Origin: Acholoe squamosa
Taxonomy: Eukaryota > Annelida > Polychaeta > Phyllodocida > Polynoidae
Assembly (NCBI GenBank): GCA_949317995.1
Contig: OX439050.1
Coordinates: forward strand, 18,554,061-18,618,060
Reading direction: 5' to 3'
Length of the DNA stretch: 64,000 nucleotides
A model generated the notes under the pieces. It had not been told where the DNA came from and made no database searches. It saw only the letters and a program-made list of their open reading frames with translations. Shown one piece after another: positions 1 to 64,000 of the stretch (position 1 is the first letter of the stretch; every line of letters begins with the position of its first letter). The translations under genes were made by a program, and so were the position numbers.

Positions 1-690
1 ACAATACATATAATATATCTACAGATGTGTACGTACCATGTATGATACATATAATATATCTACAGGTGTGTAGGTGTCATGTATGATACATATAATATAT
101 CTACAGGTGTGTAGGTATCATGTATGATACATAGATTATATCTACAGGTGTGTAGGTGTTATCTATGATACATATAGTATATCTACAGGTGTGTAGGTGT
201 TATGTACGGTACATATAGTATATCTACAGGTGTGTAGGTGCCATGTATGATACATACAGTATAACTACATGTGTGTAGGTGTCATGTATGATACATATAA
301 TATCTCTACAGATGTGTAGGTTTCATGTACGATACATATAATATATCTACAGATGTGAAGGTGTCATGTGTGACACATGTAGTATATCTACAGGTGTGTA
401 GGTATCATGTGTGATACATGTAGTATATCTACAGGTGTGTAGGTGTCATGTATGATACATATAATATATCTACAGATGTGTAGGTGTCATGTACGATACA
501 TATAATATATCTACAGATGTGTAGGTGTCATGTACGATACATATAATATATCTACAGATGTGTAGGTGTCATATATGGTACATAGATTATATCTACAGGT
601 GTGTAGGTGTCATGTATGATACATGTAGTATATCTGCAGGTGTGTAGGTGTCATATAGGATACATATAATATATCTACAGGTATGAATGT
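1..690. repeat. 41-bp tandem minisatellite, about 17 copies
   Basis: A head-to-tail array has a 41-bp unit containing the phrases ATATCTACAGGTGTGTAGG and TCATGTATGATACAT. Copies differ by scattered substitutions such as GTGTCATGT/GTATCATGT and TGTAGTATATC/ATAATATATC. The array runs from the left edge, so its true length is unknown. There are no unique spacers between units, so this is satellite DNA and not a CRISPR array. Confidence 0.93.
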
Positions 691-905
691 GTCATGTAAG
701 GGTTATCCTACTGGTCGGTGTGATACAGAGGTTCTTGGTTTCACCTCAACTGGATTATCAAGTACAATCATAGTGAGAGAAAAAACATCCCCAGTAAATT
801 CTGACTGTAAAGTGTGGGACTGATTATCATAGACTGGATTGTATTGACCTGACTGTACCAGTACATGCCATTTTGTGATCCATGATACTAATAGATTATT
901 ATATA

Positions 906-1075
906 ATGGCTGCTGTAGAAAGCCTCAGGCCAAAACGTTCTAAAACATTTTACAATTATGGGAACTCCATTTTATTACACATTAAAACAATATGGCCATT
1001 GAAGAAAGCCTCATGCCAAAATGTTCTACAATGATGGGAACTCCTCTTCATTACACATTAATATGCTATGGCATG
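906..1075. repeat. Diverged two-copy tandem repeat, about 85 bp
   Basis: Two adjacent copies share AGAAAGCCTCA, GCCAAAA(C/T)GTTCTA, ATGGGAACTCC and TTACACATTAA in the same order. The flanking sequence (691-905 and 1076-1530) is AT-rich and I see no gene in it. Confidence 0.6.
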
Positions 1076-1529
1076 CAGCTTCTTTAGGAATTCTCCTTAT
1101 ATCAAACTCAGCACAGAGGAGCCAAAACCTACTAAAACATATTCAAAAGAAATTAGCAATTAGTTATATAATTAGCTCAAAACATGAAAAATTGGGTTAT
1201 TTTGAGTTTTCTCACAATATTTCAAGTATTATTCCATCTAATGAAGACCTCATTGACAAACCTGATCAAAGGCATCACCACATTACCTGGCCATGAATAT
1301 GACATGATTTTTCATTTTTGAAATAATTAGCCAATTACCCTATTTCAAGACTAATTAATGAGTGCATGTACATGATTGATAGAGATTATTTTTTGATAAC
1401 ATAAAGAGAAAATAGGTTACATCATAGATATAAAAGTGTTTTGTTCTTAAGTTATCCCCTTTGACAGGTATACTATGTTAAAATCCAATAAATAAGCAAA
1501 ATACCTGGCATTTGGGGCTCCCTAGCCTC

Positions 1530-1715
1530 CAGATTACTGGCATTTTGAGGGGCCCTTTTTACTACCCACATCAATATGATTTGGAGGGCCACTGACAGAA
1601 AGTACTGGTATTTTGGAGGCCCATTTTTACTACCCACATCAATACGTTTTGGAGGCCCACTGACATAAAGTACTGGTAATTCTGAGGCCCACTTTTACTA
1701 CCCACATCAGTACGC
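1530..1715. repeat. Three-copy tandem repeat, period about 70 bp
   Basis: The block ACTGG(C/T)ATTTTGAGG, then TTTTTACTACCCACATCA, then TTTGGAGG recurs three times with small differences. It has no coding character. Sequence from 1716 to 1997 holds nothing I can name. Confidence 0.7.
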
Positions 1716-1997
1716 CATGATTGTGCTAAGGATGTATAAAAAATGTATTCATAACTTAGAAATGTTTACCAACCTGACTGGTTGTAATGTTTTACTATTT
1801 AGTTTTTTATTTAATTCAGCATTTTATAGCCTTAAAAATTGGCAGTCAAGCTGTAATTTCCGCCATCTTGGATCATGATTCAAAGAAATCAGCGTTCATC
1901 CCGATTTCATTTATCAAGTAAACTGTTCATCGATTGTTACGGAGCCCTAGAGGTGACATGATCATCTTTTTTTTAACTATGCAGCACTTTTTCTAAT

Positions 1998-2170
1998 GTT
2001 TGTTTTCCTGACTTAACAATTATCCTGAGAAGTTTGTTAACTCAGGATTTTGTTTTCCTGGCTTAACAACTATCCTGAGATATTTGTTAACTTAGGATAT
2101 TATTTTCTTGACTTAACAATTATCCTGAGATATTTGTTAAATCCGGATTTTGTTTTCCTGACTTAACAAG
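1998..2170. repeat. 50-bp tandem repeat, about 3.5 copies
   Basis: The phrase TGTTTTCCTGACTTAACAA starts at 2001, 2051, 2101 (as TATTTTCTTG) and 2151, an exact 50-bp spacing. Between these are TATCCTGAGA and TTTGTTAA(C/A)T. The array abuts the purine-rich minisatellite that follows. Confidence 0.85.
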
Positions 2171-2545
2171 AGGTAGACAGGGGACTTCAGATAGGGGACT
2201 GCAGGTAGACAGGGTGCAGGAGGTAGACAGGAGACTGGAGGTAGACAATGACAGGAAGTAGACAGGAGGATGGAGGTAGACAGGGGGATGGAGGTAGACA
2301 GGGGAACTGGATATGGACAGTGGAGTGGAAAGAGACAGGGGAGGAAGGCAGCAGACATGAGGAAGGCAGAGGAATGAAAGTAGACAGTGACTTGAGGAAG
2401 ATACGGTGAAGGAAGACAGGGGAGACAAGGGAGGGAGGTAGACACTAAGACAGGCAACTGGAAGAAGATAGCATAGTGGAGGATTACAGGGGACTGGAGG
2501 TAGACAGGGGACTGGAGATAGACAGGGGACTGCAGGTACAATAAT
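2165..2545. repeat. Purine-rich minisatellite based on AGGTAGACAGGGGACTGG
   Basis: An irregular array of roughly 12-19-bp units is built on GGTAGACAGG and GACTGGAG. On the minus strand it gives two long overlapping open frames rich in Pro, Leu, Ser and Cys. These are a by-product of the repeat and not a gene. Confidence 0.85.
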
Positions 2546-4350
2546 CGACTCTGGTTTCCACCAGTTATGTTTCACCTCAATCCCATCTCCACTCACAGTT
2601 TAATTATGTATTTGGGGAATATTCTCAAGCTAGCGTCAAGTAGTAGAGCTTGTGTTTAAATCCCATAGCCCATTTGGAAAGAAAAAACAATTGGGTACTT
2701 CATCTCCAAGGGTTTTTATTGAATAGGTATATATGCCAATCCAAGGTCGAATACAATTCAGACTCCAGCATCGATTTCACGTTTCAATTTAGAATTCCTA
2801 AACACACGCCTTAAACAGGAAGAATTTTAATAAGTTAGATCCAATTAATTTTCAAAGTCAATGGTGTCAATAAAGATCTATAAACCTCAAATAATAATGC
2901 CACCACATTTCATCAATAACATCATATACCCAATCTCGGGCATGAGTAATTTCTATCGTTGTTGAATGTACTCAATTCCACACAATTACAAACCTTTACA
3001 AATTTTCATCCTCATTAAAGTTCCAATGTGAGGGTATTTCCAAAGCACAAATTCACAAAAATATCGCCGAACTTCAAAGCATAATCATAAATGGCTATCC
3101 AATACACAATCACAAACTGTGGGTGCCTTTGAATTCCATTATGGCATAACTCCAAGTTAAATCAATATGAATTCCATTATGGCATAACTCCAAGTTAAAT
3201 CAATAATCACAAATCACAATACACAATCACAAACTGTTGGTGTCTTCAAATTCCATCATGGCATAACTCCAAGGTAAATCAATAACTCCATAGTGAGATG
3301 TTCAAGTGAGCATTGAGAATATAGTAAAGGGTAGTGAGACCAAATGAAAGCTAACCAAATCTAAGTCCTTCTGATGTGTGGTTCCTCTATGTAATTAGCA
3401 GATCCCCTAGAGTGTTTGTCTAGATCTCCAATTGAATGAAGTTAAGACCTCAGAAAGCACTCTAGACAGTGACCAAAGCTCCAGTAAATACTATTCAGAA
3501 TTTCAATCGATTCCTACTTGTGGACTGCCGAATACAAATCTCTTCCCCTATAATTCCAGGGCAGACCGTGAATCCCTTACTCCTGAGCACAGCCTGCACC
3601 CAACCCCTTCAGTTCCAGCCTTATATACTCCCAGACTGCCGGTGGTTCTGGTCTTTTGCCATCCGACACCCTTTGGACTTTAAGCCTGGTGGTGCTCTAA
3701 CAGATCATTTATAGAGGACACACCCATCCACTCATAAGGACATAATCTCCACTGCTGTCACCGGGACCCCCAGGACCTACATGGGCAAAGTCCAAAACAA
3801 TGACTCAGCCTTCACAAACACTCCTGGCATTCTATAGGGCAATAACACGCCGCGCCCACTCTAGACTTCATGTGACTAAGGACTTATAGTAACATTCTTT
3901 AACTGTTCCCAGTGACATATCACATTCAAAAGTTTTCTTTCTTTGTATCATACTTTATAGTAAAACATTCATGTATCCTACGGGAATATACCTGCAGACA
4001 CTTAGCATGAAGGAACCCCGCGTCTTTATATCATTTCCAGAATTACTATTGTAACTCCCTAAACAATAGCGATCGACTTGTCGCTCCTTTCAATTCCCTA
4101 TAACTCACAAGGCCCCCGCAATTACAATCAAGGTCCTCTTTCGGACCTGGTTGTAGCGTCCTCCAGTTTCGACCACTTCCATATACACACTCGCTCTCTT
4201 TCTTACACAGCTGTTTTTCCAATACCCGGGTTCCTTCACCTAACTTGTCTTCCCCTTTTTTTTCTTTTTTTTTGAAACAGAATGCGATATACAGTACTAC
4301 TATGTTATTTTTCACTTGGTCTTCACTTTTACACATATGTTATTTTTATG
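2546..4350. other. Intergenic stretch with one short repeat
   Basis: No exon is supported here. A 37-38-bp unit with ATTCCATTATGGCATAACTCC is repeated back-to-back at about 3131 and 3169, with a diverged third copy near 3247. A TATATA-like motif (about 3622) and, about 900 bp to its left, a reverse-strand AATAAA (about 2718) could be remains of an LTR on the minus strand. I found no matching second LTR or primer-binding site. Confidence 0.5.
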
Positions 4351-4352
4351 AA

Positions 4353-4408
<56 letters not shown>
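4351..4408. repeat. (TA)n microsatellite
   Basis: A nearly pure dinucleotide TA tract, bounded by ATATATG on both sides. It produces mirrored Ile/Tyr open frames on both strands that are not coding. Confidence 0.97.
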
Positions 4409-4410
<2 letters not shown>

Positions 4411-5817
4411 TGCATGCACACATTATCATGATCACACACCTTACCCAAATACAATCATAACACCTGTATTTTAAAAATACCTCACACCTTTGGTGTATAT
4501 ACATGCACCCTGATATCTTCTGCTCACAGTATTTGGTATACATATTACAATACTCATACACATAGTTTTATAACATAATCATGTAATATTCATATATGTA
4601 TAGGTTTGTTCATACAGAAAGATCTCATAATAATATCGGGTCTATTGCCACTAATCCTTTTTTTTACTTTTTTGTTTAGTATATAAAATAGAAATGCGCA
4701 CTAAAAGTTCTTAAGAATTTTTTTTTTTTTTTTTACAACTTTCAATTCCACCACCAGTACTCCTTATTGTTCTTATTGTCTTTCTTTCGGGTCACTTGTT
4801 GTCGCTATTGTCTTTCTTTTGGTTCGCTATTGTCTTTCTTTTGGGTGACAGACTATTTCAGAACACCCTACTATATGTTCACGACCAATGACGACATCAC
4901 GACCGCTGGTGACAACATATGCCATTGTTCTGGTTTCATGTTGCGATTTCATGGGATGGTTCTGGGTCCATACTAGACAGTCATGTGAAAATATTGAGAA
5001 AGAACCATGGACACTGATGGATGTGAGTTCATTTTCGTAAATGACATCCACTAGGTATAACACACTTCGCACTACACCGAGCAGAGTTGGTCACCGATAG
5101 ATCTTGTTGTAACTTGGTGGATCGGTAGACAGTCTTTATAATTCTGCATCATTCGCCACAGCAGTCTTTATAATTCTGCATAATTCGCCACAGGAGACAT
5201 CAGAGCCATTGAAACAGATGAAGACAAGGCAACAAGGCAGGTGGACGATTTCCCCGAGCCTTAGCGATCACTCAGGTTTTCATCACAATGTTTATATGCT
5301 GCCTTTTTGAGCCCTCATTCATTACTTACAAGTTCATCTGAGGCACTTCATAGCGTATGGTCGCTTATCTGAGGCACTTCGTAGCGTATGGTCGCTCAGT
5401 CATTCGATCACTCATACATATGGTAGCTCGTATCACTCACTGCTTGCTCAGTCAGAAGCTCATCGCTCACTGCTTGCTCAGTCAGTAGGCTGATCACTTG
5501 TTTGGTCGGATGCTACTGAACTCCATATGTTCGGTCAATAGCATCTAGTCCTAAATGGATAAGGATCAGACAGTATTTATTCATCAGGGTGATTTATAAT
5601 CATACCCCAATGTTGTTTGACGATCAGCATTCATCGGCCCCATCGTTACTTGACGATCAGCATTCACCGGTCCCCTCATACAGGTTCCCTCGTGGTTCAG
5701 CTCACACAGAGTCTAGTAGTTACTGCAGCGCTCGATCGTTACACGTAATCCAGTAAAAAGGATCAGAGCGCCTCAACTTGACTCTTAATAAGTCCCAATG
5801 GTTCATATTCAGCAGTC
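4409..5817. other. Intergenic stretch with short duplications
   Basis: I see no gene. Small direct duplications include GCTATTGTCTTTCTTTTGG near 4808-4845, TCTTTATAATTCTGCAT near 5133 and 5165, CACTTC(A/G)TAGCGTATGGTCGCT near 5344 and 5376, and TCACTGCTTGCTCAGTCAG near 5436 and 5468. They suggest replication slippage in simple sequence. Confidence 0.55.
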
Positions 5818-6083
5818 CTAGTGGCTCGATGCTTGGGAAGGCACAACTCCCCCTGGATAGCACCATAGCCTAGACCATACATCTTTAGTGACCTGATGCT
5901 TGGGAAGGTGCAACTCCCCCTGGGTAGCAACATAGTTCAGACTATACATCCTGGTGGTCTGATGCTCAGAAAGGCACCACTTCCCCGGGATAGTATTATA
6001 GTTCAGATTATACATCCTGGTGGCCTGATGCTCGGGAAGGCACAACTCCCCCGGGATAGCATCATAGTTCAGATCATACATAT
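5818..6083. repeat. 66-bp tandem repeat, four copies
   Basis: GATGCT(T/C)GGGAAGG recurs at 5829, 5895, 5961 and 6027. Each copy continues with CAACTCCCCC(T/G)GG and ATAGTTCAGA(T/C)(T/C)ATACATC. Because 66 is divisible by three, frames on both strands stay open through the array. There is no other evidence of coding. Confidence 0.92.
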
Positions 6084-8437
6084 GGCCAACAGTTCTGTTG
6101 ATCTTGAACTTTCAGTGAGTTGGTATGTATTATAATCTCAAAAGACACAGTTCTTATAAAAATTGCACTGAAAAAGTTATTGGGTTCGTTGATGATCATC
6201 TCTTTCTTATAGAATAGAGATTAATTTCAAAATAGTAACTATTTCACTGTAGCTTTAACTCCACACAGTCCAGTAGTGTCACTGAATATTGTTCATATAC
6301 ATATTTTACTGAGTCCATAATTCCTCTATGCTTTTAAGCACAGAGTCTGTCAATTCTTTTTTAAAATGATGGAATTCTCTAATAATATATTTTTGTTGTT
6401 GACTTTTGAAAAAAGCCATGACAATTAGTTAACACACATTTGTCTGTTCCAAACATATAATCAAACACTGACACATGCAATGGGCAACGAATGAGATCTT
6501 AACACAAGCGCGCTTTGAAATTCATACACACATACACATTTTTCTTTTTTTTTAACACAAATACGAATATACTCATGCTCTTATACTTTGTTATTATACA
6601 CTTAGATACTTATACATTGTTGCTTCACTGCAGTTTTCAATGAAACACCAGCAAATTTCTACCAAATACCTATCTCGCCGGAGGAGATACCTGGCGGTTT
6701 TACACTTAACGTAAGCACCTATGAAATCAGTTCCAGTTTACTCGCCATAAATATTGGTATACCTACACTTATACTGAGACTCTTATTCCCTCTGTAATAC
6801 CGACAAAGGTCTCAATGATTTTCCTGGTGGAAAGTTATGTAACATTTCCCCAAGATTTTGGGATCACCTCAAAGATTTAAGAAAAACAAGAAAGTGAACA
6901 CATGCGTATGAAAGAAAGTATATAATCCCCAGAAATACTGAAGACACTGCTAATCATTGGTAAAAGAAATGATGTCTTTCTTATTGATTTTATGGGAAAA
7001 TGTCATAAGACTACTGGAGACCTTTTAAAAACATGCGGTAACTGCCAGCTAAGTCCCATTCTTCGGGAGTTTATCCCCTCTGCATAGGTCTATTTGTCTC
7101 CTCTCCATATCATGACACTCTTACACCAAAATCTGCACCTTTACACAAGAAACCTGGCATGATATTATAAAATGATAGAGAAAAAGAACAAGGTTTACAT
7201 AAAAGAACGCATGCTTGCGAGTTTGACCATCTCCAATAGTGAGCACTACTCAAAGTATGGGAAAAAGAAAATACTGATATGCTATGAAAAGTTGACACAC
7301 ATATTGCTAAGAGTTGAAGAGTTTAGTATGCTACAAAGAGTTAAGGGTTGAAGAGTAATACAGTTTGAAGAGTAATACAGTTGAAGAGTCTTACAATCAC
7401 ATGTTCCGCTGGCACATGGTATATACCACATCCATGACTTCAGCTACCAGCTTTCCTCAAGGTCTCCCTACAAGCTTGGTGCTCATTGGTCATTCCGACC
7501 CCCATGATCATAGGTTTTATTTTACACTTGCAAAGGAACTTGCAATTTACATGAAGATTATTCTCGATTACTTAAATTCTTGCTTACTGATTTTAAATCA
7601 GAAAGACCCATAATACTGCACAAGAATCAAGGTTTTAGCAATTAGATTACTACAAGGACTCAAGGAAGAGGTTTACTCATACCACAGATCTGACAAACAT
7701 TTTCCATCTATTTTGAAAAGAAATGTTCACATGTTACTGATCTTAATACACCAAGAATTTTCACATCAAATGATGCTGTACCTCGCTATACTGTATCACA
7801 AATTATTCTCAGTAAAAAGGGATAAGAATTTGTGAAAACAGAAATTGGAAATTGTGTTAAGTGTACTGATAAGGTTTCTACAGTTATTTCTAAGCATAGT
7901 ACCTTGAGAGGGATTGAAGACAGAGATATGACTGCATCCTGCTGCAGACAGGAGTTTGTCAACTCTTTTTGGGACGGCTTTATCCACGTTCTTATGGATG
8001 AGGCTGGAGTTCATTGGTAAGATACAGAAATAGCATGTCCGCACATTCTGAGAACCTTAGTGTTTGGGTAAGACAAAAGAAAACATGGTAGATATACCTT
8101 CCTAGCATTCAAACATAGATCAGAGCAGGAATAGCTCAGCTTCAATTATGCTGATTTCTTACCACAAACGCACCAGCTCTTTGTATGAATAAGTCAGTCA
8201 GGTGGTCTGCTTGGCAGGCAAGCAAATCTCTGACACTTATCTTGGCGTCCGATACACCTGACAACCACGTATTCCATTATGAGCAGCAAGTCGGCAGCTT
8301 TTAAACTCACTGCACAGGTAAGTGTTCGATGGATCATATAACACTCGGAAAGAAAACAGGTAGAACTGGTACAGTATTGCCGTTGACTACAATCCAGTCC
8401 AATCCATCAGTCATCCTCCCCACTAGAGAATAGGTTT
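6084..8437. other. AT-rich intergenic stretch, no gene seen
   Basis: Open frames here are short and have no recognisable domain or splice context. Short repeats of GAAGAGTAATACAGTT occur near 7350-7385. Nothing else stands out. Confidence 0.5.
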
Positions 8438-8748
8438 GAAGATCATAAGGATTGTGTGAGTGAAGATTATGGATGCTGTATGGTTGCAGATCACGGAGTC
8501 TATATGACTGCAGATCATAAAGACTGTACAGTTGAAGATCTTAAAGACTGTAGGTCGGAAGGTCACAGAGATCATACACTCGGAGGTCATAAAAATCCTA
8601 CACCCGGAAGTCACAGAGATTGTACACTTGAATATCATAGAGATTGTGCATTTGGTGCACTAAGATAATGCATTTGAAAGTCATAGAGATTATATATTTG
8701 AAGTTTATGGAAATTGTTCATTTGGAGGTCTCGAAGACCAGAGACCGT
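8438..8748. repeat. 24-bp tandem repeat, 13 copies
   Basis: Units such as GAAGATCATAAGGATTGTGT and GAAGTCACAGAGATTGTACA follow one another at 24-bp spacing, with one 22-bp unit near 8650. The period is divisible by three, so open frames occur on both strands (Asp/Cys/His-rich on plus, Ile/Phe/Cys-rich on minus). I read it as a minisatellite, although a repetitive coding exon cannot be fully excluded. Confidence 0.9.
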
Positions 8749-9591
8749 GATGGCAGTATTTACAGAATTCATGGCCATCGAACTCCACAATATTCTTGAT
8801 GAAAAAGATTCTAATGACGAGAAGAATCGCGACTTCAATGCCGCCCCGTCACCAGGAGGTCCTGTTCAATTGTTCAGTTTGTCTCTCTGGTTTCCACCCA
8901 GTGATTACATCCCCTCTCTCATGTCACTTGACCAAACTTTACAAAAGAACTTCAGACTACTTTCTTAGACTCTTCATTAAATAGTGACAGCTCTGGACGT
9001 TACTCAATATTTCAAATTAAAACATTTTGGGTGCATTATTTTTCACGCCATCCAAATACTCCAATACATATGTATATACTCTCTTCAACTCCCTTCCATA
9101 TCCACAATACCAACATCCATATTAAACATCTTGTTTTTATAAAACAGTGCAGACCTTGTCCACTTAGTGTCAAGTTAGAATAAAAGATTTTCACAAATAC
9201 ACTTTACCCACAAGAATGTCATATAAGAGGAGAATCACACTTGAGCATTTTACATGTCCTAAACACACTCATGACAATTATAACCTCTCAACTTTACACA
9301 GATAAGTTTGATAAGCACAGATTAGCACCAATTCACTGGCTCGTTTTTTCTCTTTTCCCCTTAAATCAGAGAAATGAAGAACATTCCTTTTGTTAAAGGA
9401 ATATAATTATTACTTAACTATTTGTATTTGAAAAAGTATATTACTTGTGTAGACAAACTGTTAGTGTAGTGGAGAAGAATTCTACAAAAGTCTAGAGATC
9501 ATGCAGAAAAGAATTCGGGAGTACTCCATCATGCTTTGGAAGTGGAGATGCGCGCCATGAAAGTCAATGTTTCAATCATAAGGGTTAGGAA
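8749..9591. other. Intergenic stretch, nothing recognised
   Basis: AT-rich sequence without a convincing exon, tRNA-like box or terminal inverted repeat. Confidence 0.45.
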
Positions 9592-10038
9592 CTAATGTCT
9601 CGGCATAAAGATACTATTCTCTATCCTTAACCTTCGCTTACTTTGTTCCTGATGGACTCGAATAGCCATTCGGCAACGCTTACACATTCGACATTTTCGT
9701 GTTGCATGGGCCTGAGGTTGGCACATAAAACACCATGGGCTAATTTCTCCAAGCATATGCAAATTTCCTACCACATACTTTTGATAATACGCATGGCTTA
9801 TACTATAGGAAACAGGGTTATGTACCCAAATTCTACATAGAAGTGTGTACATGTAAGAACCTTTTCCAGTCTGATGAACAGACTCCCTAAATTTATCTTT
9901 ATCTGGTTTACTAACCAAATTACTAACAGTAAATATCTGAAATTGATTATATGAAATTAAATGTATTATGGGGAGCCCGGTATCTAAACGCGATTCAATT
10001 GTAGTAATTCTATTTCTTTCTTTTGTTTGTTTAATCAA
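9592..10038 (-). CDS. Uncharacterised open frame with clustered cysteines, doubtful
   Basis: A 148-codon minus-strand frame begins without an ATG, because an in-frame stop lies just upstream, so if real it would be an internal exon or a fragment. Near its C-terminus it has a C-x2-C-x9-C-x2-C-x2-C cluster followed by a basic stretch (QSKRRLR), which could bind zinc or nucleic acid. I do not recognise a family, and no clear splice sites bound it. It ends about 400 bp from the start of the LINE on the opposite strand and could be chance or a relic of another element. Confidence 0.18.
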   Translation of the reverse strand: MIKQTKERNRITTIESRLDTGLPIIHLISYNQFQIFTVSNLVSKPDKDKFRESVHQTGKGSYMYTLLCRIWVHNPVSYSISHAYYQKYVVGNLHMLGEISPWCFMCQPQAHATRKCRMCKRCRMAIRVHQEQSKRRLRIENSIFMPRH

Positions 10039-10431
10039 TCTTCAGTAACCATCAGGAGTGAAACCTGCTAATTACTGTATCTAAGTAATTGTACTGTGTA
10101 TTTTTGTTGTTCTCTACTTTTTTGTTGCATTGCTAATGCCAACTTTTTCTGACTCAGTAATGACCTAGTTATAAGTCTTTTGCGTTAGCCCACTAATTTT
10201 GAATGGCGGGTATTTCAAAATAGAGGAACTAATAGTACTGTCGAAAGTCACATATAGTCCCTCTTGACCCTTGACCCTATAATTGGATAGCGTCCTGTGT
10301 CAATTCTTTTTCTACAATGTATTTCTTTGTCAAAGTGTGTTGCTGTCATGGGTCTATAATTACGGTGCTGATTGGGGGGATGAACAGAGTCAGACTCAAG
10401 GTGATTAGGAGAATGGTAGCTTGATTGTTAA

Positions 10432-11150
10432 ATGGCCAAGGTTTCATTTAATAATGTTCAAGCTCAAAAGGGCCTGAGGATAGTTGTCATGAATGTACAA
10501 AGTCTTAATGATAAGGCCCTTAGCCTAAGTTATTTAGGCTTACAGTTAGATTACATTGGTGTGACCGAGACCTGGTTAAATAAACATGACCAAAATCACA
10601 ATGTAGCCTTGCATAATATGACGCTATACAGGAAGGATAGGAATGTGGCCCGTAGGAAGAGTGGTGGTGTTGGGTGCTATGTTCATAACAGATATGTTGA
10701 TTACACAATAGGTCTTGATAAATTAACCATGACTCATAAGGATATTGAATGCCTGGGGTTATTGACAAAATTCCCAAACCAGATGCAGCGCGTGATAATC
10801 ACGGTATAACGCCCACCTGGTGGTAATGTTGGTAATTGTTATAAGAAATTACTTGAAATGACTAAACTACCTGAGTTAAAGAATAAGGAACTATGGATCA
10901 TCAGCGATCTGAATCTAAATACTTCTATTCGTACCAGTGGTAAATATAAGAAAATGAAATCATTCTTGCGCAGGAGTAGGCTGCACTACCAACAAAGTCA
11001 ACTTATTATCACCCAAGGGGCAAATCCACTCTAGATCACATATATTGTAATTCACCACATGTTGCTGCCTATGGACTGGTTAATCACAGGATTGCTGATC
11101 ATTTCCCTCTATATGCTATCAAAAAACAGAAAAAGGTACAGAATATTAAT
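10432..11150 (+). pseudogene. LINE endonuclease domain (EEP family), broken
   Basis: The first 126 codons give an endonuclease start with MNVQSL, IGVTETW and a GGVGCYV segment typical of LINE endonucleases. A TAA at 10807 stops it just before the conserved RPPGG stretch. The rest is visible downstream in shifted frames: a WIISDLN segment matching the usual GD(F/L)N motif near 10890, and STLDHIY followed by ADHFPLY near 11025-11115, which match the catalytic Asp-His pair of the family. The domain nicks target DNA for target-primed reverse transcription. At least one stop and two frame changes make this copy non-functional. Confidence 0.8.
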
Positions 11151-11174
11151 AGATATAAAAAAATTGTTGGTAGG

Positions 11175-13292
11175 ATGTACAAAGGTTACAGCAGTGAGGC
11201 TCTAACCAACCACCTAGATGGGCCTGAATTAGATATTGAGGTCCCTTCACCTAGTCCTTACAGTAAACTGATTGGTCTGTGTAACAACTTCCTTAACCGA
11301 CATCATCCTGTCAAGTCAATAAGGGTTAAGGTTAACCCCCCGAAAGGTTACTCAGTGGCTATGGACCGTTTATCTAATCCCAAAAAGAAATATTTAAAAA
11401 AATTGAGAAAATATCATGGTCCTCCACCCAACCCAAATCTGTTATTGTTACGAAACTTAGATATCCGGATTAAAAACGAACTATCAAAGAATCGTAAGGC
11501 AGAAGTACTCTCGAATTTACACAAACATAGAAATGACCCCCGGCGCTTTTGGCAAGAAATATCCTAGATCTGGAAAGGTCCTAAAAAGGAGAATGTATTA
11601 AATCTGGAAACTAATGATGGCATCTCTATAGCTCGCTGTGCTACCGCCACATATGTGAATGAGTTCTATGTTGGTGTTGGTCCTACGTTAGCTGCAGCCA
11701 TTCAGATGCCTAATGCCTATTCTTGTAACAGGCTGAGACAACTGATGGGAGCTGCTCGAGTCGATATTGATTATATATTGGAATTACGACCACCAACTAT
11801 ACAAAACTGTATTACCCTTATTAAGGGGATTAATACTGGCAAGTCATCCAGTATTAAGGATATTAGGGCTATCATACTGCATGACATCATGCTTTACAAA
11901 CCGGTACTATTAAGGGATATTATACATCAGTCAATAATTGATGCGAGAGTAGATATAATCATGAAAAAAGCTAATGTGATCCCTTTGCCGAAAACTGGAA
12001 ATCTACGAGACATCTCAAATTGGCGGCCTATTAGTCAGCTGAACTTAATATCCAAACTGATTGAGAAGGTAATTCATGCACAAATACTTGATCATCTTCT
12101 AAGATATAACATTATAAGTAAAAATCAGTATGGTTTTATGCCAGGAAGATCCACTTCCAATGCAATTTATCAATTGACTCATAGTCTTTTTGAAGGTTAT
12201 AATGGGAGGGAGTGCTCGGCCGTAGTCTTCCTCGATCTGAGAAAGGCTTTTGATACGGTCGACCACTCACTCCTACTAATTGAGTTGAGTAATATCCGAA
12301 TATCACCTAGGAGTATTGAATGGCTAAAGTCCTATTTGGTTGGCAGAACCCAATGTACAACTGCCAATGGTGTAACTTCCCAAGATCTTTCTATTACATG
12401 CGGAGTACCCCAAGGCTCGGTCTTGGGGCCACTATTATTTATCATTTACATCAATAAGGTTGTTTCTGTAATTGAGAAATGTAGTTTTTGTCTCTATGCT
12501 GATGATCTTGTAATTTATACCCATAGTAAAGATCCAAATGTTGTACTTGGTGATATTCAACATGATCTGAATAATGTTTATACCTGGTGCTGTATGTATA
12601 AACTTACTGTAAATGTAGATAAAACTCACCTATTATGGTGTGCACCAAGCCTGTTATATAATAGGATGCAGCTGAAGCATTGCTCAGTTAGTCTAGGTGG
12701 TGTATTTTTGAAAGTGGTCGACTCTTTCAATTATCTAGGGGTCCTTATAGATAAACAACTGAATTTTAAGGAACATTTGGATAAGGTGAAAAATATTTTT
12801 CAATCAAAAATGTACCAATTGAGACGGATCCTTCAGTATATTGACACTTACCTTGCTGTAAAATTGTATAAACAAATGGTGCTACCTGCTATTGAACATG
12901 CCAATTTTATACACGAATGTGGTCCTAACTCTGTGGTGAATAAACTGCAGACCATGCAGAATCATTGCCTGCGATTATGTTATCGAATTAGGGACCCTCG
13001 TGATATAACGGTACATGAATTACATGTAAGGTCGAGATGTAAGCTATTACAGGTAAGAAGGAATAAATGTCTCCTTGGCATTATGTTCGATGCCTCTAAG
13101 GACTCAGATAATGTATATGTTCCACCACGTGCACTCCGCGGCAATGTTAAAGTGCAACTAAATGTTAGCCGATCTACGTGCCTTGCATATGATATGAGTC
13201 CACTTGTCAGAGGCAAGGTGCTTTGGGATAAACTGGATGCTGATGTTCAGAAATTGGAATCCAAAAAGCAATTTATGTTGAAAATTAGTTAG
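11175..13292 (+). pseudogene. LINE reverse transcriptase, one internal stop
   Basis: The frame is open from 11175 to 13292 apart from a single in-frame TAG at 11565-11567. Reverse transcriptase blocks appear in order: a WRPIS(Q)LN motif, NQYGFMPGRST, FLDLRKAFDTVDH (first catalytic Asp), GVPQGSVLGPLLF and the YADD active-site box near 12500. A C-terminal thumb and linker region follows, with a Cys-bearing segment. Sequence similarity to CR1/Jockey elements is the basis of the class call. There is no RNase H domain. A 5'-truncated relative of the C-terminal part lies at about 36.7-37.5 kb. Confidence 0.88.
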
Positions 13293-13562
13293 TAATTGAG
13301 ATTAGTATGTCATTGAATATAAGTATGTGTCTGTTGGGAGCCCACTCCGATATCAATGTATTTTATCATAAAGACTAATTGCTGGCATAACCTGGAATCA
13401 CCTAGTAAGCGCCTATTGTATTCCCATATGCAATGCATTGTGAAATAATTTTTCCTTTGTGTATGGTTATAATTATTGTCATTTCCTGGCTGATCCTGAA
13501 AAGCTTCGTGTTGTATGATGTTATTTGGCCAATAAACTTGTAAAACTCAAACTCAAACTCAA

Positions 13563-16330
13563 CTAGTATCATGAGGAACCAAGCATGCACAGAACCTTCA
13601 CATTTTAAAAGGAGCAGCATGGAACATAGATGAAGTATTCATGCAAGAACATCTTTATATTAAACAATTTGGAAATATGTTAGTACTAATGAATTTTGGT
13701 ATCTTCTGATTTTCCGTTGAAAGAAAGAACAAATGACACATAATGCTAATTTTAGTACAACATTGTTATTGTCATATTCTTCATTAGGAGAATATACATG
13801 ATTAAATGGCAGTAAAGATGATTTATTCCAGCACATTATACAGAGATGTAGGGGTGGAGTTAACTGTTTGGTTGTACATTTTCTGGGATCCCACTGCAAA
13901 TGAGGCTCAGTATGTATAGAAAATACATGTAGACAACTTAAATGTGTCCCCTAGTAGTGACAAATGAACCATGGTAAAGTATCCATAGTGACATGTATAG
14001 CATGTAGTTATAGAACAGGAAAGGTAAATTGATAATAAAGGTTGATGTTTTACCAGTAACAGATAAGGATTCCAGTATATAACAATCACCTTCAGCACAT
14101 ATAATATGTTCAGCTAGTATCAGTAGACACTTATTTTCATTAAGTCATGGTATATGGAGTCCCTTGACTCATTGCTTTGGTGTACAAATGACAAATTCAG
14201 CAGAAATCTAGCAGTCGGTTTGTATTCTAACCCATGATATTGAACTGTGTGTAGAAAAAAATGCCAAGCCTGGGAGACACCAGGACTTTTGACAGGTTAG
14301 AGCCAACATATAGATGGATCATTCCTGTGAAAACCAGCTTTCTTTGAATTTATCCAACGTTCGGGCCTTATTTTGCCTAATTTTACTGGACTATAACTTT
14401 AGCTGTCATCAAGCCTCACTTAAGAAGATAACAAGGGTAAAAAGTTGATATTACCATCTATTATCTGTGAGACTCTGGGTATTTCCATTTTACTTTTATT
14501 CAATTGCTATATTTTGGATTTTTAGCTCTCTTAGAGCCTGGTCGTTATTGATGACCAGAAAGATCCAGAATAGCTCCAATTCTAAAAAGCCAAACAGTTT
14601 TTTTCCGTCATGTCAAGAGAAGAAGATACAATCCCATGTGTTAAACCAAATGATCACTAGTACACAGTCAAAAGTTACTGTTGAATCAACCAGAGATCCT
14701 AGGAAAATTGAACAGTGACCCATCGTAATTGTATTGCAGTAAACCAGTGTAGTTTTACAAGAAGCCCCAGGTGGCAGTATGGGGGTACAAGGAATCTCTG
14801 AGAACGTAACTACATGCCATTTTTTACAGCGATCAAATCGGACCATTATTAAGGTTTTTACAACATAAAACAAAAAGCATTAACATATTATGATTTTTTT
14901 TCTCAAAACTTCATCAGTCCTAATGGATTTCATGATGAAAATAGAATGTACATCCTTGCTTTAGAATATTTCTTCATTCCCAGAAAATGCCCTTAGATAC
15001 TCGTTATGTTTTGGTCCTAAGAGAATTGAACCGGGCCTGCAGAATTAGAAATCTGCAGGAACGAATGTCATGCATGGTGAAAAACATTTCACAAAGACTT
15101 GGTATCTACAGGCTGAACGATTAAAAGTCCCAACTCCTGAGTGAAATGTTGCCCGTTTGAGCACAGTGGTCTCAAATAATCGCAAGCTTGATAAGTAAAT
15201 TGATAAGTGCAGGTTGTCAAATGACCACAGGGTGCAGCCTACTAGTGAGCGAAGAATAGATGAAAAGGGCAATAAATGAGCTATATTATTAACTACAGAG
15301 ACATACTATATATCAATGGAAAGGGAATTGAATAGTAGAGAAGGTTAGATATATTGGAAGATTAATAAGTAAACAATCAAGTCATTTTCTAATTCATTTT
15401 TGTATTTGAAGAGATTAAATAAATGCTTAGATAGGCCTCCAAACTTGTCCATCCTCCCCACCCAGGTCATTCTACTACACATGAAGGTAGCCATGGTGAG
15501 TAGACACATTTAGGGAATAAGGGGCCTGAGATGACTCAATACAGTCTAGTGCATGACCATGGCCATGATCAAGTGCTTTATTCCTGTTATAACACAGAAA
15601 AAATCATATATCAGCCACGTAATAGCATAGGGACATTAATTATGAAGTCTAAAGGTGAGATGAAGTTAACCTCCTGTACTGGGAGTGGAATATCCATCTA
15701 GATAATGCACAGTCAATCAGCCAACCAGAATGCAGCATGGTGGATAATGCACCATGAATTTGTCCAGCTGTGTTATAACAGGGCCGAATTCATGCATCAA
15801 TCTCTTGCTTCTGGTAATCGTTGGACATACACTTGTTGTATGTATGTGTCGGAAGTTGGAGTTTTCTTCCATCAGAAGTTGGGATTTTGTTGCATTAAAG
15901 TTGGGCTTTTTAACTCAGGAGTTTCCATTCTGTTAAGGGTTCTGTTCATATGATCAAAAATTAGGGATTATCTTGGACAGTGCATTATCAAAATTGTCAC
16001 GATTTTGTTCATATTCATACCCCTCTGAGGGGTCTGGAAAATGTTCAGTGAGTGCATATGAAAACCCAACACCCGCTCCCCCAAATTAAATAAATGGCCA
16101 CTTCCTTAGTCATTATGGGGCCCCCAAATCGTCATTACGAATACTTCAAGTGCGACATATATCCCATTGCCCCCCCCCCCCCTGCTATTTCAGGTTTGAA
16201 GTACTAATATGTATCACAGTGTTGGTGTGGGTGTGACCACGTTAGTTCTTCACAGTGACATGAAGTTGTCATTTGTGGTACCATCAAGTTGAGAACCTAA
16301 AGTTGTCAGCACTGACTTGTTTGAAACCTT
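13563..16330. other. Intergenic stretch, few landmarks
   Basis: No exon is convincing. A segment near 14755-14800 (ACAAGAAGCCCCAGGTGGCA and GTACAAGGAA) recurs near 38953-39000, so it belongs to a dispersed repeat. A C-homopolymer lies at about 16171-16182. Sequence near 16270-16325 (ATCAAGTTGAGAACCTAAAG and CAGCACTGACT) is a diverged half of the foldback element found intact at 26370-26649. Confidence 0.5.
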
Positions 16331-16785
16331 GTCAGTTTCCCGGTCCCTGCACTTCCCTTATACATACACCATGCGTGTTACCAAAAGCTAGGGGAAAGGG
16401 GGATATTTTGTCAAAATCTGTATGTCCGTGGATTTGAGAAAAAGGGGGTGTTTTTTGTGGGGAGAATATGTGAAAATCAAAAAATGGGGGCTTATTGAAC
16501 TCTCAAATAATTATGGTTGAAAAAATGTATCATCTTTTTCAGTTTTTGTTGAAATAGGGGTTATATTGGTGGCCCAAAAGTCAGTGTTTTGAGGAAAAGG
16601 GGGTAAATTTGTAAAGATGTTAGCATTTTCAAGGGAAAAGGCGCTTTTTTAGGGTAAAAAAGTCAGTGTTTTTCATGATAAGGGGGTATTTTTTCACCCC
16701 AAATACCCGTGGAATGGGGGTGTTTTTGAAAACCTGTAACGAGCATGGTGTCATTTTGTTCAGTAAGTGCAGGGACCGGGGTCAG
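16331..16785. mobile_element. MITE-like element with GGTCCCTGCACTT inverted ends
   Basis: CCCGGTCCCTGCACTT at the left end is mirrored by AAGTGCAGGGACCGGG at the right end, about 400 bp apart. The interior is a degenerate array of A(4-5)G(5) runs, for example AAAAGGGGGTGTTTTT, separated by T-runs. No coding capacity is seen, so it would be non-autonomous. Confidence 0.6.
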
Positions 16786-17162
16786 TTTTCAGTGCAGTCC
16801 ATGACATATGGCCATAAAATATTTAAAGCGTTGTATTCACATGTAATAAATAACAGTTTAGCCTATACCAGTAGTATGCCTATCCCCACCTGCCCCATGT
16901 TGTCAGAGTCTATCGACAAGTCTGTGCCTGTTATGAGCAGGGGAGGGCACTCGCATGCCATTTTTAGACCTAGGACTGAGACATTCCTGCCAGGCTGCTA
17001 TAACACATCAAAATGCAGCATAGATCCCCAGATAACAGTTGATAGAGGCAATCTTAAATTTGTTTTATGGACATAACCACATGCATTCCAGTATATATCA
17101 TTAACAAATTCTATGCTAGAGTCAAGGATTATGCTACTATAGTGGACGGTGAAAATTGCGTT

Positions 17163-17235
17163 TGGACTTTTCGGGATTTGAACCCAAGACCTTCTCATAA
17201 TGAAGCTGATGCTGTACCACTGAGCTAGAATCCCG
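17163..17235 (-). repeat. tRNA-like SINE head or tRNA pseudogene
   Basis: On the minus strand TAGCTCAGTGGTACAGC is a good A box and GGTTCAAATCCC a perfect B box, at tRNA-like spacing. The acceptor stem and anticodon stem do not pair well, so this is not a functional tRNA gene. A polymerase III SINE head is the likeliest reading. Confidence 0.6.
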
Positions 17236-18078
17236 TGCCTCCCGTCACCAACCGACCAACCACACCTGGATTGGTACGATACACATTAGAAGGCATTGAT
17301 TTCCCGGTGACTCGCCCCTAGGGGTCAGTCCACCGAGGACGGGGAATTACTGCTCCTACACTTCCAAATATTGATGGATCAATGCACATTTACCTGATCG
17401 TGCACCTTAACTTGTTTGTTTAGGAAAGAAATCAGGATCAAACTCATTTTTGAAACCCTGATATGGGAGTTGTGTTTGTTACTATACAGACTTACCTGGT
17501 TTGATTATCAACCAATGAATAACACCATCTATTCACTACAGTCCTCTGGGGGGGGGTATCCATCTGATAACTGCTATGAGTGATAACCGCTGGGAACAGG
17601 CTGGCGGCGCCCATTGGACAATCCGCTACCTTGGTATAGAAAGTATATGGAGTGGCCTCCCCAGGAGGTGTTTCTCAGTCATGGCCTGTGTGCTCTGTAG
17701 TTCTATGTAGATCAGTGTTATATATGCTGGATTGTCTTAGCCTCAGGTACCACACAGCAGGACACCTACACAGTGGGATACAAAGCCCGGCAAAGCCTGG
17801 GGAGTAAGCTACGTGAGTTAGCTACATGTATATATTAATGGACTGAAATGTTAGGTAGAGTATTACGTTTTACATTATTTATATTAGCAGAAATACTTTT
17901 GTCCAGTGCTTAAGTCTATTCTGTAAATTATGTATACATGTAGTTCCATAGATTTATTTAGATAATAGAAACATAGGCTGGAGTATTTCTCAATAATGCA
18001 TATATAGATTTAGCCTCGATAAATTCCCTCTGATTTAGTAGCTGGACATAGAGGGGTAGGTGAGAGTCATTATTATAG

Positions 18079-18475
18079 CTAGGCATTATAAAGAATTCCC
18101 ATGTGTTTCCAGTAACATGGCTCAAAGGCCTAGTGTCAGTAGGTCGGATTTTTTTTCTTTTTGATTTTTCTCTGGAAATGTATGAGCAGATCTGTCTGAT
18201 TCTTTTATCTAATGATAATAATATGAAAAAGGTATGAGCAATGTGAAAAATGTGAAAAGAATGTCTGCATAATTAAGCTACAAAATGTATTATCTTTAAA
18301 TCCAAAGAATACATTCATTTAAAATATGGAAAAGAAATATTATGAAAAAAAATACGAAAAAAAAATTATAAAAATTCTTTAAAGAATTCTCAAAATTAAA
18401 AACAAAGTTTAGGGCCGGCCCTGTTTTGCTAGAGTCGGTCGGGTGACTGGAATAAACATTTTCTTATGCCCTAAT
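18079..18475. mobile_element. GGCCTAA MITE, copy 1
   Basis: The left end reads TAGGCATTATAAAG then GTGTTTCCAGTAACATGG. The right end is a mirrored CCTGTTTTGCTAGAGTCGG, CGGGTGACTGG and ATGCCCTAA. The interior is AT-rich with long A and T runs and no coding frame. At least four further copies or fragments occur in this window (20656, 23266, 39863, 58151), which define the family. Confidence 0.75.
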
Positions 18476-19367
18476 TAGAAAACTACACCATCTACATGTG
18501 ATTATACACAGGTTAAGGTGTGCCTATACGGTTAGTTTGAGTTCCCAAGATGATAGGTCTTCTTATGAGAACCATGTAGATCTAAGGTGATGACGACCGA
18601 ATCTATGTGCTTAAATGAAGATAGAAATCATGTTTCCAATACATTTATTGAGTTCAGTGTTCTTTTGTAGCCCATACTAGTCTAATACGCCTGAACTCAT
18701 CCTGTCCAGCTCAGGAGGTTGGTGGATTTGAGGGTGGGGGGGGGGGGTTTAAAAAAATCAGACCCCTCGGGGGTGGGGACAGAAAGAAATATCACCCCTT
18801 TTTTATAGCAAAAATATACAACGAACACGTTACAAGTCTACAATAAAAGGGGGACCGAAAAATTCCAAAAGGAAGGGGCCCCACAATCCCAGCACCATGG
18901 CGTATCGTGTCAGGCTATTTTTATTTAATATGACTGTAATACCTAGATATATGGCGATATAAGCTATACATGTATAAACCCGCCCCCTGCAGGTGATTTC
19001 TGGCAGCATGTTGTTTTGTTGTTATTGGCACGTGTTTGGACCACAGGAGTGCAAAATAAAAGCATGATATATTGTTTTACTCACCCACACCGGGCTGACC
19101 TAAGATTTCTCAATAGAAGTTTGAAAATAAAAGATCGCTCCTGGAATTGATTTTATTTCAAGGATTACGGTTTTGGCAATATAATTCTCAATTATCAAAA
19201 TTGCCTCTGAGTGTCAGGAAATGTTTTTGATGAAGTACATGTACTTTATAATCGTTAACTTCAACTTGCAAAGCGAGTTGAAGCTCAAGGGACAGCTATA
19301 AGCGGAAGATAAATCCATGACAGGATAGGCAAAGACAAAACATTCCCCACCATTCATTACACCTACA
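18476..19367. other. Intergenic stretch, nothing recognised
   Basis: Contains a short G-homopolymer near 18737-18748 and no supported exon or repeat ends. Confidence 0.4.
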
Positions 19368-19441
19368 GTCCACTGGGCCTCTGTCACCAGATCTTATAAA
19401 GGATATGTATGACTCAATCTTGCGACAGAGGCCAAGTGGAC
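19368..19441. repeat. Short hairpin repeat, copy 1
   Basis: GTCCACTGGGCCTCTGTC and its near-perfect inverse GACAGAGGCCAAGTGGAC bracket a 38-bp loop. A related hairpin, preceded by the same CCATTCATTACACC phrase, lies at 22266-22339, so this is a small dispersed foldback family. Confidence 0.75.
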
Positions 19442-19664
19442 CATGGGTTTACTAAGCAGGTTTATACCACGATTTCAGCACTTCCGGTGGGTTTATATGC
19501 AGTTTAGCCGTGCATTATTCTGCATATACCACCCTTGTGCATTTTTGAAATTTTTGGTATATACTTTTTCGGTGTCAAGTTGGACTTAGAATATTTTTGG
19601 AGACGCTGGCGGACATAGAAATTTAGCCTCGCCATTGTTTCAATGTGAAAAACCGTCCCAACTC

Positions 19665-19731
19665 GTATGAGGATTGAACCCCGGCCGCAGTGGTGGTAGG
19701 CGAAGGCCTTAGCCATAGCGCCACACTGAAC
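19665..19731 (-). repeat. tRNA-like SINE head
   Basis: On the minus strand GTGTGGCGCTATGGCTAAGG resembles an A box and GGGGTTCAATCC is a good B box. No cloverleaf closes, so it is tRNA-derived rather than a tRNA gene. Confidence 0.55.
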
Positions 19732-19801
19732 GGTGATGAAACACAATGCGAAAATAAATAAATTCTAACCTGAGGTCCTAGTGGTACGTTTCCATTCAGT
19801 T

Positions 19802-20170
19802 TTCGTATTGATTCTAAGCTTGTCATGTTATAATATTAAAATCCCAAGAAGTATTCGATCCATAGACGAGGAATGCGTGCTAATTTTCTCCATTTTCTTC
19901 GATATAAATAAGAATCCATTGATTTTCCCAACGTACGCGAGTCGCGGCCCGGTTCGCTCTGTGCGAAGCCATTGTTTTTGTTCCTTGCCGGGAGAGGTAC
20001 CGCTGTGTATACAGTCACTTTTCGTATGGAATCCAAGCTTGTCATGTTATAATATCGAAATCCCAAGAAGTTTTCGATCCATAGAAGAGGAATGCGTGCT
20101 AATTTTCTCCATTTTCTTCGATATAAATAAGAATCCATTGATTTTCCCAACGTACGCGAGTCGCGGTCCG
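19802..20170. repeat. Two 150-bp direct repeats, offset 219 bp
   Basis: Copies at 19802-19951 and 20021-20170 are almost identical. Each holds AAGCTTGTCATGTTATAATA, GAGGAATGCGTGCTAATTTT, ATAAATAAGAATCCATTGAT and ACGCGAGTCGCGG. The AATCCATTGATTTTCC core recurs at 34018 and inverted at 34180, so a family of this repeat sits near both membrane-protein genes. Confidence 0.8.
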
Positions 20171-20259
20171 GCCATTCCCACCCGCCTCCTTGTCCGGCGA
20201 AAGTGTGTCAGTGGCCCGGATGTAGATATAGGTCATCCGCTCGCTGTACGGGGAAGACA

Positions 20260-20341
20260 ATGGCTTCGCGCAGAGCGGACACGGGCCGTGTCGCTTGCAC
20301 TTCCAAAATGTCTTCGCCTGGCTATATTCTTTGGATTTCAG
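20260..20341 (+). CDS. Possible first coding exon, weak
   Basis: An ATG opens a 27-codon frame ending in a consensus donor (G|GTAAGA), outgoing phase 1. It lies 1.65 kb upstream of the membrane-protein exon at 21994, which needs incoming phase 2, so at least one further exon would be required between them. A diverged copy of the donor end (ATGTCCTCTCCT, then GGTAAGAAATTAATACAAAA) is found near 34390-34440. That argues this may be part of a repeat. I could not find the connecting exon. Confidence 0.18.
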
Positions 20342-20390
20342 GTAAGAAATTGATACAAAATGGAGGAAATGGTGGTATAAACCTATTAGG

Positions 20391-20496
20391 TGATGCATAT
20401 CGGGGCCCCACGGGCTGTATATGCTGTATATACCCTCGCCGCTCCGCGGCTCAGGTATATACAGCATATACAGCCCTAGGGCCCTGATATGCATCA
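20391..20496. repeat. Foldback hairpin with 42-bp arms
   Basis: TGATGCATATCGGGGCCC and GGGCTGTATATGCTGTATAT on the left are mirrored on the right by ATATACAGCATATACAGCCC and TGATATGCATCA. The loop is a GC-rich CTCGCCGCTCCGCGGCTC. The sequence would extrude as a cruciform or be a foldback transposon remnant. Confidence 0.85.
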
Positions 20497-20655
20497 TCTA
20501 TTAGCTTAATGACACAGAGAACACATTATAACGGATAATAAGTACATGTATTGACACCGTAGTGATGTGAGATAAGACGGCCATCTGAGATAGCTGCACA
20601 GCTTAGCCTTAAACCGTCAAGGGTCACATAGTACACGAAACCTCAAAAGACAGCA

Positions 20656-20993
20656 TAAGGCCAAGAAAAATAAAAGATGTGTTACCAGTAACATAGCTCA
20701 AAGAGCTAGGGTCGGTAGGTTGGATTTTTTTTTTTATTTTTTTTTTTACATTTATATAGGGAATGTTAGGACACATATTAATGAATGTATCAAATTCTTT
20801 GATTTCATTGTAAAATAATGATGGGAAAATGACAACTGTGAGAGAGGGGAAGAACATGTACTGAAAAAAAATCTTTAAAATATGAAAAAATGAGACAAAA
20901 TTCTTAAAAATCACAAAAAAAAAAAGGTTTTTGCCCCTGTTTTGCTAGGGTCGGTCGGGTTACTGGAAACAAACCTTTTTGTCTTTGGCCTAA
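20656..20993. mobile_element. GGCCTAA MITE, copy 2
   Basis: Inverted ends TAAGGCCAAGAAAAATAAAA plus TGTTACCAGTAACAT and, mirrored, CCTGTTTTGCTAGGGTCGG, GTTACTGGAAACAAACC and TTTGGCCTAA enclose a 240-bp T/A-rich core without coding capacity. Length is about 338 bp. Confidence 0.8.
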
Positions 20994-21993
20994 TGAATTG
21001 ACAGGGTTGATACACTCCCTGAAAGTCAACATAATGCACCAATGAAGTTACTTACACACCAGCACTTCATTTGTGCATTATGACCATGCACCAATGGACC
21101 TGGTGCATCAATGCATTAGCGGCCCTTAAAGGGTTAAGTTAAAGGTGTGGTAATCAAGAGGTGACAAAGCTCTCTATGCTATAGACTGCCACATAGCGGT
21201 ACATTGTATAGACAGCTTGAACTGTCACTCAGTTGTAGACTGATACATACAGGTACAGACGGGATTATATATCCCATGGAGTCCAGACTTGAAACTTCTA
21301 TATCGACCTGTAAGTGAAACGTTTTTCCAGCTAAAGGGGAGCAATTTTTTTTTCTTTTTAAAATAAACTTTTAATTTCATCCGTGGTACAGGTCGTCCTC
21401 CCAGGCTTTGTTCTAAGGGATGCTGACGCACTTGATAATGCACTATGTCCATGGTCGTCATGATGCATGAATGCAGCCTTGGCGAGTTACTCGCCATGAC
21501 CACCAATGCATCGTGCTGACCCTACGTAGTTGATGCACCATCCTGTATGGTTGGCATGATACACCACTGCAGTGCTGGCGAGTGGTCTCTCCAACTTTAT
21601 TGGTGCATTATGATGACATATATGGGCAAGATGCATTAATGCATGCATTTGCGACCCTTTAAAAGGTCAACCTATGTTTCACAAACACTGGTCATAAACG
21701 ATATAACAGGATGCGAGTTAATCGCAAATCAATCTTTATATTTTCCAGGTAACCTTGTAGGAAAATGGTTGATTGGTGGGTAGGGTAAGTTGAGCTTCTT
21801 AAAACAATTAATTTTATTCTGAATTTTCTCAAAATGATTTCATCTGGACACACTACTTCCAATACAGAATTCTTTCTACTAGATAAACACACCTTCTAAT
21901 GGGATTAGCTCTATTCTGAATAAATAATACGTCTTAGACATGTTTTCTATTTGTCTTTTTATTTCTAAATATTTTATATTTGCTTCCTCCCAG
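20994..21993. other. Palindrome-rich GCATCA/TGATGC repeat region and 5' intron of the first membrane-protein gene
   Basis: Multiple short inverted motifs such as TGGTGCAT, ATGATGCATGAATGCAGCC and GGCGAGTTACTCGCC occur between about 21020 and 21665. The same phrases recur near 25245-25300 and 28580-28690 (GGGCTGCATTCATGCATCAT), so this is a dispersed foldback repeat. No exon was recognised before 21994. Confidence 0.5.
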
Positions 21994-22124
21994 GTTCAGT
22001 ATAGCTATCAGTGCCTTTTGGCTGATTATCTTATTTCTGTCATGTCTGAGATACATGAAAAGACGGCAACAGATGCAGGCCCGTGTAACACATGTTAACA
22101 CTGCAGGTCCTATCATAGTTGGGG
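21994..22124 (+). CDS. Single-pass membrane protein 1, transmembrane exon
   Basis: The acceptor TTCCTCCCAG and donor G|GTAAGT bound a 131-bp exon with incoming phase 2 and outgoing phase 1. It encodes about 20 hydrophobic residues (FSIAISAFWLIILFLSCL) followed at once by a basic stop-transfer run (RYMKRRQQ), as in a type I or III single-pass protein with a cytoplasmic C-terminus. It joins in phase to the proline-rich exon at 22777. The exon at 30508 has the same phases and layout and must be a paralogue. The overall plan (membrane segment, basic collar, PPxY tail) resembles the Shisa, CYYR1, VOPP1 and WBP1 type of small adaptor proteins. I cannot choose among them because the extracellular exon was not found. 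Confidence 0.75.
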
Positions 22125-22265
22125 GTAAGTTTGACTGAACCTTTATTACTTTACCATTCATTACACCCACTTTTCGTATTAAAGGTGCATTTTAACCTTC
22201 TCTCACACATGCGAGATTATAGGCCCATGAACACGACTCTTGGAAGGACTTATCTTACATTGATA

Positions 22266-22339
22266 GTTCACTAGGCCTCTGTCGCAGAAATTTATATGGG
22301 AAATGTATGCCTCAATCACGCGACAGAGGCCATGTGGAC
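22266..22339. repeat. Short hairpin repeat, copy 2
   Basis: GTTCACTAGGCCTCTGTCGC and GCGACAGAGGCCATGTGGAC form arms around a 34-bp loop. It is related to the hairpin at 19368 and lies inside the intron between the first two exons of membrane protein 1. Confidence 0.7.
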
Positions 22340-22776
22340 TATGGGTTTTATATAGCATGTCTGAAAACAGTGATTATAAATATAAATAACACTTCAACGT
22401 GATTCAGTAAGGGTGGGTGAGTAGTAGATGTTTCAACAGCTAAGATCATACTTAGGGCAATAAAACTACATTGCACAATTGCCCAGGTTAAATGTATCGG
22501 TGCCTGTGTATATATGTGCACCATACACACTAAGAAGAGAGGGAAAAGAAGAGACAGATATAGAGTCTTTTAAGTTGGCTAGGGAAGCCCTGTTTTGGTA
22601 AGATGATTTAATCCATTGTAAACCAGACATATCTAATGTTTATAAAGTATTGCAAGATATATATTCAAGAAGTCACACTTAAAATGCAGGATGATATGAC
22701 ATCATATTCTATCAACAAATATCACAAATCGCTAAATGATGTTTTACATTTATTTTTTTTCTTTTATCAATAACAG

Positions 22777-22887
22777 GTTATAAGCCCCCTGACCAACATG
22801 TTCAGCCGCCTTACCCGGGGCCTGCCCCTCCACCCCCGTCATACGCCGCATCTACCATGTACCCCCCACCCCCTCCCTACTCAGCAA
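22777..22887 (+). CDS. Single-pass membrane protein 1, proline-rich exon
   Basis: The exon is 111 bp, phase 1 at both ends, bounded by TATCAATAACAG and A|GTAAGT. It encodes 37 residues dominated by Pro, Tyr and Ala. It ends with PPPPPY, a PPxY-type motif known to bind WW domains such as those of NEDD4-family ubiquitin ligases. PPPPSY lies 10-15 residues earlier. Being symmetric, the exon could be skipped without changing the frame. It continues in phase into the final exon at 24649. Confidence 0.8.
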
Positions 22888-23265
22888 GTAAGTACATTCC
22901 TACTTGGCAAAAGATTTTTTTTAACGTTTAAAATGTTTGTGCAGGTTCCTATGAGCCTCAGTGCTTTCATAGTAGATACACTGATAATCTTTAAGACCAA
23001 AAACTTAGTAGACTAACCTACTTAGTCATAATGATGAATACGTATGTCTAACTTTTTAGAGTTTGTTAGTCATCTCTGGCTAACCCAAGCTAGTCATTTC
23101 ATTTCTAGGAACGTGAATATGAATTTGATTTCCCAAAGTGATAAGAAGAGCAGGGTTGATCTTTTATGTGTCAAACCATTGTGTTTGTCTATATCAAGCT
23201 TTCACAGCTCTGAAGAACCATATTATATGCCTCACATCAATTATATTAACAACCCATGACCTACA

Positions 23266-23993
23266 TAAGGCTAAAAAAAGGTTTGTTTCCAGTTACCCGA
23301 CCGACCCTAGCAAAACAGTAACAGGGACGATTTTTTTTTTGACAGGACCATAGTAACAATACCAATAGGGGTGCAAAAATGGCAGACCACTCTTTGGAAA
23401 GATTTCTATCCGCTGATTAGGGAGGAGTCATTTATTGTCAGGTAGGGGGGGGGGCTTGTTAGATATAGGGGGATCATTTTGAAAAAGACCCCCCTTGGTG
23501 GGAGGGGCACAACTCAATAAACCTTTATATTGGGGGGGGGGATCAAAACTAAATAATTATGGGCAATTTAAATATCCATCACGATGTGTCATGCCACACG
23601 TGTGTCTGATCTTTTATTTTATTTTTTTTTTTTTTGGGGGGGGGGGGGTTATTGTGCAAAAATCAGTACTTAGTAGGGGGGGCCGCGATCATTTTTGTCA
23701 CAGTGGTGGCGTGGGGAGGGGGTCGGAAAAAAAGCCACCACCCATCCTGTTGATAAATAACAACCACTCCCTTATATATTGTCTGACTCTTGTGGTCACA
23801 TATCCTGTCAGATTCACCTTGAAATTATGTTTCTTTTGATATATAACATGCCTATATTGGACAGGAGGAACACTCCTCTCTCACCCCCAACCCCCCTCCA
23901 AAAAAATCAATAAAAAAAAAAAAGAATCCGACCTACCGACCCTAGCTGTGTAGCTCATATAACTGGAAACACACCTTCTTTTTTTTGGCCTAA
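23266..23993. mobile_element. GGCCTAA MITE, long copy 3
   Basis: TAAGGCTAAAAAAAGG then TTTCCAGTTACCCGACCGAC at the left mirror CCGACCTACCGACCCTAGC, AACTGGAAACACACC and TTTTTTGGCCTAA at the right. At about 728 bp it is twice the length of the other copies. The extra interior is rich in G runs (23447-23456, 23634-23648) and could be a further insertion. It lies in the last intron of membrane protein 1. Confidence 0.75.
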
Positions 23994-24648
23994 GTATAAG
24001 ATTGTGACATCATTTACAGCAATCTGAATACCCGGTATACATTATAGATATTTTAGTTTCCATGTAATAGGTGTTTATGCCCCTTTAACTCACCTCCCAC
24101 GAATATTTGCAATTTATTACACTCTTTTTTTGGTAAACATGATGCCAGTTTAAATTGCCCCTTCTCCTTTTATACACAGTAAGATGAAATTACCCTTATT
24201 TAAGCAAATAAAGATGGCTTTAAAAGTGTGCACTGAAAAGAAAATGCTTCTTCGACATTGTGCTGCCCCCTGGTGTGCTAAATTGGTAAATTTCCCTAGA
24301 AATATATGACTAGTCAATTAGCCATTTTTGAATATTGGTTAGTCACTTTGATCATTAAGCTAGTCAAATCAACTAATACCGAAATGACTAATCTGGGTTA
24401 GCCACCACTGACTAACTTTCTCAATCTAAAGATTATCAGTGTAGATGACGGTCTATAGATGTTAAAACAGAAGAAAACACAATTTTTCCAAAATGTCACT
24501 CAAAACCTTGTTGCACAAAGACGACAATAAAGTACATGTACACACATATTGTTTAATATCCTCGCTTAGAAGGAAACCCTAACTTTGACTGCTTGATGCG
24601 TTTTTATCTTAAAAATTCACTAAATTGATATCGTTTTCATGTTTTCAG

Positions 24649-24869
24649 ATGCAGCCTATCCACCACCATCTGCACCTATAAGTTCAGTGTCTGGCATGCA
24701 GAATTCCTACTACAATACAGGGTATTCTACAGACTATGGACTACCTGGGGTACAGACAACTAACCCTGGAGGTATTCCACAGCCTTGGCATCAGTCAGGT
24801 TTCCATCCTAGCAATCATCAACCTCCCACTGGAGGGTATGTGAGTGGACAAATGCCAGGCTACACATAA
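24649..24869 (+). CDS. Single-pass membrane protein 1, last coding exon
   Basis: The acceptor CATGTTTTCAG opens the exon in phase 1, and TAA at 24867-24869 ends the protein. The 73 encoded residues are rich in Pro, Gly, Tyr, Ser and Gln (YPPPSAP, GYSTDYG, PTGGYVSG). They are probably a disordered cytoplasmic tail. With the exons at 21994 and 22777 this makes about 153 residues of membrane segment plus tail. A poly(A) signal follows at 25092. Confidence 0.8.
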
Positions 24870-25091
24870 AGATGTACCCTTAAAGAGGCGCTCGTTTATA
24901 TTGCACGATCAGAGTCTAATTATGACAATTTAGTACTGTTCTGCAGTTTAAAAGATGATGATGAACAGCCTTTAATATGGCAGGGTTTAAATGTTACATG
25001 CCCGCACAGATGTGGATTCAAGGGTGGGACAAGAGACCCGGATACCCCATCCTTATCTTTGGAAAATTCAATATTTTTATTGGCTGGTACC

Positions 25092-25097
25092 AATAAA
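25092..25097 (+). promoter_or_regulatory. Poly(A) signal of membrane protein 1
   Basis: AATAAA lies 223 bp after the stop codon at 24869, followed by T-rich sequence. It is the first canonical signal downstream on the plus strand. Confidence 0.55.
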
Positions 25098-26369
25098 GCA
25101 TTATTTTTGTAGATCTGTATACTATAGGTATCATAATGTAAAAAGCGTTATTGTATTTGATCATCCAACTTTATATGAACAATGATGAGCATCAACGATG
25201 CCTAACCCCGTAGAGTGATAAAATGATTCGACCCTGACAAGTAGCTCACCAGGGCTGCATCCATGCATCATAATGTCCAGTGGGCATGATGCCTTAAAGA
25301 GTTCATTGATGTGAAACACATCATCTGGCTCTTTAAACAATACTACTTATTCAAGTTGCATTTTTGCTTAGCATTTACCACCAGGAATTATCAAATTTGT
25401 TAATATAATGAGGCTGTCAAATATCTATTGCTAGCTATATATGTTTTAGAAGCACACATTTCTTTCATCATTATTAGGAATGATTATGCTCAGGCCCTTA
25501 TATCTATTTTATATCTATTGCATATATTTCATAGTACATCTATATCTGTAAGATCTCTTACAACACATGGTTATGTAACCCATCAATGTTGTGATGCAAA
25601 TCATTATTGTATTAACATACGCGTGTACCATCAATGTATTTCCGAAATGACAATGATTAAAAAGCGTGATCACTCACACTACACCAAAATTGGGTTCCTC
25701 ATCTAACTGCCCCTTATGACTTTTCCTTACATGGATTATGAGTGTAGTTGTGATGTGTTTTTTTTTCGCTGTTCCTCATCAGAGATCACATCATAACTGT
25801 TGTGATCCACTTATAACTCATAAAAAAACAACTTACGAGGCATAGGTTTTGCAAGTCACAGGAGTTGAGGAACGGGTTTTGGGTCATAAGGAATCATGAG
25901 GAACGCTCTCCAGAACACATACGGGAAGAAAAGGACATTACCGGCCCGGATAACAAGGGAATAAACAATGGTTTGCTCAATATGACTCGCAGATATAACC
26001 TTATAATAAATAAAAGGTGTTTAATAGGCACACAATGAAGTGAGTTTATTATTAATAATTCTGCGATCTTATCAAGGTCATGAAGTACAAATAAACATTT
26101 CTAATCTCAAACGAGCGTTTAATTGAATCATTCCTGTATAGGTTATTAGCATTCTTAGATATTAGATTTCAAGGCCATTTGCAACAACAACAAAATTGAC
26201 AGAAACCCGCTTTTATCTTCACATGGGCTGCACTCAGCAGATTATGTAAAGCTAGGGACTTGGTCAGTGTAATGGAAGGCATTTCTCAAGATGGTACGAC
26301 AGGCTCCTTCAGATCGTAGTTACTTATGATCACCCACTCTAGTTTTAAGTGCCACTCTAGTTTTAAGTG
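25098..26369. other. Intergenic stretch between the paired membrane-protein genes
   Basis: A fragment of the GCATCA foldback repeat lies near 25245-25300. A 15-bp direct repeat CACTCTAGTTTTAAG occurs near 26335 and 26353. No exon was recognised. Confidence 0.45.
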
Positions 26370-26649
26370 CACTGAAAACATGGAAGATCCGAAACTAGTC
26401 AGCGGTGACCACTTTAGGTCGTCAAGTTGATAATACCTAAAACTACAACTTTAGGTAGTCAAAATGACGACTTTAGGTCATCATCCTGACGACCTGAGTC
26501 GTCAATATGACGACTCTGTACTGTCAGTATTGTCATCAGGATGACGACTTCAAGTCGTCATTTTGCCTAGCTGTAGTTTTAGGTATCGTCAACTTGAGGA
26601 CCTAAAGTGGTCACTGCTGACTAGTTTCGGATCTTCCATGTTTTCAGTG
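26370..26649. mobile_element. 280-bp foldback element with about 130-bp arms
   Basis: The element begins CACTGAAAACATGGAAGATC and ends with its exact inverse. The arms stay paired through CGAAACTAGTCAGC, TGACCACTTTAGGTC and ATACCTAAAACTACA to a centre of short GTCGTCAT/ATGACGAC palindromes. It has no coding capacity. A diverged single arm is present near 16270-16325, so it has moved or been duplicated. Confidence 0.88.
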
Positions 26650-26826
26650 TGTTTAAAATCATAGTGGCTGTGTTCAGTTACACCATCTTGAGAAATCCTG
26701 GTCTACTTTAGAACGAAAGCATCCTACCATAATCAATAAATGCCAGTACAGTGCTAACACCATGACCGTACTAGACCAACCAAGCTGCACCATTAGGTCC
26801 CCTCTGAACAGATTGTCACCCGCCTC

Positions 26827-27244
26827 TAGCATAGCCACACTGATCCCGGTTACCATAGCGTTACGGCCTCTATAGGATCAGTGCTTGAAGCTACAGGCAT
26901 TTGATCTCAGGGATGTCAACACAAGAAAACTGCTGATTCACAGCCAACTGATGGCCGTCAGTCATGGCCGTCAGTCACTGACGGACGGTGCAGTATCATT
27001 AGCCCTTTAATTGTTTCTAGTTCTATTAGAGCTTAGAGTATGATTATTTGGTTCACTATTCATTCCTAATTTCCTTAATTCCACTATCACTGCACACCGG
27101 CGGCCAACTCTAGCTGCCAGCCAGTTGCCATCACTGCATGTGACATCATGACCTCATGACCTAATTGGAGTTGAAAACGAGGCTCCCTGAGATCAAGTGC
27201 CTGTAACGCTATGGGAAACGGGATCAGTGTGCATGGCTATGCTA
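26827..27244. mobile_element. 418-bp MITE with TAGCATAGCCA ends
   Basis: TAGCATAGCCACACTGATCC and CCATAGCGTTAC at the left are mirrored at the right as GTAACGCTATGG and GGATCAGTGTGCATGGCTAT followed by GCTA. The interior has a GGCCGTCAGTCA direct duplication near 26953-26978 and no open frame of note. There is no clear target duplication. Confidence 0.75.
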
Positions 27245-27581
27245 CAGGCATGTGATTTCTGTTCACAGGGCTGTCATTAGGGTTATGGAGGCATGCTAGC
27301 TTTCATTTTACGCCAAATCATGTTCTGTATGTATACATGCATCATTGGACAATTATCAATGTTAGTAAAGTAGACTGTGAAAGGATTTGTCTACAATTCC
27401 TATGTATTGTATACATGTACAAATGTGGGATTACAATCGTGGTTTAGCGACAAGTCGATATTTGCATAAAATTTGTGAAAACCTAGCATCATATTCAAAA
27501 TAGAGCCCCCTGGACATGATCAGTTAAGACCACTCTGTTATTTCCTGCAACTACCCTAGGGTTTTGGTACTAAATATAGTG

Positions 27582-27720
27582 AACAAGTAATTAATGGATA
27601 TGTCATGACGCGTGACTGATATCCAACAATACATGCAATGAGGGTGGCGAAGCCCCCTGAGTTGCATGTTATTGTTGGATATCAGTCACAAGTCATGACA
27701 TATCCATTTACTACTTATTT
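27582..27720. repeat. Foldback hairpin with about 50-bp arms
   Basis: ATGGATATGTCATGACGCGT and GACTGATATCCAACAATA on the left are mirrored by TATTGTTGGATATCAGTCAC and GTCATGACATATCCAT on the right. The loop contains GGTGGCGAAGCCCCC. Outer sequence (AACAAGTAATTA against TACTACTTATT) extends the pairing imperfectly. Confidence 0.85.
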
Positions 27721-27857
27721 CATTACATGATTAATCAATAGATAATCAATAGAATACCAATAAATTCAAAAAAAAAAGTCGTTCACCTCCCTGCCAGGAC
27801 TGGGACTCGACATGCTACTAACTGCTCCATATCTTCTTTGAAGCCAAAAAAGTGGAC

Positions 27858-27927
27858 CAGGCCAGGACGCGAACGCCTCCACCTGGGGTTAGTAGCATGA
27901 CTCGCTAACCAATATACTATCGGTACA
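27858..27927 (-). repeat. tRNA-like SINE head
   Basis: On the minus strand TAGTATATTGGTTAGCGAG is an A box and GGCGTTCGCGTCC a near-perfect B box. The B box is unusually GC-rich compared with the others here. No acceptor stem closes. Confidence 0.6.
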
Positions 27928-28161
27928 CACACCTCGGCACCTGGCAGCTGCTGGCTTGGTTTGAACGCGTCCAGCAGTACCCTATATCCTCGTGTAAAGG
28001 CCTGGTCACTTTGCCACTTAGTAGGGAGGTTTATGTAGTAGGCAGTACTAATACAAGCCTGGGCTTATAAACGGGGAAATATGGTATGTAGCTATGGGAC
28101 AGGCAGCTCTGACCACTGTGGTGTAATCCTAACTTAATTCTACTGCTACTATTCTCATCAG

Positions 28162-28234
28162 TCCCTGTGGCGCAATGCATAGGGAGTTGGATTTGGGATG
28201 AGTAGGGTATGGGTTCGACCCCTACCCTTGGCAA
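28162..28234 (+). repeat. tRNA-like SINE head
   Basis: GTGGCGCAATGCATAGGGAG is an A box of the arginine-tRNA style and GGGTTCGACCCC is a strong B box. Short complementary arms surround it (CCCTACCC). Stem mismatches and sequence running on downstream suggest a SINE rather than a tRNA gene. Confidence 0.6.
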
Positions 28235-29759
28235 TAGAATTCTCGTAGGTTTTAACATGTAACATATGACATGTAAAGTGTGCCTGTTATCCATGGGTAA
28301 CCACAATGGGTGCCTTTTATCCTTGGATAACCGCACACCTAACAAAAGTCATGATGCGTGCATCATGCCAAGCAATATCGACAGGTATGTGCACAGGAAT
28401 ATCCAGGAAAAAGCACTCACAGAAATTGTGTAATAATATAGGCGATATTGTCCAGAAACAGGTACACAGAGCTAACATTGCCTTATGTAATAGGATTGTA
28501 TGGAAACCCTGGCTGCAATGTTATGGTTTACCCAGCACCACAGGCGTCAACCAGACAGCATAAACCTTCTCAGTGTATAATGCATAATGCTTTAAGGGTC
28601 GCTGATGCATTACTGCATCATGGTCAATGGTCGTCATGCTTCGTAAATGCAGCCCTGTCGAGTAACTTGCCAGGGCTGCATTCATGCATCATACTAAGTC
28701 TGCTCCATGTGATGGACACTGTACCATGAAACATGTATGCAACAATATATATAGTGGGCATATTGCCATATGTATGCAAATATATGGCATGCATATTTAT
28801 CTTTTATACTTTACTTATGGCAGTGAACATTGTGTGCTAGGTAGAATAAAAGGCAGGTAGGTGCTGGTGCATGTGTAACAGACGTTATTGATGTATGCAT
28901 GCACACGTGCAAGATGGTGGCCTGTTAAAGCCTGTGCTGAGCACACAATGCCTGCACAAGGTGCCAAACCCACTGACTCACTGAGTCAAGGACTGAGACT
29001 TTCTGTAAAGACATGCATAACACAGCAGGAATGGTTAAGGGGCATTTGTAACCTAATCCACGATCAAAAACCTCTGTCAACGTTTATTTCTTTTACCAAT
29101 AGGCTACACAGAGAGACTCAGGAGGGGCATAGAGGTAACGTAGATCACTCATCTCACTCTAATAAAGTTCATCGCGTCGTACATTGTGTAGGTATTGCAT
29201 TGGCAATGTTCCCAGGAGGGGGATTTCTCAATATGGTACGACTAGACACAACCACTGCGACACATAGGTCACAAAACACATAGGGGGGCCATAAACGACG
29301 TCATGCCAAATTTGACCATTCCCCCGTCGTGTTTTTGCCAATTTTGAAATGCTTATTATATATGGAAAATTAATCCTGTCATGCCGGGCCTGACCCCCCT
29401 CCCCTCCTCCCCCTCCAGCATGACGTCATTTGTGAATGACTCCTAAGATATATCCAAAGTAAGCTTCATATTATCCAAAGTAAGCTTTATAATTATCAGT
29501 TTTTACTTCACTGTGTTAGAACAAAGTACAAGCTGATACATCTATCAAATTATGATAAAACTCTCGTATTGGCCCCTTGATGGGGGGGGGGGGGTCCCCA
29601 TGTCCCATGTCTATTTTAAGAAATGACCATGTCCCTGTATCGATTTTAAGAAATTGACCATCTCTCATTTCACTAAGCCAAAAAATGCTCATGCCGCCAT
29701 GTCGATTTTAAGGGTCTAGAGCCATTCTCATCTAAAACCATCTTATTTCTATGTTGCAG
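28235..29759. other. Intergenic or first-intron stretch with repeat fragments
   Basis: A GCATCA foldback fragment occupies about 28575-28735. Purine and pyrimidine homopolymers lie near 29395-29420 and 29581-29592. The phrase GATTTCTCAATATGGTACGAC near 29221 is related to TTTCTCAAGATGGTACGAC near 26283. No gene was recognised. Confidence 0.4.
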
Positions 29760-29839
29760 GATCCACATTAGAGGTTAATTGGTCTGTACCATATACCAGA
29801 TACAATGGACACATCGGTTTCAGCCATACTACAGATTGT
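29760..29839 (+). CDS. Single-pass membrane protein 2, candidate extracellular exon
   Basis: A strong acceptor (TTTCTATGTTGCAG) and donor (TGT|GTAAGT) enclose 80 bp. Only one frame is open. It enters in phase 1 and leaves in phase 0, encoding 26 residues that end TTDC. The polar composition and the terminal Cys fit an extracellular segment just before a Cys-rich exon. Assignment to this gene rests on position and phase only. Confidence 0.4.
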
Positions 29840-30390
29840 GTAAGTTAGCCAACAATTTGAATTTACACTCTACATATAAACACTCCTAGGTCACACATGG
29901 TCACACATGTGGAGAGCCTCCCCATAAGGGACAGTGGTGGTGGCTGATCCAGTGGGCTCTAAATTTGTGGGGGTAAAATAATCTTAGAATATTTAAAATT
30001 CACAAGGGTTTTGAAAAATAAGAATTGTTAAAAAATAAGAACAATAAGGGGATATATTTTACCTTGGAAAAATAGACAATTTGATAAAGAAATGTCTTTT
30101 ATATATTGTAAATAGATAGACTGGTAACCCAGGGGTCAGTAGTAGGGAGACCCAATTGGACCCTTATCTTATCTCTTATCTGCGATATTCTCAAAACGCT
30201 TCACGTGTGACCATATACTGTAAAGAGTGTACTTTCGTCTTTTCAACCCAGAAACAAACCATACTATTAACAGAGCGTCAAAAATGAATGTTTGTTTTTT
30301 TTTCCGAGTGTACAAAAAAACTTTTTTTCGACATTTTCAACAAACATTTGCAGAACTTAAAAACATGAAAGTAATTCTTTCTTCACATAG

Positions 30391-30464
30391 AACAAAGGAA
30401 ATAAAGCTGCGTTTTGCTGCCAAGTCAGTTGTCCTCCTGAGTGGGGCTGTAAGACTCATAGGGA
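30391..30464 (+). CDS. Single-pass membrane protein 2, candidate Cys-rich exon
   Basis: After the acceptor TTCTTCACATAG the phase-0 frame gives a segment with FCC, then C, then WGC (four cysteines in about 12 residues), as expected of a small disulphide-rich ectodomain. To join the membrane exon at 30508 in phase it must leave at GA|GTACAT, a weak donor. The intron would then be 43 nt, which is very short for an animal. The neighbouring donors (GTAAGA at 30450, GTAATG at 30473) give the wrong phase. The exon is plausible but its 3' end is doubtful. Confidence 0.3.
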
Positions 30465-30507
30465 GTACATTGGTAATGATGATTCCATTCCCTCTCTTGA
30501 ATTACAG

Positions 30508-30620
30508 ACTTTCTGTATTGGCTGTGAGCAGTATTCTTTTCATCTGTGTCATCAAAAAGCGCCGTTCTAACAGGGTACAGATGCGGGTAGCAATGGAAGC
30601 AACGAGTGCAGCACTTCAAG
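30508..30620 (+). CDS. Single-pass membrane protein 2, transmembrane exon
   Basis: The acceptor TTGAATTACAG and donor G|GTGGGT bound a 113-bp exon with incoming phase 2 and outgoing phase 1, the same phases as the exon at 21994. It encodes a hydrophobic run (LSVLAVSSILFICVI), a basic collar (KKRRSNRVQMRV) and the start of a helical, Ala/Gln-bearing segment. The KRR-x-x-x-x-QM-x-x-RV pattern matches that of membrane protein 1. The two genes are therefore neighbouring paralogues in the same orientation. Confidence 0.7.
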
Positions 30621-31444
30621 GTGGGTGAGACTAAAGACTGGTCTATTTTTAACGATGGGCGGTACCGTAATGGGTGGTAGATTTGGGAGAGCATAATGAT
30701 TTCAATCTGAGAGGGGGGGGGGATGATAATTAAATCCACTCGTTTCGGTGAAAACAAATAACAAACAAACAAAAACGGCAATTGCTTGAGAACAAAATTA
30801 CAGGCCTCTTGGAGGGGACATAGAAAAAAAAAACATCGGGGCAAATGCAAAAATGTCACTCCCCCAAGATCCCTAACCTGACCTAGTAAAACAAAATTGT
30901 GAGGTTAGGAATAAATAATAAACATTTTAACGATGTTAAAAAACAAGCGAACGTTGAGAAACTTTTTGAACACATTTTTTTTCCAAATGATTTCAAACCA
31001 AACCTTTCCAAAAAGTCCCCAATCGTCAAAAATGTTGCCTGTTCTGTGTTTTTTTTGTTTGCTTTTTTTTTTGCTAAGTGGGTACAGATCACTGCAACAA
31101 GGAAAACTTACTTTCAAGAAAGACCCTAGACGTTTATTTTATTTCTCGAATTTTGGAGATTTTTTTAAAGATGTTTTCCCAATTCTTCGAAAATTTCCTC
31201 CGTTTTTTTTCTAACTTTTTTTTATGAAGATCATCTGTAGATCTTCAGATAAATCATAAAGAAGTATATTCTTGTCATATTTCTTCACATTTCTCTTATG
31301 TTAATCACGTTGTTTCCGTAAAACCAAAGAATTTGGAGGCTTGTATAGGCTATTTTGAGCAGTCTAGCATGCATGCACCTACAGGCACTGCTAATTGAAT
31401 ACTCAGAAAAAATTATATCAAGGTGACATTATTTATCTTTTTAG

Positions 31445-31495
31445 ATCCTGCTGTTGTTCAGCAACTTCAAATTCAAGCAAACGTTCTGGCAAACA
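31445..31495 (+). CDS. Membrane protein 2, duplicated small exon a
   Basis: This 51-bp exon, phase 1 at both ends, has acceptor TCTTTTTAG and donor A|GTAAGT. It encodes DPAVVQQLQIQANVLAN. It shares the ATCCTGC start and the (D/N)PA-x-x-QQ pattern with the next three exons, so the set arose by tandem exon duplication. Confidence 0.75.
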
Positions 31496-31753
31496 GTAAG
31501 TATCATTAGCACATTTTCTATTTATCATATCATCCCTGTATTGAGGTTATGCATTCCCGGTTTTGCAGTGTATGACATCTAGCAGAGAGTCAAGAGCACA
31601 GATAATATCATTTTGAATTTCAGCGAATTCACATGGGTGGCGGTAAAGCCCACAGGGGAGCTCACGTTTGTGTTTCTTAGGTTAGGACGACATTGGTCGT
31701 CAAATGATCTGTAAAAATGTTTGATTTCAGGCTGAGATTATTTCTCTTTTTAG

Positions 31754-31807
31754 ATCCTGCACTTGTTCAACAAGCTCTGCAAATGCACGCAAGCATCCTG
31801 GCAAAAA
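31754..31807 (+). CDS. Membrane protein 2, duplicated small exon b
   Basis: This 54-bp exon, phase 1 at both ends, has acceptor TCTCTTTTTAG and donor A|GTAAGT. It encodes NPALVQQALQMHASILAK and is the closest relative of exon a (ILAK against VLAN at the end). The intron after each of these two exons also begins with related sequence (GTAAGTA, then TCAGCACATTTCT or TTAGCACATTTTCT), so the duplication included flanking intron. Confidence 0.75.
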
Positions 31808-31974
31808 GTAAGTACTATGTCTCAGCACATTTCTGTTTATCAGTATACAAGTCATCCACGTATTGAGGTTCAAATTTACAGACCTTGGTAAAAGTGTGGA
31901 GATGAATCTGTCACCTGCCTCCAAAGAGCAACAAACTCACTCCTTCATCATTACTGGTTATGCTAGAAAGTATG

Positions 31975-32345
31975 TCTCCGTTTTTCCATTAAACAGCCCA
32001 ATTTGCATAAAAAGGTTTTTAATGTTAAAAAACGTTTTCATTGGGTTCCTAAGTTTGCCAAATATGTTATTAAAAAATGTAAAAAAAATAAATCAAAACA
32101 TGTACACAAAAAAGACGTTTTTAACGTTTTCTAAAACGTTTTTATTATTAGGTTGAAAAAGAAATACACGCTTTTTTAACATAAAAGAAATGAAACCAAC
32201 AAACGTTTTTATTTGGTTGAAATAAACGGTGAAAAAAGAAACTTTTTCATTTGGTTGAAAATTGGTTGAAAAACTGTTTTTTAAACGTAATAAAATTGTT
32301 TTCTTTCCTAACGCTTTTCACGTTTGCAAACGTGAAAATAAGTTT
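31975..32345. repeat. AAACGTTTTT / TTTGGTTGAAA repeat tract with a 24-bp palindrome
   Basis: AAACGTTTT occurs repeatedly (near 32028, 32123, 32135 and 32200) along with several copies of TTTGGTTGAAA. A perfect 24-bp palindrome built on TTTTCACGTTTG and its inverse spans 32315-32338. The tract sits in an intron of membrane protein 2 and has no coding value. Confidence 0.6.
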
Positions 32346-32743
32346 TGTGCCAAGTGGGAGAAAACTAGGAAAACTAGAACTTTAAAGTTCACTCAAAATA
32401 AGAATGAAAAAGAGTGACAAAAGGGGGGTTTATTCTTTCTTTTTTTTTGACATACGCAATTGGTAAGGGTATGAAAGGCAGTGATATGTGTAAAACATCT
32501 TGATCCAAAGTTATGATATAAACTACCAATATTGAATAAAGCAAACATTGAAAGAGTAACATTCCAAAGACAATACATGTATTGTGGGCTTTAATTTGAT
32601 ACCAAACATGACTACATTGATCCACTTGTCAGAAATTTCTCTAAAGAAATAATAGATGAGGCTATTTTTTCTTGGCAAGGTTGGTTGTGAGAAACAACTT
32701 TCTTTCCAGAGGCCCTTGTTGTATATAAGTGCTTTTTTTTCAG

Positions 32744-32788
32744 ATCCTGCCCTTGCTCAACAACTTCAGCAACAACTTCAACAAATGA
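32744..32788 (+). CDS. Membrane protein 2, duplicated small exon c
   Basis: This 45-bp exon, phase 1 at both ends, has acceptor CTTTTTTTTCAG and donor A|GTATGT. It encodes NPALAQQLQQQLQQM, the most glutamine-rich of the set. Its start ATCCTGCCCTTGCTCAACAA matches exon b closely. Its end is shorter by three codons. Confidence 0.72.
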   Translation: MLPLLNNFSNNFNK

Positions 32789-33225
32789 GTATGTATTATG
32801 TATTATTGCTCTTTTTACAGTTTCATATTGCTGGTTTGTGCATGTGGATCTCTAAAATTGTGATTTCTAACTACCTAAGTTAGGTTTATGTGAAAATCAC
32901 ATTTCATTTCTTTTGTGTCTATTCAAAATAACAGATTGTATCAGTTGTCTAAAGTCTTCTTCGTCTTTAGAAGGCAAAAAATGCCTCGAATTCTCCTAAA
33001 TTATTAGGCCCTATACCCCTATCCCTATATACTCAAAGCCTATGACCCCCTCCCCCCACCCTGTATGCATTCCTTTACATACCTTCAGAATAGAGAGGAT
33101 AATGATATGATTAAACATGGGCTGACATTTCAATATGAAAAAGACCTGTGAATCCTGGTCTGTACCTATTCTTGAGTTGGAGTTAGCGGAAGTAAGAATG
33201 AATAAACGCTGCTTTTTCCATTCAG

Positions 33226-33282
33226 ATCCTGCTGCTTCCCAACAATACCAACAATTCAATACAGCAAATGCTGTCCCGGCAG
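33226..33282 (+). CDS. Membrane protein 2, duplicated small exon d
   Basis: This 57-bp exon, phase 1 at both ends, has acceptor TTTTTCCATTCAG and donor G|GTTTGT. It encodes NPAASQQYQQFNTANAVPA. It is more diverged than exons a-c but keeps the NPA start and the QQ pair. Confidence 0.7.
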
Positions 33283-33771
33283 GTTTGTATGCCTTTGTCG
33301 ATTGGAAGTATGTTTTATCCCATTGTGGACGCTCGAGCCTCTCACTACAAACTTTCTAGTGACATTGCCTTTACATTTGTTTTTTTTCTACAACCCCATC
33401 CCATCTCCTTCAGATTCATGTGTGTTGTGAGTTTTAAATTCTCAATAAATAGGTTTCAATGGCACCTTATAACTTTATTCCTCCTGCCACATGCTCTAAT
33501 TGATGCATACCTAACAGAATAAAATTGAAAATGCATGTAATTCCTAAACTTATTCTTTAGAAATGTTGATACTGGTATATTGATACATTAAAATCTGTGA
33601 TTAAACAGCATTAGCATACAGACAATTATAGGGTGTTCAAAAAGGCAGGGTTGGGGTTAGGACTCTGAGACCTTTTCTCTGTCTTCAAGAGGGTGCTGGT
33701 TTCAATCTGGACATGTTAATAAATTGGCGAAGTCCACTACGCCATAGTTTTCCAGTTAAAACCGTATAGGG

Positions 33772-33840
33772 TTCAACGGGGAATCGATCCCTGGCCGCTG
33801 TGGCAGGAGGCAAGCTCGCTGTCCACTATACCAAGCCAAC
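33772..33840 (-). repeat. tRNA-like SINE head
   Basis: On the minus strand TGGCTTGGTATAGTGGACAG serves as an A box and GGATCGATTCCC as a B box. It is one of five different tRNA-like heads within 2.1 kb. Confidence 0.55.
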
Positions 33841-33989
33841 CGGTGACAAAGCAATGTACATCAAGGATTTAAAAAAGTTGTCCAACATACCTGATGTTTA
33901 CACACCTCATTAGCATAGAATCCAATGGAGCCTGGTGGAGTTATTAACAGGGAAACATCCTTAGATATCCTAGATGAACATGCCATGCC

Positions 33990-34210
33990 TAATTTCGCCA
34001 TTTTGTTCGAAATAAATAAGAATCCATTGATTTTCCATAGCGATACGGGTCGGGACCCACCCCGTCTGGCCATTCCTTGTTCGATGCGTATGTGACTTAG
34101 TTCTTCAGCCGAAAGTATGTCAGGTACATCCTGGCACCTATCCGCTTTGCTAAACAAGATGGAATGGCCGTGTGCGTTGGATCGCTATGGAAAATCAATG
34201 GATTCTTATA
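33990..34210. repeat. Copy of the AATCCATTGATTTTCC repeat with a 28-bp inverted partner
   Basis: ATAAATAAGAATCCATTGAT at about 34012 repeats the core of the 19.8-20.2 kb direct repeats. Within this copy the 28 bp from about 34017 (TAAGAATCCATTGATTTTCC and eight more) reappear exactly inverted near 34170-34197, which would form a stem of 28 bp around a loop of about 125 bp. Confidence 0.7.
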
Positions 34211-34779
34211 AGAAGATGAATACAAAATGTATGCAAACCCCAACTAGAGATCGTATATTTGTTGGTGTTAGAAGTACAGGACTTGACATGCTTGGATTCT
34301 ACCCGAAAAGTCTTTGGAAAGACGAGGATATGACGGGTGGAGTAAAAACAATGGCTACGGTGGCAAACCATGCAGATCGTATGCACTTACAAAATGTCCT
34401 CTCCTAGATTAATTCTGGTAAGGTAAGAAATTAATACAAAATGGAGACAAATGTTAGATAAACGCATTAATGTATGTTATGGGAGAACACTCATGCACTG
34501 ACGGAAAAAAGAGCATCGGCCTGAGTTTCACCTAGTCTCTGGTGCTGCCTGAGTATCATGAGAGCCTCTGCTAGAGGCTCTCCCCTGACATGCCATACTC
34601 ATGCTGAGCCTGCTTCAATGCCACACATTGGGAAAAAGAATCAGCATGAGTATGGCACAAGGCTCAGGCATGGTGCCATACTCAGTCTGAATCTAACTGA
34701 ATACTCCAGCAAAGCAGGGGTCTAACCCCTACACTGATGTCTAAGATTATTTCATATCCTAGCACCAACGACACCTGTG

Positions 34780-34848
34780 CCTCATTAGCTCAGTTGATAT
34801 GGCACTGAACTCTGCATCTGAAGGTTTTAGGTTCAAGCCCCATTGAGA
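34780..34848 (+). repeat. tRNA-like SINE head (alanine style)
   Basis: TTAGCTCAGTTGATATGGC is a clear A box and TAGGTTCAAGCCCC a clear B box. A CTCTGCATC loop would place TGC at the anticodon position. Stem pairing is poor, so the copy is tRNA-derived rather than a gene. Confidence 0.6.
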
Positions 34849-35239
34849 ATTTTTGTAAAGTCAATCTCGGTCAGTCAATCTTATTGCTACAATGTGAGCA
34901 TGAATATGCATTCATAATGGGTTTGTGAGAAAATTGTTCCCTATTAAGCCCCCCCCCCACACCCGTTCTTGCACATACTCAATATCCTTTCTATTATCAT
35001 CTAGTCCTTGTAACCATGATATCTAAGAATATAATCTTATCTATATAGGAATATAATAGGAATTTATCACTAAAACATTTAGAGTATGATCATATCTTTG
35101 CAGTAAATGTAAAAGTGACACATGGTCCGAGGCATATTTCTAATGTTTTGGGGCTTGGAAAAAAGTAGAATACCAGCTTTCAACACACAGAGGGAGCAGA
35201 TCATATGAGATTTCAAGTGGAGATCTTTCAGCACAGGCA

Positions 35240-35305
35240 AGATGGTGTAGTGGTAACATGTTTACCTTCACATGAGAAGGTCCTCAGTTCCATTCCAGCC
35301 CAGGG
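35240..35305 (+). repeat. tRNA-like SINE head (valine style)
   Basis: ATGGTGTAGTGGTAACATG and CAGTTCCATTCC match A and B boxes. The loop CTTCACA would put CAC at the anticodon, as in valine tRNA. Confidence 0.55.
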
Positions 35306-35503
35306 ATGCTCTTCAAAAGTTGCAAGTTTTCAGCCCGAAATTTTTTGTTATGCAAACAATTTATTTTCTTGCTATTTTCTGACTTTGCAGATGTTGAAGA
35401 TTCTGTCAGTTTTAAAGCAAGCATCTATCTCAATTAGTTACAAAGTTAGGTCTTAGAAAAATACACTGCAATAGATGAGATGTTTTCTATTAAACTGAAA
35501 ATT

Positions 35504-35572
35504 GAGACTTGAACCTGAGACCCCTCACATGCAAAGCTAGAATCCTACCGCTGTGCCACCTCAACAACTAGT
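35504..35572 (-). repeat. tRNA-like SINE head
   Basis: On the minus strand AGGTGGCACAGCGGTAGG and CAGGTTCAAGTC give A and B boxes. The loop TTTGCAT could place TGC at the anticodon. Confidence 0.55.
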
Positions 35573-35783
35573 GAGCCAAGTTGCAATAGGCATATAAGTA
35601 GGACTGTGCCATACTTACTGAGGACATTGTGGACATTTGTCCTTACTATGGGAATTTTTCCTTACTATGGTCACTCCAGTCTGTGTTTCCTATTAGTCTA
35701 CTGGGCCTCATATGACCAATGACATCTTACTGTAGTAGGTCTGTGGTTGAAATATCATATTGATAGTGCCACTTTCAACACCT

Positions 35784-35850
35784 GCCCCGCTAGCACAGAT
35801 AGGAGCACAAAGGAGTCACAATAATGAGGTACCCGGTTCAAATCCCACCA
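35784..35850 (+). repeat. tRNA-like SINE head
   Basis: CTAGCACAGATAGGAGCAC is a loose A box and CCGGTTCAAATCCC an excellent B box. It lies 210 bp after the preceding minus-strand head, in the long last intron of membrane protein 2. Confidence 0.5.
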
Positions 35851-36699
35851 AGGAGCAATAAGGACACTGAAACCAGAAATGCACAAACTATTCATCGATT
35901 AATTAGACTGCCTTAGGAAGTTGAATGTTCGACCATCTGAAATCCTTGTGTGTATGAAATAATGGGCTTTTGTCATACGGTGACCTTAATTTCTATATTT
36001 CTTTATAGTGTTTAACAAACCACTTATGTATTGGGCTTAATACACCCTACAGCTTAGTAGTTCAATAAGGGCTACAAATGCAGGGCTACATAACCATTAC
36101 AATTTAGACTGTCTGTAAGCCCTACACTGCAGTTCTGATTAGTAACTCATTAAGTGGGGTTGTGCCCACTGGGTGGTGTTCCTGGACTCACTCTGAAGGT
36201 AGAATCCAGCAAAGTGTGATCCTATGTATTGGGATACTCTGGCAGTGCATTACACCATTGGTAAGAAAGACTCCTGCAATGTTGGAGCCTGTTCAGGTAG
36301 GATCCAGCATTGCCTGACCCTCTTCATAGAGATACTTAGGCAATGTCCTATTCTCTTCTATTATGTTACTCCAGTTGACCCTGAGCCTGTCTCTAAAGAG
36401 ACTCCTGCACTGTTAGAGTAGGGCAGTAGAAAGGGTACATCTAGGCCATAAACAATCTAGAGTAGAGTGTCAGGTATTGCTGGAGTATGCCTACACCCTA
36501 GGCTCACCCTGAGTATCAAAATATACTCATTTTGGCGACATTTGCCTGAGGCTAACATGAGGCTCATGGTGAGTATCAATATTTTCTCTGTGTGGATCCA
36601 CTCGTGCTCTCCAATAACATACATTAAATGCTACAGATATGACACCAAGTACACCAGAGTATCGTTATTCAATAGAAAACCTTCTAATGAAATCAAGAA

Positions 36700-37466
36700 A
36701 ATAGGGTGGTCTTTTATCTATAGAACAGTACTCAACGTATTTCCCACAAAATCAGGCAATTGCGTAAAACTAGGTACTACCTGAATAAAGAGGACTCTGT
36801 TTGTATATACAAACAAGCAGTTTTACCGATCAAGGAATATAGTGACTTCATTTATGAATCAGGGCCAGCAACCCTTGTCAATCACCTACAAGTCCAACAA
36901 AACAATGGTCTTCGCATATGTCTAAGAAAAAAGGTCGGAGAGATGTCGACTAATCAATTGCATGTAAAGTGCAAAATACAGCGTCTGGAACAAAGGAGGA
37001 AAAACATTTGCTATGTATGATGTATACTGTAATCCCCCGCGTATAAGGCGCGTCTTATACGTGAATCAAAAGCCTACTGCACCTTATACAGCTTTCCGAA
37101 AGAGGGGGTGCGTCTTATAGGCGGGGTACTTTTACTAAAGAAAAGTACTAAACCCTCAAAATTCAAGCCCCAGGTGCCCCTTATAGTATTCCCCTGAACT
37201 CAGGGTGTGCCTTATACTTGAGGTGCGCCTTATACGCGGGAGATTACGGTAGACAATCAAAGGAACCTGATAATGTAGTACCAGGAAACAACCGCACAAG
37301 AACTGACTTAAAAAAGAAAATGAAGGCGGAAAAACCGAAAAGAGCTAAATACAAGAAAGGTCCGTTATACAGAGGGATGCAACTCTGGGATGACTTACCA
37401 CACTCTGCACATCATCTTAAAAGTCTCCACCTTTTTAAGAATAGACTGGAAGGAATAATCAAATGA
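36700..37466 (+). mobile_element. 5'-truncated LINE fragment (C-terminal reverse transcriptase region)
   Basis: Two open pieces (36760-37020 and about 37254-37466) match in order the C-terminal part of the LINE at 10.4-13.6 kb: YKQAVLPIKEYSDFIYESGP against the YKQMVLPAIEHANFIHECGP region, then QLHVKCK against ELHVRSR, then GPLYRG followed by LWDDL against LVRGKVLWDKL. The pieces are separated by a 227-bp TA-flanked element and differ in frame. The copy lacks endonuclease and catalytic boxes and cannot be active. Confidence 0.75.
37025..37251. mobile_element. 227-bp MITE of Tc1/mariner-pogo type inside the LINE fragment
   Basis: The ends TACTGTAATCCCCCGCGTAT plus AAGGCGC and, mirrored, GCGCCTTATACGCGGGAGAT plus TACGGTA form a 27-bp inverted repeat including a flanking TA. 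TA target duplications and short non-coding bodies are the mark of non-autonomous Tc1/mariner or pogo elements. It split the LINE coding sequence, so it is younger than that copy. Confidence 0.8.
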
Positions 37467-37989
37467 ACAGAAAGTAACCGATCATTGTATTCACCCTACT
37501 ATTTAGTCAAACCACTCTTCATCTCTAGTATTATCTAATCATACATTCAACATTCGTTGAGCACATCTTACTATGGGCTGGGTGGCCTTTAAATGGACAT
37601 TTTATTATCATCTATTTAATATCCGAAAACTGACTACAATTGACATATGGACCAAGAATAATTAGTTTGTACTTTTGATGTGTTGTGTATTGTGTAAATA
37701 TTTCATGACTGTTACGGCAGAGCGTGTTGGGTTTCTACATGAGTTTAGTTCAATAAACACCGTTAAAAAAACAACTCTTCAACATCAAGGCTCAAATGAG
37801 CTCAAATGTGCCTTGATTATAGCGTTACATGTAAGAGCTTACTGCGCAAGGTATTAAGATGTCTATTCTTATTGATTCTTGGCTTCCTGTGTTTGCATGC
37901 GTTATGCCATATGTTTTCCATGTTCTTACCACAAAATCAAAGAATAAAATAGATCTATCCATACATTTCTATACAAAATTAATTTTAAA

Positions 37990-38045
37990 AAACCTTAAAA
38001 AAACACCATCCTACCTACCGACCCTAGGTCTATGAGTCATTATGA
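37990..38045. mobile_element. GGCCTAA MITE end fragment
   Basis: ACCTACCGACCCTAG followed by a short TATGAGTCATTATGA matches the inner part of one inverted end of the MITE family (compare 23928-23965). No opposite end was found. Confidence 0.4.
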
Positions 38046-38115
38046 GGGTGATTATGAATACTGACCTACTTAAGATGATCCACTAATTTTGTATGATTTC
38101 ACTTTAAATTTTTAG

Positions 38116-38255
38116 ATCCGGCATGTCCCCCTCCGCCTGCATATGATACAGTCTATCCGGGCACAGCCACTAACTACAGTACCACTTACTCAAACCTGCA
38201 GATGACTAACCCCAACAGTACCCTTGGTACAACGTCTGCCTTCAGCTACAACTAG
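38116..38255 (+). CDS. Membrane protein 2, last coding exon with PPxY motif
   Basis: The acceptor TTAAATTTTTAG opens the exon in phase 1 and TAG at 38253-38255 ends it. It begins DPACPPPPAY, keeping the DPA start of the duplicated small exons and adding a PPPAY motif (PPxY, a WW-domain ligand). A Thr/Ser/Tyr/Asn-rich tail follows. With the exons at 30508-33282 this gives a membrane segment plus about 150 cytoplasmic residues. It is 4.8 kb from the previous exon, across an intron packed with SINE heads and a LINE fragment. Confidence 0.75.
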
Positions 38256-38571
38256 GCTGGATATTCAACCAAAAATATTTTTTCTTCTTCTTTTTTTTTT
38301 TTAAAAAAATGATAATGATAAGATAGATAGTCTTACGTGGTTGACTAAACGCATAGATTTAAGAAAACCAATAATCCTAAAAATCGACTTTTCGTCCTTC
38401 ATGTAAGTTCACGAGTTCGGTGAGTTCAAGATTGTAAAAAAGAGATGGCTGTGTGAATTCATCAGTTTCAAGTAATAGTGTCAGTGGCTTTTTTTCAATA
38501 GACATTATCAAGTTCAAACATTTAAGGGCAGATGGTACGTATTAAGCCCATGCGTTGCTTTACTTTTGGTA

Positions 38572-38577
38572 AATAAA
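38572..38577 (+). promoter_or_regulatory. Poly(A) signal of membrane protein 2
   Basis: AATAAA lies 317 bp downstream of the stop at 38255 on the same strand. Confidence 0.5.
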
Positions 38578-39862
38578 ATTCAAACTAATAACTCTGAAGC
38601 TTTCTTCTTTACCAGTGTGCCTTCTTAGAGCATTGTTTTCCATTTACCATATCAATATGCAAAATCTGTTGGATCAATCTTGAATAATGGCTAATGACAC
38701 CAGATACTGCTATTGAACGACATATCCAAAGGCTCATTTGTATTTGATCTGACCGAGGCTAAGCTGAGATGAACAAAAGTCAGGCCTATTTGAGGGAACC
38801 TTTTTTATTGTTATTATTTATCTCATGGTTATTTTGGTCAGATGTTCAAAATGTCTGTTAGTTGGCAGGAAAAGAATTATTCAATCGCATCATCCTCGTA
38901 AAATCAAACAGTAAACCACGTAATTGTAAAGCAGGGGACCAGTTTATTTTCCACAAGAAGCCCCAGGTGGCATTGCAGTGGTACATAAATGTACAAGGAA
39001 ACTGTGTGAAAATAACGATGGGTCTCTGGCAACATTGGGACAAGGATCACATCATTAGTTTAACAACAGTTGTTTACAGTGTGTTCTACAGGCATTTCTC
39101 CTTTTAGCTCTCCACTGAAGAAGACTGTATCACAGAACCTGGTTTCATTGTGGATGGGTTCACATCAGCCTGCCCACGGACCACTTGCACCATCTATAAA
39201 GAGACAAAAGATACAATATGATTTAATTCAAAATATATCTTATCAGATTCCTAAAATTTCATTTTCATTGATGCTCTAAAGAAGTAAAATGTTACTGTAA
39301 TGATAAATACAATATTGCATGAGAACAAAATGTATCCTATATTAGCATATATCCTTCCCAGTTGGCTTTAAAACGTGTTTTCCTAGATAAAAAACCCAAC
39401 TATTAAAACGTGTTTTCTAAGATAAAAACCTAACTATTAAAAAAACTACAAACATTGTTATTTCTAGGGTAAAAGGAAATATAATGTATTCTAGGGCAAA
39501 AAGGAAATATAATGTTGACGTTAAAACGTATTTTACAAACAAACATTTTATAAACATTTCTGAAAAGATTCTTTCAAAAAAGAAAATGCCGTGTTCACAG
39601 GTCCTTTTCAACCAAACCCTTTTTCATGCAATGGGCTAGGTGCAGAATGTACATATATTAGGCCTAGAAGAAAAGATGTTGTTTTCAAGTAATGGAGTCG
39701 AAAGAAATTAGGGTAGGTAGGTTGGGAAAGCCCTTTCTGGAAAATATTTTTAATGCTGGTTTTTTTAAGGCTGGCTGTAAATGTCTGCATCTATGCAACA
39801 CAAATTTGATGTGCAGGATCGTACAGAAATTTCTATGTCTTGATAAGTGCCAACAAATTAGT
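38578..39862. other. Convergent intergenic stretch
   Basis: Lies between the 3' end of membrane protein 2 (plus) and the minus-strand receptor gene. The segment near 38953-39000 is a dispersed repeat shared with 14755-14800. TATTAAAACGTGTTTTC(C/T) and AAAACC(C/T)AACTATTAAAA are tandemly repeated near 39368-39445. No exon was recognised. A last receptor exon may be hidden here or further left. Confidence 0.4.
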
Positions 39863-40273
39863 ATAGGGCAAAAAAAAATATTGTGTGTTTCCAGTTACAT
39901 GGCTAAAAGGTCTAGGGTCGGTAGGTCTTTTTTTTCCTTCTTTTGTTTTAATTTTTTTTTTGATTTTGTATAGAAATGTGTGGGCAGACATGTTTGATTC
40001 TATGATTGTACGATAGAAATATGAAAAAAACACAAGACATGTGAAGCATATGTAACAGATATGAATGACTTAGGAACTGTATACCAACAGATGAGGGTCT
40101 AGATGAGCTTCACGGGAAATTGATGAAAAACTAGGAAAATTACAGGAAAAAATGACTAAAAATTCCAAACAAATGTCAAAAATCCACAAAATAAAAAAAA
40201 GAATTTCCAGGGTCAGCCCTGTTTTGCTAGGGTCGGTCGGGTAACTGGAAACAAACCTTTTTTTAGGTCTAGG
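39863..40273. mobile_element. GGCCTAA MITE, copy 4
   Basis: TAGGGCAAAAAAAAATATTG and TGTGTTTCCAGTTACATGG at the left mirror CCCTGTTTTGCTAGGGTCGG, GTAACTGGAAACAAACC and TTTTAGGTCTA at the right. It is about 411 bp with an AT-rich non-coding centre. It lies 50 bp from the receptor exon at 40324. Confidence 0.8.
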
Positions 40274-40323
40274 TCGCATTACCTGAACACTACACCTCTT
40301 TTGGGCCTAACTTAAACCTTTAC

Positions 40324-40512
40324 CTTGGGTAAAAAGATGGTGCACTGAGTGCAGAAGGTGCCCAGGATCATGAAGCTGGCATTCAGAGTGTAAATAAGGT
40401 GGATCTCATGGGCCAATACAAAATCCAGGCCAACACCAAGAGCACTCAGGATGAGCACATTGTAAATACAACTCCCAATCAGTTTGGAGTCATTCAGTCC
40501 CTCCACTGTAAC
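40324..40512 (-). CDS. GABA-B-type receptor, exon covering sixth and seventh helices
   Basis: On the minus strand the acceptor CTCTGAAG and donor AAG|GTAAAG bound 189 bp, phase 0 at both ends, 63 codons. It carries LNDSK-x-IG-x-x-(I/V)YN at the loop after the fifth helix, then two hydrophobic helices, and ends IFLPK, which matches the FVPK end of the seventh helix in GABA-B receptors. GABA-B receptors are class C G-protein-coupled receptors for GABA at the plasma membrane. Whether this divergent member binds GABA cannot be told because the Venus-flytrap exons are outside the window. The cytoplasmic tail exon was not found. Confidence 0.85.
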
Positions 40513-41089
40513 CTTCAGAGTTAAAATGAAATATTTAGTTGTACAGAAATGAACAATGTCATTAAGGTATTTTTGGGATGACAAAGGGGTAATTAAGATA
40601 CCTTAATGGCCGATTAAGCGCCGGGGTCTCTAATTATCACTGGCGGTCCAGGGGACATATTATATTGAAAATAATTTTCAGCACTAAAAACGGAATTCAA
40701 ATAAGTGCCTGTCTTGAATAAGGTCCAGGGGTACAGAGGTACCCGGTAATGAAATTAATAGCACTGAGTGCCACTATAGTAGATATATGCTTATGGATAG
40801 AAAGAGCCAACAGTTTAGCCAGAAAATGATATCAACTATATGTGAACAGACGTGCAAAAGGGACAGCCCGTACACCTTTCATGGACTATCCTTCTGCTTG
40901 TTGATATATAATTTAACTCTAGCTCAATAGTCAGCAGTCCAGTGGCATGATTAAAGACATTATTTTTCTAATTTGCAAATGATTATTGACAGAAGATAGT
41001 CAATAAGTGGGCTCTGTTAATCCCAATAAAGCTTTAGGTAACCTAGGCCAGCTGCTGTAAACAATTAAAATCCAATTCATTTCAGCTAC

Positions 41090-41236
41090 CTTATTGGTCT
41101 CCCAGGCAAGGAAGGCTCCAAACGCCAGCATGGCTCCCTGAATAACATAGATCAGTCCCAAGAAGACAGAGCTGTAGTCAGACACACAGACAGACACCCT
41201 GTACAGGAACACCACGTCCTCTGTGCTATCCAGTAC
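41090..41236 (-). CDS. GABA-B-type receptor, exon covering the second outer loop and fifth helix
   Basis: The exon is 147 bp, phase 0 at both ends, bounded by the acceptor CTTTTTGCAG and donor AAG|GTAGCT. The encoded YVIQGAMLAFGAFLAWETNK matches the signature (K)GLL-x-x-FG-x-FLAWETR of the GABA-B family. The preceding outer loop has one Cys (VSVCVSD), at the place of the conserved loop Cys. The upstream intron (41237-57488) contains the 15.9-kb Gypsy nest. Confidence 0.88.
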
Positions 41237-41581
41237 CTGCAAAAAGTTAGGAAGTGGTCATTTATAAACAAGGGGGTGGGGTATGGGAATTTAGCGCATG
41301 CAGCAAAAATGTTTCCATTCCCCTCACCCCTTGGAGGGGTCTGTCTGCTTCTTTTATTCCTTAGTAGCGCTCGGACTTTTTCACACAATTAAAACTATAT
41401 ACAATGTATCTGCATTTGTCCACTCGACCACAGTAATTCTCGTGTCACATCAATATCAAAATCTGTATAGCAGGGAAAACACATTTCTATGGCAGTTTAA
41501 GGGTGAAGGTCTTATTCAAAGTGTAGGGGTATGGTATTTGTATTGTAATATTACACTTGTAACGTTCATGTACCCGTGGGG
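41237..41581. other. Receptor intron sequence outside the Gypsy nest
   Basis: Short intron segment between the receptor exon and the left LTR. I see no repeat ends or exon in it. Confidence 0.4.
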
Positions 41582-41900
41582 CTCAGACCCAGGTGTGATG
41601 GGAGAGTCCGGATGGCAGGTGGCAGCATCTGCCTCCGAGTTCGTATCCGTTACACCAGGGGGCCTTCCACTCATCCGTCATACGTAAAGGGCAGTTCCTA
41701 CCGTAGTTCTTCAGTAGTGGTCCTACCACTGCTCAGCACCCTTCTACTGTTACCTATGGGTAACCGAATGCCATCCGGTATGTAGTCTCTATAGGCTGTG
41801 ATCGTATGTAACTAAGGTCAGAATAAAACACTTGGTTGCCTTGAAACTTCTTCTCTTTTCGTTATGATTTGACATCTAACCAAAAGGACGAACCACTACA
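41582..41900 (+). repeat. Left (5') LTR, lacking its TATA box
   Basis: It matches 57093-57456 through CTCAGACCCAGG, TTACACCAGGGGGCCTTCCA, AGGGCAGTTCCTACCGTAGT, GTAGTCTCTATAGGCTGTGA and GACGAACCACTA. It lacks about 45 bp that in the right copy hold CACGTGACG and TATAAAG, so the core promoter is gone. A poly(A) signal AATAAA is at 41822-41827. The exact 5' boundary is uncertain because no clear TG start is shared. Confidence 0.85.
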
Positions 41901-41901
41901 C

Positions 41902-41919
41902 TGGTGCTGTGACCAGTAG
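41902..41919 (+). promoter_or_regulatory. Primer-binding site, histidine-tRNA-like
   Basis: TGGTGCTGTGACCAG starts two bases after the LTR end. It begins with the obligatory TGG, complementary to a tRNA CCA end. The rest is close to the complement of an animal histidine tRNA 3' end, with mismatches. Confidence 0.55.
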
Positions 41920-41943
41920 TTCCAAGGGTATGCGCAGTCAGCA

Positions 41944-44612
41944 ATGACTGAGCCAAGCCCAGTAAAAGGAAATGGTCCAAACCCGGACCTAAACTCCCTG
42001 ATTGAAGATGGTGAAATAAGATCACCAGCTGGAGAATGGAGAAATCCACAGGAACACTACCCGGATGGGGTAGCTGATTTTGAAAATGTAAGAAGAAACT
42101 TACATGACGACCTGGAAGAATTTGGAGATTCCTTATTTATGCCAGGTGGTACAACGAAGCCTGCACCAATGTATAGGAGCACTGCTCAATTTGGTAAACT
42201 ACCATTTGAGGTTCCTAAGCCAAGTCCAGGCGGATTAAACACCAAAAGTGTGGTTTCGAGAAAAGTAAGATGGAAGAGCTTGAAGATATGCAAGCAGAAT
42301 AAAAAAAAGATCCAAGAAGATCTAATTGTATTAAAATTGTGACATTGTACTGGGAGAAGGGGTCTTAGAACCCCCTGCACTAAGCCCCATTTTTGCAGAT
42401 CATGTCACAAATGGTACTCGAAATTGTATCCTGTCAGAAAACAAAAAATTAATGGCAGAACGACTACAAGAGGACCATGAACTTAGCCGTCAACAAAAAG
42501 AATTAATGGCTAAGATTGAAAAAGAAAAAATGGATTTTCAACTCCAGCACGAACAATATCGTGATTCATTATACAAGGTGGATTTAGAATATAAATCCTC
42601 TCATATGGAGTTGGATAAAACCAGAGAAGAATTAGATTCAACTCAATCTGCTTATAGCAAATACCAGGAAGAGCTACAAAAAATTGAATTAGCCTTCGAA
42701 GATGCTAGAGCCATGTATCACGAACAAAGCCGAGGAAATGGGAATCTCAGGGCTAAATGGATATGTGAATCTACCAATTGGACTAGCAGACAGTCCAAAA
42801 TGTTGAATGATTATTCTGAACTGGAAACAAAAGCAATCCAGATGTCAAAGTATCTTGAGGATACAGGCCGTGTTATAGGCACTCTGGAACCTAATTTTAC
42901 TGTTTCAGGGGTTGTCCTAAATATAGCTGGAAACCGTGATGACTCTGATAGGAGGAGGGACGAGGTAAAGAAATCTTTAGAACCTAAGGAGACTATGCCT
43001 CATACCACGAAAGTAAAAAGTCATGAGGTCAAATTTACAGACAACACCGCAAACCATATAGGTTTGGGGACCAGAAACACGGGTCAACCCGGTACATACG
43101 GAGGTTCTAGAGATGCTTCTTCAAATGGATCTCAACAGACTCATTTAGTAGGAAACATGTACTATAATGGCGGATGGCCACAAGAGGCACCTTTGGGAGG
43201 ACCTAATGGCCATTTTTCCCAATACGGATGGGACAAACTCACAAACCGGTTGCTCCCAGGCATCTGGGGGGCCATCCGGGTCCCCTACAGGACATGGATT
43301 GTCAGGAGGTACTGGTTCTCATAATGTAAATCAGTCCTCAGTACCAGGAGGAAACACTGGATATACTAGTGGATCCTCTGGACCTAGAGGGAGCTACCCG
43401 CCCCCTTTGGCAATGCGGGATCGGGTTCTCCTGCAGGCACCTCACCCCGTCATTCGGACCAGGAGGAGGTGGTTCTGGAGGAAATGGTTACACATCAGTA
43501 AATTCTCCAAGGAAAAGGAGACTCAGTCGACAAGTATCTCTTTCTCCAGGGTTGCAAGCTTTGCATGATTCAAATGCAGCGATTGCTAACCTAGGTGTTG
43601 ATTATTACAATCAGGGTCTTGACGATACGGAAATCATGGAATGAAGTAAGGGACTTATCCTTACTGGATCCCAGAATCCGGCTCATCGCATGGTTAAGAT
43701 ACCCACTGCATTTAATGCAAGGAATCCCTGGAGGGAGGAGTATCAAGGCTGCACAGATGTGTTTAACTGCAACTGATGGGGAAAAGAGGAAGCTCTACCC
43801 TATCTAGTATGCTGGTTAAAAGAAGGTGACGTTAAAGGAGCCATAGAACAATGGAGGGATTCCAAAATTCGAGGGATCTCTGCCCATGAAAAATATGATG
43901 AGCTAATTGAAATTGCCTCATATTCATATGGGAATATTGTGGGAGAAGACCCTTGGTTGACGTTCACCAAAAGAGCTTAGAAACCCAAGGAGTCTGCCAA
44001 ATTTTTCGGCCTAGAATGTTAGCGGTTGCTACATAAGGCCAGACCTCAGTGGAAGATGGACGATGAGCACTTCCTTGGTGAAATGTTTAGACAATTCATT
44101 GACGGATTGCGTAATCAGGAACATAGGACTGTAGCATGCAATGCTTGGAAGAATGATGCTTCCTTAACAGACTTGTTCCAAGCTCTGGATCACTATGTTG
44201 GGAAAGCCGGATATTTGCCAGAAAGGTACCCCAATGGATGTCAGCAATGATAGTTCCTGAAGGGATACCCGACGATGACTTATCAGAATCAGGTAGCACT
44301 GAAGACAATGAGAACATTGGGGCCATAGGCCAAGGCAACCCCCGGTACAACCGGAACTGGGGAAAGAAACAGGACGATGTCAAGGAGCAAGTGATTATCA
44401 CAAAAACTCCTGAGACAAAGCCAGATACCAATACTCCCAATACCGGTCCATCTTTAACAGAGGACCTGGTTACTACCTTGGAACAGAAGATTTCTGAAAA
44501 TCTACGAAGGCCTAGGCCAGACAGAAACATTGTCAAATGCTTCAGATGTCAGGAAATGGCTCATTATGAAGCAGACTGCGAGGCAGAAAGACCGGTGCAT
44601 AGAAATTCATGA
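41944..44612 (+). pseudogene. Gypsy gag, broken
   Basis: The ATG at 41944 starts an acidic, Pro-rich segment. A coiled-coil stretch follows (about 42450-42720, with heptad-like Glu/Lys/Leu residues), then a Gly/Ser-rich linker, and a capsid-like helical region around 43820-44250 with FLGEMFRQFIDGLRN. A CX2CX4HX4C zinc knuckle (CFRCQEMAHYEADC) lies near 44540. Stops and frameshifts near 42340, 43322, 43642, 43765 and 43980 break it. Gag would form the particle and bind RNA through the knuckle. Confidence 0.8.
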
Positions 44613-44929
44613 TACCAGAATACTCCGGGTAGTGGAGACTCAGTTAAGAAGGAAAACTGAGCAGGGGTGTCCATGGCGGCAACCGGATAACCCCCAGAGT
44701 GAGTGATTGCCATGACTGCCAGCTTATCACTACTTGTGGTATAAGTGAGAATCCTTTAGCAATTTTGCCCAGCAGTGAAGTTAAGGAACCTGATCAGTTC
44801 CTTACTCATGAGGCTGGGAGACTGTCAGAACATAGTGGGGAAACCCGATATCAGTCAAGAGGGAGTAGCCAATGGGTTGGCCAGGGTGGGGTGTGCCCAG
44901 CTTCCCCCAGGTCATCCTTGTCTCGAGTA

Positions 44930-47900
44930 TTTGAAGGGATGTGGATTTGACCTTGGTGCTAAGATGGAACTTGCTAAGTACGCAAGTTGTCCTATCTACT
45001 TGAAAGGTAGGCAGTGGTACGCAGGTGTATCTGTGAGTGGTAGATCTGCTGAGTTCTTGGACGATACGGGTGCTAGCCACTCCTGTATTACAAAGAGGCT
45101 CTATGATCTTTTGCCTACGGGTCATGAAACTTTCACAATAGAAGGAAATGCTTGTACGGCAGATGCAAACATTTGGTAGAACATGTTTGAGGTTCAGTCT
45201 ACAGGAGGATAAGGATTTTATTCTTACTCCGACTGTAGCGAACATTGCGGATGATGGTATATTAGGTCTGGATTTTGCTGCATTGTATGAAGCAAGGTTA
45301 GATTCCCAGAGGGGAATATTGGAAGTAAGAGACCCGTACCATCTCGAAGTACAATGTGTACTTGGACAAGTAAGTAGTGTAGCCAGTGTAGCACAGACAG
45401 TTAAGATCCCACCGGGTACCGCCTGTGATGTCTTATGTTGAGCAGACTGTGAACTTTCTGGGAAAGTTGGAGTTGTTGAACCTGACACCGTCATGTTGTC
45501 AAGTATTGGACTTGAATCTGCCGATATTCTAGTAGCAAATGCTGCTTGGACGGTAGTTCCGGTATCCAATCCAGGTAACAAAACCATCTACATTCAGAAG
45601 GATACCACTCTTGGGTCGGTTATCCTATCTGAAGTAGTGGAAAGCTGTAAGCATACTTTAGGAACCGAATTCCCTTCGTTATCCGAAAGGAATCTGGAAT
45701 TAGATAATCTAATAGCTAAAAGTCATGTCAAGACGGATGTGCAACGTGAAGCCTTAACTGACTTGCTAGACAAGAATAGAAAGGCTTTTGCAGCACCAGG
45801 TGAAAGATTGGGACGTACTGATACAGTACTCCATACAATTGACACTGGTGAGAATGAACCTTTTAAGATTCCGTACAGGAGACTTCCTCTAGCCAAGAAA
45901 AGGGTTGCTGAGGAAGAGATAGCTAAAATGCTTGAACAGGATGTTATTACACCATCCTCTGGCCCTGTGTGCATGGTGACCAAGAAAGATGGTACCATCC
46001 GTTTTTGCATAGATTACCGAAAATTGAATGGTATGACCAAGAAGAATTTGTATCCATTGCCATGGATTGATGAGACTATAGACTGCCTTGGAGGCAATCA
46101 ATGGTATTGCTCTTAAGAATGAAAATCCGGGTATTGGCAAGTGGGCATGAATCCAAAAGATATGGAAAAGACAGCATTTTCTAGTCATATTGGACTATTC
46201 CAATATAATGTGATGCTGTTTGGGTTATGTAATGCACCCGCGACATTTGAAGCCATGATGGCAACTTTTTTAAGTGATCTATTATGGAAGAAATGTCTGG
46301 TTTATTTGGATGATGTGATAGTCTTTGGCAAGACAATTGAAGAATGCTTAGAAAATTTAGGCCTGGTTCTGAAAAGAATCAGGTCTAATGGTCTTAAGCT
46401 GAAGCCTAAGAAATGCGATCTCTTCATGAGATCCATTAACTACTTAGGAAGAATCTCCAATGAAGGGATTAAAGCTGGATGTTGTGTCAAATTGGCAAAC
46501 ACCCACGAATGCTAAAGAAGTTTTCTCCTTCCTTGGTTTTTGTTCCTACTATAGAGACTTTATACCAGTATATTCCAGGGTCGCATTTCCTATACAGAGT
46601 TTGTCCCAATGGTTGCCTGGAGTTAGGAAGGAACGTTTTCCCTGGGGATCCGAGCAAGATGAAGCCTCCTGTATTGAGATATCCGACAGAGAATGATCAT
46701 TTCATTCTAGATACTGAATACCCCAATTCATGGGGAAAATTTAGAAAGTTTTCATGAAAATAGCATGAACAAAATACAATTTCTCCCAAACAAGTTCATT
46801 TTAAGATATTTTGAGCAAAACCTAAGACTACTATGTACAAAGTTCCCTAGCAAGGGTAGGGTTCGGAAGAAAAACCCGCGAACAAGTGCCCTAGCAAGGG
46901 TAAGGGTAGTCGGGGGTTCAGCCACACACCCGTATCAAAAAAAATTGAAGTGCCTTATCCCAGGTCCAGGGTAGGGTGGAAGTTCCTATTGCTTTTGCTA
47001 GTAACACGTTGAGCAAGGCTCAAAGTAATGAGAGTTGTTGGCTGTGGTGGTCTATACGAAGAAATTCAAGCATTTTCTGTGGGGAAGTGACTTCACTCTA
47101 CGGACTAATCACTCTTCCCTCAGATGGTTATTGAATTTTAAGGATGCGGAGGGGATGATAGGTCGCTGGCTAGTGCACCTATCCGAATTTGGTCTAAATC
47201 ACAGCCAGATTGAACAAAGAGCCGGGGCAAACATCTAAATGCAGATGCTTTTTCTAGAATTCCAGTGAGGAAATGTGTAAACGCTGAGTGCACTGATTGT
47301 GGAGCACACAATACTGTATTAGCCGCGGTTTGGATTCCATTCGATACCCAACCAGAACATGTTTTGCCCTATTGGCCAGAGAGTGATGGACATGTAGAGA
47401 AATTCAATAAGACTCTGATCCAGGTATTGAAATCTCTAGTAAATGAGCAAATGGGCGATTGGGATGATCAGTGTGAATTTGTTATGCATGCTTATAACAG
47501 CACTGTACATTCAAGTACAAACTGTTCGCCTAATCTCCTTGTATTTGGAGAGGATTTAATTATGCCTGCAGACCTAGTCTTTGGCGTAGTAAGGATGAAA
47601 CCGGAAGCACCTTGTCAGGTAATGTTTGTAGAATCCCTAAGGGATAACTTCAAACAAGCCTATGAAAGGGTAAGAGATATGATACAGGCCTAAAAGCCAG
47701 ATATTTTAATCTGGGGGAAAGAGTACTGCGTCTACATCAACCTCTTGCCAAGAGAAGACCCTGGAGGCCACGGAAGGTTGTAGACCCGATGTCAGTGGTG
47801 CCCCCTGTCGTTACATCTGGCAGGCAGGGGCGAATAAAGAAAGTCTCGGCGGGCTTAGGTAAAAATAAGAGGAAAGGTTCTTCTAAGGCTAAAAAAAAAC

Positions 47901-47935
47901 CTTGCTGGGGACTGCCGTAACCTAACCCGTTAAAC
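44930..47935 (+). pseudogene. Gypsy pol: protease, RT, RNase H, integrase remnant
   Basis: The protease active site DTGAS lies near 45064. Reverse transcriptase follows from about 45870, with VTKKDGT-x-RFCIDYRKLN, FGLCNAPATF and the YLDD catalytic box at 46303-46314. RNase H begins FILDT near 46704. It is cut by about 250 bp of unrelated sequence (46720-46968) and resumes with FASNTLSK and LRTNHSSLRWLL. The integrase keeps the zinc finger start (C-x4-C-x2-C) and then jumps at 47330 to SDGHVEKFNKTL, so most of the catalytic core, including both Asp residues, is deleted. A basic tail (47700-47935) follows. Stops and frameshifts occur in several parts. Confidence 0.85.
46720..46968. other. Insertion of about 250 bp in the RNase H region
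   Basis: Sequence here does not continue the RNase H frame and contains GCCCTAGCAAGGGTA twice in related form (46846 and 46887), with GTTCGGAAGAAAAACCCGCG between. No inverted ends were identified, so its nature is unknown. Confidence 0.4.
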
Positions 47936-48234
47936 ACAACAAGTGTGGTGTCCTGTACTGTGTATTGTTATATGTTGTAACCTAGTTCAATGTATACCCG
48001 AGCCAATCGTCAGTTCTTGGAAAATGACCTGTGACAATATACCCACAGTTATGGACGGATAGTCCGGTGGATATGCCTATGCTATCCATAAACTCCATAA
48101 TACCTTGCGAGTTGTCACAGTTGACACACAATTATGGGCAGATAACTGCCCGGGTATTGAATTGTTTATATGTAAGATGCGTGACCTAATTAAGGGTGTG
48201 CTTGACCCATTTAGGTCAGTCAGGTGATGCGCCG

Positions 48235-48300
48235 GTTCGAACATGCGCAGCGATTCAAGTTCGAGGAACCCGCCATATTGTCTTATTCCTGCAAGGGAAG
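48235..48300 (+). promoter_or_regulatory. Putative internal promoter before the post-pol gene
   Basis: The region has CATGCGCAG (NRF1-like half site) at 48242 and GCCATATTGT (YY1-like) at 48272-48281. The ATG of the extra gene follows about 190 bp later. The same 10-mer lies about 180 bp before the homologous ATG in the other LTR element. The promoter role is inferred from conservation and motif identity. Confidence 0.45.
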
Positions 48301-48468
48301 AAGACGTGGCCCGAGGCGGTCCAAATGTTTTGGGAGTTTGAAACCTTTCTCTGTGTTGGTCCGAGTGATGCCCTCATTAAAAGGCACTAACCATTCTCAC
48401 TGGGTGAGCAGTTTACACTGCTTATCCAGTGAATAGGGATATTAAATCCCCGAAAGCCACTTCTGCCA

Positions 48469-51400
48469 ATGGCGGAAGAGGCCGTTCGGCTTGGCGGCGG
48501 TGCCGGTGCCAGCACCCCAGCGGAGTATGGTAGTGGAGCCCTACATACTCGTATGATGATCAACAGTATGATGAAGACTGTGATCAGATGGATCAGCGCA
48601 TGAACGTTCATCAGTACTTCTCTGGAATGGAAGACAGCAATGTAGAATCCTTCTATGACGCATCTGAACATTCCAGACAAGGCAGCCCTGACTGCCCCCA
48701 CGGTCAGCCCTCTATGGATCCAGGAACACTATGTGGCCCCTGCACCCACGAACCAGTTGAGTGAAGAAGCATCCGGAAAGCTGTCGCAAGACCACAATCT
48801 GATGCAACCTCCACGTCAACTACCCCCATGACTTAGTGTTGGTACCTGCGGTGTGTTGGGCGGTCTTTCTTCTCCAGAAGAGAGGCCTACCCACATAGAG
48901 ATGCCACCAGGCAGAAGCCTTGAATGGGCAGATATAGCAGGTCCATACGACAGGCAAAAGCTAGCTGTTTCTGACGAAATGCTAGTACTCACCGCAGATG
49001 GAATGCCCAGGGAGATTGACTCATGAGTAGTCAATGTGATCTGGGAATGTGCTCACCCTCTATGAGCCAACACAATTCCTGAAGCCTGGTTGATGGATTA
49101 CCATCAAATGGCTAAAGGATTGGTGGTGCATTTGTGGTTCCGCAAAGCTGTCTGGGATGCGGAGATGGCTTTCAGGAGGAATCGGTTTGATAGACCATTC
49201 TATGTGTCTGACGCAACCGGTTACACCGGTGTCAAGGCTAACAAGGTCGCTCAATACATTGACCGCGACCAGATTCTATTTTTAGAAACTGTGGATGAAT
49301 ACGAAGCAGCAGGCAATGCTGTGTTGGAATACAGTCTGGGGGTCCCCATCGCATCTCAAGTAATTGAGGCTGAAGAGGCCCGTATTGGTGTCTCTCCAGC
49401 AGTCCAAAATCTTGTGGTAAGATTGTTGGAAAGACAGTATGCCTTGGAGCACCCAGAGATTCCATCTGGGGAAACGTCAGTGCAAGTTTTACCCGAAATG
49501 GCTAACAAAATGGACCGCTTGATGTCTCCCGACCAGCCCTTACTCATAGAGGACAAGGCTCGGGTATCCGAGCAGGCTCCAGCTGTCCCGCCCCATACCG
49601 ACAGTTCTCCCGCTTCTGCTCAGTCTACTCCCGAGAAGGCTGAAAAGAAGTCAGAAAAAACTGGGAGTGGAAAAAGCAAATTCACTAAAGGAAAAGGTAA
49701 AGGAAAAAACATAAATGTCGAACCCTCTGCCAGTACCAGTGTGGCTGAAGGCACCCGGAGCCAACGTGTGTCTCCAAAAGTAGCCAATAGGAAGGCAGCT
49801 AAGACTATGGATGTTTCCGGCAATGAGACGGACGCATCCGAATCAGGCTCCTCCACTAGTCAGACTTGGAAGAGGAACAATAAGAAGGTTTCTCAACGGA
49901 AACCCGAAGCTGTCGAGGTAGAAGCCCAGCTACCAAGTCCACCGGCTGTGCCTGATACCCCTGCTACTGTAAAAAAAGAGGCTAGTGTGCCAGTTATCAA
50001 ATTTCATGACATCATGACCTGTTGTGCAACCAACAGCTGGACCATCCGGAGAAGAACACAAGGTGCCGTTGGACCCAGTTTTGGATGCGAGTCCTACAGA
50101 CGAGCAATAGGCTGTTATCTTGGCTAATGCCAATAACAACTTTGCTGACTTTATTCCCCTGTATCGTGGACGTCTGAAGGGTAGCAAATCCATCTGGAGA
50201 CTGCCCCCTCAGAAGACATGTGAAGGGTTTGAGGATATGGAGGACTGGCTTTGCAAGAAGTTTTCCGACCACAAACCGGCCACCATGTACTGGTTGTATT
50301 GGGAATTCGTAAAGATTTCATCCAACAACCCGTACAATTATGACCAGAAGGCGAAGTTAAAGTTTGCCTTAGAGAAGTACTAAGGGGATGAGCACAAGGA
50401 TTGCCCATTCCAACATTGTACTCAGATGGAGGGTGAAGTGGAATTCTTGTTAGATAAAGACGCATTTTTGCGCCATCTAGTTGAGTTCCATATGCAACGG
50501 AGGCCGGAGTACGTCTGCGACTCGGAGGCTGGCAAGAAATGTGCAAGATCTGTCACCCACCAGCGAGGAGATATGATACGGGATTGGGAATCCGCTCATG
50601 GAGAGGGTTTGGAGAATGCTATTGATAGAGTGGTAAAGGTACATTCTGAACTCTACAATAACCTTCAGCATTGACCCCCGAGACACTGTCTTCACTCAAA
50701 TCGAGTACAAAGCAGTTTGCGCCAACAGTTCCTGGTACTAACCAGAAGCTGAAGGCTCGGTCTCCTGGAGCAGGTAAACTGGAGTATGCTCAAGAGAAGT
50801 ACGACTTGCTGAATGAGTGGAGAAGCAATAAGGCCCGCAAACGTGGTGGAGCCTATGTTACTCCAACCAGAGAGCAAGTCCATAGCCGCAGAGATTACCG
50901 TCAAGGTCTCTCTGCTGGAGACAGGAAGAGACAGGCCTCTGCTAACCCTAGCTGATCCAGGTCACCCATAGAAGTGCTGGAGAATCAGTTGTATGGCTCG
51001 AACAGGAAGAAGCAACATCTTCCTGTCCCCACTGGAACTCCCACGAGTTATGGTGTAACACCGCAGGGTGGTGCTCATAAACCGACCTTCTTTGGTGTCA
51101 GTGGACCGGGTGGCCATGCCTCTCGCCCCTGACCAAAGCTAAATCTGAGGTATCCAAAGCAATTTCCTCCTATGGGCCCATCTGGACCAGAGACGCAAGT
51201 CTTTGATCAATATGGTAGGGCCAAACAGGAACTGTTGGCTGGGAGAGGTTAAGGCCAATGACCGACTCTTGGTATTGTGGTGCAGCAATGTCCAGCTGCA
51301 CCAATTACTACTAAGCAGCTTAAAAGGGAGCTGGCTATAGGTTGCCCCTAATCCAGGGAATACCAAACTAGGGACCTTCTACGCCCACTACTAGTGTTAC

Positions 51401-52017
51401 GACAACCGTGGTTGCTTCCTCGCATCCGGCTGTGTCTGTCTCAGCCAGTGGATCTGGACACCTGAACCCGAGGCCACAGAGTCAGGTACCTCCTCCTGAT
51501 GATGTGGTTCATCGGCCTAAGGTCATCCAGATGGCCGAAACCTTCTTTAAGAAGGAGGAGAAATTGTCTTGATCCATCCAGATCAAGCAATTTGAGACGT
51601 TACAACACCATATGGAGAACCTCCACTTGGATATGTACCGTCGGACAGTATCAAGCACCTTACAGTGTATTGACACCATCCAAAAATCTGAGATAAAATA
51701 TATCTCTGCTCAGATGAAGGCTGAGGTTGCCAAAGAAAAGCAGGAAGCTGGAAATCTGAGGCAAGAAGCCTTATCGGACAAAGAGACTGCATCTCAGATG
51801 CTCAAAGTTGAGAGAGCAATGAACATGAGAAGTTCTTCAAAGTATTTGGAGTTGTTCTGGACAACTGGGATGGCACCCCTGGCCATGCTTTGGATCTTTT
51901 CAAAGCTTGCCAGAAAGTCAATCTGGTTGTTGCAGCACCTCCCGCACCTCAAGGACCGGATCCGGATCAGCCTGCTCAACAGCCTGACCAGGATCAACCT
52001 GAGTTCTAAGAACATGG
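48469..52017 (+). pseudogene. Post-pol accessory gene, decayed copy (unrecognised family)
   Basis: Between integrase and the 3' LTR lies about 3.5 kb of broken coding sequence, colinear with the better copy at 63029-60134. It starts MAEEAV (MAEESV in the other). Conserved block 1 lies near 48880-49210 (AGPYD, TADG, PEAWL, GLVV-x-x-x-FRKAV-x-x-A-x-x-AF). A Ser/Thr/Lys-rich linker follows (to about 49950), then block 2 near 50120-50385 (ANANNNF, MYWLYWEF, KLKFALEKY). A finger-like YVCD-x-x-x-GKKC-x(18)-H segment lies near 50510-50600. Then come a Pro/Gly-rich region, a helical Lys/Glu/Ala stretch (51600-51830), and a terminal VFGV-x-x-DNWDGTP motif near 51845. There is no signal peptide or membrane segment. 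Function is unknown. Confidence 0.7.
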
Positions 52018-53640
52018 AGCAGTAAAACTGCTACATGTTGGTTGGACATAAATAAGTGTCCCGTATATGGAGGTGACTCACCTAGTATTGTTAGCAGGGG
52101 CGGATCTAGGGGGGGGGGGTCCTGGGGGTCAGGACCCCCCCCCTTTTGGTCCACCCATAACATGTCCAAATAGGGGTCCCCGAAGGTGGACCCCCCCCTT
52201 TGGGACCACCCCAGATGTCCACTTTGTATGCCTCCATTCAAGACTCCTATCTCTTCAATATACTTTTTATTGTTTGCAAATTGTACAATTTATGACTCTA
52301 CAGCATCTAAAATATATAAAATTTCCTCAAAATTCTCTAATGTGAGCCAATCCAGAAAAAATTACCATTAAATTAAACATATAGATAATGCTTGGCTTAG
52401 ACCTATAATTATTATATAAGGCATAGCTTATACCACAGGGGGTCTCATATAAGGTGGGGTAAAGAGCTCTGGTCAAATATGCCAAGTTATCCTAAATATC
52501 TCTGTCTTTAGTGAATACTATTTTCTGCAAAGCGCATACCATATGTGTGAGTACCTCAATGATAGGTTTAGCTGAAATCAGCCTTTTCTGATGAATAAAA
52601 CAATCAGAAATTGAGTATTTTATTTTCTCCAACTGTCAGAATTTTGAAATCAGGCTGTTCCATCAATAGACACCAACCCACTTCTGTTGGGTTGTTGGTC
52701 AGTTTATGGAGCTGCTCCAGCCTCCACCCCCAAACCCTAATGACCCCACACAGACCAAACTTCAAAGAGGACCACCTGTGGGGCAATAAAAATTAGCACC
52801 TCTGTGTGAAAGCAGTATACACATGCTGTAAGGGCACAGCAGGACTTCAGTTTGTATGTACACCAACGGAATCTATCCCTTTAAACCCATCCGGGTGAGC
52901 CCTATAGGTTGAGCTTGAGTGGTAAAGGCCAGGTTAAAAAAGAAATGGGTCAGCGATCTAGGGTATAATTTACATTAGATTAGGGGTAATCCACTAAAAA
53001 CTACCCCTAATATGCACCAGTGACCACAAAGGCATCTAGGCATTGGGTGTGCCTTATGCGTGGGATACTATATGTGGGGTTCCCCTGGTAATTTTCTATC
53101 AGATTTACATCCTATTTATTCATCACTTAGGGTGCATAAAAATACTTTAAACATCTTTGACATCTTTTTTCCAAAGTTTTCTTAAGGGCAGGCTCCAAAT
53201 CAATTTCAAATAAAACTACTAGATTCACAACCAATGATACAGTAATTCCTTAGACCCTTAGACTACAGTGTTTGACACCAATATGTTTTAAACATTTCCT
53301 TGGGGGACAAGCTGTCCAAACCCTATTAAAGAACAATGTATGGTATCAGGACATGAATTTGCTCCCTTGCTGAAAACACTTGCCTATACTAAAATGCTTT
53401 AAATATAAGTTTGATGATTATGTTATAAGATTTTCTTTGGGCATGAATCAAAACTCCCTTAACCACCAGTGCATAAATATACCCCTCACGGTACACCAAA
53501 ATGCCTTAAACTTCAAGGTTTGACATCAATTTTTCAAAAAATTTCCCATGGGTGGGGGCAGGCCCCCACACCCCCTTTCACAACAATATCTAAGATTACT
53601 AGATTCACATCTAAGGCCAGTTGAATCCCTTAAACTAGAG

Positions 53641-53677
53641 TTATCCCTCGGAAACCTTAAGCGTTTCCGGAAACCTA
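53641..53677 (+). repeat. Left 37-bp inverted repeat of the mini-DIRS unit
   Basis: It is an exact inverse match to 55408-55444. The inner end passes straight into the RNase H frame (about 53670 onward), with no room for a start codon or promoter of the usual DIRS type. Confidence 0.9.
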
Positions 53678-54145
53678 TGAAACAGCCATAAAATTAGGCC
53701 TCGATGCACTAATCACAGAGAACGGGGTCAATGTGAAAATCAGGACTGACAACACTAAATCACTGGCTTATGTCAGGAAAATGGGTGGGGTTAAGTCTGA
53801 ACCATGCAATAAGATAGCCAAAGAAATTTGGGAATGGTGTGAAGAACGGGACATTTGGCTAACAATAAACCACATCCCGGGGAAGGATAACGTCCTGGCT
53901 GACTACCTGTCTAGACACTTCTCCTAGAGTGGGAACTAAGTGAAAAGATTTTCAAAAAGGTGTGTAAAATCTTTAGCAAGCCTGAGACAGATCTCTTCGC
54001 TTCTCGAGCAAACAAAAAGTTAGAAACTTTTGTTTCTTGGGGGCCTCAACCAGGTGCCTGGGAAATTGACGCTATGTCAATAACTTGGAGGAATAACTAT
54101 ATATGTACATTTTTCCTCCTTTCAGCCTCTTGGGGCCCGTGATAC
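53678..54145 (+). pseudogene. DIRS RNase H C-terminal part and linker domain
   Basis: The frame running from the left repeat reads IRTDNT, then MGG, then HIPGKDNVLADYLSRHF, the last catalytic-site region of DIRS RNase H. A frame change near 53925 leads to EWELS and PETDLFASRANKKL, then YIFPPFSLLG and ILITPDWLGQPWY in a further frame (54103 onward). These are standard DIRS segments between RNase H and the recombinase. The N-terminal half of RNase H and all of the reverse transcriptase are absent. Confidence 0.8.
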
Positions 54146-54233
54146 AGCGGATCTGGCTGGAGCAGGTGAGGGCTATCCTGATAACACCAGACTGGCTGGG
54201 ACAGCCCTGGTATGGCGGACTACAGCGGTCCGG

Positions 54234-55285
54234 GTGGCGGATGCTCAGGTTCAGGAAGGCCAAGGGCAACCTTTGTCATCCGGGGGAGCCAGCCAACAAA
54301 GAGCGACTGTCGGCGACCCCACTCCTGGCATTTCGGACATTCTGAAAGCAGAACTATCTCACCACGGCCAGGCCATCGAACTTATCACGCAAGCCCGTAG
54401 GCCTGCCACACGGAAGACGTACAACACATACCTTCGTAAGTGGTACGCCTTCTGTGCAGACACTGACACACAAATCCTCCAACCGTCGATCCAACGAGTG
54501 TGAGAGTTCCTGGCGAAATTGGCCAAAGACAAAAATGGATACACCGCGCTAAACGCTGCTCGTTGTGTGCTCTCGGCCATTCTGGGCGACTTCCAAGGCC
54601 AATCAGTGGGCCAGCACCCATACGTAAAGCCGCTTCTGAAGGGGGCTTATGAGATGAACCCACCGGCCCCTAGATACCAGGAGTTCTGGGATGTGAGGAG
54701 GGTTCTAGACCTTCTGCAGACCTGGGACAATGGCACCACCGCACTCAGGGAGCTCTCCATGAAACTGGCCACTTTGCTCCTCTTAGTCACATCACAAAGA
54801 GGCCAGACCATCGTCAACCTTTCCATCCAAGGTTTGAAAATGGGAGACAAGGTGGTATTCAAGATGACAAGACTCCTAAAGTCTAACAGGTTGGGGGACC
54901 CTCTCAACACGATAGTCCTGAGGAAGTTCGACCAGAACCCTAGGGTGTGCGTTGTTAGGTGCCTAGAAGAGTACCTGAAATGCACCCAAAGCAAAGGAAG
55001 AGAGAGAAAAACCTCTTGGTCAGCTTCGTCTCGCCCCACCGCGGTATCTCCCGCGATACACTTAGCCGTTGGGTCATGGTCGTGCTTAAAAAGGCTGGCA
55101 TTGATGTCAACCAATACAAGCTACACTCCACCCGAGGGGCCTCTGCCTCAGGCATCCTTAAAGTGGGAGGAAACCTCAACACCCTCATGAGGAGAGTGGG
55201 TTGGAGGCAGGCGGAGTCTTTCGCGAAGTACTACCACAAACCAATCGAGGACATGGTAGGGGCAAATGCGCTCCTCGAACAGTGA
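54234..55285 (+). pseudogene. DIRS-type tyrosine recombinase, frameshifted
   Basis: An N-terminal SAM-like binding part starts in one frame (TRKTYNTYLRKWYAFC, near 54410). A TGA at 54501 interrupts it, and the catalytic domain opens with SQRGQTI (first catalytic Arg) near 54790. A frameshift between 54960 and 55030 leads to HSTRGASAS (the H-x-x-R pair) near 55125 and VGWRQAESFAKYYHKP, which supplies the Trp/His position and the Tyr nucleophile. All catalytic residues are therefore still readable, but in separate frames. The enzyme integrates circular DIRS DNA without a DDE integrase. Confidence 0.85.
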
Positions 55286-55407
55286 CTGTTTCTAGAGACT
55301 GCATATACCACTTCTTTCAAGCTACACTTTCTGTTAAATATAGATTGGATACTAAAAAGATTGTGTTTGGTTTTCTGTTGGGGGATTCAATTGCTATGAA
55401 ACTCTCG

Positions 55408-55444
55408 TAGGTTTCCGGAAACGCTTAAGGTTTCCGAGGGATAA
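55408..55444 (-). repeat. Right 37-bp inverted repeat of the mini-DIRS unit
   Basis: It is the exact inverse of 53641-53677, about 120 bp after the recombinase stop. Outside both repeats the sequences differ (CTAGAG left, TTTTGA right), so no target duplication is seen. Confidence 0.9.
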
Positions 55445-56217
55445 TTTTGAAATTATTCGAGACTTACCTGTAAGTTGAGGTATAATTAAGATTATACCAA
55501 GGGAACCTAGCAGTTCAGGGAATATACGCCCCACCCTCCCTCAACTTACTCGTACACTCGTCAAGTAGACATTATCTATAATAATGAATATAATCAGGGG
55601 GATATAGTTTACACATCCCAGTATATTTATTTTATCAGTTGTAGGCTTTCATCCCCCAACAGGCTCTTAAGGACTGACTGCGCATGCGCGAATCCACCAA
55701 ATTTAACCTCTATATTACAACATTTTTTTCTAGAGGACCAGCACCCATAACCTCACAAAGAACAAAGCATTACCACATATAAGATTTGCATCCCCTTTAT
55801 GTAAACCTTGCCAACCCCAGGTTTACACCAAAATGCTTTAGAAATTGGACTTTGATATCTATATTTCAGAAATTTTCTAGGGGACATACCCCCAAGCCTC
55901 CCTAAAACACAATAGTGGAATCAAAATGTAATAAGATTTTCACTCCCTGTTCATGGGTTTATACTGCTGATGGTACACAAAAATGCTTTACTAGATTGGG
56001 GTCTAGAAATACATCAGAATGCACCATTTCATGTCTAAATTTCAAAATTTTCTTGGGGGGGCCATGCCCCCAAACCCCCTAACTTTGTCATGGCACTGTG
56101 CTTGCGACATCACGGTGCTGTGCTTGTGACATTGCGACGCTGCGCTTGAGACATCGGAGTGATAGGCCCCAGGGTTGGACCCCCCCTTTTAAAATTCCTG
56201 GATCCGCCCCTGGTTAG

Positions 56218-57092
56218 ATAGAAACTAATTTTTCTATCTAACCCGGTAATTTTTTATTAGAATATATATTATATCCTAATCCGGAAACTCTAAGCCGCAA
56301 ACATGATGGAGTACGATGCTGTATACGAATATCCATGGATGTGCTGAAAAACTATATTATATCTGCATAGTACTGTTGCAGTTTGTGTCAAACACATCAC
56401 TAGCGGTGCTTTTATGCTAGTATGTATACTGTGTTATTGTCAAAACTGAACTATCCACTGGATTACTTATCTATCACTACAAAGTCAGCTAGCACTACAG
56501 GCATCTTGTTTTAGCTATGCCCACTCGTCTAAAACCACACCTGGAATCCAGCTATGATAAACACCAGTTAGCTAGCACTACAGGCATCAGGGTTTAGCTA
56601 CGCCCATTTACAACATATCCACAATCATGGAAATAGCACTTCAGGCATCAGGGTTCAGCTCGCCCAAATCTACTATCAAGTCACCTCACATAGGAATATG
56701 AACTTTAGCACTACAGTGCATCAGGGTTTAGCTACACCCACAACTCCAGCAGTATCCGACTCCTTGGAAATTCTCCATCTACAAACAAGAAACATAATCA
56801 TCTATTATTACATTGTATAGTCGTATCTATATCATAAATTATGTGAAACAGGTGTTCATGTAAATTCATATCTTTTACAAAGGTATATAAATGTTACTCA
56901 CCTATGAATGGCTAAATAGACCTACAATTGTTCATATAGGTCTTTCCTGGTCTCATTATATCAGAGACTATTTTCTTCTGTAAAGTGTTACTTGTACAAA
57001 ACACATGGTAATTATATATCTGAGCTGCATCTCATAAACTATATAACTAGAGAAAGTCAAGTGGACATCTCTTAATATTAAATCACTCAGGT
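56218..57092 (+). other. 3' non-coding region of the Gypsy element
   Basis: It lies between the nested DNA element and the right LTR. AGCACTACAGGCATC-x-GG-TTTAGCT-x-x-GCCCA recurs about four times from 56485 to 56745 at uneven spacing of 75-110 bp. GTTAGATAGAAA and TTTCTATCTAAC at 56213-56242 form a short hairpin exactly at the insertion point of the DNA element. No polypurine tract is obvious before the LTR. Confidence 0.55.
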
Positions 57093-57456
57093 CTCAGACC
57101 CAGGTCATCAGGTGTGATGGGGGAGTCTGGATGGCAGGTGGCAGCACCTGTCTCCAGGTTTGTATCTGTTACACCAGGGGGCCTTCCACTCGTCCGTCAC
57201 ACGTCACGTGACGAGTCTGAGTTTCACGGGCTTTTCCCCTATAAAGGGCAGTTCCTACCGTAGTTCTTCAGTAGTGGTCCTACCACTGCTCAGCACCCTT
57301 CTACTGTTACCTACAGGTAACCAAATGCCATCGGGCATGTAGTCTCTATAGGCTGTGATCGTATGTATCTAAGGTCAGAATAAAACACTCAGTCGCCTCC
57401 CCGGAAACTTCTTTTTTCGTTATGATTTGTCATCTAACCAAAAGGACGAACCACTA
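57093..57456 (+). repeat. Right (3') LTR with TATA box
   Basis: This fuller LTR copy includes CACGTGACG and TATAAAG (57240-57246). A poly(A) signal AATAAA lies at 57379-57384 and the terminal GACGAACCACTA precedes host sequence. Length is about 364 bp against 319 bp for the left copy. Confidence 0.88.
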
Positions 57457-57488
57457 AAAAAGTAAAAAATAATGGAATTTATCTTTAC

Positions 57489-57611
57489 CTTTTGCATGTT
57501 TTTGACATAAGCAGTCTGAAATGGATCGACAGTTACCCATGTGATGAGAATGATGGTATTTACACAGATGACAGCCAATACGATCAGAAGCAGTTGGTGA
57601 TCCTGAATGTT
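57489..57611 (-). CDS. GABA-B-type receptor, fourth-helix exon
   Basis: The exon is 123 bp, phase 0 at both ends, bounded by the acceptor TTTTGCTTCAG and donor AAG|GTAAAG. It encodes 41 residues: IQDHQLLLIV begins the helix and ITWV-x-VDPF ends it, matching the DQKLL(V/I)IV and C/TW-x-x-VDP pattern of the GABA-B family. The donor lies about 30 bp from the edge of the Gypsy LTR. Confidence 0.88.
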
Positions 57612-58014
57612 CTGAAGCAAAAATGAATATTTTGTATATTAGGTTTAGGAAAACAGAGCCAATCAAACATTTTTTTCTTCAATTTTAAAAAAGAGAAACA
57701 GCTAAAAAATGTAGACCAATTTGGGCAACATTGAGTTGGTTTAGTAACTCTTAAGTTGCACATTGTTTTATGAAAAAGCATAAAAACAAAAACAAAACAA
57801 AATATAATCATCTACCTACCCTGGATCATTATACTATAAAAGTAAAAATACCTCTATTTGGGCCTTAGGTATTCAACAAGAAGAAGATATCATCCTCCAC
57901 CAAGTAAATAAACAGAGACAAGTTTACCACATATCTACATTGACGATCTACTGCCCACGTAATTGTAAATCACTTGTATCTTCAAAAGTGAAAATCTTGG
58001 TGATTGTAACTTAC
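57612..58014. other. Receptor intron, nothing else seen
   Basis: A 403-bp AT-rich intron between two receptor exons, without repeat ends. Confidence 0.6.
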
Positions 58015-58122
58015 CACAGTCTTTGGTTTCTTGGAGGCAAAGATGACATGGACCCTCCAAGTTTTGGAGAATAGAGATCCAAAGACAAGGGAGAAGCCGA
58101 TGATAAAAGCAAACACCCTCAC
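58015..58122 (-). CDS. GABA-B-type receptor, third-helix exon
   Basis: The exon is 108 bp, phase 0 at both ends, bounded by the acceptor GTTTACATACAG and donor GTG|GTAAGT. The encoded GFSLVFGSLFSKTWRVHVIF matches the third helix and second inner loop of GABA-B receptors (FG-x-(M/L)F-(A/S)KTWRVH-x-IF), one of the most conserved parts of the family. The exons for the ligand-binding domain and first two helices must lie beyond the LTR element to the right. Confidence 0.92.
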
Positions 58123-58150
58123 CTGTATGTAAACAAGGAGAATACCCACT

Positions 58151-58247
58151 TGGGCCAAGAAAAAAAGGTGTGTTTCCAGTAACCCGACTGACCCTAGCAA
58201 AACAGGGCCGATTTTATTTTATTTATTTTTTGTTGACAGGACCATAG
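58151..58247. mobile_element. GGCCTAA MITE, copy 5, cut by an LTR element
   Basis: TGGGCCAAGAAAAAAAGGTG and TTTCCAGTAACCCGACTGAC are one inverted end. The sequence then follows copy 3 (TTGACAGGACCATAG) until 58247, where the LTR begins. Copy 3 continues TAACAATACC at that point, so the other half should lie beyond the right edge of the window. Confidence 0.8.
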
Positions 58248-58611
58248 TGTTAGGGTTCGTGGTCTTACGGACCTGGCGGGTTCGGGTCTTACGATTCGGA
58301 AAGAAAGAGTAAGACGGTGTTTCAAGTGTAGAGTTTATTAAGATGTACACTCACGGCTATCCGGTAGTTGTTTAAGAGGATAGCTAACAGTTATTAAGGA
58401 TGGTCTACATACTTGGAGGCCAGAAGGGCCTCTGATGTAGCGGCTGAGCCCTGGGCTTTATATAAGGACCCAGGTGTTCGTCGTCAGATGTCCCCACAGA
58501 CCCGGATCGGTGCTGCCACCTATCCGGAACCTGAGGAACGTTCAACGACTCGACTCACCCGCCACGTCAGACGGTACCCAACACTATGGTTACACAATAA
58601 GTACCTCTACA
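58248..58611 (-). repeat. 3' LTR of the second element
   Basis: On the minus strand it begins TGTAGAGGTACTTATTG directly after a polypurine tract and ends CACGAACCCTAACA, giving the canonical TG...CA ends. It has TATATAAAG (58456-58464) and AATAAA (58334-58339). Length is 364 bp. No sequence similarity to the LTRs of the first element was noticed beyond layout. Confidence 0.88.
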
Positions 58612-58624
58612 CCACTCCCCCAGA
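58612..58624 (-). promoter_or_regulatory. Polypurine tract
   Basis: On the minus strand TCTGGGGGAGTGG lies directly against the TG start of the LTR, the position for plus-strand DNA priming. Confidence 0.75.
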
Positions 58625-60133
58625 CATTTAGGAAGGAGTTATAGTTATATAATTATTACAGGGATAACATTTCTATATGTCTAAACCCTTAGTAATAGAG
58701 GTACAACCATAGATATAATGTTAACACCATGTTAAGTATGATTCGAATGTCAATTTTACAAATTTGATAGTGTATATAGTTACAGAATAACAAACCGGAT
58801 GTTGTAATATGATACGAATTAATTGAATGAATAACAGTTATTTGTAGCGGAACTGTTAATTAACCTTTTATACCATGTAGTAACATTTTATGTTTACGGT
58901 ATAAGTATTAGGATAAGTACCATAATTCGTATATATGTGATAATAACAGTTATATGTAACGGAACTGTCAAATATCGAATAAATTACATGATAACATCCA
59001 TATGTGTTTGTAATTAATAATATCATGAATGATTAGATAGTCTTGAGAAAGACTTTTAAAGTAACCACACTATCTAATGACATTTTATATATTATGACCA
59101 AATAAATCCGTTAAGGATTTTGTGAGTTATTAGGTATAGAACCGTTATCAATTATACACTTGAAAAAGAAAAAAAAATTACGGTGGAGTAATGTATATGA
59201 CAATATATGTGATACCACCATGTACCAAATAACCTTTATAGCACCAGATGAATATATTTATAATACAATATGCCTCGCAGGACAATAATATGAATAATCT
59301 GGTGAGGTCTATCGGATCTTATTAAATAGATATGAACATTAATCAGAGATCCGTATTAATAGAAATGCATATACCCGTATCAAAATATGCAGTAAATTAT
59401 CACCACAGTGTGACTATAGACATACAAATAATATTGGAAAAATAGTTATATGACATCATATACATAATAAAATGATAAATGCTGCTGGAGTCCTGCACTG
59501 CAGTCTGTTGGATGCTGGAAGATAGGTATGGTGGTCAGCTAACCACGGGATGGACGTGCTAGAGTCTTTTCATATAATAGGTGAACACAGTAGATGAATT
59601 TGGGGCAGCTACCCACAATCCTCTAGAAGTGCTATTGTTCATAGGTATATCTGAATGGTGTAGAATAATAGTAGAGTAATAGTCCGGTTTTGTCAACAAG
59701 TAGAAACGTAATCCATTTAAGTATAGTTGACATAAGTAAAAGTCCAATGTAGGTTGGTCCGGAAGTAGTAGTAGTATGTAGTTTTAATCCATTCGGGAGT
59801 AGAGGTAGCACAGAATCGTATAGTCCATCCTTATATAGCGGTCAGCAACAGGTAACAACAGGAATCAGGAACCAGCATCCGGATACGTGTAGCAGCATCA
59901 AGTCTACTATCGGATTTGTTATAAGTTATGAATCCGAATAGACCTTTCAGGATATAATAGTGGTATATGTCCTGAATATACACAAATAGCTGGTTATAAA
60001 TGGAACCCGGAACACAAAGAGCAGGTGTTCATTATTCTAATAGAAGACATTCGCAGAAGTATAGTTCCGCAAAGACTAAATCTGGTTATTAGAAGAAAAT
60101 AATAGGTATGTAGAGAAATAACCCGTAGCATGC
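58625..60133 (-). other. Long 3' non-coding region of the second element
   Basis: AT-rich and free of long frames. AACAGTTAT(T/A)TGTA(G/A)CGGAACTGT is repeated near 58828 and 58944, and GTATAAG-like runs recur. The first element has a comparable non-coding stretch at the same place, so it may be a packaging or 3' UTR function rather than a lost gene. I see no env frame in it. Confidence 0.55.
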
Positions 60134-61303
60134 TTAGGTGGACTTCTTAGCATGCTTCTTCTTAAGAAGTTCTAGAGCCGATTCGGGAGTGCCGTCCCAC
60201 TCGTCGATATTGACTCCGAATACCCTCATAAACTTAGTGTTTAAGTTGGTATTCCGAGTTATCTCCTCCTTAACACGCTTCTCTAGAACGTGCACGTCCA
60301 TAGCTGCCTGTTCTTTGGCAGCTGAGGCTGCATCCTCCTGGGCCTTTACATCGTCCCGAATGAGGGTCTCGAGGCGCTGCTTTTCGGCGTCCGCTACCTC
60401 CTTCATACATAACAGGGTATCGTTAAGGAGACCCTGATGAAAGTCAGTCGCTCTGTCGCGAACACATTTCTCCCAGTGGGTGTAGATGGCCTTTTGGACA
60501 TCCGCTTCCCCTTGGCGAGACTTCTCAAACCAAATTTCTGCATTACCGGTTTTAATGGTAATAGCGTCTTTTGGTTTCTCAGGTGTTGCGACAACCTTGG
60601 GGGGTGTCGATACTGCCTGAGGACCACTTCCGGATGTGGGGCTTCCGGATACTCCTGCTGTTGGTACACAGTAGGTGGGAGGCTGGTTCTGCTTCAGCCC
60701 CATCTGCATATAAAGGTTTATCTGCTCTGGGGTGAAGTTGGCTGGTAGAGCGGCTGCAGCAGATGCGGATCCGGCGGCAGCAGGTGCTGAGGTCTTCTTG
60801 GGGACAAGTCGACCACCCTTTCCAACGACCAAGGTCTGGCTCTCGGGTCCAGGTCCCTGGTTCATGGACGGAAAGTTACGGGTGTTAACTTTCCCCGGCT
60901 TAGATACAGCACCTGCGTATCCTACAGGTTCGGGTCTCTTAAAGACAGGAGTACCCTGAACCTGCTCGTGTGGGTGACGAGCCAAGGGAGACCTGGAGTG
61001 ATCTTCTACCCTGGCTTTAGTAGCTGTGGTGGTCTGACCATTACCGTTACCACCACGGTTCTGGTCTCTTCTGCTCCTCTCACGAGCTCTCTTTCCCTCC
61101 TTACCGGATTCCTCGCATTTCTGCCAGAGGGACTCATGCATGTCGAGTTTTCCTTTTCCAGGAGTCAGGACAATCTTGGCGCGGAGTTTCAAATCCTTGG
61201 TCTTCGGAACCTCGCAGAGGACTTGGTCCCCTGGTCGGATCTTCGACCAAGCATCTTCGCTCAGGCTGTCGCACTCCTTCATGAGTTCCTGATGGAGCTC
61301 CAT
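60134..61303 (-). CDS. Post-pol accessory protein, C-terminal frame (389 codons), unrecognised
   Basis: The ATG at 61303 opens 389 codons. The frame is also open further upstream to a TGA at 61373-61375, beyond which a finger-like segment continues. In order: a helical start; a basic Arg/Lys/Gly stretch (about residues 66-100); a Pro/Gly/Ala/Ser-rich disordered part (about 100-240); a Lys/Glu/Ala-rich predicted coiled coil (about 280-355); and a C-terminal VFGVNIDEWDGTP-x-x-ALELLKKK. The basic and Pro-rich parts and the C-terminal motif are matched in order in the first element. The domain set suggests a nucleic-acid-binding or structural protein. I do not assign a function. Confidence 0.7.
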   Translation of the reverse strand: MELHQELMKECDSLSEDAWSKIRPGDQVLCEVPKTKDLKLRAKIVLTPGKGKLDMHESLWQKCEESGKEGKRARERSRRDQNRGGNGNGQTTTATKARVEDHSRSPLARHPHEQVQGTPVFKRPEPVGYAGAVSKPGKVNTRNFPSMNQGPGPESQTLVVGKGGRLVPKKTSAPAAAGSASAAAALPANFTPEQINLYMQMGLKQNQPPTYCVPTAGVSGSPTSGSGPQAVSTPPKVVATPEKPKDAITIKTGNAEIWFEKSRQGEADVQKAIYTHWEKCVRDRATDFHQGLLNDTLLCMKEVADAEKQRLETLIRDDVKAQEDAASAAKEQAAMDVHVLEKRVKEEITRNTNLNTKFMRVFGVNIDEWDGTPESALELLKKKHAKKST

Positions 61304-61480
61304 AATACGTTTACGAGCTCCATCTAATCCTTCTGCGTGGCATTTCTTCTGGTGTCTAGCCAGATCGCTACGTCAGTTATACTGAACCTTCGTAGTACAT
61401 TTCTTGCCCTTCTTACCATAACTCGGATCACAAATGTAAACCGGGTGATGGTGGAAGTGGGCCTCTACCAGATCCCTCTG
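61304..61480 (-). pseudogene. Junction with C2H2-like zinc finger, broken by a frameshift and a stop
   Basis: The frame upstream of the C-terminal part reads HHHPVYICD, GKKGKKC, then a stop (61373-61375), then RSDLARHQKKCH. C-x(10)-C and H-x4-H with RSDLARH in the recognition-helix position is close to a classic C2H2 finger. The first element has YVCD and GKKC, then HQRGDMIRDWESAH, at the same place. To reach this frame from the upstream open frame needs a frameshift between about 61430 and 61510. In the ancestor the two frames were probably one protein. Confidence 0.6.
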
Positions 61481-63029
61481 GAACCGGGCTGGAGTACTCC
61501 AGGTCGTCACCGTACCACTTCTCAAGAGCCCAACGCAGCTTGCGCCTCTGGGTATAGGTATAATACCCTTCGGTGTGGTTTAGCATAAGCCACATCTTAC
61601 GATAGGCTTTGCTCGGATTGGAATCCTCGTCCGAGAGACGCATCCAATCTTCGTCATTCGACTCGTTGTTTTTATTTACAGAGTCCGGGCAGGCGTACAG
61701 GGTAGAGCCGTCCTTCTTTACTCCGTAGGTGCAGTCGGAGAAGCACGTCGGAATCCGGGTTTTAAATCCGGATTTGGCGTTAGCCCATCGTTCTGCCTCG
61801 GTTTGAGTTGATGGAGTGGCCTTCTCATCATACTCAACCGAGGACTCATGCACTGATTCCTCGTCCGAGGAAACAACCTCCATGGCAGTACTACCAGTGG
61901 CTGAGGTGCTGGCTTGCGGTTCGGCTCTAGCAGAATCCGGAAGATTCTTGAGCTTCCGCGCAGCAGACCTCCTGTTCTTGCTTACCTTCCAGTCTTCCGG
62001 GTCCTTGGTTCCGGACTCACTGGAGGTTGATGCTTCTACCGTGGTTGACTCGGTAGTACTGCCGGTGGCTGTAGCAGAACCGGCTGCGCTTCTGGTGGCG
62101 AGTTTCAGGTCTGGGATAGGAGGTGCGGGTACTTCCGCTTCCCTCTTAGCCTTTTCCAGGGCCTCCTGCTCTGCAGTCATACGACGGACGAGAATCGTCC
62201 GAAAGGCTGCACTCCTGTCCATACCTGTTAGCGACTTGTTCTGCACGTCGACTAACTCCGCTTCGGTTATATAATAACCATTGTCCCACTGCTTGAAGTT
62301 GCTAGCAGCTTCACGGGACTCCTTCATGGTCCGACACTGGGGCCGGGTGGCACAAGGACGTGGGTAGGTTTGCCCCTCGGGTTCCGAGACGCAGCCTACC
62401 CAATCAATGTTGGTCTGCTTAACATTCCACAGAGACCTGTCCGGCTTCGGATACGCTGCGAGCAGGAAGGCTCTGTTTGCTTGATATACTACTTCACGAA
62501 AAGCAGCGTCCACCATGAGTCCCCGTTGGAACCACGGCCAGTCTCGGAGCCATTCGGGTGGCGTCCTGTCCAGCTGTTCGGGAGCCGTGACGCCCTCGAT
62601 AGCTATTCTAACCTTCGGGTCCAACCTAACCCGTGTACCGTCCGCGTAGGTCACCTGTGCCTGTAGCTCCGGATGGACGTACAGGTACCGACCGTCGTAC
62701 TCTGCAGAGAACGGGTCAGCCACTGCTGGCTTCCACTGATCCTTCGGGCCGTCGACTTGTGTAGTCTCGGACCCAGTTGCTGCGGGTTCAGGGTTCGCAG
62801 CATCTCCAGATCCCTCGGGTGGAAGTGGTGACAACAGCTTTTCGGGCTCATTCAGTGAGAATGAGGCCAGCTTCTCCTCGAACGAGCGATCCGTGGGTTC
62901 CTCCACATCCATCATCTCGCTCTCTTCCTGTGTCACAGGTGACAAAGCTTCCGGAAAAGCTTCTGCGGACGGAGTCAGCTTATCGGGGTCACCGGATAGC
63001 TTGGCTGCAGCTACGGATTCCTCAGCCAT
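61428..63029 (-). CDS. Post-pol accessory protein, N-terminal frame (533 codons), unrecognised
   Basis: I chose the ATG at 63029 because MAEESV there matches MAEEAV of the first element. The frame is open about 110 bp further upstream but without an ATG. In order: an acidic Glu/Pro/Ser-rich start (about 1-110); conserved block 1 (about 115-215) with YDGRYLYV, TYADGT, PPEWLRDW and FREVVYQANRAF; a charged helix (about 265-300); a Ser/Thr-rich low-complexity part (about 300-390) with a short basic run KNRRSAARKLK, perhaps a nuclear signal; and block 2 (about 415-515) ending RRKLRWALEKWYGDD. No signal peptide or membrane segment. Blocks 1 and 2 match the first element in order. No known family recognised. 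Confidence 0.75.
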   Translation of the reverse strand: MAEESVAAAKLSGDPDKLTPSAEAFPEALSPVTQEESEMMDVEEPTDRSFEEKLASFSLNEPEKLLSPLPPEGSGDAANPEPAATGSETTQVDGPKDQWKPAVADPFSAEYDGRYLYVHPELQAQVTYADGTRVRLDPKVRIAIEGVTAPEQLDRTPPEWLRDWPWFQRGLMVDAAFREVVYQANRAFLLAAYPKPDRSLWNVKQTNIDWVGCVSEPEGQTYPRPCATRPQCRTMKESREAASNFKQWDNGYYITEAELVDVQNKSLTGMDRSAAFRTILVRRMTAEQEALEKAKREAEVPAPPIPDLKLATRSAAGSATATGSTTESTTVEASTSSESGTKDPEDWKVSKNRRSAARKLKNLPDSARAEPQASTSATGSTAMEVVSSDEESVHESSVEYDEKATPSTQTEAERWANAKSGFKTRIPTCFSDCTYGVKKDGSTLYACPDSVNKNNESNDEDWMRLSDEDSNPSKAYRKMWLMLNHTEGYYTYTQRRKLRWALEKWYGDDLEYSSPVPEGSGRGPLPPSPGLHL

Positions 63030-63204
63030 GACTGGGGAATCAACACGGGAGTCAAGATACTCCTTTTTCCGGCTTTTGCGGCGCCGGGGCCGACACGAAC
63101 GGAGTCTGCCTGCTGAGAGACAGACTCTGAGGGCGCACAAAGGGTTGCTAGACGGTATAATTTAAGGAGAGAGGGGTGACCCAACTGTCCCAAATGCTAC
63201 TGAA

Positions 63205-63310
63205 AAACAATATGGCGACAGGCCAGCTTTCGTGACGTCATTTCCCCGTGAGTCCACGAGAGGTCAGTCGAGACTGGACGCGGTGACGTCATGCGGAAAC
63301 GCACGTGCTA
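63205..63310 (-). promoter_or_regulatory. Putative internal promoter of the post-pol gene
   Basis: The spacer holds GCCATATTGT on the minus strand (63207-63216), two perfect TGACGTCA sites (63233-63240 and 63284-63291) and a CACGTG E-box (63302-63307). The start codon lies about 180 bp downstream. The YY1-like 10-mer is identical in sequence and similar in distance to the first element. TGACGTCA is the known CRE bound by CREB/ATF factors. Use as a promoter is inferred. Confidence 0.5.
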
Positions 63311-63530
63311 CAAGCGGAACATCAACAAACTGATTGTTTTTAGGTAATTATCGCTCACGCCGATGACTCATCTGAGGATTTAAGTGGAGATTATGGAAAG
63401 CTTAAGCAAATCCACCGGATTATCCGTCCACTACCCATTGGTACATCATGCGGCGGCGACAAATAAGCCTTTCGGGTCAGTTGTCATCCGTTCCTCTAAA
63501 AGTAAACATTACACTCGTTGTGTATACAGG

Positions 63531-64000
63531 TTAGGTCACTGCAGTCCTCTGGGCAATTCGAGGGCTGCGGCGAACGTATATCCCCTTCTTGGATAGTTCT
63601 TTATCGGACCTGACAGTCTGAAGAGCCTTTTCTGGGTGTTTCTTGGCCTTCGAAACACCTTTCCTCTTCTTTTTGTCTTCACCTATTGAGACTTTTTTAA
63701 CTCCCCCACGCTTAATCGGTGTTGGCGTGGGTGGTACTGATTCGGAACACTTCTTAGGCCTACCCCGGCCTCGCTTCACTGTAGTGTTCTTTACCTGGTC
63801 TAATATACGATTCTGGTTTCGGATATTTTCTAATCCTTCACCATACATTTCTGTGGAGGTCTCCCTCCCACACCACTTCCTCAGTCTGGCCACATTTGAC
63901 TTATAGAGTCGACCAAGGTCTGATTTGATAATTACGGTACAATCACTAATAACTTGTGTTACAGTAAAAGGACCGTCCCAATTAGACGCTAATTTTATGT
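63531..64000 (-). CDS. Integrase C-terminal domain and AT-hook tail (partial)
   Basis: The frame enters from the right edge and ends at 63531. It shows LASNWDGPFTV, typical of the C-terminal (GPY/F-like) domain of Ty3/Gypsy integrases, then SNVARLRKW. A long basic tail follows with KRGRGRPKK, an AT-hook-type minor-groove binder, and KKVSIGEDKKKRKGVSKAKK. The tail is matched in the first element (RPWRPRK, IKKVSAG, KRKGSSKAKK near 47755-47900). Such tails can steer integration through DNA or chromatin binding. The catalytic core is outside the window. Confidence 0.85.
   Translation of the reverse strand, partial: IKLASNWDGPFTVTQVISDCTVIIKSDLGRLYKSNVARLRKWCGRETSTEMYGEGLENIRNQNRILDQVKNTTVKRGRGRPKKCSESVPPTPTPIKRGGVKKVSIGEDKKKRKGVSKAKKHPEKALQTVRSDKELSKKGIYVRRSPRIAQRTAVT

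Follow-up and report, generated by a model that had tools for sequence, protein, structure and literature searches.

Elements and gene content

The sequence analysed (the window) was a 64,000-nt forward-strand stretch of Acholoe squamosa contig OX439050.1 (assembly GCA_949317995.1, positions 18,554,061-18,618,060), and all coordinates are window-based. Two Ty3/Gypsy-type elements, each with its own LTRs, gag and pol, were located, one on the plus strand (E1) and one on the minus strand (E2). LTRs around gag and pol, the order PR-RT-RH-IN and an RT of the Ty3 type identify these as Ty3/Gypsy LTR retrotransposons. Mapping of LTRs, ORFs and homology reproduced the coordinates, strands and gene order of the original prediction (Table 1). 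The 5' LTR, gag and pol of E2 lie past the window end, in L009 (LTR 7772-8147, 94.7% identical). In E2 pol the protease, RT, RNase H and H2C2 integrase scored above Pfam cut-offs, and rve reached 30.4 bits against a cut-off of 32.6. The three PDB matches of the E1 RT were all Ty3-type or related (4ol8, named only as RT/RNase H; 7q5b, Ty3-G; 8r0s, enzymatic polyprotein). The gag genes were assigned from position and E1-E2 homology, with no Pfam gag model above its cut-off. The elements had been taken as separate and diverged; this stands for the gene after pol, ORF3 (~24% identical), while RT (~64%) and part of integrase (77%) place both in one common lineage.

The gene after pol

ORF3, of ~950-1,200 codons, lies 3' of integrase on the sense strand in E1 and E2. 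As predicted, the E1 copy is decayed, with several frameshifts and stops, and the E2 copy is better kept, with one frameshift near 61.5 kb and one stop near 61.37 kb. Seven E1 pieces were compared with three E2 pieces using 300 shuffles each, and the 8 of 21 pairs reached by at most 15 shuffles are reported. The part-by-part correspondence originally described was upheld for block 1, block 2, the finger pieces (two pairs) and the C-terminal WDGTP motif, none of which was reached by any shuffle. The Pro/Gly stretch also gave 0/300, yet exceeded the best shuffle by one point only. The coiled coil was reached by 1/300, and its homology is firmer because L040, an E1-family copy, matched E2 at 8e-11. 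A pairing of block 1 with a finger piece (3/300) was put down to chance. Neither the Ser/Thr linker nor the N-terminal piece of E1 formed a pair within the limit of 15 shuffles; the linker and the MAEE(A/S)V start are therefore matched by eye and lack significance on their own. All significant matches were on the sense strand and in identical order.

Copies of ORF3 are many and fall into at least three subfamilies, to which the domain order is common. A third subfamily of the same genome (L013) bridged E1 and E2 with E 2e-16 over block 2 and the fingers, and ORF3 remnants were found at 3 of 8 E1-family loci (L040, L042, L043). The two Cys/His finger motifs, in tandem and with long loops, aligned across E1, the E2 family and L013. 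The finger 1 region is broken in the window copy of E2 and in L010, and open in all six chosen sequences (five other E2-family copies and L013). Basic and Pro/Gly/Ser-rich stretches are also present in ORF3.

Table 1. Positions of the features of E1 and E2 in the window
Feature	Position	Strand	Remarks
E1 5' LTR	41590..41898	+	followed by primer-binding-site-like sequence
E1 gag	~41.9-44.6 kb	+	
E1 PR/RT/RH/IN remnants	44.7-47.9 kb	+	
E1 conserved noncoding three-way-junction element	48049..48099	+	between pol and ORF3
E1 CGCCATATTG	48271..48280	+	198 bp upstream of ORF3 start
E1 ORF3	48469..52022	+	decayed
E1 ORF3 block 1	49000..49203	+	TADG ... WL ... GLVV ... FRKAVW ... AF; two stops; 0/300 shuffles
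E1 ORF3 block 2	50111..50380	+	KLKFALEK; shuffle test, L013 match
E1 two Cys/His finger-like motifs	50384..50671	+	first His of finger 2 lost in E1 copy
E1 short motif FPPMGPSGPETQVF...GR	51163..51234	+	pattern search
E1 coiled coil and C-terminal end	51573..51904	+	coiled coil in frame 51573; VFGV..DNWDGTP..AL at 51815-51904 in a different frame
E1 3' LTR	57109..57456	+	
E2 3' LTR	58246..58609	-	
E2 ORF3	60134..63029	-	open 63029-61428 and 61372-60134
E2 coiled coil and C-terminal end	60161..60556	-	VFGV..DEWDGTP..AL
E2 short motif FPSMNQGPGPESQTL	60806..60877 (approximate limits)	-	by eye; pattern of E1 form missed E2 form
E2 finger region	61283..61500 (approximate limits)	-	broken in window copy
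E2 ORF3 block 2	61509..61796	-	CF.DC.Y ... Y.CP..VNK ... KLRWALEK
E2 ORF3 block 1	62130..62753	-	shuffle test
E2 CGCCATATTG	63208..63217	-	188 bp upstream of ORF3 start
E2 conserved noncoding three-way-junction element	63383..63433	-	between pol and ORF3
E2 pol C-terminal end	63531..63998	-	basic integrase tail; sub-threshold AT-hook match

Selection and database searches

In-frame comparison of E2-family ORF3 gave pooled pN/pS values of 0.28 (76 pairs) and 0.33 (104 pairs), against 0.99-1.46 out of frame; the integrase control gave 0.34 (12 copies, 65 pairs), and comparison of two ORF3 haplotype groups gave 0.10-0.30. In the E2 family, purifying selection acts as strongly on ORF3 as on integrase. 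That the gene was kept by selection had been proposed from the E1-E2 likeness, with dN/dS as the check and a value near 1 as the contrary outcome; the in-frame values of about 0.3 across E2-family copies confirmed it.

No Pfam family was matched by ORF3 above its cut-off. No Pfam zinc-finger model was matched at E 1, the resemblance to classical C2H2 fingers being one of Cys/His spacing only. The PDB held no credible match, and AlphaFold predictions had mean pLDDT values of 34.2 and 37.6. E2 ORF3 had no match in the protein database among the 7999 top word-sharing candidates scored or, separately, among 1048 candidates, and the viral contigs held no locus related to the ORF3, RT or integrase pieces. 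Absence of ORF3 relatives elsewhere is weakly suggested by such sequence comparison. In the portions of the literature available to the search, no third gene of this make-up was described. The view that no described family has this architecture stood as far as family matches go; additional sense genes after pol are already a described kind of feature, according to the available part of PMC7264820. ORF3 is new in content, not in kind.

Noncoding sequence upstream of ORF3

For the 51-nt noncoding junction, an identical shape was predicted singly for E1, E2 and L013. In a hand-gapped alignment of these three lineages, 48 of 51 pair cells were kept, and 6 of 17 pairs had changed on both sides with pairing kept. 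The alifold value of -14.85 was matched by 0 of 2000 column shuffles with the three sequences, and 2 of 2000 were as low with E1 and E2 alone. A MAFFT alignment gave 5 of 15 pairs compensated and 3 cells broken. The junction was noticed by eye ahead of testing, and the covariation comes from three lineages only. Single-sequence fold z-scores were -3.1 for E1 and a modest -1.4 and -1.1 for E2 and L013. All 15 matches in a search of 48 sources lay between pol and ORF3, 8 of them being sequences used to build the search model; a fourth relative, L025, which has integrase and also the C-terminal motif, had no match. Outside gag-pol coding sequence, E1 and E2 match at the nucleotide level in three places: the junction, the region of the pol stop, and the end of the LTR together with the primer site. 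Rfam at gathering scores, applied to the window and L013, returned one tRNA-like match, located elsewhere.

Two short motifs were also examined. The first, CGCCATATTG, which we take to be a YY1-like site, precedes ORF3 in both elements; its pattern CGCCATNTTG had 4 window matches against 0.36 expected, two of the four being elsewhere. The second, TGACGTCA, presumably a CRE site, had 3 window matches against 0.51 expected; the E2 pol-ORF3 interval contains two, and the third lies elsewhere.

Interpretation

ORF3 is very probably a conserved accessory gene of a Ty3/Gypsy lineage, neither env nor gag. Judged from its sequence motifs, the product probably binds nucleic acid in the nucleus. Overall, the reading tentatively preferred is a nuclear third-gene product whose likeliest task is to handle unspliced RNA of the element itself; by analogy, RNA export or handling may be its main role, a slightly less probable reading. 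The protein would enter the nucleus, oligomerise via the coiled coil and bind nucleic acid through the fingers; its target would be the element's unspliced RNA, with the three-way junction as a possible binding site, and it would promote nuclear export or packaging of that RNA in a CERV- or Rev/Rec-like manner. A two-part RNA-handling system, comprising a ~1,000-residue finger/coiled-coil protein and a junction RNA before its gene, and independent in origin of retroviral Rev/RRE and of CERV, is doubtful at present. The junction could instead act at the DNA level, or be a signal that has nothing to do with ORF3.

The main rival, itself somewhat unlikely, sees ORF3 as a regulator that binds DNA or chromatin in the nucleus; made from its own internal promoter, this regulator would keep the element transcribed or unsilenced or steer integration. 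The tandem Cys/His motifs with their long loops agree with it, as do CGCCATATTG at its two upstream positions (Table 1) and the window enrichment of TGACGTCA; both motifs fit an internal promoter, of which the RNA-export reading has no need. Against it, L013 carries the first motif only in imperfect form, TGACGTCA was not found in the E1 pol-ORF3 interval, and a function as RNA better accounts for the conserved junction. A gene after pol with its own promoter has a precedent in Grande gene23, transcribed from a promoter upstream of gene23 according to the available part of PMC7264820. It is improbable that ORF3 encodes a structural or packaging protein, that is, a second capsid-associated or nucleocapsid-like product in the particle. 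The coiled-coil-like region, which the family gag also has (by eye), the basic Pro/Gly-rich stretches and the finger-like motifs would suit such a protein, but Pfam gave ORF3 no gag-family or CCHC match, and the family gag already has a CCHC knuckle (L031; E 8e-4, 1 bit below the Pfam cut-off). The prediction that ORF3 is not gag agrees with the separate upstream gag-type gene in each element, 45% identical over the capsid part.

An env-like or cell-to-cell transfer protein, suggested by the position after pol and by quick protein divergence (~24% identity against 64-77% in pol), is very improbable and already largely refuted. Hydropathy of six ORF3 pieces, covering E1 in part, revealed no transmembrane-grade segment and no hydrophobic N-terminus (highest 19-residue value 0.56-1.22), unlike an env with its signal peptide, anchor and fusion segment and in keeping with the predicted lack of a membrane anchor, and finger-like motifs and a coiled-coil-like region were found instead. 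Least probable, to a degree that hardly merits weight, is that ORF3 is a reading frame open by chance, or a captured host gene present once or twice. LTR elements sometimes gain extra genes by capture, as part of PMC7264820 relates, but ORF3 has many copies in at least three subfamilies and pN/pS near 0.3, and a chance frame is already refuted by pN/pS in the E2 family. Ancient capture is a possible origin of ORF3.

The RNA-handling reading concerns a long extra LTR-retrotransposon gene traced through three subfamilies, kept as strictly as integrase in one, which matches no searchable family and adjoins a noncoding element whose base pairs show compensation. Together they suggest that the life cycle of these elements has an extra, testable step, amenable to reporter assays without a working element and bearing on how the RNA of such a Gypsy lineage leaves the nucleus or escapes silencing.

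Relation to known systems

Rev/RRE is a retroviral system for export of unspliced RNA. Rec/RcRE and the CTE are of this kind, an RNA element serving that export whether or not a viral protein takes part (PMC11379458, available part). ORF3 and the junction would form a comparable pair, by functional analogy only. CERV of Cer1, a C. elegans LTR retrotransposon, has 517 residues with a potential leucine zipper, a cysteine-rich region and a G-protein-like domain; it is made from a spliced mRNA with its first exons in the gag frame, is highly divergent between species and has no obvious homology beyond nematodes, as given in the available text of PMC10309623. The likeness to ORF3 is one of description, as an extra LTR-element protein with a potential leucine zipper and a cysteine-rich region; ORF3 is about twice as long, lies behind pol and has its own possible start. 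In the Drosophila MDG1 group, sORF1 and sORF2 are likewise accessory ORFs, in LTR retrotransposons that lack a classical Envelope, and sORF1 localises to a subnuclear compartment (PMC11952523, in part); sORF2 is a short transmembrane protein, whereas ORF3 has ~1,000 residues and no membrane segment was found in the pieces analysed. Grande gene23 and the additional ORFs of Retand, in plants, lie between pol and the 3' LTR but antisense to gag-pol (PMC7264820, in part), whereas ORF3 is sense; they share with it the position of an extra gene 3' of pol.

Structure of the elements
Two Ty3/Gypsy-type elements, E1 and E2, lie in opposite orientation at the right end of the window, with less than 1 kb between them (coordinates in the table). 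E1 is a decayed copy; the pol, gag and 5' LTR of E2 are carried by L009, which covers the 10 kb adjoining the window. Pfam models for the aspartyl protease, reverse transcriptase (RT), RNase H and the H2C2 part of integrase scored above cut-off in E2, rve fell slightly below it, and no gag model passed in either element. The E1 RT piece matched Ty3 in a PDB search. Similar sequence, CTGGTGC(T/C)GTGACCAG, follows the 5' LTR in both elements and resembles a tRNA-His primer site. Clear target-site duplications were not seen for E1 or E2.

Coordinates of E1, E2 and neighbouring features (window positions unless L009 is named)
Feature	Position	Strand	Remarks
E1 LTRs	41590-41898 and 57109-57456	+	81% of positions common to both, gaps counted
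E1 gag-type gene	about 41.9-44.6 kb	+	E1-E2 comparison
E1 pol remnants	up to about 47.9 kb	+	E1-E2 comparison
E1 RNA element	48049-48099	+	
E1 ORF3	about 48469-52022	+	
E2 3' LTR	58246-58609	-	
E2 ORF3	63029-60134	-	
E2 RNA element	63383-63433	-	
E2 5' LTR	L009 7772-8147		94.7% identity with 3' LTR
ORFs inside E1	53661-55285	+	RNase H-like and tyrosine-recombinase-like, by eye
Inverted repeats accompanying these ORFs	53641-53680 / 55405-55444		
ORF directly outside E2	L009 8900-9598	-	further tyrosine-recombinase-like ORF, by eye
Weak Rfam tRNA match	17163-17234	-	31.4 bits; no ARAGORN call
Open frame	11655-13292	+	545 codons

Homology and anatomy of ORF3
ORF3, the third gene, which follows integrase, had been described as having parts that match in order between E1 and E2, from the MAEE(A/S)V start to the VFGV/WDGTP end. 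When each comparison was set against 300 shuffles, none equalled the match in block 1 or block 2, in the finger pieces or in the C-terminal motif; one shuffle was as good for the coiled coil (identified by eye), and the Pro/Gly stretch was barely beyond shuffles. Neither the N-terminal piece nor the Ser/Thr linker gave such a match. At the protein level E1 and E2 are about 64% identical in RT; the figure is 77% for part of integrase and 45% for the gag capsid part. Over the two long ORF3 stretches it is about 24%, with higher values in the short end motif (57%) and the finger piece (40%).

The first part of E2 ORF3 is acidic (pI 4.8) and the second basic (pI 9.3). Their highest 19-residue hydropathies were 0.56 and 0.80; the other four ORF3 pieces reached at most 1.22 and the pol control up to 1.80. 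Finger 1 reads C-P-F-x2-C ... F-x-R-H-(L/I)-V-E-x-H, with one departure each in L012, L016 and L035, and finger 2 reads C ... C ... R-x-D-(L/M) ... H, with the final H missing in L011. FP-x-M-x-P-x-GPE(S/T)QV is common to E1 and L013, and E2 has a close form. No Pfam family above its cut-off and no credible PDB chain was matched by ORF3, in agreement with the original remark that no described family with this architecture was known.

Genomic copies
The genome searched comprised 1.48 Gb in 63 contigs, the window being positions 18554061-18618060 of contig C16. For the E2 LTR, 40 of 2382 candidates were scored and one side was fetched for 30 of these 40 (L010-L039). ORF3 sequence was present in 15 of the 30 loci: 14 of the E2 family (partial in at least three, L017, L019 and L034) and L013, which represents a different subfamily. 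No ORF3 match came from the remaining 15, as expected if the LTR in question stands alone or marks the opposite end of an element. The block 2 and finger region was open in six copies chosen from 15 and broken in E2 and L010. L013 has a single open frame of 983 codons, with its coiled coil and FG..L.EWDGLP end downstream in a different frame. It is 58% identical to E2 in integrase and about 30% in ORF3, and its block 2 and finger region matches that of E1 at 2e-16. L025 carries a related integrase (56%) and the end motif FHRVFGVHLHQW. For the E1 LTR, 40 of 1479 candidates were scored, and three of eight fetched loci held ORF3 remnants.

The nearly identical ORF3 copies L020 and L023 lie about 105 kb apart on contig C12 and may stem from a segmental duplication instead of separate insertions. 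In L017 the second half of ORF3 is present twice, once on each strand (plus 1-1221; minus 5630-4359), through an inverted duplication or two insertions.

Selection and mosaic structure
Among E2-family copies, pooled pN/pS over 76 pairs was 0.28 for the first part of ORF3; the second part gave 0.33 over 104 pairs. Read out of frame, the same codons gave 0.99-1.46, so the proposal that selection keeps the gene was borne out in this family. The pairs are non-independent, L020 and L023 being nearly identical. Integrase gave 0.34 (12 copies, 65 pairs). Stretches below 70% identity and stop codons had been removed from all counts, L013 was excluded, and the integrase run also excluded L025. Dead copies would raise pN/pS, not lower it.

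Two haplotype groups (E2, L010, L011, L020 and L023; L015, L035, L012 and L018) were compared, with L016 and L038 omitted. Between them block 1 diverged strongly (pS 0.37, pN 0.075; synonymous about 35-40% over codons 93-300) and block 2 less (pS 0.115, pN 0.012); the ratios were 0.18 for the N-terminus, 0.20 for block 1, 0.30 for the linker and 0.10 for block 2. Because of this unevenness, and because L016 is intermediate in block 1, ORF3 appears mosaic, probably through recombination within the gene.

RNA element between pol and ORF3
A 46-nt stretch of the pol-ORF3 interval is 87% identical between E1 and E2, above the 66-74% of their pol DNA over the three long stretches. Outside gag-pol coding, E1 and E2 had only two further nucleotide matches at a threshold of E 0.01, one around the pol stop and the other at the LTR end, including the primer-binding site. 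DNA spanning the pol stop codon (window 47909-47946 / 63547-63511) is 84% identical over 38 nt and also occurs in L013.

The 46-nt stretch sits within a three-way junction of 51 nt, and the same shape was predicted separately for E1, E2 and L013 (z-scores against shuffles -3.1, -1.4 and -1.1). In a hand-gapped alignment of the three, biased in favour of a structure noticed before testing, 48 of 51 cells were paired, 6 of 17 pairs had changed on both sides and still paired, and RNAalifold gave -14.85 kcal/mol (z -6.2), a value reached by none of 2000 column shuffles. When the alignment was restricted to E1 and E2, 2 of 2000 shuffles reached its value; under MAFFT, 5 of 15 pairs were compensated and three cells broken. 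A covariance model gave 15 matches in 48 sources, all between pol and ORF3, eight being its own training sequences; L011 was damaged by deletion (E 0.06). No match came from L017, L019, L025, L034, L042 or L043; all six contain ORF3 or related sequence, but some may lack the interval. Rfam at gathering scores gave no match to the element either.

Upstream of the ORF3 start stands CGCCATATTG, at a distance of 198 bp in E1 and 188 bp in E2. The pol-ORF3 interval of E2 contains two copies of TGACGTCA; that of L013 has one readable copy and that of E1 none. The two motifs would be compatible with an internal promoter.

Possible function
The elements combine a conserved gene with a conserved folded signal. 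The ORF3 protein would be a nuclear oligomer binding nucleic acid. CERV, the extra protein of Cer1, shows that export of an LTR element's RNA can rely on a protein of this sort (PMC10309623); in one primate retrovirus lineage the Rec system was replaced by a constitutive transport element (PMC11379458). For ORF3, a role in chromatin or transcription is only slightly less likely than one in RNA export. Sense ORFs after pol are already described (PMC7264820), and ORF3 is of this known kind; no gene of its make-up was found in the literature searched, most subscription journals and Repbase lying outside that scope.

Neighbouring features
The ORFs inside E1 and their inverted repeats probably represent a nested DIRS-type tyrosine-recombinase element, as judged by eye. 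The weak tRNA match is perhaps a tRNA-derived SINE.
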